Below are positions 1 to 64,000 of a stretch of 64,000 nt of DNA, piece after piece. The DNA lies in NCBI GenBank assembly GCA_020444175.1, contig JAHLLM010000013.1, forward strand, positions 62,001-126,000. The letters run 5' to 3'. The notes under the pieces were generated by a model. It did not search any database. It was given only the letters and a program-made list of their open reading frames with translations, and was not told the DNA's origin. Every line of letters starts with the position of its first letter. Position 1 is the first letter of the stretch. Position numbers and translations under genes: made by a program. This DNA is from Desulfobulbaceae bacterium. Lineage in GTDB: Bacteria; Desulfobacterota; Desulfobulbia; Desulfobulbales; SURF-16.

Positions 1-1
1 C

Positions 2-658
2 CACAACCTCATACTTGGCAGTCCGATATTTATCCGTATTTTTAAAGAATCAAGCGAACTTGAAATATGGGTAAAAGGTAAAAACAAATACGAACTTTTC
101 AAAACATATGATATTTGCTCTTTTTCCGGCGAGCTTGGTCCCAAGCAAAGGGAAGGAGATCTACAGAGTCCGGAAGGCTTTTATCTTGTTGAAGGCAGTC
201 AGCTTAACCCCTTCAGTCGTTTTCACCTCTCTTTTAACCTGGGTTACCCAAATCAGTACGACAGAATCCATGGCCGTACGGGCAGCGCGCTTATGGTTCA
301 TGGGAGCTGTGTTTCCGCTGGTTGCTTTGCCATGACTGATCCCATTGTCGAAGAAATTTATACCCTTGCAGAAGCAGCTTTAAAAAACGGTCAGCCTTTT
401 TTCAAAGTCCACATTTTCCCCTTCAGAATGACTGCAGATAATATGGCAAGGCATAAAAACTCCCAGTGGATAAACTTTTGGAAGAATCTAAAAGAAGGCT
501 ATGACTATTTTGAAAAAAACAACCAGCCGCCGGATACATCAGTAAGAAAAAAAAGATACGTTTTTGGCTGCGAATTTATTGAAACAATAAGCAGCCAGAA
601 AAAGAAAATTCCTTATCAAACTCATACATCGACACACCCTAACGACTCGGCCACATAA
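2..658 (+). CDS. YafK-family L,D-transpeptidase-like / DpaA-like protein (5' end outside window)
   Basis: The reading frame is open from the left edge, so the N-terminus is missing. The visible 218 residues contain the YkuD-fold catalytic region: an early part reading IRIFKESSELEIWVKG, a GxLGPKQREGDLQSPEGFY segment, and the active-site stretch IHGRTGSALMVHGSCVSAGC, whose Cys follows the HG pair. After it comes FPFRMTADNMARHK, which closely resembles the end of Escherichia coli YafK. Known family members act in the periplasm on peptidoglycan; E. coli YafK (DpaA/LdtF) releases Braun lipoprotein or cleaves its linkage, while other members form L,D cross-links. Which of these this protein does cannot be decided here. 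The tail after about residue 195 is low-complexity and not conserved. No terminator hairpin was evident before the arsR promoter. Confidence 0.85.
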   Translation, partial: HNLILGSPIFIRIFKESSELEIWVKGKNKYELFKTYDICSFSGELGPKQREGDLQSPEGFYLVEGSQLNPFSRFHLSFNLGYPNQYDRIHGRTGSALMVHGSCVSAGCFAMTDPIVEEIYTLAEAALKNGQPFFKVHIFPFRMTADNMARHKNSQWINFWKNLKEGYDYFEKNNQPPDTSVRKKRYVFGCEFIETISSQKKKIPYQTHTSTHPNDSAT

Positions 659-801
659 ACCATTTTCACTCTTCCATTCTCTCTTTCCGACAAATCCGGC
701 TCTCTATAAAACACCTCTTTTTCTTCAATCCCAGCTGTTTGACATCAATCGGATTACCCTGCAAACACGCTGACACACACTCCCTCCTTACAGAAAAAAA
801 C

Positions 802-832
802 TTGACACACCCACAAATAAGATTTACATATA
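802..832 (+). promoter_or_regulatory. Sigma-70-like promoter of the arsR operon
   Basis: TTGACA at 802-807 is followed after 17 bases by TACATA at 825-830, a near-consensus promoter. The start codon of the ArsR-family gene is about 40 bases further on. The AT-rich imperfect dyad around 827-850 (ATATA and AATATTT arms) is a plausible site for autoregulation by the ArsR protein, but this is inference. Confidence 0.6.
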
Positions 833-873
833 GCCACATGGGAATATTTAAATAAAGACATCAGGAGAACACC

Positions 874-1218
874 ATGAAAGATTTTATCCGCGTCATGAAG
901 GCCTTATCGGATCCGAGCAGAATTAAAATTATCAAAATGCTCGGAGAGAAGGAAATGTGTGTTTGTGAAATGACAGCAGTTCTGGAACTTGCTCAGCCGA
1001 CTGTATCAAAACACATGAAGGTACTTGAAGATGCGGGTCTTGTCGATTTCAGCAAGCAAGGCTCCTGGGTTAATTATCGCCTTGTGCAGGATGACTCCAA
1101 TCAATATGCCCAAACCATGCTCATCCACATGAAAAAATGGCTCTCAGATGACAAGCAGGTCATGGACGTAATTATCAGGGCAAAAAGCGTAAACAGATCA
1201 AGAATAAATGCGGCCTGA
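874..1218 (+). CDS. ArsR/SmtB-family transcriptional repressor
   Basis: This 114-residue protein has the compact winged-helix fold of ArsR/SmtB metalloregulators: KALSDPSRIKIIKML (helix 1-2), the CVCEMTAVLELAQPTVSKHM recognition helix region, and the wing around GLVDFSKQGSWVNYRL. The Cys-Val-Cys pair (residues about 29-31) sits at the classical ArsR alpha-3 metal or metalloid site, so it could sense As(III), Sb(III), Cd, Pb or a thiol-reactive compound. It starts at ATG 874 after an AGGAGA ribosome site. It precedes a permease and a small thioredoxin-like gene in the same direction with 26- and 81-base gaps, so it most likely represses that operon. The true ligand is not visible from the sequence. 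Confidence 0.9.
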   Translation: MKDFIRVMKALSDPSRIKIIKMLGEKEMCVCEMTAVLELAQPTVSKHMKVLEDAGLVDFSKQGSWVNYRLVQDDSNQYAQTMLIHMKKWLSDDKQVMDVIIRAKSVNRSRINAA

Positions 1219-1244
1219 ATCAGGCCTCTAAGACGGGTAAAGTT

Positions 1245-2543
1245 ATGGAATGGAAAAGAGAGTGGAAACCGTTGTTATGGATTATTGCAGCATTTTTAGG
1301 TTGCTATTACCTGCCGGTTGGGAGTGGGCGTTTTGAAAATGCAGTTATCGAGTCACTGCATCTGGTAAAGTGGTATGCCCGTGAGCACGTACTTCTTTGC
1401 CTGATTCCCGCTTTTTTCATCGCCGGTGCTATCTCCGTTTTTGTCAGTCAGGCATCTGTTTTGAAATATCTGGGAGCCAAGGCAAACAAGGTCGTTGCCT
1501 ATGGTGTTGCCTCGGTTTCAGGGACCATTCTTGCCGTCTGTTCCTGCACCATCCTGCCTCTCTTTGCCGGTATTTACCGAATGGGAGCAGGGCTTGGCCC
1601 GGCAACCGCTTTTCTTTATTCCGGCCCCGCAATCAACATTCTTGCCATTATCCTTACTGCCCGTATTCTGGGTCCAGAGCTTGGGCTGGCCCGGGCTTTA
1701 GGCGCCATCATTTTCAGCGTCATTATCGGACTCCTTATGCACTTTTTTTTCAGAAAGGAGGAACTTGAAAAAGCAGAGGCACAAATGGCCATGCCTGAAG
1801 CCGAGGTGAGCAGGCCTCTCTGGCAGAATGCCTTCTACTTTGCCATGATGATCGGCATCCTGGTTTTTGCAAATTGGGGAAAGACCGAAGAAACATCAGG
1901 ACTCTGGTTTGCCATATACTCAAACAAGTGGTTGATCACTTCATTTTTTTCCGCGGCTATGGGAATTACCCTTATGCTCTGGTTCAAACTTCCTAAATGG
2001 CAAGTCGTACTTGCCGCTGCGCCTGTAGTTTTTGTGGCGCTGCTTTTTTCTAATCACCCGGCAATTGCCTTTGTAACCGGCGTCATCGCCCTTTCAATTC
2101 TCATAAGTCCAAGGGAAGATGAGACTGGTGAATGGTTCAGGGAATCGTGGGGTTTTGCCAAACAGATACTCCCGCTGCTTCTTTTCGGTGTCCTGATAGC
2201 AGGTATTCTGCTCGGAAGACCTGGCAATGAAGGCCTGATTCCTTCTGAATGGGTGAGCAGAGCAGTGGGAGGAAATTCCATTCTGGCCAATTTTGCCGCA
2301 TCATTTGCCGGTGCTTTCATGTATTTTGCCACCTTGACCGAAGTGCCGATCCTTCAGGGACTCATTGGCAGCGGCATGGGAAAAGGTCCCGCCCTGGCCC
2401 TTCTGCTGGCCGGTCCGGCCCTCAGTCTGCCTAATATGCTGGTCATCCGCAGTATTATGGGCACTAAAAAAACAGTTGTGTTTGTCTGTCTTGTTGTAGT
2501 TATGGCAACGATCAGTGGCCTGGTATACGGATCGTTTTTTTAA
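1245..2543 (+). CDS. UPF0718/DUF318-family permease (ArsP / SO_0444-like exporter)
   Basis: The 432-residue protein has about ten hydrophobic segments in two halves. Its first-half signature is VCSCTILPLFAGIYRMGAGL followed by GPATAFLYSGPAINILA; the second half carries the matching STEVPILQGL-like and GPALALLLAGPALSLPNM segments. This pseudo-duplicated pattern is typical of the DUF318 permease family, whose members include the methylarsenite exporter ArsP and the Cu/Zn-linked SO_0444-type exporters. It lies between an ArsR-type repressor and a mini-thioredoxin, an arrangement that recurs in anaerobic proteobacteria and suggests thiol-dependent export of a metal or metalloid. The Cys-Ser-Cys in the first half may contact the substrate. 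Substrate identity is inference. Confidence 0.88.
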   Translation: MEWKREWKPLLWIIAAFLGCYYLPVGSGRFENAVIESLHLVKWYAREHVLLCLIPAFFIAGAISVFVSQASVLKYLGAKANKVVAYGVASVSGTILAVCSCTILPLFAGIYRMGAGLGPATAFLYSGPAINILAIILTARILGPELGLARALGAIIFSVIIGLLMHFFFRKEELEKAEAQMAMPEAEVSRPLWQNAFYFAMMIGILVFANWGKTEETSGLWFAIYSNKWLITSFFSAAMGITLMLWFKLPKWQVVLAAAPVVFVALLFSNHPAIAFVTGVIALSILISPREDETGEWFRESWGFAKQILPLLLFGVLIAGILLGRPGNEGLIPSEWVSRAVGGNSILANFAASFAGAFMYFATLTEVPILQGLIGSGMGKGPALALLLAGPALSLPNMLVIRSIMGTKKTVVFVCLVVVMATISGLVYGSFF

Positions 2544-2624
2544 ATAATCTTACTAACAGTCACAGTAAAACTTAACTTTCACTAAACAAAGTCATCATAA
2601 CAATTTTTTATCAAGGAGAAAAAA

Positions 2625-2855
2625 ATGGAAATCAAAGTCTGTGGTCCGGGATGTGCCAAATGTCACGAAGCTGAACGAATCGTCAATGAAGCTGTAGATG
2701 AGGCAGGAGTTTCAGCCACCGTGGAAAAAATAACCGATTTTAATGAAATAGCCAAACTCGGAGTGTTTTCCACGCCGGCAGTCATTATTGACGGACAGGT
2801 TAAATGCGTTGGCAAGGCTCCAACCAAAAAAGATGTTTTGTCGTGGATCAGTTAG
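2625..2855 (+). CDS. Mini-thioredoxin (redox-active disulfide protein, MTH895-like)
   Basis: A 76-residue thioredoxin-fold protein with the redox motif Cys-Ala-Lys-Cys at residues 10-13 and the cis-proline strand FSTPAVIIDGQVKCVGKAP. No signal peptide is visible, so it is probably cytoplasmic. It follows a strong AAGGAGA ribosome site and is the last gene of the arsR-permease unit. Small thioredoxins of this kind commonly travel with DUF318 permeases and probably reduce or deliver the permease substrate or reset a Cys-containing partner. The stop codon TAG uses the first base of the 141-bp mobile element that follows; because the target duplication also supplies a TAG, the insertion left the protein unchanged. 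Confidence 0.88.
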   Translation: MEIKVCGPGCAKCHEAERIVNEAVDEAGVSATVEKITDFNEIAKLGVFSTPAVIIDGQVKCVGKAPTKKDVLSWIS

Positions 2856-2995
2856 TGTCTGTCCAGAAATAGGTCATTTTGTTCGAGATCAAGGATTGCG
2901 CAAAAAATTACCGGAGGCATATATACGATATTCCGAGGATAATTTTTTAAGCATGACGCAGATATCGGTCAAAAGGGCCATTTATGGACAGGCAC
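2855..2995. mobile_element. 141-bp MITE-like element, copy 1
   Basis: The element begins GTGTCTGTCC and ends GGACAGGCAC; the terminal inverted repeats match at 15 of the first 18 positions. It is flanked by a perfect 6-bp direct repeat, CAGTTA, at 2849-2854 and 2996-3001. The copy at 35945-36085 has the same length and differs at only two positions by my reading, so both moved recently. The flanks of the other copy are TAACTG, the reverse complement of CAGTTA. It is too short to encode a transposase and must be mobilised in trans. The parent insertion sequence is not in this window. Confidence 0.85.
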
Positions 2996-3002
2996 CAGTT
3001 AG

Positions 3003-3400
3003 GCGTTTCTTTCTCTTCTTCCCTGCAGCTTCCTGCATAGCCCAAAAAAGCTTTCACTCATTCTATTCTTTTAGGTTCCGGGCATGAGTTGTACCTTCGT
3101 GCCCGCGAACCTACCCTATCCAACTTTATCTCATATTTTCAAATAGTTACACAACAAAAAACCAAATCACAGTTACATATGGGTGATCTGCCACACACAT
3201 GGGCTGTTTGACCGTGTTTTTCAGGGTTATTTGCCCCATCATGTCTGTTTTTCCGGCCTCCCAACTGCAAAAACGATGGCCCCTGTTTTGCAGTAGTCTT
3301 GCCTTCATGGATGTTTTTAAAAAAAACGAGTCCTGACGGAAATCCTTCTCAAAGTGATGTGGCTTCAATCAAATTGACATCACAACAAGGAGTTAAATAT
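3003..3400. other. Intergenic region with two hairpins, no gene seen
   Basis: About 400 bases without a convincing gene. A strong stem pairs 3073-3084 with 3100-3112 (arms AGGTTC-CGGGCA and TGCCCG-C-GAACCT, 15-base loop). It has no T-run, so it is not a standard terminator. A weaker stem around 3265-3296 pairs ACTGCAAAA with TTTTGCAGT. I looked for a c-di-GMP riboswitch core and did not find one. The segment probably holds the promoter and leader of the FG-GAP gene. Confidence 0.45.
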
Positions 3401-4801
3401 ATGAGATATTTATGGTTGTTAATTCTATCCGGCGTCCTTTTTATTGCCGGACTGCCGGGTAATTCCTTTGCGGAAGACCCTTCTTTAGTGGTCACGGAGT
3501 ACAAAGTAACAGCCTCTGACAACAGTGGTCTGGATAAATTCGGTCAAGCAGTGGCAATCTCCGGCCAATATGCCCTTGTTGGATCCAGTGGAGATAATGA
3601 TAAAGGGAACTTGTCCGGTTCGGCCTATGTTTTTCAAAATAACACAGGAAATTGGGTCCAGACACAAAAACTCACAGCAAGCGACGGTGCGGATCTTGAC
3701 AAATTTGGTCAATCAGTTGCTCTTGAAGGCAACTATGCCCTTATAGGAGCCCAAGGACGTGACACAAACGAAGAGACAGTTGGATCGGTCTACGTCTTTA
3801 CCAATAATGGCGGTGCTTGGTCTCAAGAACAAAAACTGATGGCCTCTGATGGTTCGAGTTGGGATAATTTCGGACATTCCGTTGCACTCTCAGGGGATTA
3901 CGTATTTATCGGTGCACCAGGAGCCAACGACAATGGTGATTCATCGGGTGCGGTCTATGTTTTTTTGTTCAACGGCTCAAGCTGGGTGGAAGTGCAGAAA
4001 TTGACTGCAGATGATGGAGCCGGCTGGGACAAGTTCGGCCAGTCAGTCGTTGTATCCGGCAGCAATGCCGTTGTGGGAGCACCGGGCGATAATGTTGCTG
4101 ATGTCCTATCCGGCTCTGCCTACATTTTTGAAAACAACATGGGCACTTGGATGCAGGTACAGAAATTAACCGCAAGTGATGGTGCCAGTTGGGACAAATT
4201 TGGCTGCTCACTCTCCATGTCCGGCACGGATATTCTCGTTGGTGCTTTTGGAGATGATGACAACGGGGATTCTTCCGGTTCCGCATATTTATTTACTCAT
4301 AACGGAAGCAGTTGGGTGCAGGCCCAGAAACTGACGGCCAGTGACGGCGTCCTGGCTGATTATTTCGGAAGCTCTGTCAGTATTAACAAGAATTATGCTT
4401 TTATCGGAGCCTATGGTGATGATGATCTGGGCATATCTTCCGGAGCAGCCTATGTTTTTTATAACAACGGCGGGTCCACTTGGACAGAAGTTGCCAAACT
4501 GACCGCTTCCTATGGAATGCCAGCTGACTACTTTGGTCAAACACTCGCCTTTTCCGGAAATTATGCTCTCATTGGTTCTTACGGAGACGATGATAGTGGA
4601 GAATTATCCGGCTCTGTCGCGTTTTACGGAGATTTCAATCCAGGTACTGACCCAGGCCCAACCCCAGATCCTATCCCAGCCGATATTGAGGGCGGAGACA
4701 ATGATGTGGACGGTCTGGATCTCGTTGCCTTTATCAACCAGTTGAACACCCAGACAAATACAATAACGGTTGATGAATTTGCCGGCGCTTTCGGCCAGTA
4801 A
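3401..4801 (+). CDS. Secreted FG-GAP-type seven-repeat propeller protein with EF-hand-like C-terminal tail
   Basis: I place the start at ATG 3401, eight bases after AAGGAG, giving 466 residues with a clear signal peptide (LWLLILSGVLFIAGLPGNSFA, then cleavage before EDP). The mature protein has seven repeats of about 54 residues built on KLTASDGxxxDxFGxSVxxSGxYALIGAxGDDDxGxSSGSAYVF, an FG-GAP / integrin-alpha-like blade; seven repeats should close a beta-propeller. DxDxDG-rich turns suggest calcium binding. A Pro-rich linker precedes a short tail with D-N-D-V-D-G-L-D-L, resembling half a dockerin or EF-hand, and the protein ends in FGQ. It is probably exported and surface-associated, perhaps in matrix or adhesion. 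It is 127 bases upstream of the giant cadherin-repeat gene on the same strand. Confidence 0.85.
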   Translation: MRYLWLLILSGVLFIAGLPGNSFAEDPSLVVTEYKVTASDNSGLDKFGQAVAISGQYALVGSSGDNDKGNLSGSAYVFQNNTGNWVQTQKLTASDGADLDKFGQSVALEGNYALIGAQGRDTNEETVGSVYVFTNNGGAWSQEQKLMASDGSSWDNFGHSVALSGDYVFIGAPGANDNGDSSGAVYVFLFNGSSWVEVQKLTADDGAGWDKFGQSVVVSGSNAVVGAPGDNVADVLSGSAYIFENNMGTWMQVQKLTASDGASWDKFGCSLSMSGTDILVGAFGDDDNGDSSGSAYLFTHNGSSWVQAQKLTASDGVLADYFGSSVSINKNYAFIGAYGDDDLGISSGAAYVFYNNGGSTWTEVAKLTASYGMPADYFGQTLAFSGNYALIGSYGDDDSGELSGSVAFYGDFNPGTDPGPTPDPIPADIEGGDNDVDGLDLVAFINQLNTQTNTITVDEFAGAFGQ

Positions 4802-4928
4802 CCGCTTCTAAACCACCTAAAATTACTTTTATTTATATATTATTAATTAGCCCAAAAACATCCGATACCAGCAAGTCATTGTCAAAAATTTTACTGGACA
4901 GACCAGCTCACTTATCGGGGAGTGGAGA

Positions 4929-7900
4929 ATGAGTAAAAATAAACGCACGACTACCTCACAACTCTTTGTTCGTCTGATCGGATTTTTTATCTATTCTTTA
5001 ACCGCAGTTGCATCAGCGCTTGCGGCCCCACCAACCGATATATCCATAAGCACCGGTACAGTCGATGAGCATATTGATACCAGTTCAGGAGTTTCAATAG
5101 GTATTCTTACGACGACAGACCCAGACACGGGCGATACTTTCACCTACACTATCCAAGGTGGTGCAGACTCGGTCAATTTCAGCATCGGCGGTACCGCATC
5201 TGATGAACTGATCATCATCGATGGAATTCTTGATTTTGAAAACAAGGCCAGCTATGAGGTAATTGTCCGTACTACTGATAGTACAAGTGCGACATTTGAC
5301 AAAACCCTGAACATTACTGTCAACGATCTCAATGATGCGCCTTCTCTGGTTTCAATCACCAACTCCACCCTCGATGAACTGACCGATACAAGCTCCGGTC
5401 TGTCAGTAGGAACTCTCACAACAACTGACACTGATGCTGGTGATACATTTACCTACAGTATTGCGGGTGGAACCGATTCAGCCAGTTTCTCCATTGGCGG
5501 CGCTGGCTCGGATGAACTCATCATCACTGACGGAATTCTCGATTTTGAAACACAGTCAACATATGAGGTTATTGTTCGTTCGACCGACTCTGGGGCTCTC
5601 TTCCATGACCAGACAATAAATATCACGGTCAACGATCTCAATGATGCGCCTTCTCTGGTTTCTATCACCAACTCCACCCTCGATGAACTGACGGACACAA
5701 GTTCAGGTCTGTCAGTGGGAACATTAACGACTACAGATACTGATGCAGGGGACAGTTTCACCTACTCCATCGCCGGCGGCACTGATTCTGCCAGTTTCTC
5801 CATTGGCGGCGTTGGCTTTGATGAACTCATCATCACTGACGGTATCCTCGACTTTGAAGCACAATCAACATATGAGGTCATCGTTCGTTCGACCGACTCT
5901 GGTTCTCTTTTTCATGACCAGACAATCAACATTACTGTAAACGATCTCAATGATGCGCCTTCTCTGGTTTCTATCAGTAACAGTATTCTTGATGAACTGA
6001 CGGACACAAGTTCAGGTGTTTCAGTGGGCACATTAACGACTACTGACACTGATGCTGGTGACACATTCACTTATACCATCACAGGTGGTGCTGATTCTGC
6101 CAGTTTCTCCATTGGCGGCGCTGGATTTGATGAACTCATCATCACTGACGGAATCCTTGACTTTGAAGCCCAGTCAACCTATGAGGTCATCGTTCGTTCG
6201 ACCGACTCTGGTTCTCTTTTTCATGACCAGACAATCAACATTACTGTAAACGATCTCAATGATGCGCCTTCTCTGGTTTCTATCACTAACTCCACCCTCG
6301 ATGAACTGACCGATACAAGCTCCGGTCTGTCAATTGGAACCTTAACCACAACAGACACTGATGCAGGCGAAACATTTACTTACAGTATTGCGGGTGGAAT
6401 CGATTCCGCCAGTTTCTCCATTGGCGGCGCTGGATTTGATGAACTCATCATCACTGACGGAATCCTTGACTTTGAAGCCCAGTCAACCTATGAGGTCATC
6501 GTTCGTTCGACCGACTCTGGTTCTCTTTTTCATGACCAGACAATCAACATTACTGTAAACGATCTCAATGATGCGCCTTCTCTGGTTTCTATCAGTAACA
6601 GTATTCTTGATGAACTGACGGACACAAGTTCAGGTGTTTCAGTGGGCACATTAACGACTACTGACACTGATGCTGGTGACACATTCACTTATACCATCAC
6701 AGGTGGTGCTGATTCTGCCAGTTTCTCCATTGGCGGCGCTGGTTTTGATGAGCTCATCATCACTGACGGTATTCTCGACTTTGAAGCACAAGCAACATAT
6801 GAGGTTATCGTTCGTTCTACCGACTCTGGTTCTCTTTTCCATGACCAGACTTTCAATATTACTGTCAACGATCTCAATGATGCCCCTTCTCTGGTTTCTA
6901 TCAGCAACTCAACTCTCGATGAACTGACCGATTCAAGCTCCGGTCTGTCAGTGGGAACCTTAACCACAACTGACACTGATGCAGGTGAAACATTTACTTA
7001 CAGTATCGCGGGTGGAACCGATTCCGCTAGTTTCTCCATTGGCGGTGTTGGCTCGGATGAACTCATCATCACTGACGGAATCCTTGACTTTGAAACCCAG
7101 TCAACTTATGAGGTTATTGTTCGATCAACCGACTCTGGTTCTCTTTTCCATGACCAGACAATCAATATCACAGTCAACGATCTCAATGATGCCCCTTCCC
7201 TGGTTTCTATCAGCAACTCCACCCTCGATGAACTGACCGATACAAGCTCCGGTCTGTCAGTAGGAACTCTCACAACAACTGACACTGATGCAGGTGATAC
7301 ATTTACTTACAGTATCGCGGGTGGAACCGATTCCGCTAGTTTCTCCATCGGTGGTGCTGGCTCGGATGAACTCATCATCACTGACGGTATTCTTGACTTT
7401 GAAGCCCAAGCAACATATGAGGTTATCGTTCGTTCGACTGACTCTGGTTCTCTCTTTCATGACCAAACTTTCAACATTACTGTCAACGATCTCAACGATG
7501 CCCCTTCTCTGGTTTCTATCACCAACTCTACCCTCGATGAACTGACCGATACAAGTTCAGGTCTGTCAGTCGGAACCCTATCCACGACCGATACCGATGC
7601 CGGGGACACTTTCACCTATACCATCGCTGGCGGCGCTGATTCAGCCAGTTTCTCCATTGGCGGCGCTGGCTTTGATGAACTCATCATCACTGACGGCATT
7701 CTTGATTTTGAATCGCAGTCAACCTATGAGGTCATCGTTCGATCAACCGACTCTGGCTCTCTTTTCCATGACCAGACAATCAATATCACAGTCAACGATC
7801 TCAACGATGCACCTTCCCTGGTTTCTATCAGCAACTCAACTCTCGATGAATTGACGGACACAAGTTCCGGTGTTTCAGTTGGCACCTTAACGACTACAGA

Positions 7901-10900
7901 TACTGATGTTGGGGATACATTCACCTACTCCATCGCCGGCGGAACCGATTCCGCCAGTTTCTCCATTGGCGGCGCTGGCTTTGACGAACTCATCATCACT
8001 GACGGAATTCTCGACTTTGAAGCACAAGCAACATATGAGGTCATCGTTCGCTCTACCGACTCTGGGGCTCTTTTCCATGAGCAGACAATTAATATCACGG
8101 TCAACGATCTCAATGATGCGCCGGTTATAACTTCCGCTGCAAGCAGTAGTGTGATTGAGAATAATACAACAGTACTAACAGTAACGGCTACAGATGTGGA
8201 TTTGGCTCAAACCATTAGTTTCTCCGTAAGTGGTGGAGTCGACCAAGGGGCATTTACTATAAACAGTGTCACCGGGGAGTTGAGTTTTTCCAGCGCTCCT
8301 GATTTTGAATCACCTGCAGACACGAACAGCGATAATATTTATGAAGTAGAGGTAACAGCTGATGATGGTAATGGTGGCACTGATGTGCAGACTATCACTG
8401 TTTCCGTTACCGGCATCAACGAATCAACACCAACTCAAGTATTAATAAGCAACTCTACCATTGATGAACAAACTGATACCAGTGCAGGTTTTTCCATCGG
8501 CACCCTGAGCACTACCGATTCTGATGTTGGTGATAGCTTTACCTATACCGTAGCCGGTGGTACCGACCAATCTTTTTTCACCATCGGAGGAAGTGGTGCA
8601 GATGAACTCATCATTAGCGCCGGAGTACTTAATTTTGAGTCCAAATCAACGTATCAGGTTATTGTACGAAGCACAGACTCCGGTTCCCTTTTCTATGACG
8701 AAATCCTGACCATAAGCGTCAATGACCTCAATGATGCGCCTATTATCACGACCTTTTCCTCTCAAAGTGTCGTGGAAAATAATACCGCAGTTGTAACTGT
8801 TGTTGCCTCCGACGAAGACACGGGATCAATCGTTACCTTTTCTCTGAGTGGAGGGACGGATCAGAGTCGTTTTGTAATAAACAGCACGAGCGGCCAACTT
8901 GTATTTTTGAGTGCACCAGACTTTGAAGTTCCTTTCGATTTTGATTTCAACAACATATATCAAGTCGAGGTCACTGCAGATGATGGGAATGGCGGCATTG
9001 ATACGAAATCTATTAACGTAACAGTCAATGATATCAACGAGGCTCCAAAACTTATCTCAATCAGCAGCAGCACGGTTGCTGACCAAACTGATACCAGTGG
9101 AGGGATATCCATCGGCAGCTTATCAACCGATGATGAAGATGCAGGCGACACTTTTACCTATACAATTTCGGGAGGCGTTGACCAGGGTAATTTTACCATA
9201 GGTGGATCAAGCTCCGACGAACTTATTTTTGACGCTGGTGTTGTTGATTTTGAAACAAAATCCTCTTATGAAGTCAGCGTACGTGCTACTGATGCCGGCC
9301 TACTGACTCATGACCAAACACTTGTTATCAGTGTTATTGATGCTAACGATGCCCCGGTTATCACTTCAGGAACCAGTGCCAATGTAGCGGAGAACAGCAC
9401 TGCCGTTATGACCGTCACTGCCACGGATGTGGATGTCCCGGTTCAGACCATCACCTATGCAGTTACTGGTGGCGTTGATCAGGCAGCATTTACTATAGAT
9501 GCCGCAAGCGGCGCATTATCATTTGCTTCCGCTCCTGACTTTGAAATTCCGGCAGATAGTGACTCTAACAACATTTACATTATTGAGGTAACGGCTGATG
9601 ACGGCAACGGCGGCACGGTTCTTCAGACGATCAGCGTTACAGTCACCGATATCAATGAAATCCCAACTCTTGTCTCACTCAGCAACAGCTCAATTGCAGA
9701 CCAGGTGAATACAACAGGCGGCCTTTCCATTGGCACCCTGACCACAACGGATGTAGATGCAGGCGACACATTTACCTATTCAGTGGTTGGCGGCGCAGAT
9801 CTGGCATATTTCTCCATCGGAGGAGGCGCTTCCAATGAGCTGTTTATTGACGCCGGTGTCATTGATTTCGAAACAAAGCCGAGTTATGAGGTTGTAGTTC
9901 GCACTACCGACTCTGGTACTCTTTTCCACGACCAAACTTTCACTCTTACGGTTACCGATGTGAATGACGCACCGGTAATTACGTCCAGTTCTACCGCCAG
10001 TGTGGTTGAAAACGCCACTGCCGTTCTCACCGTCACAGCCACGGATGCGGATCTGCCCAGCCAGACCATCACCTTCGCCATCAGCGGTGGTGCTGACCAG
10101 AGTCACTTTGCAATCAACGGCAGCAACGGTACCCTGACTTTTGCACCCGCCCCAGACTTTGAAGCCCCGGCAGACTCTGACGCAAACAACATTTACGAGG
10201 TCGAAGTCACGGCAAGTGATGGCAATGGCGGTACAGATGTGCAAACTGTCAGTGTTACCGTCACAGACGACAACGACGCACCAGTGATTACCTCAAGCGC
10301 CGTTAGCAGTATGGCGGAAAACACCACCGCCGTTCTGACCGTGACGGCAACGGATGCCGACCTGCCTGCTCAGACAATCACCTTTGCAATTACCGGTGGT
10401 GACGATCAACCCCTGTTTACCATTGATGGCGCAAGCGGGGCATTGTCATTTATTGCTGCCCCTGATTTTGAGGCCCCCGCCGATCTCGATGCCAACAACG
10501 TCTATCTTGTTCAGGTCACAGCTAATGATGGCAACCTCGGCACTGACGTCCAGACCATCAGCGTGACGGTAACCGATGAAAACGAAGCCCCAACTCTTAT
10601 TGCCCTCAGCAACAGCTCTATCCTTGACCAGACTGACACTACAGGCGGTTATGCCATCGGCACACTGACCACAACCGACATCGATGCAGGTGACACCTTT
10701 TCCTATTCAGTGGTTGGCGGGACGGACCAGGCTCTTTTTGTAATTGGTGGTGCTCTCCTTGATGAACTCATCATTGATAACGGCGTCCTCGATTTTGAAA
10801 CCCAGCTCAGCTATGAGGTTGTTGTCCGAACATCTGACTCAGGCGCTCTGACCCATGACGAAACCCTTATTATCAGTGTTTCCGACACCAACGACCCCCC

Positions 10901-13900
10901 GGTCTTTACCTCAAATGCCGCACCGATTGTGGCTGAAAACACCACTGCGATTGTAACAGTTAGCGCAACGGATGCCGACCTGCCCGCCCAGACTGTGACC
11001 TACAGTATATCAGGAGGCGAGGACCAGAGTCTGTTCAGCATTGACAGTGCCTCCGGCGTACTGGCTTTTGTTGCAGCTCCCAACTTTGAAACCCCGACAG
11101 ATGCAGATACAAATAACATCTACCTTGTTGAAGTCACGGCGGATGACGGCAATACAGGCACAACCATACAGTCACTCAGCATAACGGTAACTGATGCCAA
11201 CGATGCTCCCATCATTAACTCAAACCTTACTCCGGCAATTGAAGAAAACAGCACGGCAATCAGCACGGTAACGGTTGCTGATGAAGATGTTGCGTCTACT
11301 GCCTCCTTCACCATTAGCGGCGGGGCGGATCAGCTCCTGTTCAATATTGACAATCTGAGCGGCGCCTTATCCTTTGTTAGCGCACCTGATTTTGAGGCTC
11401 CAACAGACGCCGACACCAATAATATATACATTGTTGAGGTCACTGCGGATGATGGCAATGGCGGCACGGACGTCCAGACAGTCAACGTTACGGTAACCGA
11501 CGGTAACGATGCCCCGACTCTTATTTCCATCAGCAACAGCGCTGTCACTGATCTTACTGACACTACTGGCGGTTTTTCAATTGGCATCCTGTCCACAACA
11601 GATGTGGATGCTGGAGACAGCTTTACCTATTCAGTGGTTGGCGGAGCTGACCAGGCAAATTTCTCCATCAGCGGTGCCGGTTCCAACGAACTGTTTATAG
11701 ACGACGGCGTACTGGATTTCGAGACCAAATCAACTTATGCAGTTATTGTTCGCTCAAATGATGCAGGAGCTCTTTTCCATGATCAAACCCTTACTATCAC
11801 CGTTGTCGATGCCAACGATGCACCGATTATCACCTCCAGTGCGAGCCCAAGCATAACTGAAAACACTACTGCCGTGCTGACCGTTACTGCAACTGACGCA
11901 GATCTGCCGCCACAGGCTATTACCTTCTCAATTACCGGTGGTGACGATCAGGCCCTGTTCACAATTGACGGCACCTCCGGCGCATTGTCCTTTATTGCGG
12001 CTCCTGATTTTGAGACTCCTGGTGATTCCGACACCAACAATGTCTACCTTGTTGCAGTAACGGCTGACGACGGCAATACAGGCACGAATGTTCAACTGAT
12101 CAGCGTTACTGTAGCCGATGACAACGAAGCCCCCACTCTTATTTCCATCAGCAACAGTACACTGACTGACCAGACCGATACCAACGGCGGTTATGCAGTT
12201 GGCACCCTGACCACCACTGATATTGATGCTGGTGAGACCTTCACCTATTCTATTGCGGGTGGAATTGATTCCGACTATTTCTCGATCGGCGGCGCCGGTT
12301 CAAACGAACTCTTCATTGATAACGGCATTGTCGATTTTGAGACCAAGTCAAGTTATGAAGTTATCGTCCGCACCACGGATTCGGGCACTCTGACCCATGA
12401 TGAAACATTTATTATCAGCGTTTCCGACACCAATGACCCACCGGTCTTTACTTCGACGACAACCCCAAGTATGGCCGAAAATACGACAGCGGTTATTACG
12501 GTGACAACCACGGATGCCGACCTGCCCGCCCAGACTGTGACCTACAGTATATCCGGTGGCGTTGACCAGAGTCTGTTCAGCATTGACAATCTGAGCGGCG
12601 CACTGGCTTTTGTTGCAGCTCCCAACTTTGAAGCTCCGGCAGATGCAGACACAAATAATATCTACCTTATTGAAGTCACGGCGGATGACGGCAATACAGG
12701 CACAACCATACAGTCACTCAGCATAACGGTAACTGATGCCAACGATGCACCTGTCATTAACTCAAACCTTGCTCCCGCAATTGAGGAAAACAGTACGGCA
12801 ATCAGCACGGTAACGGTTGCGGACGAAGATATTGCTTCTTCGGCCACCTTCTCTATCACCGGCGGGGCTGATCAGCTCCTGTTCAACATTGACAATCTGA
12901 GTGGCGCCTTATCCTTTGTTAGCGCACCTGATTTTGAGGTTCCAACTGACGCCGACACCAATAATATATACCTTGTTGAGGTCACTGCGGATGATGGCAA
13001 TGGCGGCACGGACGTCCAGACAATCAACGTTACGGTAACCGACGGCAACGATGCCCCTACTTTGGTTTCTATCAGCAACAGTGCTGTTGCTGACTTAGCT
13101 GAGACAACTGGTGGTTTCTCAGTTGGCACCCTGACAACCACTGACGTAGATGCTGGCGACAGTTTTACCTATTCTGTTGTAGGTGGTGCCGATCAATTAA
13201 ATTTTGCCATTGGAGGTGCGCTTTCTGATGAACTGCTTCTTGACGACGGCGTACTCGATTTTGAGACCAAGCCAAGTTACGAGGTTATTGTCAGGGCAAC
13301 TGATGGTGGCGGACTGACCTATGATCAGCCACTGACCATTACTGTTGTTGATGCCAATGACGCACCGGTGATTACATCAAGCGCCGTTAGCAGTGTGGAG
13401 GAAAACACCACTGCCGTTCTGGCCGTAACAGCCACGGATGCGGACCTTCCGGCCCAGACCCTCACCTTCTCCATCAGCGGTGGAGACGACCAGACCCTGT
13501 TTGCCATTGATGGCACAAGCGGTGCATTGTCCTTTATTGCTGCCCCAGATTTCGAGGCCCCCGGCGATCTCGATGCCAACAATGTCTATCTTGTCCAGGT
13601 CACAGCCGATGATGGCAACCTCGGCACGGACGTACAACTGATCACTGTCACAATTACCGATACCAATGATGCCCCGGTTATTACATCAACGGCTACAGCT
13701 ATTGTTGTTGAGAATACCACTACGGTACTCACCATTACCTCTACGGATGAGGACCAGCCGACTCAGACGGTTACCTACTCGCTGACAGGTGGCGCCGATC
13801 AAAGCTTCTTCAGTATCAACAGCAGCAGCGGAGCATTATCCTTTATTGCGGCTCCTGATTTTGAGGTACTTGCCGACTTTGACGGCAATAATATCTATGA

Positions 13901-16900
13901 AGTTGAGGTTACCGCCAATGACGGCAACGGAGGAACTGGAGCGCAGATTGTAAGTGTCACTGTTACCAACGCAAACGAAACTCCATCGCTCATCACTCTT
14001 TCGAACAATACCATTATTGAAAACACTGACACAACCACTCCTGTGTCTGTAGGCCTTTTAAGCACCACTGATGTTGATTCTGCTGATACCTTTACCTACT
14101 CTGTTTCTGGAGGTGCTGACGCAACTCAATTCTCAATCGGCGGCAGTGGATCAGACGAACTCATGATCAGTAATGGTATTCTGAACTATGAAGCAAAATC
14201 AAGCTATCAGGTCGTTGTGCGTACCACGGACGCTGGTGGCCTCTTTTATGATGAAACCTTTATAATCAGCGTGCTCGACACCAATGATGCACCGGTGATT
14301 ACCTCAAACGCAACCGGGGATGTGGTAGAGAATACGACCTCGGTTATGACGGTTACGGCAACTGATTCAGATTTCCCTTTGCAAACGGTATCATTTGCCT
14401 TAACAGGTGGCGTCGATGTGGCCCACTTTGCCATCAACAGCGTCAGCGGCCAATTATTCTTCCTCGCAGCACGTGACTATGAAGCTCCTGCTGATTTTGA
14501 CTCCAACAACATTTATGAAGTTGAAGTAAGCGCAGATGACGGAAACGGTGGCATCACTCCGCAACTCATAAGCGTGACAATCACGGATATCAACGAATCT
14601 CCCAGCCTTGTTTCAATCAGTGCCAGCAGCGTTACTGACCAGACTGACACCACAGGTGGTTTTTCTATTGGCACACTTACAACCACTGATGTCGACACTG
14701 GAGATACATTCAGCTATGCGGTGGTTGGCGGCGCTGACCAGGTTCATTTCTCAATTGGGGGCACATTCCTTGATAGGCTGTTTATCGATGACGGCATCCT
14801 GGATTTTGAGACCCAGTCCAGCTATGAAGTTGTTGTTCGAACTACCGATGCTGGTGCTTTGAGCCACGATGAAACTCTTACTATCACCATTATTGACAGT
14901 AATGACGCTCCGACAATTACCTCCAGCGCAACTGGAATCGTGGCTGAAAACACCACCTCTGTATTAACGGTAACAGCTACGGATGTAGATGTGCCTGCCC
15001 AGACCATTACGTTCTCCATAACCGGAGGAGATGATCAAGCCCTGTTTGCCATAGACGGGGCCAGCGGCGCCCTGTCCTTCCTTACAGCTCCTGATTATGA
15101 AATTCCCGGAGATGTTGACAGTAACAACATTTATCTTGTCCAGGTCACCGCTGATGACGGTAACGGCGGATCCGACATCCAAACAATTACGATAACGGTA
15201 ACCGATGACAATGATACGCCAACCATGGTCTCAATCAGCAACAATATTATTGCAGATCTGACAGACACAACAGGAGGTTTGTCAATCGGCTCTCTGACCA
15301 CCACTGATCAGGACCCTCTGGACACTTTTACCTATTCAGTGGCTGGCGGTGCAGACTTTGCAAACTTTGCCATTGGCGGAGCGGGCAATGAGCTTATCAT
15401 CACTGATGGTGTTATTGATTTTGAAACCAAATCCAGTTATGAGGTTGTGGTTCGAAGTACCGACTCAGGGTCTCTTTTCCATGACCAGACTTTCATCATC
15501 ACAGTTACCGATGTTAATGACGCTCCGGTTATTACCTCCGCTGCCACCGCCAATGTGGTTGAAAATACCACTGCAGTTCTTACCGTATCAGCCACTGACG
15601 CGGATCTTCCGGCCCAGACCATCTCGTTTACTATCAGCGGAGGTGCTGATCAGGGTCTATTTGCAATCAACAGCAGCAGCGGTGCCTTGTCTTTTGCAGT
15701 TGCTCCTGATTTTGAAGCCCCGTCAGACTTTGACGCAAACAATATTTATGAAGTCGAAGTTACGGCAAATGACGGAAATGGTGGAACGGGTTCCCAAACC
15801 ATCAATGTCACGGTCACCGACAGCAACGATGCTCCGGTCATTACCTCCAGTGCGGCACCAAGCGTAGCTGAAAATACCACTGCCGTATTGACCGTAACTG
15901 CCACGGATGCCGACGTGCCGGCCCAAACAATTACCTTCGCCATTACCGGTGGTGACGACCAAACCCTGTTTGCTCTTGACAGTGCCAGCGGTGCCCTGTC
16001 CTTTGTTGCGGCTCCTGACTTTGAGGCTGCTGGAGACCTGGATACCAACAACATCTATGTTGTTGAGGTCACGGCTCATGACGGCAACCTTGGTACGGAT
16101 ATCCAAACAATCAGCATTACAGTCACAGACGACAATGAAACGCCAACTCTAATTAGCATCAGCAACAGCACTGTTGTCGATCAGACTGACACCACAGGCG
16201 GCTCTGCAGTCGGAACCCTGACCACCACTGACATTGATACAGGTGATACCTTTAGCTATGCCGTCGTTGGCGGAGCGGACCTGGCTTATTTCTCAATTGG
16301 CGGAGCTCTTTCCGACGAACTGCTCATCGATAATGGTGTGCTTGATTTTGAGACCCAGGCCAGCTATGAGGTTATTGTCAGGACAACTGATTCAGGCGCG
16401 CTCAGCCATGATGAAACCTTTATCATCAGTGTCACTGATACCAACGATCCTCCGGTCTTCACCTCAAGCGCTACCCCAAGCGTGGCGGAGAATACCACTC
16501 CGGTTATAACGGTTACCTCGACAGATGCCGATCTTCCTGCCCAGAGCGTGACCTACAGCATAACAGGCGGAATCGACCAGGCACACTTCAATATTGACAG
16601 CGTTTCCGGAGCATTGGCCTTTGTGGCGGCTCCAAACTTCGAAGCACCGGCAGATGCCGACACCGACAATATCTACCTGGTGGAAGTGACTGCCGATGAC
16701 GGCAATACCGGCACAACAGTTCAGGCTCTCAGTGTGACGGTCTCGGATGCCAACGATGCTCCGCAGATAAACTCCAGTGCTACTCCAAACATGGAGGAGA
16801 ACAGCACTGCGGTTATAACAGTAACTGTCACGGACGAAGATGCCTCTGCCACTGCTACCTACAGTATAACCGGCGGTCTTGACCAGGCGTTGTTCAACAT

Positions 16901-19900
16901 AAATGGCAACAGCGGCGATTTGACTTTTATCTCTGCTCCTGATTTTGAGATTCCATCCGACACGGACACGAACAACGTTTATCAGGTTGAAGTGACTGCC
17001 GACGACGGCAACGGCGGCACTGATGCTCAAACCATCAGCGTTACAGTTACTGACGGCAACGATGCTCCGACACTGATTGCAATCAGCAACAGCGTTGTTA
17101 CAGATCTGGCTGACACCACAGGCGGAATGTCTGTGGGCACCCTTACATCCACCGACGTGGATGCTGGTGACAGCTTCAGCTACTCCGTGGTTGGCGGAGC
17201 CGACCTGGCGAATTTCTTCATTGGCGGCGCAGCTACTGACGAGCTGCTTCTTGACGACGGCGTACTCGATTTCGAAACCCAGGCCAGTTACGCGGTCATT
17301 GTTCGAACAACCGACACCGGTGGTCTTTCCCATGACCAACCCTTGACCATCACAGTTGTTGATGCCAATGATGCTCCGGTGATCACCTCCAGTGCGACTC
17401 CGGATATGGCTGAAAACACCACCGCAGTGCTGACGGTAACCGCCACGGATGCAGACCTTCCCCCTCAGACCATTACCTTTGCAATTAGCGGCGGAGACGA
17501 CCAGGCCATGTTTGCCATTGATGGCGCAAGCGGCGCCCTCTCCTTCCTTGCTGCCCCTGACTTTGAAACTCCAGGCGATATCGATGCCAACAACATCTAT
17601 CTTGTTGAAGTCACGGCTAATGACGGCAACCTCGGCACGCAGGTACAATTAATCAGTGTAAGCGTGACCGATGCCAATGATGCACCGGTGATCACCTCAT
17701 CCGCCAGCGCCGATGTAGCGGAAAATACCACAACGGTTATGACCGTGACTGCAACGGATGAAGACGTACCAGCCCAGACGGTCACCTTCTCCATCTCCGG
17801 TGGTGTTGACCAGTCCCTTTTCAGTATTAACGCCAGCACCGGCGTCTTGACCTTCATCAGTGCCCCTGATTATGAAATTCCTACTGACTTTGACGCCAAT
17901 AATGTCTATGAGGTTGCGGTTACGGCTGATGACGCAAATTCCGGCACCGTTACGCAGACAATAAATGTCACGGTGACCACTGCCAATGAAACTCCGAGCC
18001 TTATTTCAATCAGCAACAGTGCTCTTGCTGAAAATATTGACACAACGACTCCTGTTTCAGTCGGTACCCTGACGACCACTGATACTGACGCCGGTGACAC
18101 CTTCACCTATACTATTTCAGGTGGAACCGACCAGGCCAGATTCTCCATTGGCGGCGCTGCTTCCGATGAGCTTCTCATCAGCCATGGTGTGCTTAATTAT
18201 GAGGCGAAATCAAGCTATTCGGTCATTGTACGCACCACTGATGCAGGCGGTCTCTTCCATGATGAATCGTTTACCATCACTATCAACGATCTTAATGACG
18301 CACCTGTTATTACTTCTGCCAGTACCCGTAATGTAGCTGAGAACACAACCACAGTCACAACAGTTTCTGCCACGGATGAAGATTTACCGCCTCAAACAAT
18401 CACTTTTTCTTTAACAGGCGGAAATGATTTTGCCCTGTTTGCAATCAACAGCGGCAGCGGCCAACTGGCATTTCTCGCCTCACCCGACTTTGAGATTCCT
18501 TCCGACCTTGACAGCAATAATATTTATGAAGTTGAAGTCACGGCCAACGACGGCAGCGGCGGAGTTGATACACAACTTATAAATGTTACAGTAACAGATG
18601 CCAACGATGCGCCCGACCAGGTGACAATCAGCAGCAACTCGCTCAATGAGCTTACAGATACCACCGGCGGACTGTCTGTCGGCACCCTGACGACAATTGA
18701 CGTGGATGCTGTTGACAGCTTTACCTATACAGTGGTTGGCGGTGCCGATCAGATCCATTTTTCAATCGGCGGGCTATATCTTGACCAACTGATTATTGAT
18801 GATGGCGTGCTCGATTTTGAGAGCCAGTCAAGCTATGAGGTTATTGTCCGAACCACTGATTCAGGCTCACTCACCCATGATGAGACCTTGACGATTACCG
18901 TGCTTGATGTAAACGATGCCCCGACAATTACCTCACCTGCTTCGGCCAGTGTAACGGAAAACAGTACCGCTGTGATTACCGTCACTGCCAGTGATGTTGA
19001 CCTTCCGCTTCAGACCATAACCTTTTCCATCACTGGTGGCGCTGATCAGTCACTGTTTACCATTGACAGTGCCAGCGGAGCATTATCATTTGCTTCCGCG
19101 CCTGACTTTGAAATCCCAGGTGATGCTGACACCAACAATATCTATCAAATTGAAGTAACGGCAGATGACGGCACTGGCGGAACTGACGCCCAAACCATCA
19201 ATGTCACAGTAACTGATACCAACGATGCACCGACTCTCGTCACCCTCAGTAACAGCATCATTGATGAAAATATTAATACCGGTCTTGGCGTTTCCATAGG
19301 AACCCTGACCACGACGGATCAGGATGCCGCAGATACTTTCAGCTATTCGATAATCGGCGGAATCGATATGGCACTCTTCTCTGTTGCCGGAACAAATCTG
19401 GATGAGCTTATTCTCACTGATGGCGTGCTGAACTTTGAATTAAAAGCAAGCTATGATGTCATTATTCGCACCACTGATGCAGGTTCCCTGAGTCATGACC
19501 AGCCCCTGACCGTTATTGTCAATAATGTCAACGATGCCCCTGTGGGTACAGTGGCTATAAACGGCACGGTGGCCGAGGACCAGATTCTTACAGCAGACCC
19601 AAGCGGACTTGCGGACGAAGATGGCCTGGGTGTATTCAGCTACCAGTGGCAGCGCGACAGCGTGAACATTGCCGGCGCAACGGCCATTACCTATACTCTT
19701 GGTGACGACGATGTGGGAACAAGCATGACGGTTGTTGTCAGCTATGTGGATCTTGGCGGCACTGCGGAGAATGTAATTAGTTCCGCAACAATTCCTGTTG
19801 TCAATGTTAATGATCCGCCAGTGGGTAACGATGCGGCCGTCTCTCCGGTTGAAGACACCACATTTAATGGAACTTTGACAGCCACTGATATTGATAATCT

Positions 19901-22154
19901 TGCCGCTGATTTCATCTTTACCAGGGCAACCAATGCGACCCATGGTGAGGTTACGGTGAATGCGGACGGTACCTATCAGTATGTTCCGGAAGCTGATTAC
20001 GACGGAACGGATTCATTTACCTTCATGGTCAATGACGGTACGGACGACGCCCTGACCGTTGCCACTGTATCAATGACCCTGCAGCCTGTGAATGATGCAC
20101 CTATCGGTACCAGCGCGCCGTTCACTGTAGATGAGAATCAGGTCTTAAACGGAAATCTGACAGCAACGGACGTGGATAATGCCATAGGGGATCTCACTTT
20201 CCGGCTTGGCTCAGGCACCTTAAACGGTGTAACCATTGTTAATGCTGACGGCAGCTTCCAGTATACTCCGACACCGGCCTGGAACGGCACTGATTCATTT
20301 ACATTTATTGTCAACGACGGTACAGCGGATTCCCTTGAAGCAACTATAAACATTACGGTCCTTCCTGAAAATCATGCTCCCATTGCCAATGACCTTACTT
20401 TCTCCACTGATGTCGATGTTCCTTTTGGTGGGGTTTTAACTGGCAGCGATGTTGATGATGATCCGATCTTTTATTTCCTGGAGACAACCGGTACTCTCGG
20501 TACGGCAATCATTACCAGCGCGGACGGTCAGTTCTGGTACACTCCCAATCCGGGAGCTGTCGGTATCGACACCTTCACCTTTAAAGCCACCGACGGCTAC
20601 CTGGATTCGCAGACTGCCACGGTTACCGTTATCATAGGTGATGTCAACTCCGTTCCTGTTGCCCATGACGGCCTGCTTGACGTGGTCATGAATACCCCCA
20701 GCAGCGGTCGAATGCTGATGAGTGATTTTGATGCGGGCGATACACACACTTTCAGTATCGTTGCACCCGGCAACAAAGGTTTTATTGAAATTACCGATCC
20801 TTCAACCGGAGCGTATACATATACTCCATTTTCCTGGAACGTTGGCACCGACATTTTCACCTTCATAGTCAACGACGGCACAGATGATTCCAACATTGCC
20901 CAAGTTACAGTGACAATAGTTCCATCCGTTGACTCACACGTCACCCAGCTCATCAGCGCCTCGGAAACAGAACCGGGAACAGGAAGCAGCTTTAATCCCG
21001 CCCTCAGTGCCGACGGCAGCTATGTGGCCTTTTTATCCTACGCAACAAATCTCGTGGACGGCGTATCCGGTGGACAGGTGTATGTCTATGACCGGATGAA
21101 CAACGCCATGCACCTTGTCAGCAAATCCACTGCCGGTGATCCCGGCGACGGAACGAGCGACTATCCATCTATCAACAATGACGGACAGTTTATTGCTTAC
21201 TATTCATTTGCCTCCAATCTGGTACCCGGCGATACCAACGGCGTCAGGGACATCTTTGTCCATGACCGGGGAACCGGACTTACTGAAATGGTCAGTATCT
21301 CCACTGCAGGCGACCTGGCAGATGGTGACTCCTATTATCCGGCTATAACCAATGACGGTAACTTTGTGGCCTTTGACTCAAGCGCTACAAATCTCATGGC
21401 AAGTGACGCAAATGGAACGAGCTATGACATCTTTATTCATAACCGGCTGACAGACACCACGGAACTGGTCAGTCTTTCAACCGGAGGAGTCCAGTCGAAT
21501 CGCAACAGCAGAAAGCCATCCATAAGTTCGGACGGACGTTTTGTGGCCTTTGAATCACAGGCGACCAACCTGATTGATGGAATTGTCGGCCAGCAGATTT
21601 ATGTCCGGGATCGCCAGTCAGGCACACTCACTCAGGTCAGCGTATCCAGTGCAGGCACCAGTGGAAACGGCTCCAGCCAGAATGCCTCTATAAGCGCTGA
21701 CGGGCGTTTTGTAGTCTTTCAATCAACAAGTTCCAATCTTGTAGCGGATGATACAAATGGCGTAACCGACATTTTTGTCCATGACAGACTGACAGGCAAT
21801 ACAGAGCGGGTGAGCGTTTCAACGACTGGAGGACAAACTAACGATCACAGTTATTGCTATTTCCAGAACTCTATCAGTGCTGACGGACAGTATATTGTCT
21901 TCCACTCCTCAGCATCAAATCTTGTTGGTGATACAAATGCTGTAAATGATATATTTGTCCATGACAGATCCACGGGAGTAACCCGCAGAATCAGCTCCTC
22001 AAGTCTGGGCACCCAAAGTGATAACCAGAGCTGGTGGCCTTCTATCAGTGCTGACGGGCTCATTAAATCATTTAGTTCAAGTGCAACAAATCTTGTTGAT
22101 AATGATGCCAACGGGGCCTGGGATGTCTTTTTAATACATCCGGTTGGCAATTAG
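4929..22154 (+). CDS. Giant secreted cadherin-repeat adhesin (5,741 aa) with C-terminal TolB-like propeller
   Basis: One uninterrupted frame encodes a protein of roughly 590 kDa. A signal peptide (IGFFIYSLTAVASALA) is followed by about 47 cadherin-like domains of about 100 residues with the calcium motifs TDxDxGD, DFE and D-x-N-D-A-P. I count 25 of one type (A: SxSNSxxDxTDTxxGxSVGTLTTTD) and 22 of another (B: VITSxxxxxVxENTTAVLTVTATD). Domains 1-10 are all type A; after that A and B alternate or occur as A-B-B. Residues about 4860-5335 hold one Ig-like domain (YQWQRD) and four VCBS/tandem-95-like domains. Residues about 5336-5741 form seven repeats of DGxFVAFxSxATNLVxxDTNGxxDIFVHDRxTG, a TolB/PD40-like seven-bladed propeller. 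No LPXTG, PEP-CTERM or RTX nonapeptide block was seen, so anchoring is unknown. A role in adhesion or biofilm is inferred. The start follows GGGGAGTGGAGA. Confidence 0.93.
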   Translation: MSKNKRTTTSQLFVRLIGFFIYSLTAVASALAAPPTDISISTGTVDEHIDTSSGVSIGILTTTDPDTGDTFTYTIQGGADSVNFSIGGTASDELIIIDGILDFENKASYEVIVRTTDSTSATFDKTLNITVNDLNDAPSLVSITNSTLDELTDTSSGLSVGTLTTTDTDAGDTFTYSIAGGTDSASFSIGGAGSDELIITDGILDFETQSTYEVIVRSTDSGALFHDQTINITVNDLNDAPSLVSITNSTLDELTDTSSGLSVGTLTTTDTDAGDSFTYSIAGGTDSASFSIGGVGFDELIITDGILDFEAQSTYEVIVRSTDSGSLFHDQTINITVNDLNDAPSLVSISNSILDELTDTSSGVSVGTLTTTDTDAGDTFTYTITGGADSASFSIGGAGFDELIITDGILDFEAQSTYEVIVRSTDSGSLFHDQTINITVNDLNDAPSLVSITNSTLDELTDTSSGLSIGTLTTTDTDAGETFTYSIAGGIDSASFSIGGAGFDELIITDGILDFEAQSTYEVIVRSTDSGSLFHDQTINITVNDLNDAPSLVSISNSILDELTDTSSGVSVGTLTTTDTDAGDTFTYTITGGADSASFSIGGAGFDELIITDGILDFEAQATYEVIVRSTDSGSLFHDQTFNITVNDLNDAPSLVSISNSTLDELTDSSSGLSVGTLTTTDTDAGETFTYSIAGGTDSASFSIGGVGSDELIITDGILDFETQSTYEVIVRSTDSGSLFHDQTINITVNDLNDAPSLVSISNSTLDELTDTSSGLSVGTLTTTDTDAGDTFTYSIAGGTDSASFSIGGAGSDELIITDGILDFEAQATYEVIVRSTDSGSLFHDQTFNITVNDLNDAPSLVSITNSTLDELTDTSSGLSVGTLSTTDTDAGDTFTYTIAGGADSASFSIGGAGFDELIITDGILDFESQSTYEVIVRSTDSGSLFHDQTINITVNDLNDAPSLVSISNSTLDELTDTSSGVSVGTLTTTDTDVGDTFTYSIAGGTDSASFSIGGAGFDELIITDGILDFEAQATYEVIVRSTDSGALFHEQTINITVNDLNDAPVITSAASSSVIENNTTVLTVTATDVDLAQTISFSVSGGVDQGAFTINSVTGELSFSSAPDFESPADTNSDNIYEVEVTADDGNGGTDVQTITVSVTGINESTPTQVLISNSTIDEQTDTSAGFSIGTLSTTDSDVGDSFTYTVAGGTDQSFFTIGGSGADELIISAGVLNFESKSTYQVIVRSTDSGSLFYDEILTISVNDLNDAPIITTFSSQSVVENNTAVVTVVASDEDTGSIVTFSLSGGTDQSRFVINSTSGQLVFLSAPDFEVPFDFDFNNIYQVEVTADDGNGGIDTKSINVTVNDINEAPKLISISSSTVADQTDTSGGISIGSLSTDDEDAGDTFTYTISGGVDQGNFTIGGSSSDELIFDAGVVDFETKSSYEVSVRATDAGLLTHDQTLVISVIDANDAPVITSGTSANVAENSTAVMTVTATDVDVPVQTITYAVTGGVDQAAFTIDAASGALSFASAPDFEIPADSDSNNIYIIEVTADDGNGGTVLQTISVTVTDINEIPTLVSLSNSSIADQVNTTGGLSIGTLTTTDVDAGDTFTYSVVGGADLAYFSIGGGASNELFIDAGVIDFETKPSYEVVVRTTDSGTLFHDQTFTLTVTDVNDAPVITSSSTASVVENATAVLTVTATDADLPSQTITFAISGGADQSHFAINGSNGTLTFAPAPDFEAPADSDANNIYEVEVTASDGNGGTDVQTVSVTVTDDNDAPVITSSAVSSMAENTTAVLTVTATDADLPAQTITFAITGGDDQPLFTIDGASGALSFIAAPDFEAPADLDANNVYLVQVTANDGNLGTDVQTISVTVTDENEAPTLIALSNSSILDQTDTTGGYAIGTLTTTDIDAGDTFSYSVVGGTDQALFVIGGALLDELIIDNGVLDFETQLSYEVVVRTSDSGALTHDETLIISVSDTNDPPVFTSNAAPIVAENTTAIVTVSATDADLPAQTVTYSISGGEDQSLFSIDSASGVLAFVAAPNFETPTDADTNNIYLVEVTADDGNTGTTIQSLSITVTDANDAPIINSNLTPAIEENSTAISTVTVADEDVASTASFTISGGADQLLFNIDNLSGALSFVSAPDFEAPTDADTNNIYIVEVTADDGNGGTDVQTVNVTVTDGNDAPTLISISNSAVTDLTDTTGGFSIGILSTTDVDAGDSFTYSVVGGADQANFSISGAGSNELFIDDGVLDFETKSTYAVIVRSNDAGALFHDQTLTITVVDANDAPIITSSASPSITENTTAVLTVTATDADLPPQAITFSITGGDDQALFTIDGTSGALSFIAAPDFETPGDSDTNNVYLVAVTADDGNTGTNVQLISVTVADDNEAPTLISISNSTLTDQTDTNGGYAVGTLTTTDIDAGETFTYSIAGGIDSDYFSIGGAGSNELFIDNGIVDFETKSSYEVIVRTTDSGTLTHDETFIISVSDTNDPPVFTSTTTPSMAENTTAVITVTTTDADLPAQTVTYSISGGVDQSLFSIDNLSGALAFVAAPNFEAPADADTNNIYLIEVTADDGNTGTTIQSLSITVTDANDAPVINSNLAPAIEENSTAISTVTVADEDIASSATFSITGGADQLLFNIDNLSGALSFVSAPDFEVPTDADTNNIYLVEVTADDGNGGTDVQTINVTVTDGNDAPTLVSISNSAVADLAETTGGFSVGTLTTTDVDAGDSFTYSVVGGADQLNFAIGGALSDELLLDDGVLDFETKPSYEVIVRATDGGGLTYDQPLTITVVDANDAPVITSSAVSSVEENTTAVLAVTATDADLPAQTLTFSISGGDDQTLFAIDGTSGALSFIAAPDFEAPGDLDANNVYLVQVTADDGNLGTDVQLITVTITDTNDAPVITSTATAIVVENTTTVLTITSTDEDQPTQTVTYSLTGGADQSFFSINSSSGALSFIAAPDFEVLADFDGNNIYEVEVTANDGNGGTGAQIVSVTVTNANETPSLITLSNNTIIENTDTTTPVSVGLLSTTDVDSADTFTYSVSGGADATQFSIGGSGSDELMISNGILNYEAKSSYQVVVRTTDAGGLFYDETFIISVLDTNDAPVITSNATGDVVENTTSVMTVTATDSDFPLQTVSFALTGGVDVAHFAINSVSGQLFFLAARDYEAPADFDSNNIYEVEVSADDGNGGITPQLISVTITDINESPSLVSISASSVTDQTDTTGGFSIGTLTTTDVDTGDTFSYAVVGGADQVHFSIGGTFLDRLFIDDGILDFETQSSYEVVVRTTDAGALSHDETLTITIIDSNDAPTITSSATGIVAENTTSVLTVTATDVDVPAQTITFSITGGDDQALFAIDGASGALSFLTAPDYEIPGDVDSNNIYLVQVTADDGNGGSDIQTITITVTDDNDTPTMVSISNNIIADLTDTTGGLSIGSLTTTDQDPLDTFTYSVAGGADFANFAIGGAGNELIITDGVIDFETKSSYEVVVRSTDSGSLFHDQTFIITVTDVNDAPVITSAATANVVENTTAVLTVSATDADLPAQTISFTISGGADQGLFAINSSSGALSFAVAPDFEAPSDFDANNIYEVEVTANDGNGGTGSQTINVTVTDSNDAPVITSSAAPSVAENTTAVLTVTATDADVPAQTITFAITGGDDQTLFALDSASGALSFVAAPDFEAAGDLDTNNIYVVEVTAHDGNLGTDIQTISITVTDDNETPTLISISNSTVVDQTDTTGGSAVGTLTTTDIDTGDTFSYAVVGGADLAYFSIGGALSDELLIDNGVLDFETQASYEVIVRTTDSGALSHDETFIISVTDTNDPPVFTSSATPSVAENTTPVITVTSTDADLPAQSVTYSITGGIDQAHFNIDSVSGALAFVAAPNFEAPADADTDNIYLVEVTADDGNTGTTVQALSVTVSDANDAPQINSSATPNMEENSTAVITVTVTDEDASATATYSITGGLDQALFNINGNSGDLTFISAPDFEIPSDTDTNNVYQVEVTADDGNGGTDAQTISVTVTDGNDAPTLIAISNSVVTDLADTTGGMSVGTLTSTDVDAGDSFSYSVVGGADLANFFIGGAATDELLLDDGVLDFETQASYAVIVRTTDTGGLSHDQPLTITVVDANDAPVITSSATPDMAENTTAVLTVTATDADLPPQTITFAISGGDDQAMFAIDGASGALSFLAAPDFETPGDIDANNIYLVEVTANDGNLGTQVQLISVSVTDANDAPVITSSASADVAENTTTVMTVTATDEDVPAQTVTFSISGGVDQSLFSINASTGVLTFISAPDYEIPTDFDANNVYEVAVTADDANSGTVTQTINVTVTTANETPSLISISNSALAENIDTTTPVSVGTLTTTDTDAGDTFTYTISGGTDQARFSIGGAASDELLISHGVLNYEAKSSYSVIVRTTDAGGLFHDESFTITINDLNDAPVITSASTRNVAENTTTVTTVSATDEDLPPQTITFSLTGGNDFALFAINSGSGQLAFLASPDFEIPSDLDSNNIYEVEVTANDGSGGVDTQLINVTVTDANDAPDQVTISSNSLNELTDTTGGLSVGTLTTIDVDAVDSFTYTVVGGADQIHFSIGGLYLDQLIIDDGVLDFESQSSYEVIVRTTDSGSLTHDETLTITVLDVNDAPTITSPASASVTENSTAVITVTASDVDLPLQTITFSITGGADQSLFTIDSASGALSFASAPDFEIPGDADTNNIYQIEVTADDGTGGTDAQTINVTVTDTNDAPTLVTLSNSIIDENINTGLGVSIGTLTTTDQDAADTFSYSIIGGIDMALFSVAGTNLDELILTDGVLNFELKASYDVIIRTTDAGSLSHDQPLTVIVNNVNDAPVGTVAINGTVAEDQILTADPSGLADEDGLGVFSYQWQRDSVNIAGATAITYTLGDDDVGTSMTVVVSYVDLGGTAENVISSATIPVVNVNDPPVGNDAAVSPVEDTTFNGTLTATDIDNLAADFIFTRATNATHGEVTVNADGTYQYVPEADYDGTDSFTFMVNDGTDDALTVATVSMTLQPVNDAPIGTSAPFTVDENQVLNGNLTATDVDNAIGDLTFRLGSGTLNGVTIVNADGSFQYTPTPAWNGTDSFTFIVNDGTADSLEATINITVLPENHAPIANDLTFSTDVDVPFGGVLTGSDVDDDPIFYFLETTGTLGTAIITSADGQFWYTPNPGAVGIDTFTFKATDGYLDSQTATVTVIIGDVNSVPVAHDGLLDVVMNTPSSGRMLMSDFDAGDTHTFSIVAPGNKGFIEITDPSTGAYTYTPFSWNVGTDIFTFIVNDGTDDSNIAQVTVTIVPSVDSHVTQLISASETEPGTGSSFNPALSADGSYVAFLSYATNLVDGVSGGQVYVYDRMNNAMHLVSKSTAGDPGDGTSDYPSINNDGQFIAYYSFASNLVPGDTNGVRDIFVHDRGTGLTEMVSISTAGDLADGDSYYPAITNDGNFVAFDSSATNLMASDANGTSYDIFIHNRLTDTTELVSLSTGGVQSNRNSRKPSISSDGRFVAFESQATNLIDGIVGQQIYVRDRQSGTLTQVSVSSAGTSGNGSSQNASISADGRFVVFQSTSSNLVADDTNGVTDIFVHDRLTGNTERVSVSTTGGQTNDHSYCYFQNSISADGQYIVFHSSASNLVGDTNAVNDIFVHDRSTGVTRRISSSSLGTQSDNQSWWPSISADGLIKSFSSSATNLVDNDANGAWDVFLIHPVGN
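5340..8120 (+). repeat. Nine tandem 309-bp near-identical units inside the giant gene
   Basis: Type A cadherin units 2-10 repeat with an exact 309-bp (103-codon) period from about 5340 to 8120. Whole stretches, such as the part coding SASFSIGGAGFDELIITDGI, are almost the same at DNA level in every unit, including synonymous positions. Individual units pair off: units 4 and 6 share the SISNSILDELTDTSSGVSVG variant. Such homogeneity means recent duplication or gene conversion, and repeat number can be expected to vary between strains. Confidence 0.92.
10590..13673 (+). repeat. Two 1,542-bp higher-order repeats (A-B-B-A-B) inside the giant gene
   Basis: The domain series beginning LIALSNSSILDQ (near 10593) and the one beginning LISISNSTLTDQ (near 12135) are both A-B-B-A-B blocks. 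Matching DNA positions in them are offset by 1,542 bp, for example GATGCCGACCTGCCCGCCCA at 10971 and 12513. The second B of each block has the rare NSNLxPAIEENSTAI sequence. A five-domain block of 514 residues therefore seems to have been duplicated as one piece. Confidence 0.8.
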
Positions 22155-22236
22155 AGACTAAATCTGAGACATCAACGCCAAAACGTTGTGCTTGCAAGAG
22201 TATAGAAGTAACCGGAAAATCGCTGTAGATGAAGAT

Positions 22237-22269
22237 CGAGCAGCTCAGTTCTGCATAATGAGCTGCTCG
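22237..22269. terminator. Hairpin between the convergent giant gene and yvcK-like gene
   Basis: CGAGCAGCTCA at 22237-22247 pairs perfectly with TGAGCTGCTCG at 22259-22269 across an 11-base loop. It overlaps the stop codon of the leftward gene and lies 80 bases past the stop of the rightward gene. It lacks a long T-run on either side, so termination is plausible but not certain. Confidence 0.5.
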
Positions 22270-24512
22270 TCAAAAACTGGGGATGAGTGACGAAAAACGA
22301 TCTTTCTAAAAAAATCAATGGTATCCATGCGACGGTTGAGCATGATGACCTGTTCTCTGATGAGCCCGCTCATGGGAATCCGGGTGATTGCCATTTTGTA
22401 TTCAATGTTGGAGGCATATCTGCTGTCAAGATACCAGGCATAAACAAGTCCCATGAGCATTCCGGGAGGCGTAAATCCTTCCGTCCCGCTGATCAGACGG
22501 GAAAAGACCAACTTCTCCTTATCAGCTGTCTGATTCATTCGGGCCAGCCGCAGATAATGACCCAGCTCCTCAGGCGTAAAGAAGCATTGTCTTGTTGCAA
22601 CAGGCTCCAGGGTAATCTGGTAAATTTTCCCTAGCTGAATGCCATCTTTCTCAACCGGGATAATCTCTTTGTTCTTTGCGTAATTCCCAAGAAGGGACTG
22701 ACCAAGAGCCACCAGGAAAGCCCCTTCAAAAAGCACCGGGTCTTTGGTTGCATCTTCACGTATTTTTATCAAGCCGTCCAATGGGTCATAAAAAGAATAA
22801 AGCCTGTCCCACTTCAAACTTCTCTGCCATTCATTGATTTTGATTAAACGAACCCCACTGACACAGGTCAGGTGCTCCTGTCGGATATCCCAGTGGCGCC
22901 AGAATATCTCCGAAAGATCATTCTTCAATGCCCTGTCAAAATCCCATCCCTTCAAAAGCCGCTCAAAATCCTGCCTGCGACGGTCAGGAGTTAAACGATC
23001 CTCTCTTCTGGTATGGGTGACGCGGTAGGCAGGAGGCCTGTCCCCTCGCACCTCCCTGGGGATATGATCGCGTGCAGCCCAAATTGTTTTAACTGCCTTG
23101 GCGAGCATGTGCGGGTCATGCTGAACCCTCCTGTCACGCAAGGCATTTTCCGAAAAAATCCGGGCCTCAACCGGAGCAAAGCCCATCTTCCAGACCTTGC
23201 CTCGATCAAGATAAATGGGCACCTTATCTTCAACTGCGTAGCTCTGCAAAATATTGCCGGGAATATCCTGAAGCCCAAGCAGCATCACCTGTTCAAAAAG
23301 ATTTTCCACACCTCCGGGGATATTGCGATGATAGGCTTCAATCAGGTCGGATACGTAAAAACGACGCCGAGCCTCTTCAACAACAATATCTGTTTCGCCT
23401 TTCTGAATCCAAAGATTGGCAACAAGAATTTTCAGGGCATGGCTGTTGTCACGTACGGTCTGAGCAATGCGGGGAACCTGCAGAATTGGGATAATACTCG
23501 TATACAGACTCCCAGGAGCAAATATAATAATATCTGCAGAGCTGATGGCATCAAAAACCTGTTCAGGCACATAAGGTTCATTGGCAAATTCCACAAAAAC
23601 ACGATCAACCGCCGTACCGCGCCTTGCCGTTGCGGTTTTATTTTCACCGCTGACAATCACGCCGTTGCTGTAGCGCACCTTGAGGTGAGCAGGAGTTGTG
23701 GTGCAGGGAAGAACCGCGCCCTCTTCCACTCCAATAAGCCGTCCAAGCCAGTTAATGCCGGCCAGCAGATCATCAGCCGAAACGGAAACGCCTTTTTTAA
23801 TTCTTCGGAATATGGCGGCGACAAGCAGAAGATTTCCCAGGCAATGGGGCCTTTCGAGAAGCTGTAGTAAACGCAGATCGGCAAAAAGAGATTCTAAAAG
23901 CTGACCAAGCATCTCGCGCAAGGCAACAGGAAGCCCTTCCAATGAGACACCTTGAGTCCGCAGATCTTTCAGGGACTTGGGTCTTTCAGTAAAACGAAAG
24001 TTAATAATCCTGTGCAGAATGGAAACCGTATCCAGACATTCTTTACTGTTCAGCTGATAGGTTTCACACAGATTTGTTTTCCTGATCGAAGAAAGCAGAA
24101 CATGCCGAATATCACCCAGGGCGATCATGGGCAGGTCTTTAAGCAGTTCACCTGTTGAGCCGCCGTCATCGGTAACGCAAACAATGGAACGCGACTGGGG
24201 AAAAATTTCTTTCAACCCCTTGAAGGGGTCAGCAGGCCAGCTCTTATTACGGCTGTCACCGCCAATAACATTGGACAGACCGCTTCCACCGCCGAATACG
24301 GCAACCCTTACCTCGGAAGTATCGACCCCGCATAACACGGATATGACATCATCAAGGTACGCACCAACGGAGGGTGTACATTGGGGAGGCCCTACTAGCA
24401 CGAGCTCAATAAGCTTTTCAACGAGATTTCGCCTGTAAATCAGGTCCAGAGGATCAAGCTTTGTCTGAGTAAGCCTCTTCAGGCTGGATGAAACAGGATC
24501 GTTGTAATTCAA
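22245..24512 (-). CDS. YvcK/CofD-family nucleotide-sugar-binding protein, long form (755 aa)
   Basis: The core carries the CofD/YvcK fingerprint: VAVFGGGSGLSNV at residues 71-83, VCVTDDGGSTGELL near 112-124 and ALGDIRHVLLSS just after, followed by the NxxAPGSLYTS-like segment FAPGSLYTSIIPIL. YvcK proteins bind UDP-sugars and influence cell-wall precursor and central carbon flux, while CofD transfers phospholactate in F420 synthesis. Without other F420 genes nearby, the YvcK-type role is more likely. The protein is more than twice the usual 310-330 residues, with about 65 extra N-terminal and about 300 extra C-terminal residues (ending near IDFFRKIVFRH) that I cannot assign. The reading begins at TTG 24512 with no clear ribosome site, so the true start is uncertain. 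Confidence 0.82.
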   Translation of the reverse strand: MNYNDPVSSSLKRLTQTKLDPLDLIYRRNLVEKLIELVLVGPPQCTPSVGAYLDDVISVLCGVDTSEVRVAVFGGGSGLSNVIGGDSRNKSWPADPFKGLKEIFPQSRSIVCVTDDGGSTGELLKDLPMIALGDIRHVLLSSIRKTNLCETYQLNSKECLDTVSILHRIINFRFTERPKSLKDLRTQGVSLEGLPVALREMLGQLLESLFADLRLLQLLERPHCLGNLLLVAAIFRRIKKGVSVSADDLLAGINWLGRLIGVEEGAVLPCTTTPAHLKVRYSNGVIVSGENKTATARRGTAVDRVFVEFANEPYVPEQVFDAISSADIIIFAPGSLYTSIIPILQVPRIAQTVRDNSHALKILVANLWIQKGETDIVVEEARRRFYVSDLIEAYHRNIPGGVENLFEQVMLLGLQDIPGNILQSYAVEDKVPIYLDRGKVWKMGFAPVEARIFSENALRDRRVQHDPHMLAKAVKTIWAARDHIPREVRGDRPPAYRVTHTRREDRLTPDRRRQDFERLLKGWDFDRALKNDLSEIFWRHWDIRQEHLTCVSGVRLIKINEWQRSLKWDRLYSFYDPLDGLIKIREDATKDPVLFEGAFLVALGQSLLGNYAKNKEIIPVEKDGIQLGKIYQITLEPVATRQCFFTPEELGHYLRLARMNQTADKEKLVFSRLISGTEGFTPPGMLMGLVYAWYLDSRYASNIEYKMAITRIPMSGLIREQVIMLNRRMDTIDFFRKIVFRHSSPVFDEQLIMQN

Positions 24513-24544
24513 TTGATAATGAGTAATTAAGAATTGATAATGAC

Positions 24545-24672
24545 ACTATCCACTGTATATAGCCCTTGCGCATATTGCAGGTTGGGTTAAGCCGACGATC
24601 TGCAGCTCATTTTATTGGGCTTGCTTAACCCAAACCTACTGTTTCTTGTTTTAGGGCAAAAAAGTGGATACT
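24545..24672. mobile_element. 128-bp nested inverted-repeat element (GGTTGGGTTAA family)
   Basis: Outer arms ACTATCCACT (24545-24554) and AGTGGATACT (24663-24672) are inverted repeats with one mismatch. Inner arms AGGTTGGGTTAAGC (24579-24592) and GCTTAACCCAAACCT (24623-24637) form a second palindrome. The inner sequence is shared with the element at 25672-25885. No clear target duplication was found. A 12-bp direct repeat AATTGATAATGA lies just outside at 24511-24522 and 24532-24543. Confidence 0.55.
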
Positions 24673-24688
24673 CCTTTGTTTATAGCGA

Positions 24689-25615
24689 TTAAAGCCCGGT
24701 GGCCTCCATCTGCTTGTGAACAGCGGCTTCAGACTCCGCGAGTGCGGCCTTTTCCTCATCAGTCAGTTTAAATTCCAGGATTTTTTCAATTCCGCCTGCG
24801 CCAAGCACCACCGGCACACCCAGAAAACAACCGGAAAAGCCAAACTCACCTTCCACATAGGCAGCACAGGGCAGAACGCGCTTGCTGTCAGTTAAAATCG
24901 CTTGAGCCATTTCAACCGCGGCAAGACCTGGTGTATAGAAAGCAGACCCTGTTTTGAGATGATTGACTATTTCTGCGCCACCATGCTGGGTTCGGCTGAC
25001 AATGGCATTGAGGTCCTCTTCGGAAAGAAGATCCGTCACCGGAACGCCGGAGACATTGGCAAGACGGATCAAAGGAATCATATTATCGCCGTGGATTCCC
25101 ATTACCATGGCATTGACATCCCGAGGAGCAACACCGAGCGCTTCAGCCAGGAAAGTGCGGTAACGGGCGGAATCAAGCACACCTGCCATACCCACAACTC
25201 TGTTCTTGGGAAATCCGGACACCTTAAAGGCGGTATAAACCATGGCGTCAATGGGATTTGTCACCACAATCAAAACGCACTCCGGTGAAGATTTTGCTGC
25301 CTGCTCAGCGCATGATTTGACAATGGCAACATTTTTGGCAAGGAGATCATCCCTGGACATACCCGGTTTCCTGGCTAGACCTGCTGTTATGATAACCACA
25401 TCGGAACCTGCCGAATCGGCAAAATCATTCGAGCCTGTCACCCTCCCGGAAAATCCGTCCACCGGACCTGCCTGTAAAAGATCAAGAGCTTTGCCCTGGG
25501 GAACACCTTCAACAACATCGAGTAAAAGAACATCTCCCAAGCCACGGCTCGCTGCCCAATGGGCTGCCGTGGCACCAACATTTCCCGCACCAATAATTGT
25601 AATTTTATTTCGCAT
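24689..25615 (-). CDS. mdh: Malate dehydrogenase
   Basis: The product interconverts malate and oxaloacetate with NAD in the cytoplasm. The Rossmann motif [12 protein letters not shown] starts at residue 8, the NAD-selecting acidic residue follows in LLDVVEG, and the substrate loop contains [15 protein letters not shown] with the Arg pair. The catalytic His is in [13 protein letters not shown] and VVTNPIDAM is present. The length of about 308 residues is normal for the LDH-like MDH clade common in Desulfobacterota. Two ATG codons are adjacent (25618 and 25615); I chose the second because GAGG is then seven bases upstream. It is flanked on both sides by GGTTGGGTTAA-type inverted-repeat elements and is probably transcribed alone. 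Confidence 0.95.
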
Positions 25616-25671
25616 CATATAGCCTCATAAAGTTCATGTGAAAGTTTTAAGTAAGTGTCATTAAGTAAATG

Positions 25672-25885
25672 CTCAACTTTCCGGGTTGATGTATTGCCTT
25701 AATTTATGGTGTTATTTGTAGGTTGGGTTAATTTCCAATAACCTCTGTTCTTGTTGGGTTATAGGTCTTTCAACTTTTTTACTTATTGCTTGCTACCGAA
25801 AACCCAACAATTCTGGTAGCATGAAACGAATTTAACCCAACCTACAATGTAATAACAACGAGTTATGTCAAGTCGGAAAGTTGAG
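25672..25885. mobile_element. 214-bp MITE-like element with 6-bp target duplication
   Basis: The outer inverted repeat is CTCAACTTTCCG at 25672-25683 and CGGAAAGTTGAG at 25874-25885 (12 of 12 matched). The inner inverted repeat is TGTAGGTTGGGTTAA near 25719-25733 and TTAACCCAACCTACA near 25834-25848. Direct repeats TAAATG at 25666-25671 and 25886-25891 look like a target duplication. There is no coding capacity. It fills most of the gap between kdsB and mdh. Confidence 0.7.
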
Positions 25886-25904
25886 TAAATGGTACTACAA
25901 CATA

Positions 25905-26666
25905 TTACCCCAAAAGAGAGGCAACCCGCTCCAGATCCTTGGGAGTATCAACCTCAATGGAATCATGGGCAGTTAAAACAACTTTGATTCTATAGCCGTA
26001 TTCCAGGGCACGCAGCTGCTCCAGTTTTTCAAACCGTTCCCACTCCCCTTCCGGCAGGCCGACAAAAGTCAACAAAAAGCCCTTACGATAAGCGTAAAAG
26101 CCTAAATGTTTATAATACGTTGGTGGCGGCGGTTTTTCCGGATCACGCTGGAAAGGAATGGAGGCTCTGGAAAAATAGAGAGCCATGCCGTTCCTGTCAA
26201 AAACGGTTTTCACGTGGTTGGGGTCATCAATCTCCTCTTCACGGATGATCTTGTATATCAATGTTGACATGGGCAAAGCCGGATCATCCAGCAGAGGCCG
26301 GGCAACCTGCTCAATGACCTCGATCGGGAAACAGGGTTGATCTCCCTGAATATTCACCACAACATCCTGTTCCGGCACATTCATCAGAGTTGCCGCTTCA
26401 GCCAATCTGTCGGTGCCCGAAACATGGGCATTGCTCGTCATAACCGCTTCACCGCCAAAGGCCCGAACAGATTCGGCAATTCGCTCGTCGTCTGTTGCCA
26501 CAGCAACCCTGGAAAGAATCGGCGCAGCCTTGGCCCGTTCGTACACATGCTGAATCATCGGCTTTCCATTGATAAGCGCCAGGGGTTTGCCTTCAAATCG
26601 ATTTGAATGATAGCGCGCCGGTATAATCGCCACTACTTTAGGTTCTAGTTTATGTTCTAAGTCCAT
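25905..26666 (-). CDS. kdsB: 3-deoxy-manno-octulosonate (or 8-amino-Kdo) cytidylyltransferase
   Basis: The 253-residue protein activates Kdo to CMP-Kdo for lipopolysaccharide assembly. Family motifs are VVAIIPARYHSNRFEGKPLA, IATDDERI-type VAVATDDERIAESV, the SGTDRLAEA loop and VVNIQGDQPCF with the metal-binding Asp; the C-terminal IEVDTPKDLERV is also typical. The kdnA and kdnB genes lie within 4 kb on the same strand, and in Shewanella the corresponding KdsB uses 8-amino-Kdo. The natural substrate here may therefore be 8-amino-Kdo; that is an inference from neighbourhood. Confidence 0.94.
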   Translation of the reverse strand: MDLEHKLEPKVVAIIPARYHSNRFEGKPLALINGKPMIQHVYERAKAAPILSRVAVATDDERIAESVRAFGGEAVMTSNAHVSGTDRLAEAATLMNVPEQDVVVNIQGDQPCFPIEVIEQVARPLLDDPALPMSTLIYKIIREEEIDDPNHVKTVFDRNGMALYFSRASIPFQRDPEKPPPPTYYKHLGFYAYRKGFLLTFVGLPEGEWERFEKLEQLRALEYGYRIKVVLTAHDSIEVDTPKDLERVASLLG

Positions 26667-26714
26667 TGAAGTCCATTATTGAAAAAAATTTACTTTTCGC
26701 GTTAAGTGTTTCGT

Positions 26715-27473
26715 ATGCAAAACAGCTGTCCCAAAATAGATTTTCTCTGCGAAGATGAAAACAAAAAGTTACAGGCTGAAAAATTGGCTGCAAAGCTGGG
26801 CCTGTCACTAAGCGATTCCGAGCAGTCCATGGATTACTCCCTTGCACTGACACCGGAAAGGCTTGAACTGCGCCAGAACATTCCCACTGCACCCGGCCCT
26901 GTTTTCGTTGATTTCGCCTCTGCAAAACTCCATTATCGAAGACAGTTCGGCGGCGGCAGAAAAGAGCCTTTGGCAAAGGCCGTGGGACTCAAAGCAAATC
27001 GCTGTCCTTTCGTGGTTGACGCCACTGCAGGCCTTGGACGTGATGCTTTCATGCTGGCCAGCCTTGGCTGCAGAGTTCATTTACTGGAACGCTCGCCCCT
27101 GGTGGCTGCCCTGCTGCAGGATGGCCTGGACAGAGCCGCACACATTGACGAACTCGCCGACATCATGAGCAGAATCAGCCTTGAGGTTGCTGACGCCACA
27201 ACCGTAAAGAGTCTCCCGGCACGGACAGATATAATCTACCTCGACCCCATGTACCCCCACAGATCAAAAAATGCTCTTGTCAAAAAGGAGATGCGGCTTG
27301 TCAGGGCCCTTGTGGGAGACGACCAGGACGCATCGCAACTTCTTTGCTGGGCCCTGTCTTTTCCCGGCGTACGCGTTGTTGTAAAACGTCCCAAAGGAGC
27401 GCCCACGCTGACGGACAGAAAGCCGCCAACTGTTATTACAAGTAAAAACAGCCGGTTTGATGTCTACCTGTAA
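26715..27473 (+). CDS. rsmJ: RsmJ-like 16S rRNA (guanine-N2) methyltransferase
   Basis: About 252 residues. The SAM-binding motif I is VVDATAGLGRDAFMLASLGC, and HLLERSPLVAALLQDGL is motif II. The catalytic region is IIYLDPMYPHRSKNALVKKEM followed by RVVVKRPKGAPTL, which matches RsmJ (YhiQ), the enzyme that methylates G1516 of 16S rRNA in E. coli. I used ATG 26715; a GTG three codons upstream (26706) is equally possible, since no good ribosome site precedes either. The gene is divergent from kdsB (about 48 bases) and convergent with kdnA, with only six bases between stops. It therefore interrupts an otherwise one-directional Kdo gene set. Confidence 0.88.
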   Translation: MQNSCPKIDFLCEDENKKLQAEKLAAKLGLSLSDSEQSMDYSLALTPERLELRQNIPTAPGPVFVDFASAKLHYRRQFGGGRKEPLAKAVGLKANRCPFVVDATAGLGRDAFMLASLGCRVHLLERSPLVAALLQDGLDRAAHIDELADIMSRISLEVADATTVKSLPARTDIIYLDPMYPHRSKNALVKKEMRLVRALVGDDQDASQLLCWALSFPGVRVVVKRPKGAPTLTDRKPPTVITSKNSRFDVYL

Positions 27474-27479
27474 CCTGCT

Positions 27480-28682
27480 CTAAACCGCTGCTGCTTTCTG
27501 CAGTGCCGCACTCATCTCAACAAAACGCTCGTATGACAATTTAACAGGCACCTGGTAGACAAGAAGCCTGTCCATCAGGGCAGCAGATGCAGGCAAGGCA
27601 TCTTTATCATAAATGACTCGTCTTTTCGAGCCCTGATCCTGAAACGGCCAACCGGATTTGGCCAGGGTGGATCCGGCAATGAGATGCTCCCATTTGGGAT
27701 AAAAGTGCCAGGTATTACTGCCAAAAGGTATGGCGCCCGCCCCATTGGCGGCAAGCACTTCGTTCACTTTTTGGGCCTTTGCAGCGTCTTCGAGAAAAAA
27801 TCCGATAAATGTTGCAGTATCGCCTTTGTCATCGAGAATGGTGCGGAAAGAAACTCCGGGAATTTTTGCGATTGCCTCTTTTAAGGCTGCCTTATTTTTC
27901 TTTTGGCCGGTTATCATGCCATTCAGTTTTTTAAGCTGGGCAATTCCCATGGCTCCCTGGAGTTCCATCATGCGGTAGTTAAAGCCGATAAAGCTCCGGC
28001 CTTCCCCGCCACGTCCTCCGGGATTAACGGCATGGTCATGTCCATGATCATGATATTCCGACATATCGCGCTGGAGTTTTTCATCATCCGTAATGATCAT
28101 GCCTCCTTCGCCTGTTGTCATGGTTTTCACGGAATCAAAAGAAAACGTCCCACAGGCCCCGAAGGTCCCAAGATGCTTGCCCTCCAAAGTACCTCCTGCC
28201 GCCTGGGCCGTATCTTCAAGGACCGGTATGCCGTGTTTGTCGGCAATGGCTTTGATCTCTTTGATCCGGGCCATGGCGCCAAGCATATGAACAGGAATGA
28301 TGACCTTTGTTTTATCGGTAATTTTCTTTTCAAGATCCGCCGGGTCCATATTCAATGTTTCATCTACTTCGGTAAAAACAGGTACGGCACCGGCATCAAA
28401 AATCGCTTCCCAGGTAGCCACAAAGGTAAATCCCTGGGTAATGACTTCATCCCCCGGTCCAACTCCCAGGGCTGCCAGCGCGACCTTGAGGGCTGCTGTT
28501 CCCGAAGTTACGGCCTGAGCATATTTTGCACCACAATATTTGGCAAAATTTTCTTCAAAGGTGCGTACTTTATAAATTCCCTTGCGCTGGTCCGCAAATT
28601 CATATCGAAAGAGGACGCCGGTATCAAGAACATCCATAATCTCTTTTTTTTCTTCTTCACCAAACACCTCAAACCCTGGCAT
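27480..28682 (-). CDS. kdnA: KdnA-like PLP-dependent 8-amino-3,8-dideoxy-Kdo transaminase
   Basis: A DegT/DnrJ/EryC1-family aminotransferase of 400 residues. Features are SGTAALKVALAALGVGPGDE, GFTFVATWEAI, the PLP-contacting Asp in VLEDTAQAAGG and the Schiff-base Lys at 186 in SFDSVKTMTTGEGG. The N-terminal MPGFExFGEEEKKE and the DHGHDH segment are, as I remember, hallmarks of Shewanella KdnA rather than of general sugar aminotransferases. KdnA aminates the 8-aldehyde made from Kdo by KdnB, using glutamate. It lies 100 bases downstream of the kdnB-like gene on the same strand, and a strong GGAGGAGAA site precedes ATG 28682. The pair marks synthesis of 8-amino-Kdo for LPS inner core. Confidence 0.87.
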   Translation of the reverse strand: MPGFEVFGEEEKKEIMDVLDTGVLFRYEFADQRKGIYKVRTFEENFAKYCGAKYAQAVTSGTAALKVALAALGVGPGDEVITQGFTFVATWEAIFDAGAVPVFTEVDETLNMDPADLEKKITDKTKVIIPVHMLGAMARIKEIKAIADKHGIPVLEDTAQAAGGTLEGKHLGTFGACGTFSFDSVKTMTTGEGGMIITDDEKLQRDMSEYHDHGHDHAVNPGGRGGEGRSFIGFNYRMMELQGAMGIAQLKKLNGMITGQKKNKAALKEAIAKIPGVSFRTILDDKGDTATFIGFFLEDAAKAQKVNEVLAANGAGAIPFGSNTWHFYPKWEHLIAGSTLAKSGWPFQDQGSKRRVIYDKDALPASAALMDRLLVYQVPVKLSYERFVEMSAALQKAAAV

Positions 28683-28781
28683 ATTTTCTCCTCCGCAGTC
28701 TCCGACAACGTCGTTTATACTTTGTATTAAAACTCTTCCATCAATTGTTCTTCTTTATGTATCATGCAGGAAAGCGTTACA

Positions 28782-29951
28782 TCACCAACCCTTATGAGCC
28801 GTTTCATAAATCATGATAACATCTTCCAGGCTCGGCTTTCTGGGGTTGTTCTCCACAGGCCTTGTCACGGTCAAGGCAATCTCAGCCATCTCCGGAATTT
28901 TATCAGCAGACACTCCGATTGCATCAAGGCTGCCTGGAATATCCACATCCTGATTAAGCTCATAGACCGCTTCAACGGCTGTTTGCGCTGCCTGCCTCAA
29001 GGGGAGATCGCTGACACTGTACCCCATGATTTCAGCGATAAGGGCATATTTTTCAGGGTCGCCGATAATGTTAAAATCGACCACATAAGGAAGAAGCACC
29101 GCATTTGCCAGTCCGTGGGGAATACCAAACATGCCACCCAAAGGGTAGGCCATGGCATGAACCAGTCCAACACCGGCAGTTGCCAGGGCTTTTCCGGCAA
29201 GAAGACTTCCCATGAGCATAGCGGATCGAGCCTCGAGATTATCTCCATGTGCATAGGCCCTGGCCAGGTTGCCGCTTATAAGCTCCATGGCCTGCATGGC
29301 ATACATGTCTGATATGGTATGGGACTGGGTCGAGACAAAAGCCTCCAGGGCATGGGTAAAGGCGTCAATTCCAGGGGCCGCAGTCACCTGAGGCGGCAGG
29401 GTAACTGTCAGTTCCGGATCAAGCAGGGCTAGATCAGGATACAGGGGATCACCATTCATGCCGCCTTTACTCTTTGTTTTCTCATTGATGAAAACAGCCG
29501 TAAAAGTAACTTCAGCTCCGGTCCCTGCTGTTGTGGGTATCATTATTTTGGGCACACCCGGTTTTTTAATTTTACCGAGTCCGAGATAATCTTCGGCATT
29601 CCCTCCATTGGTGAGTAATATGCTGATAGCTTTGGCAACATCCATGGCTGAACCACCGCCTGCCCCGATGACACAATCGCAGCCGGACTGAGAGGCAAGC
29701 ACTGTGCCTTCGTCAGCAAGTTTAAGGCCCGGTTCGGGGTCCACGTGATCGAAAATTTCATAGGCAACACCGCCCTTATCCAGAGGCTCGGTAATTTTTG
29801 AAAGCAACCCGACATTTTTCAGGCTCGGGTCAACAACCAGCATAGCTTTGGTGCCGCCAAGATCATGTACGGCCTGGGCCAGGTCATTAACAGATCCAAC
29901 TCCGAAACGAATCTGGGTGGGCTGGGTGACGGTAAATTTTTGCGCTGTCAT
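28782..29951 (-). CDS. kdnB: KdnB-like iron-containing alcohol dehydrogenase (Kdo 8-oxidase)
   Basis: About 389 residues from ATG 29951, preceded by AAAGGGA; an in-frame upstream ATG at 30008 has no ribosome site. The fold is group III iron-dependent alcohol dehydrogenase: GAGGGSAMDVAKAI binds the cofactor, IPTTAGTGAEVT is conserved, and metal ligands are expected in PGIDAFTHALEAFVS, VHAMAYPLGGMFGIPHGLANA. Next to a KdnA-type aminotransferase and kdsB, the best assignment is the enzyme that oxidises Kdo at C8 to the aldehyde. A generic butanol or lactaldehyde dehydrogenase is the alternative if the neighbourhood is disregarded. Confidence 0.85.
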   Translation of the reverse strand: MTAQKFTVTQPTQIRFGVGSVNDLAQAVHDLGGTKAMLVVDPSLKNVGLLSKITEPLDKGGVAYEIFDHVDPEPGLKLADEGTVLASQSGCDCVIGAGGGSAMDVAKAISILLTNGGNAEDYLGLGKIKKPGVPKIMIPTTAGTGAEVTFTAVFINEKTKSKGGMNGDPLYPDLALLDPELTVTLPPQVTAAPGIDAFTHALEAFVSTQSHTISDMYAMQAMELISGNLARAYAHGDNLEARSAMLMGSLLAGKALATAGVGLVHAMAYPLGGMFGIPHGLANAVLLPYVVDFNIIGDPEKYALIAEIMGYSVSDLPLRQAAQTAVEAVYELNQDVDIPGSLDAIGVSADKIPEMAEIALTVTRPVENNPRKPSLEDVIMIYETAHKGW

Positions 29952-30308
29952 ATTTTTCCCTTTATGATTGAATGAGAAACGAGTTACTATGAAACCATGC
30001 AGATTCATGTCTGTTTAGTCTGCTATACTTACCCTCATGCACGGGCAGACACAACAAAAAAAGTAAAGGAACAGCTTCGTAACGCTCTATCTGTCCTCAG
30101 GCAGTCCGTCCAGTACCTGTCCCTTCCCCTTTGGGGCCTTACCGGCACAGAGATAACCCGCCGGCGGACATCATGAATGACAGACGTTCCACCTTGACAG
30201 CTTGTCTCTTGATGGTTGCAACAACTTTTTGCTGAAACGTAAAGCGAGACAAGCAAGCCTGAAACATTACAACTAAAACATATCTCACTACACGGTACAT
30301 AATAAAAA
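29952..30308. other. Divergent intergenic region, no gene seen
   Basis: About 357 bases separate kdnB (leftward) and the darP-like gene (rightward). It should hold two divergent promoters. I saw no convincing gene, repeat or strong hairpin. Confidence 0.5.
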
Positions 30309-30860
30309 ATGGAATATTCCCTGTCAAAATCAGAAAAAAAAAGACGTGCAAAAAAAATTGAACAGCTTGCGGTTGAACTCGTCTCTCTCTCACCGACTGA
30401 CATAAAAAAACTTCCCTGCGATGATTTCATTAAAAATGAGATTCTTGCCTGTCGGGATCTCAAGGCAGGAGCCAGAAAAAGGCAAATCAAATACCTTACT
30501 AAAAACCTGCGCGACATTGACTCCGGACCTCTTTACGATTTCATGTCCGACCAGAAAGGCTCTTCCCTCAAAGAAAACAAAGAATTTCACGAACTGGAAA
30601 ACATCCGTGACAATATCATCAATGAAGCCATTTCAGCGGCACGCGATGCCAGACAGGAACAACTTGAATTTGAGCGGGATTGGTACAGCGAGACACTTGA
30701 AACCGCAGTCAGAAATTTACCAGACCTTGACGAAGATGCTGTACGCCAGCTGGCCTGGCGCTATATCCGGGGCAGAAAGGCGGCTCAGAGTCGTGAAATT
30801 TTCCGCCTTTTGAAAGCGGCTTCCGAGCGCAAACAATGGCAAAACAGTAAAGAGAAATAG
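30309..30860 (+). CDS. darP: DarP/YjgA-like ribosome-associated protein (DUF615)
   Basis: This 183-residue, strongly charged, helical protein matches the YjgA/DUF615 pattern: SKSEKKRRAKKIEQLAVELV at the start, LPCDDFIKNEILACRDLKAGARKRQIKYL-type middle, and a C-terminal RQLAWRYIRGRKAAQSREIF. In E. coli this protein associates with the 50S subunit and promotes its late assembly. No signal peptide or membrane segment is present. It is followed after only eight bases by a PPC-domain gene and then by an unknown gene, so the three are probably one transcript. Confidence 0.88.
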   Translation: MEYSLSKSEKKRRAKKIEQLAVELVSLSPTDIKKLPCDDFIKNEILACRDLKAGARKRQIKYLTKNLRDIDSGPLYDFMSDQKGSSLKENKEFHELENIRDNIINEAISAARDARQEQLEFERDWYSETLETAVRNLPDLDEDAVRQLAWRYIRGRKAAQSREIFRLLKAASERKQWQNSKEK

Positions 30861-30868
30861 GAGCAGAC

Positions 30869-31309
30869 ATGGATTACCGCAGTGGATCAACCAGCCGGGT
30901 TTTTGTCATACGCTTTGATGACAACGATGATTTCCTGGTTGAGCTGACCAACTTGATCAAAAAAGAAAACATACGTAATGCCTGGTTCCAGATCATCGGA
31001 GGCGTTAAGGAAATCGATTGTGTTATCGGACCTAAAAAACCTGTTATGCCGCCGGATCCAGTCTGGCAGGAAGTGCGCGATGCGCGTGAAACCCTTGGAA
31101 GTGGCAGTATTTTTTGGGATGAAAACAATGAACCCAAAATACATCTTCACGCAGCCATGGGTCACCATGGGGATACCGTCACAGGATGCCTGCGAAAAGG
31201 CAGCAAAACCTATCTCGTCCTGGAGGTTATCCTCTATGAAATAACAGGGTTTGAGGCGACCAGACCCTGGTCTGACGAAAAAGGCTTCAATATACTCACC
31301 TTTAGCTAA
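30869..31309 (+). CDS. PPC-domain (DUF296) protein
   Basis: The 146-residue protein is a single PPC/DUF296 domain. The beginning SRVFVIRFDDNDDFLVELTNLIKKENI fits the first strand-helix unit, and AWFQIIGGVKEI and IHLHAAMGHHGDTVTGCL carry the His pair and Gly-rich segment typical of bacterial members. Bacterial PPC proteins form trimers with a metal site, and their biochemical role is not settled. The preceding gap is eight bases after darP and the following gap is ten bases, consistent with an operon. An AT-hook is not visible. Confidence 0.87.
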   Translation: MDYRSGSTSRVFVIRFDDNDDFLVELTNLIKKENIRNAWFQIIGGVKEIDCVIGPKKPVMPPDPVWQEVRDARETLGSGSIFWDENNEPKIHLHAAMGHHGDTVTGCLRKGSKTYLVLEVILYEITGFEATRPWSDEKGFNILTFS

Positions 31310-31319
31310 AGAGACAAAG

Positions 31320-32063
31320 ATGACGCCGAAAATTGACGATGTTATTGCCTATGAAATAAAAAAAGATATTGCCGACCGTTATTTCGGCTTTAGAAAGCTG
31401 ATTGAAGAGGATGAACTCGACCTGCAGCATCATATCAGGCAACAGTCATTCATCCTGGAAAAAAGGATCAGCTTTGACCTGATACGTCTTGTCATCCTCC
31501 TCAAAGGCGAAGAACTGATAGCCTCCTTTTTTGACATGACATCCCTTGACAAAGATCGTTTTTTTGACCCGTTCTTTGTTGATGCTCCGACTATACGGGA
31601 AAGAGTTTTCGAAGGCGTCAAAATCCATGGGCTGACAAAATTCAAGAAATTTCGCAACCTGGTCCTTGATTCCTATGAGAGGCTGACAGTTCATACGGCC
31701 CAGTACATGGAAAGATACAGGCAACTGCAGGAAGAGAAAGAAGTTATCGACGAAGAAATCAAACTTTTTTATCAAAAAAACGACCTCGGTTCAATCATGG
31801 GATTTCTCCGTTCTCTCGGGGACACGAAATCCAGCGGCTCCATGCAGGGCGGCATGGAAATCGGCATGGCCCAGAGTCTTGAGAAAAAGATGGCCATTCC
31901 TCCGCCACTCCCCATTGAGAATTATTTACCTGTTATTGATCCGCTTCCGCCCCTTGACAACATATCTAAAAAACTGAAGAAACTCATTGATCAGGCCTAC
32001 AAGCTTCATGATCAGGAAGCGATACTATTCTTTATTACCGAAAAACCGGCTGTCAGGCGTTGA
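31320..32063 (+). CDS. Conserved-looking hypothetical protein of the darP operon
   Basis: I take ATG 31320, just after the PPC gene, giving 247 residues. No signal peptide or transmembrane segment is visible. Residues 1-120 are mixed alpha-beta with LRLV-like hydrophobic strands (FDLIRLVILLKGEELIASFF). Residues 120-160 form a probable coiled coil (ERYRQLQEEKEVIDEEIKLFY), and a Met/Gly-rich linker leads into a proline-rich stretch (AIPPPLPIENYLPVIDPLPP) and a final helix. I do not recognise the family. The spacing suggests co-transcription with darP and the PPC gene. Confidence 0.7.
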   Translation: MTPKIDDVIAYEIKKDIADRYFGFRKLIEEDELDLQHHIRQQSFILEKRISFDLIRLVILLKGEELIASFFDMTSLDKDRFFDPFFVDAPTIRERVFEGVKIHGLTKFKKFRNLVLDSYERLTVHTAQYMERYRQLQEEKEVIDEEIKLFYQKNDLGSIMGFLRSLGDTKSSGSMQGGMEIGMAQSLEKKMAIPPPLPIENYLPVIDPLPPLDNISKKLKKLIDQAYKLHDQEAILFFITEKPAVRR

Positions 32064-32374
32064 CCCTCATACTTTTATTCCTATCAGGAAACATCTTTAA
32101 TTTACGATTCCTTGTCAAATATTAGACCTTGCCTCTGCCAATAATATTTCGAGCCTTCTGGGTGTGCGACAATTTGCCATCTTGACATGCATCAATTGTA
32201 TGGGTGTGGTATTTTTTGTGTTAGGATTTTGTTTTTGGAATTGCGATATAAATGATTAAACCCAGACACAAGGAGGGCAGATAGGGGCGCGGTGGCCCTA
32301 TGTGCAGTCTTTTTTGGTCAGCTGCTGAGTTCCATTGTTCGGTAACAAAAAAAGCTACGTTGGGAGTTACTTAA
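32064..32374. other. Intergenic region marking entry to the mobile segment
   Basis: About 310 bases without a gene. A hairpin around 32281-32301 (ATAGGGGC / GGCCCTAT) is followed by a T-rich stretch near 32310 and could stop transcription or belong to a leader. Base composition becomes AT-rich here compared with the darP operon. Confidence 0.4.
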
Positions 32375-33061
32375 ATGAATCAAAATACAAAGAGTCACTC
32401 TTTGCTATACAATATTTATAACGGTATAATGATGGGCTTTTTTCTTGGGACAGGCGGGTTTGCTTCAAATGCCGACAGCTCAAGATATCCAAGTCTACGT
32501 AAAAGACTACTTAATTTTTCCTTAGAAATTGGTGTGCCTCTTGACTTGCCAGAGGATTCCGAAAAATATAAAAATGAGGCAGGAAATATTCTTGAGTCGT
32601 TTTTGGGTGAACTTAACAGAAACCGTATTGACTTGTCAGTGTTTGTTATTTTTGGAATAAGCTTTATGGAATATTGTATTCACAAATGTTTCAATCATGA
32701 AGAGCTCATTCAATTAAACAAAAAGACACTGAATATGATTATGCACGATGCACATCTCACAAAGATAAATATTGATGAATATGCAAACAACATTGAAATT
32801 AAGAGGGATGGGATTTCAATGAATTCCTTACATTCTGTATCATTAAGTCTAGTTAACGAAATAATTTCTCAATTGCCAGAAGAAGAAAAAACGGCATTTG
32901 TAGTAATGCCTTTTTCTGAGCCCTATGACAGTAATTATGTCAGCTTTTATCGTCCTCTAATGTCAAAATTTGGATATGAAACAATTCGTGCTTGGGGTGA
33001 TATAAGTCAAGAAAATTATTATCCTATGAGCCTCTTGCAAAATGAATCAGCAGATCAGTAA
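32375..33061 (+). pseudogene. Truncated gene with TIR-like / nucleoside deoxyribosyltransferase-like C-terminal domain
   Basis: A 228-residue product with a helical N-terminal half (residues 1-180) that I do not recognise. It is followed by EKTAFVVMPFSEPYDSNYVS and FYRPLMSKFGYETIRAWGDI. That MPF-x-x-x-Y pattern resembles the start of TIR-like or nucleoside 2-deoxyribosyltransferase-like domains, which normally continue for another 80-100 residues with an LADLS-x-x-N-x-NV-x-YELG motif. Here the frame stops shortly after, beside a transposase fragment, so insertion has probably cut it off. Proteins of this kind are often defence effectors that hydrolyse nucleotides; the function is inference and the gene is probably dead. 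Confidence 0.55.
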
Positions 33062-33204
33062 CAAGCACTAATGTTTATTGGGTTTAGCCGGTTAAACTGC
33101 CGAACCAAGCTCAGCATATTCATTTTGCAGCTTTTTGCTATTGCTTTATGGCCACATAGGTATAAGTCTCTTGTGGTTTACAGATTTTATCGTTCTTTGA
33201 CAAT

Positions 33205-33642
33205 CTATCCGAGTAGTCGGATGAGCTTATCCGCGAATAAGGTGATCACTCCGATCATCAAATGCAGTGTTACCTTACTGTGCCCTTTTACCATGATATC
33301 GTTGGCTCCAAAGTCTTCTTTTAAACGACTATTAGCCCTTTCTGCAGAACCACGAATCTTATAGCGCTCTGCTTGATGGGGTGCCATTGGAGTGACTTCT
33401 TTGCCACGGCTATTTTTGTCAATAAATGGTACATGCCCATACTTTCGGCTTGTTTCATCAATCAGCTTGGCATCATAAGCTGCATCCATCAGGTCATACA
33501 GATAGGTTACCTTGCTGCTGGTCAGTTTGATCAATGGAATGGCAACCTGACTATCATGCAACGAAGCAGAAGTGACAAGAGCACTTATGGGCAGACCGGT
33601 ATCGTTAATATCCAAATGAAGTGGTAGGGTTTCAATGGACAC
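33205..33642 (-). pseudogene. DDE transposase, C-terminal fragment (IS4/IS5-like)
   Basis: About 145 residues of a transposase lacking its N-terminus. SASLHDSQVAIPLIKLTSSK, YLYDLMDAAYDAKLI, and the late ERYKIRGSAERANSRLKEDFG with its YREK-like E(R)xxxxxK spacing identify the second and third catalytic regions of a DDE transposase. The frame is closed by stops near 33660, where an IS3-type fragment begins on the other strand. One element therefore seems to have landed in the other. Confidence 0.8.
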
Positions 33643-33682
33643 TTTCTTAAGAGTGAATTAATTATCATTCTGGAGGTGTTCA

Positions 33683-33970
33683 ATGAAAAAGAAAAAGAGA
33701 AGTAACTATACGAAAGAATTTAAAGAAGAGGCGGTGAAGCTCGTTACTGAGCAAGGATATTCATACGCTGAGGCTGGCCGGAATTTAGGTGTGAATTCGA
33801 ATCTGCTTAGTCGATGGAAAAGAGAGATTGAAGAAGACGGTGGCGATTATGGCAACACGGCATCTTTGCAAGCAGAATTAAAACACCTCAGGAAAGAGAA
33901 CAAGCAGCTGAAGATGGAGCGTGAAATTTTAAAAAAGGCAGCAGCCTTCTTCGCGAAAGAACAGGGTTGA
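33683..33970 (+). pseudogene. IS3-family OrfA without OrfB (element remnant)
   Basis: The 95-residue protein is a typical IS3-family OrfA: a helix-turn-helix (YTKEFKEEAVKLVTEQGYSY, AGRNLGVNSNLLSRWKREI) followed by a leucine-zipper-like coiled coil ending in EREILKKAAAFFAKEQG. OrfB with the DDE domain, normally reached by -1 frameshifting, is absent: sequence after 33975 is a REP-like repeat. The ribosome site GGAGG at 33672 is intact. The element cannot move by itself. Confidence 0.85.
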
Positions 33971-33986
33971 GATATAATGGAAAATA

Positions 33987-34155
33987 GGGGACAGACCACG
34001 TTTTTTTTGCGTTTCGCATATAGTTTGATAACGTTTACCAATGCTAATGGAAGAAACGAGGGCGAAACCGGGGGCAGACCCCGATTAAAGCACCCCACTC
34101 TTTAAAAAAAATGCTATCAGCTAATTTTATTTGAATTTATTCGTGGTCTGTCCCC
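33987..34155. repeat. REP-like inverted repeat pair (GGGGACAGACCACG)
   Basis: GGGGACAGACCACG at 33987-34000 and its exact reverse complement at 34142-34155 enclose 141 bases with a further partial copy (GGGGGCAGACCCCG near 34070). Sequences of this type are, as I recall, common REP elements mobilised by REP-associated tyrosine transposases. No such transposase is present in the window. Confidence 0.65.
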
Positions 34156-34296
34156 GGTTTCGTCCAAAATAAAGCACCGGCGAAACCGGTGGCCCTCATG
34201 TTCGCCTAAAATCAAAACAAAATACAAAATTGCATTTTGCTACATAATGACCTATATTGAAACTATGACAATGATCTCAATCTAGGAGGCAACAAG

Positions 34297-34515
34297 ATGC
34301 CAACAGCTGTAAGAATTTCTGACAACTTACTAAATGAAGCACGCAAATACAGCAAGATAGACCATCGCTCTTTAGCGGGACAGGTAGAACATTGGGCAAA
34401 AATTGGGAAATGCGCTGAAGAAAATCCTGACTTAACCTATAACTTAATCAAAGATATACTTATCGGACTTGCAGAACTGGAACAGGGAGAGAAAGAAGAG
34501 TATCAATTTGGATGA
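34297..34515 (+). CDS. ParD-like antitoxin
   Basis: A 72-residue protein with TAVRISDNLLNEARKYSKID, a ribbon-helix-helix-like start, and SLAGQVEHWAKIGKCAEENP, the pattern of the ParD-like antitoxin family. It probably binds the toxin encoded seven bases downstream and the shared promoter. A strong TAGGAGG site lies at 34284-34290. The upstream CAAAATTGCATTTTG palindrome at about 34226-34240 is a candidate operator. Confidence 0.8.
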   Translation: MPTAVRISDNLLNEARKYSKIDHRSLAGQVEHWAKIGKCAEENPDLTYNLIKDILIGLAELEQGEKEEYQFG

Positions 34516-34522
34516 GGGAACG

Positions 34523-34804
34523 ATGAAGGTATTCCAATCAAGTTCCTTCGGGAAAAAGGTTAAGAAATTAAAGCAAAAAGAAAAACTCGAATTAGATAAT
34601 GCGGTCAGAGAAATCATTAAAGACCCATCAATTGGCATAGAAAAAAAGGGGGATTTGAGAGGTATCTTTGTCCATAAATTCAAAATATTGAGAACTAAGT
34701 TTCTTTTATCATATCGAATGGTTGGTGAAGATATTGAGTTAATAACTATTGGGACCCATGAAAACTATTATCGGGATTTAAAATCATATTTAAAGAACAG
34801 ATAA
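34523..34804 (+). CDS. RelE/ParE-superfamily toxin
   Basis: From ATG 34523, after GAGGGA, the product has 93 residues. FGKKVKKLKQKEKLELDNAVREII forms the helical hairpin, and DLRGIFVHKFKILRTKFLLSYRMV with IELITIGTHENYYRDLKSYL forms the beta-sheet and C-terminal helix of RelE-like proteins. It probably cleaves mRNA at the ribosome or inhibits gyrase, depending on subfamily. It forms a type II toxin-antitoxin pair with the upstream ParD-like gene. Confidence 0.82.
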   Translation: MKVFQSSSFGKKVKKLKQKEKLELDNAVREIIKDPSIGIEKKGDLRGIFVHKFKILRTKFLLSYRMVGEDIELITIGTHENYYRDLKSYLKNR

Positions 34805-34807
34805 TGG

Positions 34808-34976
34808 GCGAATCGGGTAGCCCGGGGGGGGCTCCCCCAATCCCCCACAACACCCCGCATACGGCTCCGCACGGAGCGTTTCATTAAGGTTATCGGGCCG
34901 AAGCCGGATAGTGAGTCTTCACCCACTGATCTTTGACAGATATCACCCCCTGTTCTTTCAGCCATTTATTGGTCAT
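34808..34976 (-). mobile_element. Group II intron 3'-end remnant with reverse transcriptase C-terminus
   Basis: On the minus strand, 34976-34890 encodes MTNKWLKEQGVISVKDQW and VKTHYPASAR then stop, which resembles the last residues of group II intron maturase/reverse transcriptases. It is followed by GTGCGGAGCCGTATGCGGGG, TTGTGGGGG, a GGGGGAGCCCCCC hairpin and CTACCCGAT, the kind of tail found at the 3' end of these introns. An in-frame stop lies just upstream of the fragment, so only the end survives. A shorter copy of the tail is at 50142-50184. Confidence 0.65.
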
Positions 34977-35038
34977 TTCTTAAAAGGGAATGGAACCGAG
35001 AGGCCTCTGACCTACTTGATAATTAAGGTAAAATAAAT

Positions 35039-35359
35039 ATGGAATTTCCCTGGTCAAAAACGGAAAAGAAAATTGCCCGAAAGGCTTTCGATCTCGCATA
35101 TGACAGAAAGTGCCAAGAGATAATCGAACAAATCAAGCGGAGAAAATTATCAACCGGCGAGGATATTTGGAAACTCGGAAGTTACATTCACAAACAACAA
35201 AAAGAAATAGATCGTTTGTTCGACTACCGATATTCACAACTCGTTTTGGTATTTGCCATACTCATAAAGAAAAAACTACTATCGCTAGAAGATCTTGCGG
35301 GTTTAAATGACGAAAAGATAGACATAATTAATAAAACTCTAGAAATAGCCAGTCACTAA
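35039..35359 (+). CDS. Fluorescence-recovery-protein (FRP)-like protein
   Basis: The 106-residue protein is all-helical and has the FRP arrangement: FPWSKTEKKIARKAFDLAYD at the start, EDIWKLGSYIHKQQKEID in the middle, and RLFDYRYSQLVLVFAIL with LLSLEDLAGLNDEKI at the end. In cyanobacteria, FRP binds the active orange carotenoid protein and speeds its return to the dark state. The DYRYS segment and the Trp-x-Leu that mark the family are conserved here. No orange-carotenoid-protein gene or photosynthesis gene is in the window, so its partner must be different or unknown. Homologues outside cyanobacteria have been reported. It is a lone gene in a mobile-DNA segment. Confidence 0.75.
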   Translation: MEFPWSKTEKKIARKAFDLAYDRKCQEIIEQIKRRKLSTGEDIWKLGSYIHKQQKEIDRLFDYRYSQLVLVFAILIKKKLLSLEDLAGLNDEKIDIINKTLEIASH

Positions 35360-35829
35360 ACCGGACCGTCCACCAGTCGCGCTACTTGTCAACGTTTCCG
35401 CATCGCTAGCAATTTGACAGGGCACAACTCGGGCCGGTTATCTCTACGTTCAGTCCTTGAGATTGCCAATCAAACCACAAGAATTTCTCAATTTATCTCT
35501 GGTTGATCTTCTTACTGCACATCTCTGATTTCAAAAGTCCATATTCTATATTAAATAGTGATTACCACCGTATTTCAGCCGGCACAAAGAGAGTTCTTAG
35601 TTTTTCCTGTCATCTCGGTGTCTCACAAGCTCGCTTACCGGAACGGATGTGAGAAATCTTAATATCTGTGGTGACAGATTTCTCCCGTTGGTCGAAATGA
35701 CACCATTTGCATTTTATGTCTACAAATCAACCTGTTAATGAGCCAATAATATATCATTGGCTGAAATTCTTTGGTAATCATATATTAAATTTAAACAGAA
35801 TTTGCCTCTATACAAATTCTCAGTAGCCA

Positions 35830-35899
35830 CCCGCCGTCACTCCCGCCTCCGCGGGAGTGACGGCGGGCCTGATTATGTCATTCCCGCGGAGGCGGGAAT
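35830..35899. repeat. Two REP-like palindromes
   Basis: CCCGCCGTCACTCCCGC at 35830-35846 pairs perfectly over 17 bp with 35851-35867 across a 4-base loop. ATTCCCGC at 35880-35887 pairs with GCGGGAAT at 35892-35899. The second has the dRS3-like ATTCCCGC-N4-GCGGGAAT form found dispersed in many genomes. Confidence 0.8.
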
Positions 35900-35944
35900 C
35901 CAGTATTGGAAACTTGGCGACAGGAAAGCGACAATTTTTAACTG

Positions 35945-36085
35945 GTGTCTGTCCAGAAATAGGTCATTTTGTTCGAGATCAAGGATTGCGCAAAAAATTA
36001 CCGGAGGCATATATACGATATCCCGAGGATAATTTTTTAAGCATAACGCAGATATCGGTCAAAAGGGCCATTTATGGACAGGCAC
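35945..36085. mobile_element. 141-bp MITE-like element, copy 2
   Basis: It has the same ends (GTGTCTGTCC and GGACAGGCAC) and length as copy 1, with differences only at the CGATAT[T/C]CCG and GCAT[G/A]ACG positions. It is flanked by perfect 6-bp direct repeats TAACTG at 35939-35944 and 36086-36091, the reverse complement of the CAGTTA flanking copy 1. Confidence 0.85.
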
Positions 36086-36330
36086 TAACTGAGAATTTTT
36101 CATAAGCATTAAACAGAATAATTAAAAATTATTCTGAAAAAACTGTTGAGTTTTACGATTTATCGTCTGATAAGGCAGATGAACAGTATCCAATAGTAAA
36201 TTTTTGTGATGAATGTTATGAAGAACAAACTTATTAAAGGGGAAGAGGAGGAGATCCTCATCCTCATGAACAGTATATTTTGAAGGATTTTTTTTACAAA
36301 TACAACTGCACGAACAAGGAGAGCAGAACA

Positions 36331-37023
36331 ATGGACTACTCATCCGAGATTAAAGAAATGATCTGCGTGGCAAAGGGCCCGAACAACGGCCCTTCCCCTA
36401 TCCCCCAGGAAGGGGCATGGGTGCAGGCCAGAGAGATCAGCGACATTTCAGGCCTGACCCATGGCGTGGGTTGGTGCGCTCCCCAGCAGGGGGCCTGCAA
36501 ACTCACACTTAATGTCAAAAATGGAATCATCGAAGAGGCCCTGGTTGAAACAATCGGCTGCACGGGAATGACTCATTCGGCAGCAATGGCTGCTGAAATC
36601 CTCTCCGGCAAGACGATACTTGAGGCGCTGAACACCGATCTTGTTTGCGACGCCATAAACGTCGCCATGCGGGAACTGTTTCTTCAGATCAGCTATGGAC
36701 GTACCCAGACAGCCTTTTCCGAGGGCGGCCTCCCAGTGGGTGCCGGTCTTGAGGACTTGGGCAAAGGACTCAGGAGCGTTACAGGCACCATGTACTCCAC
36801 CAAGGCCAAGGGGCCCCGCTACCTGGAAATGGCCGAAGGCTATGTCACCAGGCTGGGATTGGATGATAACGAAGAAATTATCGGCTACGAATTCGTCCGC
36901 ATGGGACCGATGATGGAAATGATCGCCAAGGGAACCGATCCCCAAGAAGCGCTTGAAAAATGCACCGGCACATACGGCAGGATGGCGGATGCAGTAAAGA
37001 CTATCAACCCGAGACACGAATAG
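36331..37023 (+). CDS. NifU-like iron-sulfur scaffold protein
   Basis: The start at ATG 36331 follows AAGGAG; the product has 230 residues. VGWCAPQQGACKLTLNVKNG and VETIGCTGMTHSAAMAAEIL with LSGKTILEALNTDLVCDAIN resemble the NifU/IscU N-terminal scaffold, with Cys residues in the expected three positions. It is longer than IscU and ends in a segment (GYEFVRMGPMMEMIAKGTDP) I cannot assign. It is 18 bases upstream of the GGGtGRT gene, a pairing I recall from Clostridia and Desulfobacterota. A role in Fe-S cluster delivery to the partner is plausible but unproven. Confidence 0.8.
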   Translation: MDYSSEIKEMICVAKGPNNGPSPIPQEGAWVQAREISDISGLTHGVGWCAPQQGACKLTLNVKNGIIEEALVETIGCTGMTHSAAMAAEILSGKTILEALNTDLVCDAINVAMRELFLQISYGRTQTAFSEGGLPVGAGLEDLGKGLRSVTGTMYSTKAKGPRYLEMAEGYVTRLGLDDNEEIIGYEFVRMGPMMEMIAKGTDPQEALEKCTGTYGRMADAVKTINPRHE

Positions 37024-37041
37024 GAAGCAGGAGAAAGACAA

Positions 37042-38040
37042 ATGGCATTGTTTGAAAGTTATGAACGTAGAATAAACCAGATCACTCCTCTTCTTGAAGA
37101 ACACGGCATCGCCTCCCTGGAAGAGGCTGAAAAAATCTGCAAGGACAAGGGGCTCGACATCTACAAGCTGGTCCGCGAAGTGCAGCCGATATGCTTTGAA
37201 AATGCATGCTGGGCCTATCTCACCGGCTCTGCTGTTGCTATCAAAAAGGGGCAGACCGTTGCCTCTGAAATCGCCAAAACCCTGGGTCTGGGGCTCCAGG
37301 CGTTCTGCATACCCGGTTCGGTGGCGGATGACCGCAAGGTAGGCATCGGCCACGGTAACCTCGCCTCCATGCTGCTCCTTGAAGAAACCGAATGCTTTGC
37401 TTTCGTAGCCGGTCACGAATCATTTGCCGCAGCAGAGGGCGCCATCGGCCTGGCCCGATCCGCCAACAAGGCACGCAATAAACCTCTGCGGGTAATCTTA
37501 AACGGCCTGGGCAAGGACGCGGCCCATATCATTTCACGCATCAACGGCTTCACCCATGTCCAGACCAGCTTTGATTATGCCTCCGGCAAGCTGACCATCG
37601 TCAAGGAAACACCCTATTCCAGCGGGGAAAGGGGCAAGGTCAAGTGTTACGGAGCAGACGATGTACGCGAGGGAGTGGCCATTAATCATCACGAGGGAGT
37701 AGATGTTTCCATCACCGGCAACTCCACCAATCCCACTCGATTCCAGCATCCGGTCGTGGGCACGTACAAGAAAGAATGTCAACAGATCGGCAAGAAGTAT
37801 TTTTCTGTTGCCTCGGGCGGCGGCACCGGCCGCACCCTTCACCCCGATAACATGGGTGCCGGGCCCGCCTCTTACGGCATGACCGATACCATGGGCCGCA
37901 TGCATTCCGATGCCCAGTTTGCCGGCTCCTCCTCCGTGCCGGCCCATGTAGAGATGATGGGGCTGATCGGCATGGGCAACAACCCCATGGTCGGTGCCTC
38001 CGTGGCCGTGGCCGTTGCAGTTGAGCAGGCCATGAAATAA
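37042..38040 (+). CDS. GGGtGRT protein
   Basis: The 332-residue protein bears its family signature SGGGTGRTLHPDNMGAGPAS, followed by YGMTDTMGRMHSDAQFAGSS and MMGLIGMGNNPMVGASVAVA. The N-terminal third contains CFENACWAYLTGSAVAIKKG and a GSVADDRKVGIGHGNLAS segment. The family is conserved in anaerobes and named after the motif; no biochemical function is known to me. It is translationally close to the NifU-like gene (18-base gap, GGAGAAAG ribosome site), and both end at a strong terminator, so they form a two-gene operon. The glycine-rich loops suggest nucleotide or cofactor binding. Confidence 0.88.
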   Translation: MALFESYERRINQITPLLEEHGIASLEEAEKICKDKGLDIYKLVREVQPICFENACWAYLTGSAVAIKKGQTVASEIAKTLGLGLQAFCIPGSVADDRKVGIGHGNLASMLLLEETECFAFVAGHESFAAAEGAIGLARSANKARNKPLRVILNGLGKDAAHIISRINGFTHVQTSFDYASGKLTIVKETPYSSGERGKVKCYGADDVREGVAINHHEGVDVSITGNSTNPTRFQHPVVGTYKKECQQIGKKYFSVASGGGTGRTLHPDNMGAGPASYGMTDTMGRMHSDAQFAGSSSVPAHVEMMGLIGMGNNPMVGASVAVAVAVEQAMK

Positions 38041-38198
38041 GACAATATCGCATTGATACCCTTAAGGGTGAAAAGCCCTGAAGCTGACCATCCGTCAACT
38101 TAATATAAAAAAGTTACATACGAGTCGGCGACGGTTGCGTGTTTTTTTCACCCTAAAGGACATAAATACGAAACCGCCAAATAAAGCATCCTCCACTT

Positions 38199-38237
38199 GT
38201 CAAAAGATCCGGAAAGAAAAAGCCCGGATCTTTTGAC
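38199..38237 (+). terminator. Terminator hairpin after the GGGtGRT gene
   Basis: GTCAAAAGATCCGG at 38199-38212 pairs over 14 perfect bases with CCGGATCTTTTGAC at 38224-38237. The T-run downstream is short (GGTTTCC), so it could also be a stabilising 3' structure. It lies 159 bases after the stop. Confidence 0.65.
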
Positions 38238-38341
38238 GGTTTCCTAAAAAATCAGTCGATCACTGTTGATACGCGTTTTAACATAAATATATAATCTTTT
38301 TTGTAAGGCTTGCTTCTTCAGAAAACACAAAGGCAAAAAAA

Positions 38342-39487
38342 ATGGACACCATGTTTACCTATCAGAAAACAAATCGATATTTTGCCCAGATCGCCACGGG
38401 GCTGGAATCCTATGGCGCTGAAGAGCTTCAAAAGCTTGGAGCAACTGACATAAAAACAGGCTTTCGCGGTATATATTTTTCAGCGGATCTCGCCACTTTT
38501 TACCGCATCAATTATATGACCCGTCTCTGCTCCAGAATCCTGGCCCAACTCCAGAGTTTCGACTGCCACAGCACAAAATATCTCTACAAGACGGCCCAAA
38601 AGATTGACTGGTCTCTTTTACTTGCTGTTGACAGCTCTTTTGCCATATCAGCATCCGTTGCCAACAGCAAAATAAGGCACTCCCAGTATGCCGCACTCTG
38701 TTTAAAGGACGCTATTGTCGACCAGTTCCGAGACAAAGAGGGTATCCGTCCCGATATTGACAAAAAAAATCCCGATATCAGGCTTCATCTCCGAATAGAC
38801 AGCAACAAGGCGACGATAAGTCTGGATGCATCCGGTGGGTCTTTGCACAGAAGAGGATACAGACAGCAAACGGTCGAAGCCTCCATGCAGGAAACACTTG
38901 CCGCAGCCATCATATATCTGTCCGGCTGGAACGGAGAAACACCTCTCATTGATCCGATGTGCGGTTCCGGCACCATACTGAGTGAAGCACTCATGCATTA
39001 TTGCCATATTCCGGCATCATATCTTCGCCAAAGATTCGGTTTCGAGGCGCTGCCCGAATTTGATGTCAATCTCTGGAACCGGATAAAATCCGAGGAAAAC
39101 AGCAAAATACGCCGACTGCCAAACGGGTTACTCTTTGGCAGTGACATCTCAAATGATGCTGTCGATGCAGCCATGGCAAACAATACACTTCTGCCCCACG
39201 GCGCGAAAATTGTGTTCAAGAAAAAAGCCTACCAGGACATTCCCTCCATAGATCATGCCACAATCATTACCAACCCTCCTTATGGCATTCGTTTAAAACA
39301 AAAAGGCGGAATGACCGTGTTTATGCGGGAGTTGAGCGATTTTATTAAAAACAGATGCCACAAGTCCACCCTCTTTCTTTATCTTGGTAAGCCCGATCTT
39401 GCTCAACATATCAGGCTGAAACCTTCGTGGAAGAAAGACCTTACGAATGGCGGTCTCAAGGGGCAACTGATCAAATTCAAATTCTGA
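38342..39487 (+). CDS. THUMP-domain rRNA N2-guanine methyltransferase (RlmL/RlmK N-terminal type)
   Basis: The 381-residue protein has an N-terminal ferredoxin-like/THUMP region (AQIATGLESYGAEELQKLGA, then SFDCHSTKYLYKTAQKIDW). A SAM-dependent methyltransferase domain follows: TPLIDPMCGSGTILSEALM is motif I, LFGSDISNDAVDAAMAN motif II and ATIITNPPYGIRLK motif IV. The NPPYG signature and THUMP fusion place it with E. coli RlmL (m2G2445 of 23S rRNA) and its relatives; the second RlmK domain is lacking. It appears to be monocistronic, after a 300-base gap with the preceding operon terminator. Confidence 0.88.
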   Translation: MDTMFTYQKTNRYFAQIATGLESYGAEELQKLGATDIKTGFRGIYFSADLATFYRINYMTRLCSRILAQLQSFDCHSTKYLYKTAQKIDWSLLLAVDSSFAISASVANSKIRHSQYAALCLKDAIVDQFRDKEGIRPDIDKKNPDIRLHLRIDSNKATISLDASGGSLHRRGYRQQTVEASMQETLAAAIIYLSGWNGETPLIDPMCGSGTILSEALMHYCHIPASYLRQRFGFEALPEFDVNLWNRIKSEENSKIRRLPNGLLFGSDISNDAVDAAMANNTLLPHGAKIVFKKKAYQDIPSIDHATIITNPPYGIRLKQKGGMTVFMRELSDFIKNRCHKSTLFLYLGKPDLAQHIRLKPSWKKDLTNGGLKGQLIKFKF

Positions 39488-39616
39488 TTTCTGCCGCTCC
39501 AACCTCTAACAATCTTTTTCTTCTTTGACATATGCACTTTCTTTTTGGATAATGGAAAGGTTGTTGCCGTAAATAATATATCTTTCCAACTATCTGACAT
39601 CATTAAGAGAGGTGCT

Positions 39617-41317
39617 ATGGACAGAGTCGGACAGTCGCTCAAAAAGAACGTCGACATAATGAAATCGCGGGTCACAAAATACGCGATTTATGGAGTATTA
39701 ATAGCCATATTGGCCATTATCGTGGCAACTCTTTTGAGCAGTTTTTTCCAGTTTGGCAAACTATCCCTGGATAATTTTCTGGAAGCGCAAAAATCCAACA
39801 CCACCCTCTGGGTTCTGGATGCAATGCCCTTTATTTTTGCTTTCTGGGGTCAATATGTCAGTTCTATCATGGCCTATGAGGCCGGTTCTCTGGTCATTGA
39901 TCAGACCCAGGAACTCAGAAGTCAGACAGCAGCCCTGCAGTATCAGGCAGCACACGATGCCACCCACGACGCTCTTACCGATCTGCCCAACCGCGTTCTT
40001 CTCCGTGATCGTCTTCTGCAGGCAATCAACACCGCTCAAAGGGACAACAAAAAACTTGCCTTCCTCCTTCTTGACCTTGACCACTTCAAGGAAATTAACG
40101 ATACCTTGGGCCATTATAACGGGGACAGACTGTTAAAACATTTGGCTCTCAGACTACAGAACGTCATGAGGGCATCGGACACCCTGGCCAGGCTCGGCGG
40201 TGATGAGTTCGGTATCCTTCTGCCAATTATCAAGGAAAGTGATGATGTGCAGATTGTTGCCGGGAAAATTCAAAAATCACTCCGTTCCCCTTTTGTACTG
40301 GAAGGTCTCAAGCTGGAAGTTCAGGCCAGTATGGGCATTGCCATCTATCCGGAACACGGAAAAGACGTTGATACCCTCATGCAGCGCGCCGATGTGGCTA
40401 TGTATGTTGCCAAGCAAGACAATCAACAGGTCACCGTTTACTCAACAGAACTTGACAAACATACTCCTCAGAAGCTGACCCTGGTGGGCGAGCTTCGCCA
40501 GGCCATTGAGAATGAGGAACTGCGTTTGCATTACCAACCTAAAATTGATCTCAGATCAGACAGCATCAAAAGTGTGGAGGCACTTGTACGTTGGCAGCAC
40601 CCCCAACATGGCTTTATGCCCCCGGATGAATTTATTCCTCTGGCGGAAAGAACCGGACTCATCAAACAGCTTTCCACCTGGGTTATCAAGCATGCCTTTG
40701 GGCAGGCCGTTGCCTGGCATAAAAAAGGAATGAAACTCAGCGTGGCAATCAACCTGAGCCCATCCACATTGCTGGATACGGATTTCCCAGACGCCATTAC
40801 CGGCATGCTTGCCATGTACAATCTTCCGCCCCACTACATTACCTTTGAGATCACGGAGGGCTCAATTATCAAGGACCCGGAGCGGGCCATGGAAATTCTT
40901 GTTCGTCTCTCCGAAATGGGTATTCACCTTTCAATTGATGACTTCGGCACAGGCTATTCATCCCTTGCTTATCTGAAAAAACTGCCGGTAAATGAATTAA
41001 AAATCGACAAATCATTTGTCATGGACATGCTGGAAAACGAAAATGATGCGGTTATCGTACGGTCAACCATTGACCTTGCCCACAACCTTGGCCTTCAGGT
41101 TGTAGCGGAAGGAGTTGAAAACAAAGAGACAGCAGCGCACCTCAAATCCCTTGGCTGCGACATACTGCAAGGCTACCATTTCAGCAAACCCCTCAGCAGT
41201 GAAGACTTTGATGCATGGTTTGGCTCACAAAAAATTCCAGAAGCGAAAAACAGGATATCGAGACAATCCAGTCATCACCAAACTGTTCATCAAGGCTTAT
41301 CTTATGGGCACAAATAA
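39617..41317 (+). CDS. Membrane-anchored GGDEF-EAL protein (c-di-GMP synthesis and/or breakdown)
   Basis: I prefer ATG 39617 (after AGAGAGG) over the in-frame codon 24 residues upstream. The 566-residue protein has a transmembrane segment (YAIYGVLIAILAIIVATLLS), a second hydrophobic segment near residue 85 and a short coiled coil. The GGDEF domain has the canonical LARLGGDEFG, and the EAL domain has EALVRWQHPQ, ITEGSIIKD, DDFGTGYSSLAYL and KIDKSFV. All key residues for both activities appear intact, so the net activity cannot be predicted. It shares a bidirectional terminator with the cytochrome gene. Confidence 0.93.
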   Translation: MDRVGQSLKKNVDIMKSRVTKYAIYGVLIAILAIIVATLLSSFFQFGKLSLDNFLEAQKSNTTLWVLDAMPFIFAFWGQYVSSIMAYEAGSLVIDQTQELRSQTAALQYQAAHDATHDALTDLPNRVLLRDRLLQAINTAQRDNKKLAFLLLDLDHFKEINDTLGHYNGDRLLKHLALRLQNVMRASDTLARLGGDEFGILLPIIKESDDVQIVAGKIQKSLRSPFVLEGLKLEVQASMGIAIYPEHGKDVDTLMQRADVAMYVAKQDNQQVTVYSTELDKHTPQKLTLVGELRQAIENEELRLHYQPKIDLRSDSIKSVEALVRWQHPQHGFMPPDEFIPLAERTGLIKQLSTWVIKHAFGQAVAWHKKGMKLSVAINLSPSTLLDTDFPDAITGMLAMYNLPPHYITFEITEGSIIKDPERAMEILVRLSEMGIHLSIDDFGTGYSSLAYLKKLPVNELKIDKSFVMDMLENENDAVIVRSTIDLAHNLGLQVVAEGVENKETAAHLKSLGCDILQGYHFSKPLSSEDFDAWFGSQKIPEAKNRISRQSSHHQTVHQGLSYGHK

Positions 41318-41351
41318 AAAGAGGCAAAGGAAACGCCCACTGCCTCTTTTT
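41316..41351. terminator. Bidirectional intrinsic terminator
   Basis: AAAAAGAGGCA (41316-41326) pairs with TGCCTCTTTTT (41341-41351), giving T-runs on both strands. It lies between the convergent GGDEF-EAL gene and the cytochrome gene and overlaps the stop codon of the former. Confidence 0.8.
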
Positions 41352-41418
41352 AAGTTGCTTCAAAGCATCAGGAAATTCATGCTCTCAAGAGAGATTAACA
41401 GAGAAAATTTCCAGCTCG

Positions 41419-42882
41419 TTAACTTCCTTTGTTAATCGTCACACTCTTTTTCACCATGTCAATGACCGGCAGGACAGGCACCTCTGTAATGCCGTAGATT
41501 TCATTTAAATGTATATCATCAGGGACCACACTGAGTAACTTCTCCGCAACCTTCTGTTCAGCCTGGCGATAGCGCAGCATAACATCAATGGTTATGGGCT
41601 GGCCTTTTTCTGCTGCCAAGCCATAATGGACATCTTTATATCCTTTGGGCGGGATTGTTTCATGGCGGGCAAAAGACTGTATTTCCCAGGGATCAAGGGC
41701 AAAATGGAAACCATCATTCTGACCATCGGAATTCAGTAAACGCACGTCAGGGGGGAGATTGCCTTTTGCGTCGACTGTCCCTGTTGTCATTATTACCTTG
41801 CCATCCTTATCTTTGGCTGTAATTTCGAGCCACATCTGTCTGATATTGGTCAGGGAAGTGGGGAGATTGTGACCGGCCCGCATATTTTTCACCCGCACTT
41901 TTATTTCTGCAAGCTTATCATTTCGGTATATCGGCGAAACCTCAAGATCCGCTGCAGCCTGAAGACGGGCCACGGCCATTTCAAATTTATTATGGGCATT
42001 GACAGCAAGCTCGTCATTCCCTGATTTTTTGGCAGCAAGCTCGGTCAGGTAATAGAGAAGAAAATTTGCACCATTAAAATAATGGTGATACTCATCTCTT
42101 TTGGGCCGAATAAATTCATCGGCAGAACGTTTGAATGCGTCAATTTCAACCATATGGCAATCCTGGCACTCTATTCCTTTTGCAGCATACGGCCCATTTT
42201 TCCATTCCATATACGTTGCTTCAAGTGGTGTGTGGGTTTCATAATGGAAAACCTGATGACAGGACGCGCAAAGTTCAGACTGCAGAAAGAGCGGGTTCTG
42301 GACGCATTCATGAAAATCTTCACCACATCCCTCTTCTACTGGAAAAGGTCCATTTTTGGTGAGTATCGGTCCATCTTCGCCGTCTTTACCCGGTGATAGA
42401 ATCATCGAGCCGTTTTCCGGTTGATGATATGGCGTCTGCCAGTGAGTGTGATCGGTAATGGAATGACACACATCACACGATACCCCGGCCATGGCCAAGG
42501 GACTCAATCCTGTTAGTCCGGCCCCTTTGATTTCGCCTTTCACCACCGCTGCCGGAGTATGACAACCCTCGCACTGTTTGGCAATTTCGTGTCCTGCCTT
42601 CTTGATGGCCATGTTCAGCTCACCCTGGTAAACCGGGTCCTGGAAAGCAAGTGAATGCATTGACCCCATCCACTCTTCATACTGCTGCGGATGACACTCC
42701 GCACATGTCTCAGGCGGAGTAAAATCCGCCCCGGTTTTATTCCACTTCACAAGCGAAGGAGCATATGGATAAAAATCCTTGTCAACCTCCATACGCCCGC
42801 CTTCTGCAAATGCGTGGGTTACCAAAGCAAACGGCAAAATAATTGATCCCACTATTGCAGCAATTTTCATTTTCTTTTTCAT
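41419..42882 (-). CDS. Pentahaem c-type cytochrome (cytochrome c554-like)
   Basis: From ATG 42882, after AAAGGATTGGTG, the product has about 487 residues with a signal peptide (AAIVGSIILPFALVTHAFA). Five CXXCH haem sites are visible: CAECH, CEGCH, CDVCH, CASCH and CQDCH, in the first 260 residues. Distal His or Met ligands are likely in GSMHSLAF and NLPTS regions. The C-terminal half is beta-rich with no haem sites and may dock a partner. Such cytochromes move electrons in the periplasm in sulfate, sulfur or metal-respiring bacteria. There are no reductase subunits next door, so the partner is unknown. The upstream region contains a possible FNR-family site at 43255-43268, far from the start. 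Confidence 0.9.
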   Translation of the reverse strand: MKKKMKIAAIVGSIILPFALVTHAFAEGGRMEVDKDFYPYAPSLVKWNKTGADFTPPETCAECHPQQYEEWMGSMHSLAFQDPVYQGELNMAIKKAGHEIAKQCEGCHTPAAVVKGEIKGAGLTGLSPLAMAGVSCDVCHSITDHTHWQTPYHQPENGSMILSPGKDGEDGPILTKNGPFPVEEGCGEDFHECVQNPLFLQSELCASCHQVFHYETHTPLEATYMEWKNGPYAAKGIECQDCHMVEIDAFKRSADEFIRPKRDEYHHYFNGANFLLYYLTELAAKKSGNDELAVNAHNKFEMAVARLQAAADLEVSPIYRNDKLAEIKVRVKNMRAGHNLPTSLTNIRQMWLEITAKDKDGKVIMTTGTVDAKGNLPPDVRLLNSDGQNDGFHFALDPWEIQSFARHETIPPKGYKDVHYGLAAEKGQPITIDVMLRYRQAEQKVAEKLLSVVPDDIHLNEIYGITEVPVLPVIDMVKKSVTINKGS

Positions 42883-43578
42883 CACCAATCCTTTCACATA
42901 ACAATTTTCATACATTGATCACCGAGGGATAGAATGTATACAATTTTTTTGCCTCAAATAGGAAAACAAACAATTCGTCCATCGTGACCTGCCCTTAGAA
43001 CCAAATGCCTCCTTTTCTGTTTCCCATCTTTATTAATGAAACAGAAAAAAGGGAGGAGGAAAACTTCTGACACCGAGCTTTCCTCCCTCCAAAAAAATCA
43101 ATCAAAAGCCATTTCCGTTTTCACACCTTCCTCCTAGGAATAATTACTAAATACCCAAAAATGACTCAAATGGAAAGAAAAATTTTTCATTAAACGGAAT
43201 TTTAATTTCACCAAAACCCTCTAACCATACTTCCGATAGAGCGATACATCAATATTGATCAGGGTCAATTTTTTCTAGCAAAGAAGAAAACGTGAAAGTT
43301 CTGTGAAACTTTCTCTGGCAACAACGAACGTGGCTGTTTGTAAAATAATCGTACCTTGGATTTGACAATCTCACCTGGGCTCATTGCCAACTTGTCCTGC
43401 CTATGGAACTTGCCGGAGTGCAAAGCGAGAAAGCGATGTCTGGACATTCTGGCCGGGCAGCAAAACGAATAAACCTTTGTTTGTTTTGCCCTCTTTTTGT
43501 CATATTAAGCTTATTACCCGAAAAGGGGACCTGCGGGATAATTGACAGATCACCAAGAAAGGTGTATGTACACTGTTT
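42883..43578. other. Long intergenic region with hairpins; possible small RNAs
   Basis: About 700 bases between two divergent genes. Two adjacent stems lie at 43012-43051 (TTTCTGTTTC with GAAACAGAAA) and 43048-43098 (GGGAGGAGGAAAA with TTTCCTCCCTCC). Read on the minus strand, the second is followed by a T6 run, as in a terminator. On the plus strand, 43455-43491 (GGG...CAAAAC with GTTTTG-CCC) is followed by TCTTTTT, also terminator-like. TTGAT-CAGG-GTCAA at 43255-43268 resembles an FNR/HcpR-family site. No gene ends at either terminator, so untranslated RNAs may be encoded here. Confidence 0.4.
43542..43573 (+). promoter_or_regulatory. marR promoter with overlapping palindromic operator
   Basis: TTGACA (43542-43547) is followed after 17 bases by TATGTA (43565-43570), which lies inside the palindrome GTGTA-TG-TACAC at 43562-43573. 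Binding there would block the promoter. Transcription would start about six bases before or at ATG 43579, so the marR mRNA is probably leaderless; no Shine-Dalgarno sequence precedes the ATG. Confidence 0.7.
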
Positions 43579-44013
43579 ATGAAAAAGGAATTATCTCACA
43601 TACCAAAAGAGTGTGTTGCCTATAATTTTACAAAGACAGCCAGACACCTGGCCAGTTTTTATCGTAAGATAATCAACCGTTCCGGGTTACAGGGTATGCA
43701 ATTTCAGTTATTGCTTGCGATACGGCTCTATGAGCCCGTGTCTATATCGGTGTTGGCAAAAAAACTCGAAATTGACAGGACAACCCTGAGCCGGAACCTG
43801 AAACGCCTTGAGAAAAATGCCTTGGTGAATTTTGAAAATGCTGAGGACCAGAGAATTCATAACGTACAACTTTCCGAAAGCGGCAACAAAATATTGACAA
43901 GCGCGCTTCCTCTCTGGGAAGAGGCTCAGAATTTGATTCTCGACCGATTTGGTACAGACAACTGGCATCAACTGCTTGATTCCATGAATAAGCTTGAAAG
44001 GATCATCAGCTGA
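43579..44013 (+). CDS. MarR-family transcriptional regulator
   Basis: A 144-residue winged-helix protein: YNFTKTARHLASFYRKII is the dimerisation helix, MQFQLLLAIRLYEPVSISVLAKKLEI the first helices, and DRTTLSRNLKRLEKNALVNF the recognition helix, with the wing at EDQRIHNVQLSESG. An identical 12-bp palindrome precedes this gene and fabF, so it probably represses both. The start ATG is only five bases after its own operator. MarR proteins usually sense small aromatic or lipophilic ligands, and here the pairing with a ketoacyl-ACP synthase suggests control of fatty-acid or lipid metabolism, as FabT does in other bacteria (inference). Confidence 0.88.
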   Translation: MKKELSHIPKECVAYNFTKTARHLASFYRKIINRSGLQGMQFQLLLAIRLYEPVSISVLAKKLEIDRTTLSRNLKRLEKNALVNFENAEDQRIHNVQLSESGNKILTSALPLWEEAQNLILDRFGTDNWHQLLDSMNKLERIIS

Positions 44014-44032
44014 TATTTTTTTGACCGAAATG

Positions 44033-44044
44033 GTGTATGTACAC
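44033..44044. promoter_or_regulatory. Second copy of the MarR operator, upstream of fabF
   Basis: GTGTATGTACAC at 44033-44044 is identical to 43562-43573. It lies 47 bases before the fabF start codon. A TTGACC sits nine bases upstream, too close for a standard -35 box paired with TATGTA in the palindrome, so the core promoter is not clear. Confidence 0.65.
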
Positions 44045-44090
44045 CCATTCTGGTTTTCGCGAAAATCACACAAAACAGTAAGGATCTTTT

Positions 44091-45329
44091 ATGGAAAACC
44101 GCCGTGTTGTAATCACAGGAATTGGTTTAGTCACCCCAGTGGGAAACAATGTTCAATCCAGTTGGGAAGCCATTCTGGCCGGTAAGTCTGGTATTAATTT
44201 GATCGATACCTTTAATATTGAAGACTTTCCGGTGCAGATTGGCGGATTGGTGAAGGAATTCGACCCCACAAAGCATGTGAGCCCAAAAGAGTTGAAGAAA
44301 ATGGATACTTTTATCCTGTATGGCATTGCTGCAGCGGATCAGGCGATTCAGGATTCCGGAATCGAGATAACTGATGAAAATTCCCACCGTATGGGCGTGG
44401 TGATCGGTTCGGGAATCGGAGGAATCGAGTCCATTGAAAAACAGGCCGGTATCCTGGAGAAAAAGGGACCAAAACGCATTACGCCTTTTTTCGTTCCTAT
44501 GACTATTATCAATATGATTTCGGGACATGTATCGATTAAGTACGGATTGAAGGGGCCAAATTTTTCGATTGTCAGTGCATGTGCAACTGGAGTGCACTCA
44601 ATTGGGGATTCTGCCCGTCTTATTCAGTACGGAGATGCGGATTGTATGGTTGCAGGGGGGGCGGAGCATTGTGCAACGCCACTGGGCCTCGCCGGTTTTG
44701 CGGCGGCCAGGGCTCTCTCGACAAGAAATAATGCCCCTGCCGAGGCCTCTCGCCCCTGGGATGCTGAACGGGACGGCTTTGTCCTGGCAGATGGCGCAGG
44801 GGTCGTAGTATTGGAAGAGTACCACCATGCCAGGAAGCGCAATGCCCACATTTATGCCGAGGTTATCGGGTACGGCATGTCGGGTGACGCCTACCATATG
44901 ACGTTACCAGCCACGGGAGGCGAGGGAGCAAAACGGTGCATGACCAATGCGCTTCACAACGCCTGCATTAACAGAGAGGAGGTAGGCTACATCAATGCCC
45001 ATGGAACATCGACACCAGCAGGAGATCGAAGCGAGTCTGATGGTATCAAATCCGCATTTGGCGATCACGCCTTCAATCTTGCCATAAGCTCGACAAAATC
45101 AATGACCGGACATACCCTGGGAGCAGCGGGAGCAATCGAGACTATATTTACCGCCCTGGCTTTGCAGGATCAGGTTCTTCCTCCAACCATCAACCTGAAC
45201 ACCCCTGATGCCGGGTGTGATCTCGACTACGTAGCCAAAGAGGCCAGAGAGGCAAAATTTCAAGTGGCGTTAAATAACTCTTTTGGGTTTGGGGGAACGA
45301 ACACGAGCCTGGTGCTGCGAAAAATATGA
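44091..45329 (+). CDS. fabF: Beta-ketoacyl-ACP synthase II
   Basis: The 412-residue condensing enzyme has the Cys-His-His triad: Cys in [15 protein letters not shown], His in [16 protein letters not shown] and His in [18 protein letters not shown]. The N-terminal [18 protein letters not shown] and C-terminal [16 protein letters not shown] are typical. It elongates acyl-ACP chains, notably C16:1 to C18:1. No other fatty-acid gene (fabG, acpP) is adjacent, so this is probably a supplementary FabF under control of the neighbouring MarR regulator. The ribosome site is AAGGA eight bases upstream. The frame continues for 56 sense codons past the stop. Confidence 0.94.
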
Positions 45330-45635
45330 GCAATCGGCTGTGTAAACATTGCATGGGGGGCAGTTGGCGACAGCAACAAAGCCAACTGTTTCCTGGGGCT
45401 TATTGAGTTCAAAACCGAACATGAGTTGGATGACACCAGGGATCGTTCACGCCAAGCAGAAAGAGTATCTGTAAAAATCGCACAATTGGAAGGCGCGTAA
45501 CAAACACTGACACCTTCCTAACGGCAAATCATCATGGACGATGATTACATCTTAGCGTTGGCAAGATTAGCTTGTCGCCCCTGAGAAGTTCAAATTTAGG
45601 GAGATAGTTGACTATCCCCAAGACATGATTTGATT
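45330..45635. other. Region after fabF with in-frame open extension and a weak hairpin
   Basis: In the fabF frame, after its TGA, 56 sense codons (VNIAWGAVGDSNKANCFLGL and so on, ending KIAQLEGA) run to a TAA at 45498-45500. In another frame an ATGA-overlapping start encodes 26 residues including CKHCMGGSW. Neither is recognisable; they may be remnants of a lost gene. A 7-bp stem CAGTTGG / CCAACTG (45361-45388) followed by TTT could terminate fabF transcription. The dispersed palindromic repeat lies at 45581-45619. Confidence 0.35.
45581..45619. repeat. Dispersed palindromic repeat, copy 1
   Basis: CTGAGAAGTTCAAATTTAGG followed by GAGATAGTTGACTATCCCC. The AGGGAGATAGT / ACTATCCCC arms form a hairpin. 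Related copies are at 51842-51910, 56920-56958 and 58572-58600. Confidence 0.6.
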
Positions 45636-46253
45636 CTAATTACATAATAATTGATTACGCCCCAACTGTTTGTCATGTATATTCGACAACAATATCAGGC
45701 TTAAAGCAGCCCCTAATAGAGCCAATGCCATATCAGATTGGGTGTCCCACACATAGCCTTGAGTGCCTAAAAAAGCTTCCGCCGATTGACCGCTATATAC
45801 AGCAACCCACCATTCAATTAATTCATAAAAGGCACTAAAAGCGAGACATATTGATATCACAATAAAATTGAGCCATGCTTTACCTGCTACAACCTTTTTC
45901 CTCAGAAGTATTTCCCTCGCAATTATGGCAGGAATGAACCCCTGTGCCAGGTGTCCAGCCTTGTCGTAGTTATTTCTCTCAAGCTCAAAAGCCTCTTTAA
46001 TCCAATCAAACAATGGCACTTCTGCATAAGTATAGTGGCCGCCGACCATTAAGATAACAGAGTGGTTCAAGATAAGAATATATGTGAGAGTCGTCAGGCG
46101 AAATTTGTTATAGGAGATTGCTAGTATCGCAACACCAATAATGGCGGGCAAAACCTCCAAAAACCAGGTGAAATAATCTTTTGGATTTATTCCAGACCAG
46201 ATTAAGGCGACAAAAAAAATTACGAGCCAGACATATTTCATTATCTTATTCAA
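45636..46253 (-). CDS. YjdF-like integral membrane protein (DUF2238)
   Basis: The 205-residue protein has about six membrane helices (YVWLVIFFVALIWSGI, VLPAIIGVAILAI, YILILNHSVILMVGGHYTYA, and others). NNYDKAGHLAQGFIPAIIAREILL and FYELIEWWVAVYSGQSAEAF are the conserved polar segments of the DUF2238 family. Its function is unknown; it is distinct from the manganese-riboswitch-linked soluble YjdF of Bacillus. It is downstream of an XRE-2TM regulator with 12 bases between genes, so they are an operon and the regulator probably controls it. Confidence 0.85.
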   Translation of the reverse strand: MNKIMKYVWLVIFFVALIWSGINPKDYFTWFLEVLPAIIGVAILAISYNKFRLTTLTYILILNHSVILMVGGHYTYAEVPLFDWIKEAFELERNNYDKAGHLAQGFIPAIIAREILLRKKVVAGKAWLNFIVISICLAFSAFYELIEWWVAVYSGQSAEAFLGTQGYVWDTQSDMALALLGAALSLILLSNIHDKQLGRNQLLCN

Positions 46254-46265
46254 GAGGGTAAAATT

Positions 46266-46727
46266 TTAAGAATTACGCTTCATCCTTTTATCGACCTGCC
46301 GCTTTTCCCATTTCGCACCAAAGATATTAAAAACTTCAAATACATTCAGGCCGTGAAAAGTCACACCAATACCCCATCCAATTGCAGGCCATATTGCCCA
46401 GAAGTTTGACGATCTAACGTAATTGAGGACGAACAGGCACCCTGTCACAATTACATATATAATGAGATGCGTATAAAATCCCTTAATGTCACGAACGTAG
46501 AGTAATGCTTTTTCTTCTTCGGTAGAAATTAATTGATTAGTCATATCAGCCTCCATGTTAAAGATTGAAACATCAGTCTCAAAGGCTGCAGCCAGAGCTT
46601 TCTGTGACTCAAGACTCGCCTTTTGACCTCTTTCGACACGTTGAATCGTCCGTGTACTAAGACCGCTGATCTCTGCAAGCTGTTCTTGCGACCAGCCTCT
46701 TTCAAGGCGTAATTTTCGAACGATCAT
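46266..46727 (-). CDS. XRE-family regulator fused to a 2TM membrane domain
   Basis: A 153-residue protein: residues 1-55 form a Cro/CI-type helix-turn-helix (VRKLRLERGWSQEQLAEISG, LSTRTIQRVERG). Residues 75-140 form the 2TM domain (FYTHLIIYVIVTGCLFVLNY and FWAIWPAIGWGIGVTFHGLN, then a basic AKWEKRQVDKRMKR tail). Such membrane-bound one-component regulators sense envelope or membrane state. Four 11-bp direct repeats lie 61-104 bases upstream of the start and are probably its operator. Confidence 0.88.
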   Translation of the reverse strand: MIVRKLRLERGWSQEQLAEISGLSTRTIQRVERGQKASLESQKALAAAFETDVSIFNMEADMTNQLISTEEEKALLYVRDIKGFYTHLIIYVIVTGCLFVLNYVRSSNFWAIWPAIGWGIGVTFHGLNVFEVFNIFGAKWEKRQVDKRMKRNS

Positions 46728-46787
46728 TTTGTATCACTTTTTAAAATTTTCATGGAGACTTTATATGTTCTCGTGACGAAAAACACC

Positions 46788-46831
46788 ACGACACGAGCAC
46801 GACAACGTCATGACAGCAAGATGACAGTGTA
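46788..46831. promoter_or_regulatory. Four direct 11-bp repeats (A[C/T]GACA-N5) upstream of the XRE-2TM operon
   Basis: The repeats start at 46788, 46799, 46810 and 46821, each reading ACGACA or ATGACA followed by five variable bases. The spacing of one helical turn puts them on one DNA face, as expected for cooperative binding of a helix-turn-helix protein. They lie just upstream of the regulator's start at 46727. Confidence 0.65.
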
Positions 46832-47058
46832 ATAATATCAATTAGATACAAGGTGGGCAAGGACATTCATATGTAAATACAAGCTAAGCCCAAATACTAT
46901 AAAATATATTACGATTTACCATTTGACAGGTTACATCACGTTGTTCTTATTCTATTATTGCATCTGAGTGAAGAAAACAGACAGATAATGATTTTTTATT
47001 GTGAGTCAGTCATAAATTAATTTCGCTACGCACAGCCCCACGATATGTTGACAGCTAG

Positions 47059-48679
47059 GAGCCTGTCGGAGAACTGATTTCTCCGGGTAGTATAAAATTT
47101 GTTCTTTGATAATTTATCACGATTTTTTATCAACCATTTCTGTCGAGTTATGGCTGTTATGCGATGTTATTGGGCTTTTTGTGCAAGAAAAAACCTTTAC
47201 TCTCGCCCCTTTCAACATGGAATTTGTGCCGAACCATGCCGGAAAAGCTTTAAAAGGTTATGGGTAAGGCACATCAGATCCCATTCGGCTTGACAGTTTG
47301 CCAAGCCGCGAAAGCTGAATCGTCGGAGCCCTCGGGCTTCTTTTATTTGTCCAAAGACAGGTTCTACAATCTGTTTGCGGAGCTTGTAGGTTAAACGTCC
47401 CTTTATAGTCCGCAACTTTCTGGCCATTCGCTCTTTTACAGTTGCATCTTTTGGTATGCGGCCACGCGCTGCAAGTGGTTTCTCTCCATGTTTCAACTTG
47501 GCGGTTGCCACATAAGCGTCAATTTCTTTCTCTTGCAGATAGTTGCAATTGGCCTCACTGAAGTAGCCGCTATCCATGCTCACTCTTTTGGGCAACTGGC
47601 CATTTAGATTATTATCAATTTCAGTTATAAGTGGTTTGACCTGGAGTTTATCGTTGGGATCCTGGGTAACGTTGGTGGCGATGACAATCTGAGCCTTTTC
47701 GTCAACAGCAGCCTGGCAGTTGTAGCCCTGAACAAATGATTTTGCTCCGCTGGCCGGCATAATACGAGATTCAGGGTCAGTAAAATTTCTTTGCTGTTTG
47801 GAGTCAGGCTTGCCTGATGGAGCCTTGGGAGGGCGACCACGACGACCTGTTTTTTCATCATAGGCTTTTTTCTTTGCTTCGTACTCGGCTTTTTGGGCTT
47901 CGGCTTCCCGCTTTGCCTCTTCTTCCAGGGCCATCATCGCTTCTTCGATTTTTTGAAGGCGTGATTGCTTGAAACGGAGTTCCTTGGGAAGTTCATCGCC
48001 TCGTTTGCCCTTACCGTATAATTTGTCTTCGTCACGGTCTGCTGTCGCAGCCTGCGACAGCAAGCGGTCAACTTCCGCTTTGAGTTCCTGGGCTTTTTTC
48101 TCCATGCGCCCATAACTCATCGCCTTACGCTTGGAAGCATTGGCTTTGAATTTTGTGCCATCAAGAGCCACATGGCCAAGCTTGACAAGACCGGCTTTTT
48201 GACAAAGCTGTAAAACCTGTAGGAATAAGCCGGCAAGGGCCTTGAGATGACGTTTGCGAAAGGCAGCTATTGTATCATGGTCGGGATGTTGGTCAGCAGT
48301 TAGAATACGAAATGGTATAGAATGATAAGTTGCCTGCTCAATTTTTCGCGATGATGGCAAGCCTATGCAGTAAGCATAAATCAGAAGTGAAACCATCATC
48401 CTCGGATGGTATGGAGGTTGGCCGCCTCGGGCACCCTCATAGGTTCGCAATATTGGCTGCAGGCTCAGTTTATCAACAACATCCATGATAAAGTAAACCA
48501 GATCATCCTCTGGCAACCACTTATTCATGTCGGGTGGGAAGAGAAACTGTTGACCTGGACTATATGGGCGAAATCGTGATTTTGTTTTCATGAGGCAAAT
48601 ATAACAAAAATGATGCCAAAATGCAGCTGTATCAATATGTTAAATCGAGTCTGTTGTGAAAGAGTTTCCCGACAGGCTC
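47059..48679 (-). mobile_element. Intact IS1182-family insertion sequence
   Basis: The 1,621-bp element has terminal inverted repeats beginning GAGCCTGTCGG at both ends (11 of 11 matched, then diverging). It is flanked by direct CTAG repeats at 47055-47058 and 48680-48683, the palindromic target typical of the IS1182 family. It contains one complete transposase gene. It is inserted next to CCCCACGATATGTTGAC (47037-47053), a fragment of the dispersed repeat family also seen at 52617-52633. Confidence 0.9.
47212..48591 (-). CDS. IS1182-family DDE transposase
   Basis: The 459-residue transposase looks full-length. The N-terminal SPGQQFLFPPDMNKWLPEDD and GRGGQPPYHPRMM-like GARGGQPPYHPRMMVSLLIY are typical; catalytic Asp residues fall in HVALDGTKFKANASKRK and SMDSGYFSEANC. 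The late EPVFGQIKEARGLRRFSFRG carries the Glu. A long charged insert (residues 215-260, EEEAKREAEAQKAEYEAKKK) lies between the two Asp regions. With intact ends and target repeats, the element is likely still mobile. Confidence 0.93.
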   Translation of the reverse strand: MKTKSRFRPYSPGQQFLFPPDMNKWLPEDDLVYFIMDVVDKLSLQPILRTYEGARGGQPPYHPRMMVSLLIYAYCIGLPSSRKIEQATYHSIPFRILTADQHPDHDTIAAFRKRHLKALAGLFLQVLQLCQKAGLVKLGHVALDGTKFKANASKRKAMSYGRMEKKAQELKAEVDRLLSQAATADRDEDKLYGKGKRGDELPKELRFKQSRLQKIEEAMMALEEEAKREAEAQKAEYEAKKKAYDEKTGRRGRPPKAPSGKPDSKQQRNFTDPESRIMPASGAKSFVQGYNCQAAVDEKAQIVIATNVTQDPNDKLQVKPLITEIDNNLNGQLPKRVSMDSGYFSEANCNYLQEKEIDAYVATAKLKHGEKPLAARGRIPKDATVKERMARKLRTIKGRLTYKLRKQIVEPVFGQIKEARGLRRFSFRGLANCQAEWDLMCLTHNLLKLFRHGSAQIPC

Positions 48680-48741
48680 CTAGGAAATGAATTTGCACAC
48701 GAATTCATTGTATCCTGAAAGGACTATTGTGACGTTGAGAT

Positions 48742-49089
48742 TTAGAAATCTTCGACCTCAATTCGTCCTTTGCCGAAATCAAATGCCAAATCTGCCACTC
48801 TAACCTCAAACCATTCTTTGAAAACTTTATAGGTCATTTTCTTTGGCCAGCTTTCGGGAACTACCATCCAGGATTCAAGTTCCATCACAAAGATTTCTTT
48901 ATAGTTTTTTTTGAGCCAGTTTTTATAGTTGAATTCATCATATCTGTCAGGGATGAGAATGGCAGTATGGCGCAACTCATTAACCGACATGGTAGGACCG
49001 CCATCATCAAAACTATTAGCCCAGTCAATGTATGGTTGTTTGGGGGTAATCAGCAGGACAGTACGGTTGATCGTTTTATGATTCTCCAA
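48742..49089 (-). CDS. Conserved hypothetical small protein
   Basis: I take TTG 49089, ten bases after AGAGGAG, giving about 115 residues. The frame stays open to a codon at 49167, but the extra residues look non-conserved. The body, TVLLITPKQPYIDWANSFDD, then HTAILIPDRYDEFNYKNWLK, IFVMELESWMVVPESWPKKM and FKEWFEVRVADLAFDFG, resembles a small family of soluble acidic proteins that I remember as widespread but uncharacterised. It is divergent from the recombinase gene at 49185. No function is proposed. Confidence 0.65.
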   Translation of the reverse strand: MENHKTINRTVLLITPKQPYIDWANSFDDGGPTMSVNELRHTAILIPDRYDEFNYKNWLKKNYKEIFVMELESWMVVPESWPKKMTYKVFKEWFEVRVADLAFDFGKGRIEVEDF

Positions 49090-49184
49090 AAGGTCTATGT
49101 CTCCTCTATCTATGGGAAAGATAAAGATTATCCTCGAAAATCCGACACTCTTGTTAAAAGATTCCACTGACAGGAGGAAGGGCG

Positions 49185-50021
49185 ATGAAGATAACCGAGG
49201 CTATTGAATTTTGTTTACAGTATCAGAAATCAAATTCAAAAATCAACACTGTTAAAAGCTATGAATTCCTCCTTGCCAAGTTCAACGCTGCATTTCCTGA
49301 CCGGGATATGGAATCTATAAAAACTGAGGAGATTATCTCGTTTCTTTCAAATCTCTCTTATGGGAAAAAGCAAAACACAAAGCGATGCAGATATATGTCA
49401 CTGTCGGCTTTCTTTAATTTGATGATTAACACTTTCCTGCCAGATATGAAAAATCCCTGTAAATCTCCTGCAGCCAAAAATCTTTTCAAAAAACCTAAAG
49501 CTCACCAATGGACGATTTTTGACAAGGATACCATTGATGAAGCAATTTCCAGAACAATTCATGTCCGTAACAGATTAATGCTTGAGCTTATGGCCAGAGG
49601 TGGCATGCGGATTAGCGAAGTTTTGGGCCTCACTCCAGCAGATATTAAAGATAGAAAATTACTTTTGCACGACCCAAAAAGTGGTCGTGAACAGGAAGTT
49701 GTCTTTATTCCCCAAAAGCTGAGTTCCCGTCTTATAAATTATGTGAGAGACAAGGACATTCAGCACGATCAAAGAATTTTTCCACTCAGCTATGCAGGTG
49801 GTCGAAAAATTGTTGTCAAGGTTGGCGATATGCTGGGAATTAATCTCAGGCCTCATGATTTGAGAAGACATGCTGCCACATATGCTTCACGGGCTGGCGT
49901 CCCTATAGAGATTATTTCAAAAATTATTCTCAGACACTCAGACCTGTCGACCACACAGCAGTATCTTGGAAAAGTTTCGGATATTGAGGCAATCAGATGG
50001 ATTGAAAACTTGCATGGATAG
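49185..50021 (+). CDS. Tyrosine recombinase (phage/XerC-like integrase)
   Basis: The 278-residue recombinase has a SAM-like N-terminal core-binding domain (residues 1-95). The catalytic domain has Arg in MARGGMRISEVLGLTPAD, Lys in DPKSGREQEVVFI, HDLRRHAATYASRAG, His in LRHSDLSTTQQYLG and the Tyr nucleophile in the same segment. It lacks the extra stretch that defines integron integrases (IntI), so it is not the source of the attC sites further right. The ribosome site is CAGGAGGAAG. It may have belonged to a lost prophage or island; no attachment site could be defined. Confidence 0.88.
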   Translation: MKITEAIEFCLQYQKSNSKINTVKSYEFLLAKFNAAFPDRDMESIKTEEIISFLSNLSYGKKQNTKRCRYMSLSAFFNLMINTFLPDMKNPCKSPAAKNLFKKPKAHQWTIFDKDTIDEAISRTIHVRNRLMLELMARGGMRISEVLGLTPADIKDRKLLLHDPKSGREQEVVFIPQKLSSRLINYVRDKDIQHDQRIFPLSYAGGRKIVVKVGDMLGINLRPHDLRRHAATYASRAGVPIEIISKIILRHSDLSTTQQYLGKVSDIEAIRWIENLHG

Positions 50022-50141
50022 TAATTTATTCTTTGGCTGGAGACTCAGGTTCGTCAATATAGTAGGCACCTCAACCGGAGGACTATTTGATATTTTCAGA
50101 TGTTCGATGTGGCAATATTAACGCCCTGTGCTGAGCTGCAT

Positions 50142-50184
50142 GCATGTTGTGGGGCTGGGGGAGAAAAAACCCCGGCTACCCGAT
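50142..50184 (+). mobile_element. Group II intron 3'-tail remnant
   Basis: GCATGTTGTGGGGCTGGGGG followed by AGAAAAAACCCCGGCTACCCGAT matches the tail of the remnant at 34808-34976 (TTGTGGGG, a G-rich/C-rich hairpin and CTACCCGAT). It lacks any reverse transcriptase coding sequence. It lies between the recombinase and the GGDEF gene. Confidence 0.5.
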
Positions 50185-50300
50185 CCGGAAATTTTGCTCT
50201 TTGGTTTATTGTTTGCGATTTTTGCGTTTGGGATCAGGAACTATTTCAAAAAATCCTGATTGGATTAGCTGAAAAACAAATTTGAAATTGAATAGGAGGT

Positions 50301-51494
50301 TCATGAGGTGGTACTGTTCTCATAGCGCCCTCTTTTATTTTTTTGCTTTTGTTGATACATTAAACTGTCAGCTTTGTGTATTAACTCAGCTGCAGAACAA
50401 GGTGAATCTGGAGAATATAAAGCTAGCCCACAACTCAACGATAATTTATAAAGAGCACTACTTTCTTCGTTCCATTTTGTTACGTTGGCTTCTATGCGTG
50501 CATGTATTGTTGCAGAGTCAGCTGTATCATTTATTTGAGTTGCTAAAATGGCAAATTCATCGCCACCTATACGTCCAATCGCATTATTATCAAAACGACC
50601 GACGATATCAGCGTTTCGAAATGTTTTATTTAAAATTTTTGCCATCTCTTTGAGAGCTTCATCTCCCACTTCATGACCAAACTTATCATTTATCTGCTTA
50701 AAATCATTAAGGTCTGCAAAAATTAAAAAAACTGACTTATTGCCCCGATTAATGATTTTAAGTTGCTGCTCTAATTGTATCAAAAAACCCCTTCTATTAA
50801 GTAAACCCGTTAATTCATCAAGAGTCGACAGCTCTTTGAATTTTTGCTTTGACCTCTTCAACTCTGACATATTTCTATGAGCAAGATACGAGCTGAAAAT
50901 TCCTCCTGCTAAAAGCAATAGAATGATAGGTCCCATAATTTTTTGTTCATTATGCTTAAGCTCCTCAAGGGATTCTTTTATTTTCGTGATGTCGTAGTAA
51001 ATTTCAAAAGCGCCAATTGGAATGTCTTGATGTTTTATTGGAATGTACGTTTCTATAAAATAATTTTGTTTATTATAAAACCCCTTCTCTTCATTGAACT
51101 CCTTAAAGTCAATATGGCTTCTCATTTTATTGTCTTTGAACATTTCTGGGAAAAATTCTTTCCTGGTCAGGTTTCCTACATCTTCTGGATCCGTTGAATA
51201 TACAATGATTCCATCAGGTGTAAAAATTTTCACTTTCCATAATCCATTCGTTTTCATTGTATGTTCTACATCATTTAGAAAATCTTTTGGCAATGGAGTG
51301 TCAAGGTTTATAGGTCGTGTAATCTGGTTATGCGCTACCATATTGTGACCAATTTTTTTCAATATTTCTTCAGCATGAAAAATTAAAAATGAATTGTATG
51401 CAGGGAACAAAATGTATTTAGAATAGAAGGGTAACAAAAAGACTATAATGATTGAAACGATGGTTATGATATTGAGTATTCTATGTCTGAACAT
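50301..51494 (-). CDS. Membrane-bound GGDEF diguanylate cyclase with periplasmic sensor
   Basis: A 397-residue protein with an N-terminal membrane helix (IITIVSIIIVFLLPFYSKYI), a periplasmic region of about 150 residues (including VKIFTPDGIIVYSTDPEDVG and YFIETYIPIKHQDIPIGAFE, as in Cache-like sensors) and a second membrane helix (IMGPIILLLLAGGIFSSYLA). The C-terminal GGDEF domain has LDELTGLLNRRGF, FADLNDFKQINDKFGHEVGD and RIGGDEFAIL. All catalytic residues appear intact, so it probably makes c-di-GMP in response to an extracytoplasmic signal. It is a single gene. Confidence 0.92.
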   Translation of the reverse strand: MFRHRILNIITIVSIIIVFLLPFYSKYILFPAYNSFLIFHAEEILKKIGHNMVAHNQITRPINLDTPLPKDFLNDVEHTMKTNGLWKVKIFTPDGIIVYSTDPEDVGNLTRKEFFPEMFKDNKMRSHIDFKEFNEEKGFYNKQNYFIETYIPIKHQDIPIGAFEIYYDITKIKESLEELKHNEQKIMGPIILLLLAGGIFSSYLAHRNMSELKRSKQKFKELSTLDELTGLLNRRGFLIQLEQQLKIINRGNKSVFLIFADLNDFKQINDKFGHEVGDEALKEMAKILNKTFRNADIVGRFDNNAIGRIGGDEFAILATQINDTADSATIHARIEANVTKWNEESSALYKLSLSCGLALYSPDSPCSAAELIHKADSLMYQQKQKNKRGRYENSTTS

Positions 51495-51933
51495 TTTTAT
51501 TTATTTGCTGGGGTATAATTTTAACAGGAAAATGAGAAAAAGTTAGGGTAACCCCCATTTCAAGAAAGCTTAAAAAGCAAAATTTCAAAATAACCGTATG
51601 AACAAACAGTCGAACTTTTGTCTCATCGAATCCTCCTTTTTTTCAATTTTTGCAAGTGATTCATCAAGAACAGTAATCTCGATAAATAAGCGATAAAATA
51701 TCTTAATAAGGCTATCACAAAATACGCTGGGCGTAAAACTGAAATTTATCCAGGTGATCAGGGGCAGAGGCCGGTCAACAGATAAAGATATCCACTGGCG
51801 CTCTCAAGCTAGAGAGAACAAAAGGCAACTTAATATGTTTACTGAGAGGTTCAAATTTTTTTAGGGAGATAGTTGGACTATCACCAAGCTCTATTGACTT
51901 TTGGGATGAATTCTGACTTGAGGCAATATCCTG
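51495..51933. other. Intergenic region with dispersed repeat, no gene seen
   Basis: About 440 AT-rich bases. The right part holds the dispersed palindromic repeat (51842-51910). A CTCTCAAGCTAGAGAG stem lies near 51801-51816. No gene is supported. Confidence 0.45.
51842..51910. repeat. Dispersed palindromic repeat, copy 2 (longest)
   Basis: CTGAGAGGTTCAAATTTTTT, TAGGGAGATAGTTGGACTAT, CACCAAGCTCTATTGACTTT and TGGGATG form the most complete copy. The second half resembles CCCCAAGATATGTTGACTTT at 52617-52636. Confidence 0.55.
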
Positions 51934-52209
51934 TTAGTAAACTTCATCGTGAGAACCAATGTTAACCAAGATTATTTCCTGCTCGGAAATCACCATTTCG
52001 AGAGTAATACGATAACTAATATTGATTGAAACGCTGTGCAGACCAGTCAATTTGCCTTTGAGAGGATGTAGGCGCAACGAAGAATGGTGGGGATTGATCT
52101 CCAAAAGCTCAAGAGTCTTGCTGTATTGATTAAGTAGATCAGGGTGTCGTTTGATGAATTTGCGGGCTCTCCTGATATAGCTTTCCGGATAGATAAGCTT
52201 ATAGGCCAT
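51934..52209 (-). CDS. RelE/YafQ-like toxin
   Basis: The 91-residue product has the helical hairpin IRRARKFIKRHPDLLNQYSK, then LRLHPLKGKLTGLHSVSINI and SYRITLEMVISEQEIILVNI, ending GSHDEVY. This is the RelE/YafQ fold with the conserved HPLKG and SYR segments. It probably cleaves mRNA on the ribosome. Its start overlaps the antitoxin's end by 11 bases, so translation is coupled. Confidence 0.85.
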   Translation of the reverse strand: MAYKLIYPESYIRRARKFIKRHPDLLNQYSKTLELLEINPHHSSLRLHPLKGKLTGLHSVSINISYRITLEMVISEQEIILVNIGSHDEVY

Positions 52210-52456
52210 TGGTAAGCCTTTTTATATGGTCGGCCACACTTTCGGTTACTACCCTGCCGGCCTCAATATCTTCACGTACCTCTAGTAATGCGGCCTCCAA
52301 TTCGCACTCCCGAAGATACTGGTACTGCTCGATATCCATCACCACATAGCGCTTTTTCCCTCTAACAGTGATAACAGCTTCCGGCGCCTCGGCGAGTTGT
52401 TCGCTTATAGACGCCACCCCTCTTGTCTTCAGATCGTTCGCAGCAATAGTGCCCAT
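52199..52456 (-). CDS. Phd/YefM-type antitoxin
   Basis: The 85-residue protein begins TIAANDLKTRGVASISEQL and has the antitoxin core AVITVRGKKRYVVMDIEQYQYL, which is typical of Phd/YefM DNA-binding domains. Its tail (EDIEAGRVVTESVADHIKRL) would wrap the toxin. It is the first gene of the pair, with AGGAGG upstream (52470 area). Confidence 0.87.
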   Translation of the reverse strand: MGTIAANDLKTRGVASISEQLAEAPEAVITVRGKKRYVVMDIEQYQYLRECELEAALLEVREDIEAGRVVTESVADHIKRLTNGL

Positions 52457-52856
52457 AAAGTCCTCCTTGCAGAATTTCTAATAGTACTATTGTAAGCACC
52501 ATTGTTGATACTGTAAAGAGAAAATTAAAAGACGGTCAATAGTGTTTTTCAGTGAAACTGGTTATTATTGGGGAACAGAGTGACTTTTGATTTTCCTATT
52601 TGACCAAAGGAGATGTCCCCAAGATATGTTGACTTTGGGAATCAGAGATTCATAGTAGACAGATCAACCTGGGGTAAATTGATAAATTCATGAGGTTTGA
52701 TGTGGCTATGTTAACGTTTGAGATTGCCAACCAGTTGGCTACCAAGTTCAAACGGCTAAAATTGTTAAAGCCAACTCAAGAGAACGCGCATGCTCGCAAT
52801 TCGGGTTGATTGATTTGTTGGCTTATGGATGCACGAAAGCACCCATAAGCACTCTT
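52457..52856. other. Intergenic region with repeat fragment and hairpin
   Basis: About 400 bases without a gene. It contains CCCCAAGATATGTTGACTTT (52617-52636, dispersed repeat fragment), a GCCAACCAGTTGGC palindrome near 52728-52741 and a hairpin at about 52822-52851 (GCTTATGG-A-TGC with GCACCCATAAGC) that may terminate the Slam transcript. Confidence 0.45.
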
Positions 52857-54173
52857 TTAGAAAGATGCTTCTATAAAAAGTGATATTTGATCTCGGTCAT
52901 ATTTATACATTTCAAGATTACTATCATTGTCGGTATGAGATGCTGATAAAACCAAATTAGAATGGATTGCATTCAGAGGATACATAAGATCTATTCCAAC
53001 TCTACTTGTTTTGTCATGTCTCTCTTTATCATAGGCTGCTTCTTTACCCTCGTATTCTGTGTCAGAGTATGAACCGCTTATTGTTGTTTGAAGTCCCCAT
53101 CGAAAAGTATAGCCATACATTATATTTCCACCAAGAAGGTCATTGGTGTAGAAATCATAGCCAGACTTTTCTTTACCTGCAACTAAACCAAATCTCATAA
53201 AACTCATTTGATTTATTTGAAAAATAAGCATAGGTGAAATTGAATATCGGTCTAAATCTCGCTTGCTATCTGTAGTTTGGTATTTCCGTTTACCTATAGT
53301 TCCTCCGAGGTTAAAGGAGAGCTTGGGGGAATAACTATAACGAATTTGAGGAGCAACACCGTAAGAGTAGGAATAGTACGATTTGTCATGGCCAGTTTTG
53401 ACCCAATCAACAACTATAGGTAATGATCCGCTCCAGTCATCAGAGATGCGCATGGATAGACCTGTAGATGCGGAAGCTACACGGGAGTCTAGATCGTTAT
53501 AGTTATTGTAACTTGTACTGTTCAACGTCAGGCTTGACTGCCAGCTTATGTCGTCTGTAATGCCACGCATATAATCACCGCTAGCACGAAGAAGGATGGC
53601 ACTTCCACTGTGTTTCTGAGCTTCACCAGAAAGGGTGAATGGCAGGTCGTACATTAATACAGAATCAATAGATGGGCCTGCATTGGCATTTGAATCATAC
53701 ATATAGCCTAGAGAGCCTCTTAACCGCCATTGGCGTGGTGCCCCCTCGGATTCCATGAATTGCATAAAGTTGTCAATATTGTCACCAACTTTAGGTGGTG
53801 GCTGATGGGTTTTAACTTCTGTAAGGAGTTTCTTTGAATTTTCTACATGACCTAATGAGAAGGAGATTTGTGCCAGTTCTAAGCGGGCACGATCAGAACG
53901 GCTTGGGTCTAACTCAATACTCTTTTGTAGATATGTTGATGCCTCGCGTGGACGACCTGTTGCTTTAGCAACTATTCCCATGAGGAACCACTCTTGAGGG
54001 TTGGTTGATGTCGATTCATGGTCAATCATGATATATTTATATGCATCCTTTGCGTTGCCTTGTTCAAGTAGTGCCTGTACGACTTGAAGGGTGCTGTCAT
54101 CATTACTGGCCATGGTTAAGGATGGTGCAAGAAGAAGGCTAAATAGGGCTATATTTCGAATTGATTTTTTCAT
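52857..54173 (-). CDS. Slam-like outer-membrane translocon (type XI secretion)
   Basis: The 438-residue protein has a signal peptide (IALFSLLLAPSLTMA then SND), TPR-like helices in residues 25-135 (EWFLMGIVAKATGRPREAST, RARLELAQISFSLGHVENSK) and a C-terminal beta-barrel of alternating residues. The barrel begins with WRLRGSLGYMYDSNANAG, the DSN-x-N segment typical of DUF560/Slam, and ends in SLFIEASF with a terminal Phe, as expected for Bam-inserted barrels. Slam proteins move TbpB-like lipoproteins and soluble haem carriers across the outer membrane. Twelve bases upstream on the same strand is a gene whose product ends in a TbpB-type barrel, its likely cargo. Confidence 0.82.
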   Translation of the reverse strand: MKKSIRNIALFSLLLAPSLTMASNDDSTLQVVQALLEQGNAKDAYKYIMIDHESTSTNPQEWFLMGIVAKATGRPREASTYLQKSIELDPSRSDRARLELAQISFSLGHVENSKKLLTEVKTHQPPPKVGDNIDNFMQFMESEGAPRQWRLRGSLGYMYDSNANAGPSIDSVLMYDLPFTLSGEAQKHSGSAILLRASGDYMRGITDDISWQSSLTLNSTSYNNYNDLDSRVASASTGLSMRISDDWSGSLPIVVDWVKTGHDKSYYSYSYGVAPQIRYSYSPKLSFNLGGTIGKRKYQTTDSKRDLDRYSISPMLIFQINQMSFMRFGLVAGKEKSGYDFYTNDLLGGNIMYGYTFRWGLQTTISGSYSDTEYEGKEAAYDKERHDKTSRVGIDLMYPLNAIHSNLVLSASHTDNDSNLEMYKYDRDQISLFIEASF

Positions 54174-54185
54174 TGTTTTGATTCC

Positions 54186-56768
54186 TTATTGTTTTTTGGC
54201 ACGAAAAACACCGACTGCTCTTTCATCACCATTATTACCTGTGCCTTTTGTAATAGCCCACACTCCACCAGTTTCAGCAGCTGACTTTCCTCCAAAATCT
54301 CCATGTATTTGTGAATGCCATGTTTCAGTGTTAGATATTCCAGCTCCAACTAATTGACCACCAAATCCAGAGTCCCCAATGCTTCCATTGCTGATGGAAG
54401 CAGTACCCCAAGTAGCCCCAGTCGATGCATTTTTCACGGTGAGATTCCCTGAAATTACACCTGAACCAAAATCTGCATTAAGATTAATATTACCATTTAC
54501 AGCATTGTACCCAGTTTGCCCAAGTGTCCATTGCCCACCGGCCAGTTTACCTTGATATGTTGCAGACCCCTGTTTGGGCATTTCTACGTCTGGCGTTTGG
54601 TCTGTGACAACCCAGTGAGAAGTATATATTTTGTTTGTTGCATTCGGATCAGACCACGTTCCCCATGCTGTATATGAATAATTGCCAAAATAGGCAGCTT
54701 CACTTTCAGATAGAATTCTGGTTCGTTCATCTCCGGTACCATCACCACTCGGGTGCAGGTATAAGGTAGAACCGTTTCCAGGCTTTATTTCTTTTGTTTC
54801 TGCTGGACCATCACCATATCCAAAGAAATATAGATCTCCTAAGTTTTCATTGTAATAAACTCTCGTGTAACCGCCTGTCCATTCTGAAGTAGTCGTAGTA
54901 GGAGTAGGGTTTTGCTCTGCTGCTAAGATGACATTGTAGTCATCGTTAGCTGCGTCAGTAAGATTCATTGTGATAAAATCTATATCATGTTTCTGGATTT
55001 GATATTCCGTGTTTTCATTTCGCTTAGGTATGATAGCCTGCTCAAGGCGAGAAATTCTTTCTCTCAATTGCGCTATGTGTGTGATATTTGTGGCTGATGT
55101 TTTACGGTCTTTTGAGATATCCAAATACCTTCTGTAGGTATCATCATATAGGGAGTAGCTATTAGTAAAAAGGTAACGCCATTCCCTGCCACTCCCAAGT
55201 GTGTTTTTTGCGAGCATAATTAGTTTTTGCATGTCTTCCGGCCTAATATCACTAATATTTCCGTTGTACTTCTTGTTCAAAAATTTGGCTTGAAAATAGA
55301 ATGTCTTTAGCGATTTGAGACGATGATATTCAGCTTCATTAAAGCTACCTGTTTGCGCTTCTAGCTTTATTAGTTCCTCTTTTTTATTTTGAAGTTGAGA
55401 GTTTAAGGCGTTTAAAGATCTATTGCTACTTGCAAGATTGCTGGCAATAATCAGTTGCTCTTTTGCTTTAGCATCAAGTTCAGCTTGGGTGGGTTTGATG
55501 TTCTGGTTTACTAGTGTGATTGATTCTACTTCTTCTGAATCTTCTTCATTCCCAGTCATGTATATAATATCTGTCGTTTTTTCATAGTATACATCTGTTT
55601 TTGCTGGTGTAAAAAATTTAATCTCACCTACTTCTTCAGGGAATGCCATGTCTATCAACGGTGCTAATTTATGTGATTCGATAACCGAATATAAAGGGCC
55701 ATATAAAGAGGAAACAACAGGAGAAACAAACCAACTATCAATGGTAGTTGTTGTACCAGGTGTAGTGTTTATTGTAAAATCTGGTTGTCCAAGGAGCTGA
55801 TTTGTTTTTACTCCAAGTAATCTTGTATATCCAAGAATATCAGAGGATATTGATACGGGGTCTAAAAGAGATCTGATATTGGAAATATTTTTTTGCTCTG
55901 AACTATGGAGAAGTCTATTTCTTCCACTTTCGCCCAATGCATGGAAGCCTCTTTCCGATAAAGTAATTGGCGCCGCATTAATGGTAACTGTTTTAAAACC
56001 AGATTTCAATCCAGCATAACTCGCCAATCCACCACCCAATGAGTGTCCTGTAATTTCAATATTATTCCTTTTAGCGGACTCTTCATTTTGACCAGATATT
56101 TTATCTATGTAATTAAGTGCTTCTACATATTGAGTAGAATAACTATCAGTAAACGGAATACTTAAAAGATCCTGATACAAATCATTAACAACCCCTTCTC
56201 CAGCAAAGGTACCTCCATAAACAACAATTATTTTACCTGTTTCTAAATCTTTAAAAGTACCTGCTGTAAAACCAGATCCTTTATTGTCTGTGTAATCTAA
56301 AATTTCATAGTTCCTGTCTTCATGAACAACCACTCGCCCTTTTGGGTTTTCAATATCTGATAACCCATATATATCATTAGACAATAATATGTATTCTTTA
56401 TTCTCTTCAGCAACAATTATATCCCCACCACTCCAGCCTGGAATTTCAGGTAATTCGGCAACACGCCTTTCGACTTCAGCAAGAACTTTTCCAATTTCTG
56501 CTTTGTTGGTCGTTAAATCAATTTCTACATTTTCTTCTGGCAGTAATTGACCCGACCCTGTTTTCTCCTCTGCAGTTCTTCCGAAATCACTATTGAGTAT
56601 TGCACTTTTCAAACTTTCTATAGAAGCTTTTGGGTAAATATACTCACTATTAACTACAGGAAGAGTTTGACCTGCTCCTGTTTTCGCTTCTCCGGCAAAT
56701 GCATTTCCAAAAATACCGCTAGTTGATAACAGTATCATCCCTGCAATTTGATAATTCATTCTTTCCAT
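54186..56768 (-). CDS. Lipase-like Slam cargo with C-terminal TbpB-type beta-barrel
   Basis: The 860-residue protein has an SPase I signal peptide (LLSTSGIFGNAFA, no lipobox Cys), so it should be soluble when released. Two short repeats (KTGAGQTLP near 29 and KTGSGQLLP near 69) follow. Residues 115-375 form an alpha/beta-hydrolase of the class 3 lipase type with Ser243 in ITGHSLGGG, Asp303 in SLLDPVS and His366 in ESHKLAPLID as the probable triad. Residues 425-490 are coiled coil. The last 130 residues (from about 740; WTLGQTGYNAVNGNINLNAD, FGGKSAAETGGVWAITKG, AVGVFRAKKQ) match the TbpB-like handle barrel recognised by Slam. The start follows TGGAGA. The substrate, lipid or otherwise, is not known. 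Confidence 0.78.
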   Translation of the reverse strand: MERMNYQIAGMILLSTSGIFGNAFAGEAKTGAGQTLPVVNSEYIYPKASIESLKSAILNSDFGRTAEEKTGSGQLLPEENVEIDLTTNKAEIGKVLAEVERRVAELPEIPGWSGGDIIVAEENKEYILLSNDIYGLSDIENPKGRVVVHEDRNYEILDYTDNKGSGFTAGTFKDLETGKIIVVYGGTFAGEGVVNDLYQDLLSIPFTDSYSTQYVEALNYIDKISGQNEESAKRNNIEITGHSLGGGLASYAGLKSGFKTVTINAAPITLSERGFHALGESGRNRLLHSSEQKNISNIRSLLDPVSISSDILGYTRLLGVKTNQLLGQPDFTINTTPGTTTTIDSWFVSPVVSSLYGPLYSVIESHKLAPLIDMAFPEEVGEIKFFTPAKTDVYYEKTTDIIYMTGNEEDSEEVESITLVNQNIKPTQAELDAKAKEQLIIASNLASSNRSLNALNSQLQNKKEELIKLEAQTGSFNEAEYHRLKSLKTFYFQAKFLNKKYNGNISDIRPEDMQKLIMLAKNTLGSGREWRYLFTNSYSLYDDTYRRYLDISKDRKTSATNITHIAQLRERISRLEQAIIPKRNENTEYQIQKHDIDFITMNLTDAANDDYNVILAAEQNPTPTTTTSEWTGGYTRVYYNENLGDLYFFGYGDGPAETKEIKPGNGSTLYLHPSGDGTGDERTRILSESEAAYFGNYSYTAWGTWSDPNATNKIYTSHWVVTDQTPDVEMPKQGSATYQGKLAGGQWTLGQTGYNAVNGNINLNADFGSGVISGNLTVKNASTGATWGTASISNGSIGDSGFGGQLVGAGISNTETWHSQIHGDFGGKSAAETGGVWAITKGTGNNGDERAVGVFRAKKQ

Positions 56769-57050
56769 TATTTTCTCCAGTTAGTAAATTATATTAGCTT
56801 GTTGCCTAGTATCCTCACACAAACTATCATTACATTGCTTTTTAATCTATCAAAACAATAGCATAATGATCCAATGCCAATCTCAATCATTTAAGTAAAA
56901 CAGCAAGTTGAGACTATTCCTGAGAAGTCCAAATGTTAGGGAGATAGTGTGACTTTGGAAATTAAATCTGTGCCCATTTTTACGTGGCCAAACGAAAAAA
57001 CATCATTACGCGTAACGTGAAGCTTTTTGCCGATCCGTTGAAAGCTGTTG
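56769..57050. other. Leader of the Slam cargo operon with dispersed repeat
   Basis: About 280 bases upstream of the cargo gene, between it and an attC site. It contains the dispersed repeat (56920-56958), AT-rich promoter-like sequence on the minus strand, and a GTTGAAA-GCTGTTG-TTTCAAC stem (57037-57057) that partly overlaps the end of attC. No gene is seen. Confidence 0.4.
56920..56958. repeat. Dispersed palindromic repeat, copy 3
   Basis: CTGAGAAGTCCAAATGTTAG followed by GGAGATAGTGTGACTTTGG, closely matching copy 1 in the first half. Confidence 0.6.
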
Positions 57051-57111
57051 TTTCAACCACCGGATAAGATTGTGGTTCGTTCTTCACACAATCTATCCTT
57101 ATTCGTTCGGC
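57051..57111 (-). mobile_element. attC-like integron recombination site downstream of the PEP-CTERM gene
   Basis: Read on the minus strand, the site runs GCCGAAC (R''), GAATAAGG, ATAGATTGTG, a 12-base loop, CACAATCTTATCC and GTTGAAA (R'). The inner arms pair perfectly apart from one extra T, like the extrahelical bases of real attC sites. The R boxes deviate slightly from RYYYAAC / GTTRRRY. It starts 10 bases after the stop codon of the PEP-CTERM gene and has the same layout and length as the site at 58093-58155. Confidence 0.65.
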
Positions 57112-57120
57112 AATTTTTTA

Positions 57121-57747
57121 TTATTTCTTTTTTCTTCTTAATCCTATGAGACCAGCAAGACAGGAACCCAATAACCAAACTGTACCGGGAATAGGAACAG
57201 CTGAAGTCTTATTCCATACAGCCCAGACAATATCGTCTGTTTCTGGTGAATATTCTAGTGGAGATGTGTCAGATGTCCTAAAAATACTACCAGCTGCAAA
57301 AATAACATCTTTATACCCTGCTTTCTTATTACAAACACCCACAACTCCCATCCCACCAGCAGAGTTTACAACCATGGGTGTATATACATAGCAACTCCCT
57401 AATGAAGCACAGCCATTTGTCAGATTTGGGGCAGAGTCAAATGCCCCTAATGGTGAATCAATAAAAACCTGATCAAGCAATGCTTGGTTTGCTATAACCG
57501 CCAAACTACTATCACTGAGATTTAATAGGTTGGTAAATGGAAAATCCGTATTCTCATCTGCCCCTTCGTATAATTCTATAGGCGTGCCATCTCGAAATGC
57601 GACATCATACAAAACACCATCTACATCAACGCCTGCTGCACCAAAAAGCTGTCCGTTTCTAATGTCCAAGATAGCGGCATGTGAAATGTTAACCACAAAT
57701 AACAAACCTAAGCCTATTGCCAGGGCTGTTGTAAATTTCTTCTTCAT
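57121..57747 (-). CDS. PEP-CTERM (VPxP-type) sorting-domain protein, probable gene cassette
   Basis: The 208-residue protein has a signal peptide (TALAIGLGLLFVVNISHA) and a C-terminal sorting signal: VPIPGTVWLLGSCLAGLIGL followed by RRKKK. This is the PEP-CTERM/VPLPA-CTERM type recognised by exosortase, so it should go to the cell envelope or extracellular polysaccharide. Two Cys residues in LTNGCASLGSCYVYTP may form a disulfide. The middle has no recognised domain. No exosortase gene is in the window. AGGAG precedes ATG 57747. The gene lies between two attC-like sites in the right orientation and is therefore probably an integron cassette of about 1.05 kb. Confidence 0.82.
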   Translation of the reverse strand: MKKKFTTALAIGLGLLFVVNISHAAILDIRNGQLFGAAGVDVDGVLYDVAFRDGTPIELYEGADENTDFPFTNLLNLSDSSLAVIANQALLDQVFIDSPLGAFDSAPNLTNGCASLGSCYVYTPMVVNSAGGMGVVGVCNKKAGYKDVIFAAGSIFRTSDTSPLEYSPETDDIVWAVWNKTSAVPIPGTVWLLGSCLAGLIGLRRKKK

Positions 57748-58092
57748 TTCTTTTTTCTCCTTTTTTTGTTACGTCAACGAGATCTCCCGCCGAATGCCCG
57801 AGCTAACGGGCAATTTTGTCATTAATTATAAGCTTGCTTTATTATTGATGTAAATTTGTCGTGTTGAGCGATTGGCGTTTAATTTGTTTTGAGGATTTTT
57901 TTCATAAAATATGCAGATTTCTCTCCACAGATCTTTATTTTTCCTCTTAGCTACCTTCTGTAACCGATTGATATCTTGGCGTAAAAGCTATTTTCATAAT
58001 AGCAACAAATGTGCCATTTTTTTAAATCCCATCTTTATCATCCCGTAAACAGGCAATTTTGCCTTAATTCGTCATCGGTTATGACCGGGCTT
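57748..58092. other. 5' part of the PEP-CTERM cassette, no gene seen
   Basis: About 345 bases. A GCCCG-AGCTAA-CGGGC hairpin followed by AATTTT (near 57803-57822) is present. The rest is AT-rich and presumably contains the cassette promoter and leader. No coding sequence is supported. Confidence 0.4.
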
Positions 58093-58155
58093 GTCCAACA
58101 AACGGTTTATATTTTGGCTCGCTCCGCTCTCAAAATATAACCTTATTCGTTGGGT
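58093..58155 (-). mobile_element. attC-type integron recombination site
   Basis: On the minus strand, ACCCAAC (R'', fits RYYYAAC), GAATAAGG, TTATATTTTG, a 14-base loop, CAAAATATAAACC, GTTT and GTTGGAC (R', fits GTTRRRY). The inner arms pair except for one extra A, the extrahelical base expected in attC. At 63 bp it is in the normal attC size range, and it starts one base after the stop codon of the 58157-58495 gene, as in compact gene cassettes. Confidence 0.8.
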
Positions 58156-58156
58156 G

Positions 58157-58495
58157 TCATTTCGGAAATGATCCTGTGAATAGTGCAGCGAGAATGACGA
58201 CAAATGCAGCCCATATCTTTCCCGCTACGTCCTGCTCGGACTTCAGATCTGAAAACGTCGCCTCAGCGTGTGCATTACGTGGAAAGAAGTAATTGTGTTC
58301 AAACCAAAACCAAACTGGTGGCCCGAGAACCCATACAGCACCAAGGATCTTGCTAATGGATGAGTAGTAAGCCCAACTGGTTCCAAGCACTATGTATGTG
58401 ACGCTAAGTACAAAACCGATAACTGTGAGTACTCCTACCACCGTGACTACTTTGCCAGCGCTATCTGTGTATAGCTTTTTCTTTGCCAATGCCAC
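58157..58495 (-). CDS. Small membrane protein, probable integron cassette gene
   Basis: The 112-residue protein has three hydrophobic helices: VVTVVGVLTVIGFVLSVTYI, ILGAVWVLGPPVWFWFEHNY and IWAAFVVILAALFTG at the end. A short acidic connecting piece (HAEATFSDLKSEQDVAG) precedes the last. I do not recognise the family. An attC site begins one base past its stop, so the gene is probably the distal part of an integron cassette. A GTCCTCC/AGGAGGACT site precedes ATG 58495. Confidence 0.75.
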   Translation of the reverse strand: MALAKKKLYTDSAGKVVTVVGVLTVIGFVLSVTYIVLGTSWAYYSSISKILGAVWVLGPPVWFWFEHNYFFPRNAHAEATFSDLKSEQDVAGKIWAAFVVILAALFTGSFPK

Positions 58496-58571
58496 TTCTG
58501 AGTCCTCCTTATCTTGTTCCTGATTCTCTTTTAATGTTGCCGTGCAGTATACGTACTAAAAAATTACCAGG

Positions 58572-58600
58572 ACTCAGATTAGGGAGATAGTGTGATTTTT
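58572..58600. repeat. Dispersed palindromic repeat, copy 4 (partial)
   Basis: ACTCAGATTAGGGAGATAGT followed by GTGATTTTT matches the middle of copies 1-3. Confidence 0.5.
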
Positions 58601-58733
58601 CCTTTTGCTTTTCTCGACACCAAGAGTCAAGGTAGTAGACCTACCCCCTTTTGATCAGTTCTCCTTTTGTGAATGGCGTTACTGGGGGCAGTATATCTGG
58701 TATCGAAATGTAAGGTTTATTTTTTAAACCTAC

Positions 58734-60146
58734 CTACACGATTTTATGTTCTTCAATATTTTGCACCTCAGCGGAAACGCCATCCAAGCCGAGGTAACTG
58801 AGTTTTGTCATAACTTTCATCATGGGGTCAAAAGCCAGAAGTGTGAGGTCTTCATGGTTCGTCTTTACCACAGGGTTTTCAAAACAATTTTCCACGGTAA
58901 TTCGACTGAAATCAAAATGTTGTTTTATTTCGTCCGAGCCTATCTCGTATTCATCCCCAATCAGGATCAATGAATTGGGGACATGATGCCAATCATGATT
59001 CGTTTCCGATTCAGGTATATTTAACTCTTTTTGCAATTTTTTCTTTTCAAGTTCTATTTTTTCTGTTTCGGCCTTCAACTTTTCAGCTTCCTGAAATGTC
59101 TTATAGCTTTCTAGGCTTTGCCATCCTAAAATCACAACAGAAACCATTGCGACAAAGGCCTTCCTGGCCCTTGGGGAAGAATTAGCATCAATATATTTTA
59201 AAATCACTTCCACTGAGCCCTTTTGGATACTGTCAACAAAAATTTCATCCTCAGGCGAAGCGTAACAGGGGCCAGCAAGTTGTTTTTTAATTCTGTCTAA
59301 ATCATCATCTTCAGTAATTACCAGGAATAAAAGCCTGTTATATGTGATTTGAATTGAGGTCAATAAGGCCCCCAAATATAAAGGGCTAAGATAAAGGTCA
59401 CCATTAAAGGTGATGAAAAGTATCGGTTCCTTACCCTTTTTTTGTCCATCTTTTGCACGTTTTTTGTGTTTATCTTCCTCATCCAGAAATCTTGCATTTG
59501 CTATCTGTGCATCGGTTAAAGGGTGAGCTAGGTTCTTGAGTTGTGATTTCGAATTAAAAACAGTAGATGATAAACTCGTTCCCAGAAGGCTCACGCCCTC
59601 AAGGTTAGCTCCAACAAGGTTAGCCATGTTAAGCTTTGCTTGGTCAAGATTTGCCCACGAAAGATTCGCCATGGCAAGATTCGCCTCGGTAAGATCCGCC
59701 AAGGGAAGCTCTGCTCCGACTAAATCCGCTGACTCAAGGTTCGTTCTGACAAGCTTCGCTTGGGCAAGGTTTGCCCCAGCAAGATTTGTCCCGATAAGCT
59801 TCGCCTCGGTAAGATTTGCCCCGATAAGCTTCGTCGACTCAAGATTTGCCCCGACAAGGATCGCAAACTTAAGGTTAGCTCCATCAAGCTTTGCCATTTT
59901 AAGCTTCGCTCTGATAAGATCAGCCCTGAAAAGTTTCGCTTTGGCAAGATCAGCGTTGTTTAGATTTGCCTCGGCGAGGTTTGCCCCTTCAAAATTTGCT
60001 CCTGCAAATAGCGCAAACTGAAGGTCGGCTCCATTAAGGTCCGCCTTAATGAAAACAGGACATTTAGTTGAACGCCGCGATGACCTGTATTCATTCCATT
60101 CAGCAATGCCTTTTTTTAGTATTTCAATATGTTTTGGCTTGGCCAT
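58734..60146 (-). CDS. Pentapeptide-repeat protein with unidentified C-terminal half
   Basis: The 470-residue protein starts with a helix, then residues about 33-190 consist of roughly 30 A(D/N)LXX repeats (ANFEGANLAEANLNNADLAK, and so on), forming a right-handed quadrilateral beta-helix. Residues 230-340 form a mixed alpha/beta region (EPILFITFNGDLYLSPLYLG, RLLFLVITEDDDLDRIKKQL), then comes one hydrophobic helix (AFVAMVSVVILGWQSLES), a coiled coil (EAEKLKAETEKIELEKKKLQ) and a C-terminal region I cannot place. The C-terminal half might be an effector or sensor, as pentapeptide domains are often fused to such parts, but nothing recognisable is seen. AGGAAAAC precedes ATG 60146. It is a single gene. 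Confidence 0.82.
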   Translation of the reverse strand: MAKPKHIEILKKGIAEWNEYRSSRRSTKCPVFIKADLNGADLQFALFAGANFEGANLAEANLNNADLAKAKLFRADLIRAKLKMAKLDGANLKFAILVGANLESTKLIGANLTEAKLIGTNLAGANLAQAKLVRTNLESADLVGAELPLADLTEANLAMANLSWANLDQAKLNMANLVGANLEGVSLLGTSLSSTVFNSKSQLKNLAHPLTDAQIANARFLDEEDKHKKRAKDGQKKGKEPILFITFNGDLYLSPLYLGALLTSIQITYNRLLFLVITEDDDLDRIKKQLAGPCYASPEDEIFVDSIQKGSVEVILKYIDANSSPRARKAFVAMVSVVILGWQSLESYKTFQEAEKLKAETEKIELEKKKLQKELNIPESETNHDWHHVPNSLILIGDEYEIGSDEIKQHFDFSRITVENCFENPVVKTNHEDLTLLAFDPMMKVMTKLSYLGLDGVSAEVQNIEEHKIV

Positions 60147-60336
60147 AACTTGTTTTCCTGGGAAAAGAGGACAGATTTATTTATGGAGTCAACATATTTC
60201 CAAATTATGGGCACTATTCTATTTGGTTCAATAATTTGCAAGGAAAATATGATGTGTGAGTATCATTGGATTGGCGAGCAGTACAATTGAGATGTGAATT
60301 GGATATACGTAATAAAATATTTTTACAAATTTACGA

Positions 60337-60372
60337 TAAAGCATAAGGTGGCTTCCGCCAACTTATGCTTTA
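60337..60372 (-). terminator. Terminator hairpin of the ABC/transglutaminase operon
   Basis: TAAAGCATAAG at 60337-60347 pairs perfectly with CTTATGCTTTA at 60362-60372. It lies just after the permease stop on the minus strand, and T-rich sequence follows in the direction of transcription. Confidence 0.65.
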
Positions 60373-60393
60373 TTCCACAGAACGAAAGATAAA

Positions 60394-62088
60394 TTACCGG
60401 CGTAACCCGGCAACCCCTTTCTTCCAGAAAAAGCGCACGCAGAGAAAACCAAGCAGAAGAGAGCAAAAAAGCCAGGTGGAAAGCAAGAGAATCGTTTGAC
60501 CCTGCAGCAGAGAGTAACTCCATATCCCCTCTTCCGATGACGTAATACGAATCCACTGTTTCGTTAGACGATACATGGGCAGGGCGGCGCTGGCAAGAAT
60601 AACAAAAACAACAGTCATGGAAGAAAAAAGAAAAACAAGCGCTCCCATCCCTCCCAGAGCTGCAGTCCTGTTTTCGGCTTTGAAATCTGCATACATTGCC
60701 CCGAATCCAACCGCCATCCCAACCACGGTCCAGCAGATCAGCAGACTGGAAAGAATCGAGAACCACCACATGGGTCCCTTGATGCCGAGCAGATAATCCG
60801 AACATAGAACAAGGAAGAGAGAAAAGACGCTGAAAGGCAAAACGTAAAAAACAAATTTATACCAAAGGAAACGTTCCATTGTCAGCGGGGAAGACGCTAT
60901 GATCCAGAATGCCGCAGTTTCTCCACCCACAGCAGGAAACACAAACCGTGCGGACAGAGAAGTAACCATAAACCCTGCCACGCCGACATTGAGGAAAGAA
61001 ATCAGATTGGTGATATATTCGGTTTTAAATGGTGAGCGCTCAACGGGGAGAGCCTTGAAGCTGTAAAGATAGACAATCACCAGGGCAGCTATCATGAAAA
61101 TTTGTGACCATTCCGCCGAGTCACGCAGAAATGTCTTTGATTCCTTTTTGAAAATCCATTTTTGTATTCCGGGTTTATATTTTTCCTGCTGTGTAAAGGT
61201 ACGAAATCCACCAAATGATTCCTGGGACCGGCTGAATGCGGTGAGGAAAAAGTGGCGCATTGCACATTCCCCGATAAAAAAAAGTGCCGGAACGCTGATA
61301 ATAAGGAGGGAAAGAAGAAGCCAGTCAATCTCCCGGTCAAGCAGATAAAGGGAGAGCAAATTTGCCGCCCAGGAGGCAGGAACATAAGGACCTGCTGGTT
61401 GCGAAATGGAAGAAAGATACTCAACAAAATGACCGTATTGATCTGGGTTGACCAAATTTTCAGGCTTGAGCATTCGGAAGACGATATAAATAAAAATACC
61501 AAAGCAGAGAGACAGGTAAAAGATAATATCTTTTGTTTGGCGGGCAGGAAAAAATCGGACCAGAAAGACGGTGATCCCCATGCCAAAGCCCGAGGCAATG
61601 AGCGCTGTACATATTACCGAGACAAACATAAGTGGCAAGTATAGCCAACCGGCGTTAAAGACAGAGCCGAATGCACCAAAAACAGGTATGGAAAAGACGA
61701 TCATCATCCAGGATGTATAGATTGTCGTGGTGATGTAACGCATGAAATATATTTCATGGGCCGGAACAGGAGAGGCAAAAATAATCTCATTGTCCTGAGA
61801 GAGAAAGAGGGTGGAAACAGCGGAAACCATACACGAAAAAATGAGCATGGCGAACATGACAATCCAGCCCATCTCAAATATCTTCAGGCTTAAAATCACG
61901 CCGAGTTCGTTTTGACGATGGAAGTAAGAGACCACTTTTTGAGTAACAAAATAAAAAGCAAGGCAGACCAGAAGACCGAAAAGGATAACGGACAACGTCT
62001 TCAAAGGAAATGCCCCGGCAGGGAAAAAACGATTGCGCAGGGTACGAAAAAAAGGGGCGAGTAAGCGCAAACGCATATCAGGCACCAT
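60394..62088 (-). CDS. ABC-2-type transporter permease (564 aa)
   Basis: The protein has about 12 hydrophobic helices (for example VILFGLLVCLAFYFVTQKVV, WIVMFAMLIFSCMVSAVSTL, LTMERFLWYKFVFYVLPFSV). An EIIFASPVPAHEIYFMRYIT segment, conserved in large bacterial ABC-2 exporter subunits, precedes helix 4. It overlaps the ATPase gene by 11 bases (stop inside the start region), so the two are translationally coupled and form one exporter. The substrate is unknown. A transglutaminase-like gene is upstream in the same operon. Start may be ATG 62088 or the one four codons later. Confidence 0.85.
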   Translation of the reverse strand: MVPDMRLRLLAPFFRTLRNRFFPAGAFPLKTLSVILFGLLVCLAFYFVTQKVVSYFHRQNELGVILSLKIFEMGWIVMFAMLIFSCMVSAVSTLFLSQDNEIIFASPVPAHEIYFMRYITTTIYTSWMMIVFSIPVFGAFGSVFNAGWLYLPLMFVSVICTALIASGFGMGITVFLVRFFPARQTKDIIFYLSLCFGIFIYIVFRMLKPENLVNPDQYGHFVEYLSSISQPAGPYVPASWAANLLSLYLLDREIDWLLLSLLIISVPALFFIGECAMRHFFLTAFSRSQESFGGFRTFTQQEKYKPGIQKWIFKKESKTFLRDSAEWSQIFMIAALVIVYLYSFKALPVERSPFKTEYITNLISFLNVGVAGFMVTSLSARFVFPAVGGETAAFWIIASSPLTMERFLWYKFVFYVLPFSVFSLFLVLCSDYLLGIKGPMWWFSILSSLLICWTVVGMAVGFGAMYADFKAENRTAALGGMGALVFLFSSMTVVFVILASAALPMYRLTKQWIRITSSEEGIWSYSLLQGQTILLLSTWLFCSLLLGFLCVRFFWKKGVAGLRR

Positions 62089-62878
62089 CTTTTTTCAGTG
62101 CTGCAATAACACCGTTCAGTTCGTTGGCGCATGTGAGTTCCAGAAAAACATCCTCCAGATCCGAGCCTTCAAGTTTTGCCTCCTTACGCAGACTTGCCAG
62201 TGTACCCAGCGAGCGTATTTGCCCGTGCAGAATAATAGCAATTTGATCGCACAGCTCTTCGGCAATTTCAAGGGAATGTGTTGAAAGGAAAATACTGTTT
62301 CCCTGCCGGGCGTGGGTTTTAAAAAGCTCTTTGACGATGCGGGCACTTTTCGGATCAAGGCCGACCATTGGTTCGTCAACAATGACAAGAGGAGAATTCA
62401 GCATGAAAGCGGAAGTCATAATGAGTTTCTGGCGCATGCCATGGGAGTAGCACTCAATCAGATGATGCTGCCAGTCGGTAAGATCAAACAGGTCAAGATA
62501 CCTTGATGACTTTTCAAAATCATCTGCAGACAGATCGTAAAGACTTGCTATAAATTTTATGAATTCATAGCCGGTCAGTTTTTCGTACAGATAGGGACGA
62601 TCAGGTATATACGCTGTTAGCCCTTTACATGCTTCAGGGAAAAGAGTCATATCCCTGCCACAGAGCGTTATTGAACCGTGATCCGGCTTCAAAAGGCCTG
62701 CAAGCATTTTGATCGTTGTCGTCTTTCCGGCACCGTTGGGACCAAGAAAACCGAAGATCTCTCCTTTCGCCACCGTAACATTGACATTGTCCACTGCCGT
62801 ATACGTGCCGAATTTTTTCGTCAAACCGGACACTTCCAGGGCAGGTTGTTCGATATCGTTGCTCTTTATCGTACTCAT
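62078..62878 (-). CDS. ABC transporter ATP-binding protein
   Basis: The domain has Walker A FLGPNGAGKTTTIKMLAG, Q-loop-like YIPDRPYLYEKLTGYEFI, a signature YSHGMRQKL in place of the usual LSGGQ, Walker B PLVIVDEPMVGLDPKSAR and switch His in IFLSTHSLEIAE. The relaxed signature is often seen in ABC-2 exporter ATPases such as those in Geobacter and clostridial systems. I use ATG 62878; an in-frame ATG at 62899 gives seven more residues and neither has a good ribosome site. It is co-transcribed with the permease. Confidence 0.92.
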   Translation of the reverse strand: MSTIKSNDIEQPALEVSGLTKKFGTYTAVDNVNVTVAKGEIFGFLGPNGAGKTTTIKMLAGLLKPDHGSITLCGRDMTLFPEACKGLTAYIPDRPYLYEKLTGYEFIKFIASLYDLSADDFEKSSRYLDLFDLTDWQHHLIECYSHGMRQKLIMTSAFMLNSPLVIVDEPMVGLDPKSARIVKELFKTHARQGNSIFLSTHSLEIAEELCDQIAIILHGQIRSLGTLASLRKEAKLEGSDLEDVFLELTCANELNGVIAALKKDGA

Positions 62879-62924
62879 TTCATTTAAATAACTGTGCATG
62901 TTTACAGAAATTAATCTGACTCTA

Positions 62925-64000
62925 TCACTGGGCAGAAAATATCTGCAATTTGCCCAGCAACGCCCCTATGCGAATCTGCTCTTTTGTTTCGCCGATAACA
63001 AAACGGATATGGGATAAGTCGGCAGGAAATTGATTTTTGGTCGTATCCAGACTGATCCATCTGTTGTCAATACACACCTCATTCCAGGCATGGTAATAAA
63101 ATGCACCTTCATGGAATGTCACCCCCGAGGCAATGCGGGCTGGAATACCTGAACTGCGCGCAAGGGCGGCAAAAAGAGCAGCATGTTCGTTGCAGTCTCC
63201 TTTCATTGACTGCAACGTTGTCACCGCATCAGGGATTCCCAACACCGGTCTTTTTTCAAGATGAGTGTAAAGCCAATCTGACAGAACCCGTACTTTCCCG
63301 ATGGCGCTTTGTGCATCTTCTGTAAGATCACGGGCAAGGGATACAATTTTATTATGGTCCGATTGCACGTAAACCGAGGGTTGCAATGCCTCTGTTTCAT
63401 CTGCACAGATCTCAGCATGTTGACCGGGAATTGACTCCTGGCGAATGGTGAGAAGGTCACCGGCAAACTGCTGTCTCCCTCCATCAAGATCAAACTCGCC
63501 CCCTTCAGGCAGAACAAGTCGGTATGTAAAGGATGTTTTTCCTTGCAACTCATCAAAGTTCCCCTTGAACGGCACCGCAACACTTTGCAGAATATCCTGG
63601 CCTTTTCTGGTTACATTTCTGGCCTTGTATTCAGGTTCACTGATGAATACAAAGCCGGCAGGAGACTCTTCTTTGATAACCTTGCCAGTATCATCAAGCC
63701 AACTGCTGATGCGCATTCCTGAAAAACTTTCAACAAAATGATGCAAAAGTGATATGCGCCCGCGTATCAAAATTTTTTCAACACCTTTATACTCGACTAT
63801 GGTGTCTTTACCGCTCAGCGAAAGTGGATCAAAATAGGCAATTTTCCGCTTATCTCCCGGTTCAAGATTTTGCTGCAAAAGATACGCACGTTGATGAACG
63901 GAAAGAAGAGGAGGGGAACTGAGAGTGAGAGAGTCCCTGATTTCTTCTTTACCTGTCATGATTGTAAAATCGACCACTTTCCCGGCAACACGTCCCTCCG
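62925..64000 (-). CDS. Transglutaminase-like protein (N-terminus outside window)
   Basis: The frame is open to the right edge, so the protein is incomplete; a GTG at 63977 is not necessarily the start. The C-terminal transglutaminase core has Cys in MKGDCNEHAALFAALARSSG, His in YYHAWNEVCID and Asp in WISLDTTKNQFPADL. This fits bacterial protease or transglutaminase-like enzymes, often periplasmic. The first 200 visible residues are beta-rich (FVFISEPEYKARNVTRKG, YRLVLPEGGEFDLDGGRQQF) and not assigned. It ends 25 bases before the ABC ATPase start region and probably is the first or an early gene of that operon. Confidence 0.85.
   Translation of the reverse strand, partial: EGRVAGKVVDFTIMTGKEEIRDSLTLSSPPLLSVHQRAYLLQQNLEPGDKRKIAYFDPLSLSGKDTIVEYKGVEKILIRGRISLLHHFVESFSGMRISSWLDDTGKVIKEESPAGFVFISEPEYKARNVTRKGQDILQSVAVPFKGNFDELQGKTSFTYRLVLPEGGEFDLDGGRQQFAGDLLTIRQESIPGQHAEICADETEALQPSVYVQSDHNKIVSLARDLTEDAQSAIGKVRVLSDWLYTHLEKRPVLGIPDAVTTLQSMKGDCNEHAALFAALARSSGIPARIASGVTFHEGAFYYHAWNEVCIDNRWISLDTTKNQFPADLSHIRFVIGETKEQIRIGALLGKLQIFSAQ

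Follow-up and report, generated by a model that had tools for sequence, protein, structure and literature searches.

A putative type XI secretion unit with a lipase-like, non-lipidated cargo in a Desulfobacterota genome

The locus described here raises the question of whether a type XI secretion unit, made of a Slam translocon and a partner with a TbpB-type barrel, may have an enzyme as its cargo. The window is the whole stretch of 64,000 nucleotides analysed from a Desulfobulbaceae bacterium (assembly GCA_020444175.1, contig JAHLLM010000013.1, positions 62,001 to 126,000). A preliminary description had proposed that two adjacent genes of the window encode a Slam-like outer-membrane translocon and a lipase-like cargo ending in a barrel of the kind recognised by Slam. 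The Desulfobacterota-like character that it had read from the sequence is supported.

Gene pair, translocon and cargo barrel

The two open reading frames were present on the minus strand at the coordinates and the 12-base spacing first described (Table 1), with the cargo gene upstream of the translocon gene. The stop codon of the cargo gene overlaps an SD-like TAAGGA. Scans for promoters and terminators gave signals no higher than those in shuffled sequences. The Slam-like nature claimed for the translocon was borne out by TPR matches, a SlipAM/DUF560 match running over 288 of 288 profile positions (E = 2.4e-16, cut-off 22 bits, profile search) and a phenylalanine as the last residue. The TPR models fell at about aa 59-125, where TPR_19 and TPR_14 were at or just over their cut-offs and TPR_Slam was weak. 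In the whole 5.4-Mb genome, TbpB_B_D (PF01298) had two matches at E <= 1 and SlipAM (PF04575) had three. Because both domains are so rare in the genome, the adjoining of one TbpB_B_D and one SlipAM is not expected by chance.

Table 1. Features of the translocon and cargo genes, with positions in the window
Feature	Position	Strand	Basis
Gene of the Slam/type XI translocon of the outer membrane, 438 aa	52857..54173	-	PF04575 SlipAM (60.6 bits) and TPR matches; 37% identity to Nitrincola Slam, full length
Translocon periplasmic TPR domain, aa 25-145	53739..54101	-	TPR_2, TPR_8 and TPR_19 matches
Predicted SlipAM/DUF560 membrane barrel of the translocon, aa 149-438	52860..53729	-	PF04575 positions 1-288 of 288
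Lipase-barrel cargo gene, 860 aa, without cysteine	54186..56768	-	ORF and profile matches
Putative SPase I-type signal peptide without lipobox, about aa 1-25 (...GNAFA|GEA)	56694..56768	-	Read from sequence
Predicted class-3/Mbeg1-type lipase domain, about aa 121-380	55629..56408	-	PF11187 over cut-off; 7ubz profile match; Foldseek class-3 lipases
Putative nucleophile Ser243 in GHSLGG	56040..56042	-	Invariant in 10 aligned lipases
Probable catalytic acid Asp303 in NIRSLLDPVS	55860..55862	-	Class-3 style DPV motif and spacing
Putative catalytic His366	55671..55673	-	Invariant in 10 aligned lipases
Predicted helical, coiled-coil-like spacer, about aa 428-606	54951..55487	-	AF2 model of aa 421-860
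TbpB-type region: putative pedestal strands (aa 697-729), then the barrel of eight strands (aa 730-859)	54192..54680	-	PF01298, AF2, Foldseek

The N-terminal signal of the cargo was judged by eye to be of the Sec/SPase I type. Neither the cargo nor the translocon contains a single cysteine, which makes a lipid anchor on the cargo impossible and agrees with the original reading of a signal without lipobox. Assignment of the cargo to the lipidated Slam cargo of NCBIfam (NF041636, Slam-dependent surface lipoprotein) was rejected, since the score was under the cut-off (42.3 bits, cut-off 80) and no cysteine was found.

The C-terminal region was identified as a TbpB-like barrel, as had been claimed, by profile and by structure. 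PF01298 matched aa 730-859 with 31.1 bits (cut-off 26). The cargo was modelled by AF2 in two parts, aa 1-420 and aa 421-860, and the second model contained the expected eight consecutive strands (aa 735-859, pLDDT mostly above 85). Ahead of the barrel, the strands at aa 700-722 had pLDDT of about 67-97, those at aa 636-671 were below 50, and the long helices of the spacer reached 70-89 in part. When the barrel model was searched with Foldseek, all 40 of the 40 matches at E <= 1e-3 were TbpB, LbpB, NHBA, HpuA or PmSLP (TbpB, E = 5e-9). Similarly, a profile built from the barrel alignment retrieved nearly all known Slam-type cargo from the PDB, including TbpB (E = 4e-17), LbpB, NHBA, fHbp, HpuA and haemophilin. 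Alignment of cargo C-termini from 14 loci revealed the common motifs TWG.W, WIAG..TP, G.FFGP.A...GG and G.FGG.R. The cargo barrel is presumed to be the Slam-recognition domain.

Predicted lipase domain and probable catalytic residues

Several searches pointed to a class-3 type lipase in the N-terminal half of the cargo. The Mbeg1-like family (PF11187) matched aa 164-254 at a marginal score (21.5 bits, cut-off 21.1), Lipase_3 stayed below its threshold (17.6, cut-off 22), and NCBIfam returned a match to the SA1320 lipase family. A profile of the lipase part retrieved the T6SS lipase effector 7ubz (E = 5e-11). For aa 1-420, AF2 gave a model that was poor overall (mean pLDDT 48), with a core at aa 121-260 mostly between 68 and 91, and its best Foldseek matches were the lipase of Rhizomucor miehei and other class-3 lipases (E = 3e-4).

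The preliminary description had named an intact Ser243/Asp303/His366 triad. All three residues are present, and the serine, in a nucleophile elbow that reads GHSLGGGLA, and the histidine are the invariant ones; Asp303 is likely only, as it does not align with the glutamate of the relatives. The aspartate lies 60 residues past Ser243, while the glutamate of the relatives lies 78-95 residues past the serine. Asp344 was considered as an alternative, since it falls in the VDGE column of the relatives in the MAFFT alignment, but the glutamate itself aligns with Trp346. The position of Asp303 within NIRSLLDPVS, 60 residues from the serine, corresponds to the arrangement of class-3 lipases. Because of this spacing and the DPV motif, and because the glutamate column falls on Trp346, Asp303 was preferred to Asp344; it is probably the catalytic acid and is the least certain part of the triad. 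At the level of predicted fold and of serine and histidine conservation, the assignment of the domain as a lipase is supported.

Pairing across genomes and exchange of the effector

The Slam and TbpB-type barrel pair that the preliminary description suggested seeking elsewhere recurs in other genomes. TbpB_B_D was detected in 15 of 395 genomes of the phylum and SlipAM in 35 of 395, and within the order TbpB_B_D was found in 36 of 258 genomes. Among the classified barrel proteins of Desulfobacterota, 42 of 53 lay within 1.5 kb of a Slam encoded on the same strand, and seven of the remaining 11 were cut by contig ends. Furthermore, the distance matrices of Slam and barrel were correlated over 18 pairs (r = 0.856; none of 2000 shuffles as high, Mantel test, a P-value that is optimistic because the shuffles ignore relatedness). 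The Slam of the window grouped in the tree with those of Nitrincola alkalisediminis (98/94) and of a Campylobacterota MAG (96/96); the second Slam of the Desulfobulbaceae genome, only 24% identical to it, did not fall in this group. Nitrincola and others had been found by a genome scan with the barrel profile.

The partners of these Slams differ in their N-terminal parts. The pair of Nitrincola alkalisediminis has the closest Slam found (37%) and the closest barrel found (40-42%), but there the lipase is replaced by a von Willebrand A (VWA) domain and the Slam gene precedes the cargo gene. A pair in another genome of the same order has the gene order seen here, cargo gene then Slam, with a Slam 35% identical over full length and a barrel 32% identical, and differs by a long helical N-terminus without lipase. 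In a Deltaproteobacterium MAG the cargo next to Slam carries VWA, and in the Campylobacterota MAG the paired cargo carries a FecR domain. These VWA, FecR and helical N-termini beside Slam indicate a conserved chassis of Slam and barrel on which the N-terminal effector is exchanged. Since VWA, FecR and S74-chaperone architectures all adjoin Slam genes, the lipase counts as one among several effectors unrelated to iron. The original statement that known Slam cargo are mostly metal- or haem-binding understates the spread of the family outside hosts.

The order also carries a recurrent trio of constant order, consisting of Slam, a FecR-TbpB-barrel cargo and a CHASE2-guanylate cyclase, in about 30 genomes including the present one. 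For 40 FecR-barrel proteins, the Slam was upstream in 35 and the cyclase downstream in 33. A literature search found no papers joining DUF560 with FecR, and the trio may outweigh the lipase unit in consequence.

Among about 1,000 genomes profiled, the fusion of lipase and barrel occurred only once. A protein search of 97 relatives detected no second fusion, nor was one detected among 395 genomes of the phylum, 258 of the order and 369 of gammaproteobacteria, and plasmids and phages gave no match either. A scan of 84,980 species genomes with the whole protein, for which the peptide patterns used were poor, also gave no match, and lipase neighbours were absent from the other SlipAM loci of the phylum.

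Weighing the explanations and their meaning

Profile matches, fold and co-divergence support the assignment of both genes to type XI. We consider it likely that the locus is a genuine, self-contained type XI unit with a soluble, effector-swapped and probably enzymatic cargo, for which we infer export and its direction, release, catalysis and substrate. The cargo would be made with a Sec/SPase I signal, reach the periplasm unfolded and, by analogy with TbpB, be held by Skp and recognised by the partner Slam through the C-terminal eight-stranded barrel. Sec export, unfolded transit held by Skp and Slam translocation come from work on TbpB (PMC9090332). The lipase part would then reach the cell exterior. 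As with haemophilins, the mature cargo may be released or loosely held at the surface, soluble release being suggested by the missing lipid anchor; the TbpBBDsol proteins are soluble at the surface or outside the cell and have no anchor (PMC8406197). There, the lipase/esterase domain (Ser243, His366 and probably Asp303) may hydrolyse an extracellular lipid or ester. Counted against this explanation were the singleton fusion, the poor AF2 model of the lipase, the shifted acid and the marginal Mbeg1 score.

The last two of these points would fit a secreted pseudo-lipase, whose fold binds a lipid or another ligand like the classic binding-type cargo of type XI systems. A pseudo-enzyme is free to lose its catalytic residues, however, and here GHSLGGGLA and His366 are fully kept and Asp303 is normally spaced and part of a DPV motif like that of class-3 lipases, so we regard a pseudo-lipase as unlikely. 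An active lipase could by the same export route also serve as a surface-held or released weapon on neighbouring bacteria instead of a nutrient enzyme. By profile, a T6SS lipase effector is the closest relative of known structure, and related genomes contain arrays in which genes for homologous lipases take turns with small lipoprotein-like genes that may encode immunity proteins. But the relatives also look like ordinary secreted lipases, RTX repeats occur on a neighbour, and nutrient lipolysis was preferred because no immunity-like gene adjoins the unit; antibacterial use is a possibility to which we give some weight, though a minor one.

The origin of the unit bears on a further reading, a recently acquired chimera that is unexpressed or non-functional, in other words a passing gene fusion. 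GC3 was 0.26 for the cargo and 0.33 for Slam, compared with about 0.5 in housekeeping genes (0.47-0.51 in the core genes of the window), and genes for an integrase and an IS transposase are found at a distance of 3-9 kb from the unit, which together make horizontal acquisition likely. The singleton architecture and the grouping of Slam with Nitrincola rather than with the other Slam of the same bacterium would also suit a passing chimera. Both frames are nevertheless open and preceded by SD-like sites, the key residues are intact and the long cargo gene runs without stops, so such a chimera appears quite improbable. That the genes are chance neighbours, an unrelated TPR-porin (for example of polysaccharide export) beside a generic beta domain, might be argued from some SlipAM-like proteins of the phylum whose genes belong to polysaccharide loci that lack TbpB-type cargo. 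The full-length SlipAM match and the specific fold matches to Slam cargo speak against it, and chance adjacency, which we find hardly credible, was rejected on the co-divergence and the repeated pairing across genomes.

Among known systems, the likely type XI unit resembles the haemophilin-type TXISS-1B with soluble TbpBBD cargo (PMC8406197), which shares the adjacent outer-membrane protein of the Slam family, a signal of SPase I type (putative here), the missing lipid anchor and the single C-terminal TbpB-type barrel. The two differ in that a lipase and a helical spacer here stand against a haem-binding handle there, and a free-living member of Desulfobacterota against host-associated Proteobacteria. 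The Mbeg1-like/SA1320-type class-3 lipases, including the T6SS effector 7ubz/9cys, have the GHSLGGGLA elbow, the histidine and the alpha/beta core as here, but lack a TbpB barrel and a Slam neighbour and place the acid elsewhere. Type Va autotransported lipases and esterases of the EstA type join the enzyme and a membrane barrel in one polypeptide and display the lipase at the cell surface. In the present unit, in contrast, Slam is a translocon apart from the cargo, whose barrel is a soluble eight-stranded domain. A 2025 survey of 2,556 predicted cluster 1 cargo listed about ten architectures, none of them termed lipase or hydrolase in its text (PMC12282271); lipases are likewise unmentioned in the text of the 2017 and 2021 cargo surveys.

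What is new is a type XI unit with a probably enzymatic, non-lipidated cargo in Desulfobacterota, which suggests that the pathway exports enzymes besides iron- and haem-binding proteins. For Desulfobacterota and a few Proteobacteria, we lean towards the view that type XI is a general platform with exchangeable effectors (lipase, VWA, FecR/CHASE2 cyclase) and is not dedicated to the capture of host iron and haem. If the cargo is indeed an enzyme, Slam would be able to pass a bulky catalytic domain whose folding has to take place outside, and translocon studies, which now use surface labelling, would gain a measurable activity. An enzyme cargo would also suggest that the barrel is a portable export tag.

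Other features of the window and lipase arrays of relatives

The 5741-aa protein of the window carries cadherin-like repeats, with WD40/TolB-like repeats in its C-terminal part. The low-GC3 stretch, which encodes a GGDEF protein, the Slam translocon, its cargo and a PEP-CTERM protein, is probably a genomic island; an integrase and an IS transposase adjoin it. In related genomes, tandem Mbeg1-like lipases are interleaved with lipoprotein-like genes (about 200-255 aa) and adjoined by RTX proteins, and these lipase/lipoprotein-like arrays resemble effector-immunity arrays.

Features of the window (bare coordinates) and of loci in this or other genomes (L numbers)
Feature	Location
Giant protein	4929-22154
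Low-GC3 stretch	50301-57747
Second type XI unit, same genome	L034:1-2421 (contig C87) + L035:7881-11509 (contig C59)
Recurrent trio loci of the order	L039, L041, L043-L050, L179-L210
Very long FecR cargo	L192:3395-9553; L191:4208-7723; L180:1506-7892
Type XI remnant	L044:6873-8626
VWA-domain proteins with C-terminal TbpB barrel	L113:5076-8468; L038:152-3454
Alphaproteobacterial barrel-S74 cargo	L117:6803-9205; L125:7053-8828
Mbeg1-like lipase tandem arrays	L052, L053

Other cargo joined to the TbpB barrel

The VWA-barrel genes of Nitrincola and a Deltaproteobacterium MAG adjoin Slam, as do the alphaproteobacterial cargo genes, whose products carry an S74 endosialidase-type intramolecular chaperone domain after the TbpB barrel. 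The very long FecR cargo measure 1171-2128 aa, and two of the three hold two or three TbpB barrels in a single chain. At L044, one frame with a frameshift contains Slam, FecR and barrel matches; this is a decayed type XI unit.

The Slam, FecR-barrel and CHASE2 trio

The second type XI unit of the window's genome encodes, in order, Slam, a FecR-domain cargo with a C-terminal TbpB barrel and a CHASE2-guanylate cyclase. It is broken across two contig ends, the break falling within a (DPTVPT)n repeat.

Within the order, a repeated layout was found in which the FecR-barrel cargo has Slam upstream and a CHASE2 cyclase downstream. Among 40 FecR-barrel proteins, Slam lay within 1.5 kb in 35 and the cyclase within the same distance in 33. 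A literature search for DUF560 and FecR together found no publication containing both terms. The trio looks like a surface-exposed sensor coupled to cyclic-nucleotide signalling.
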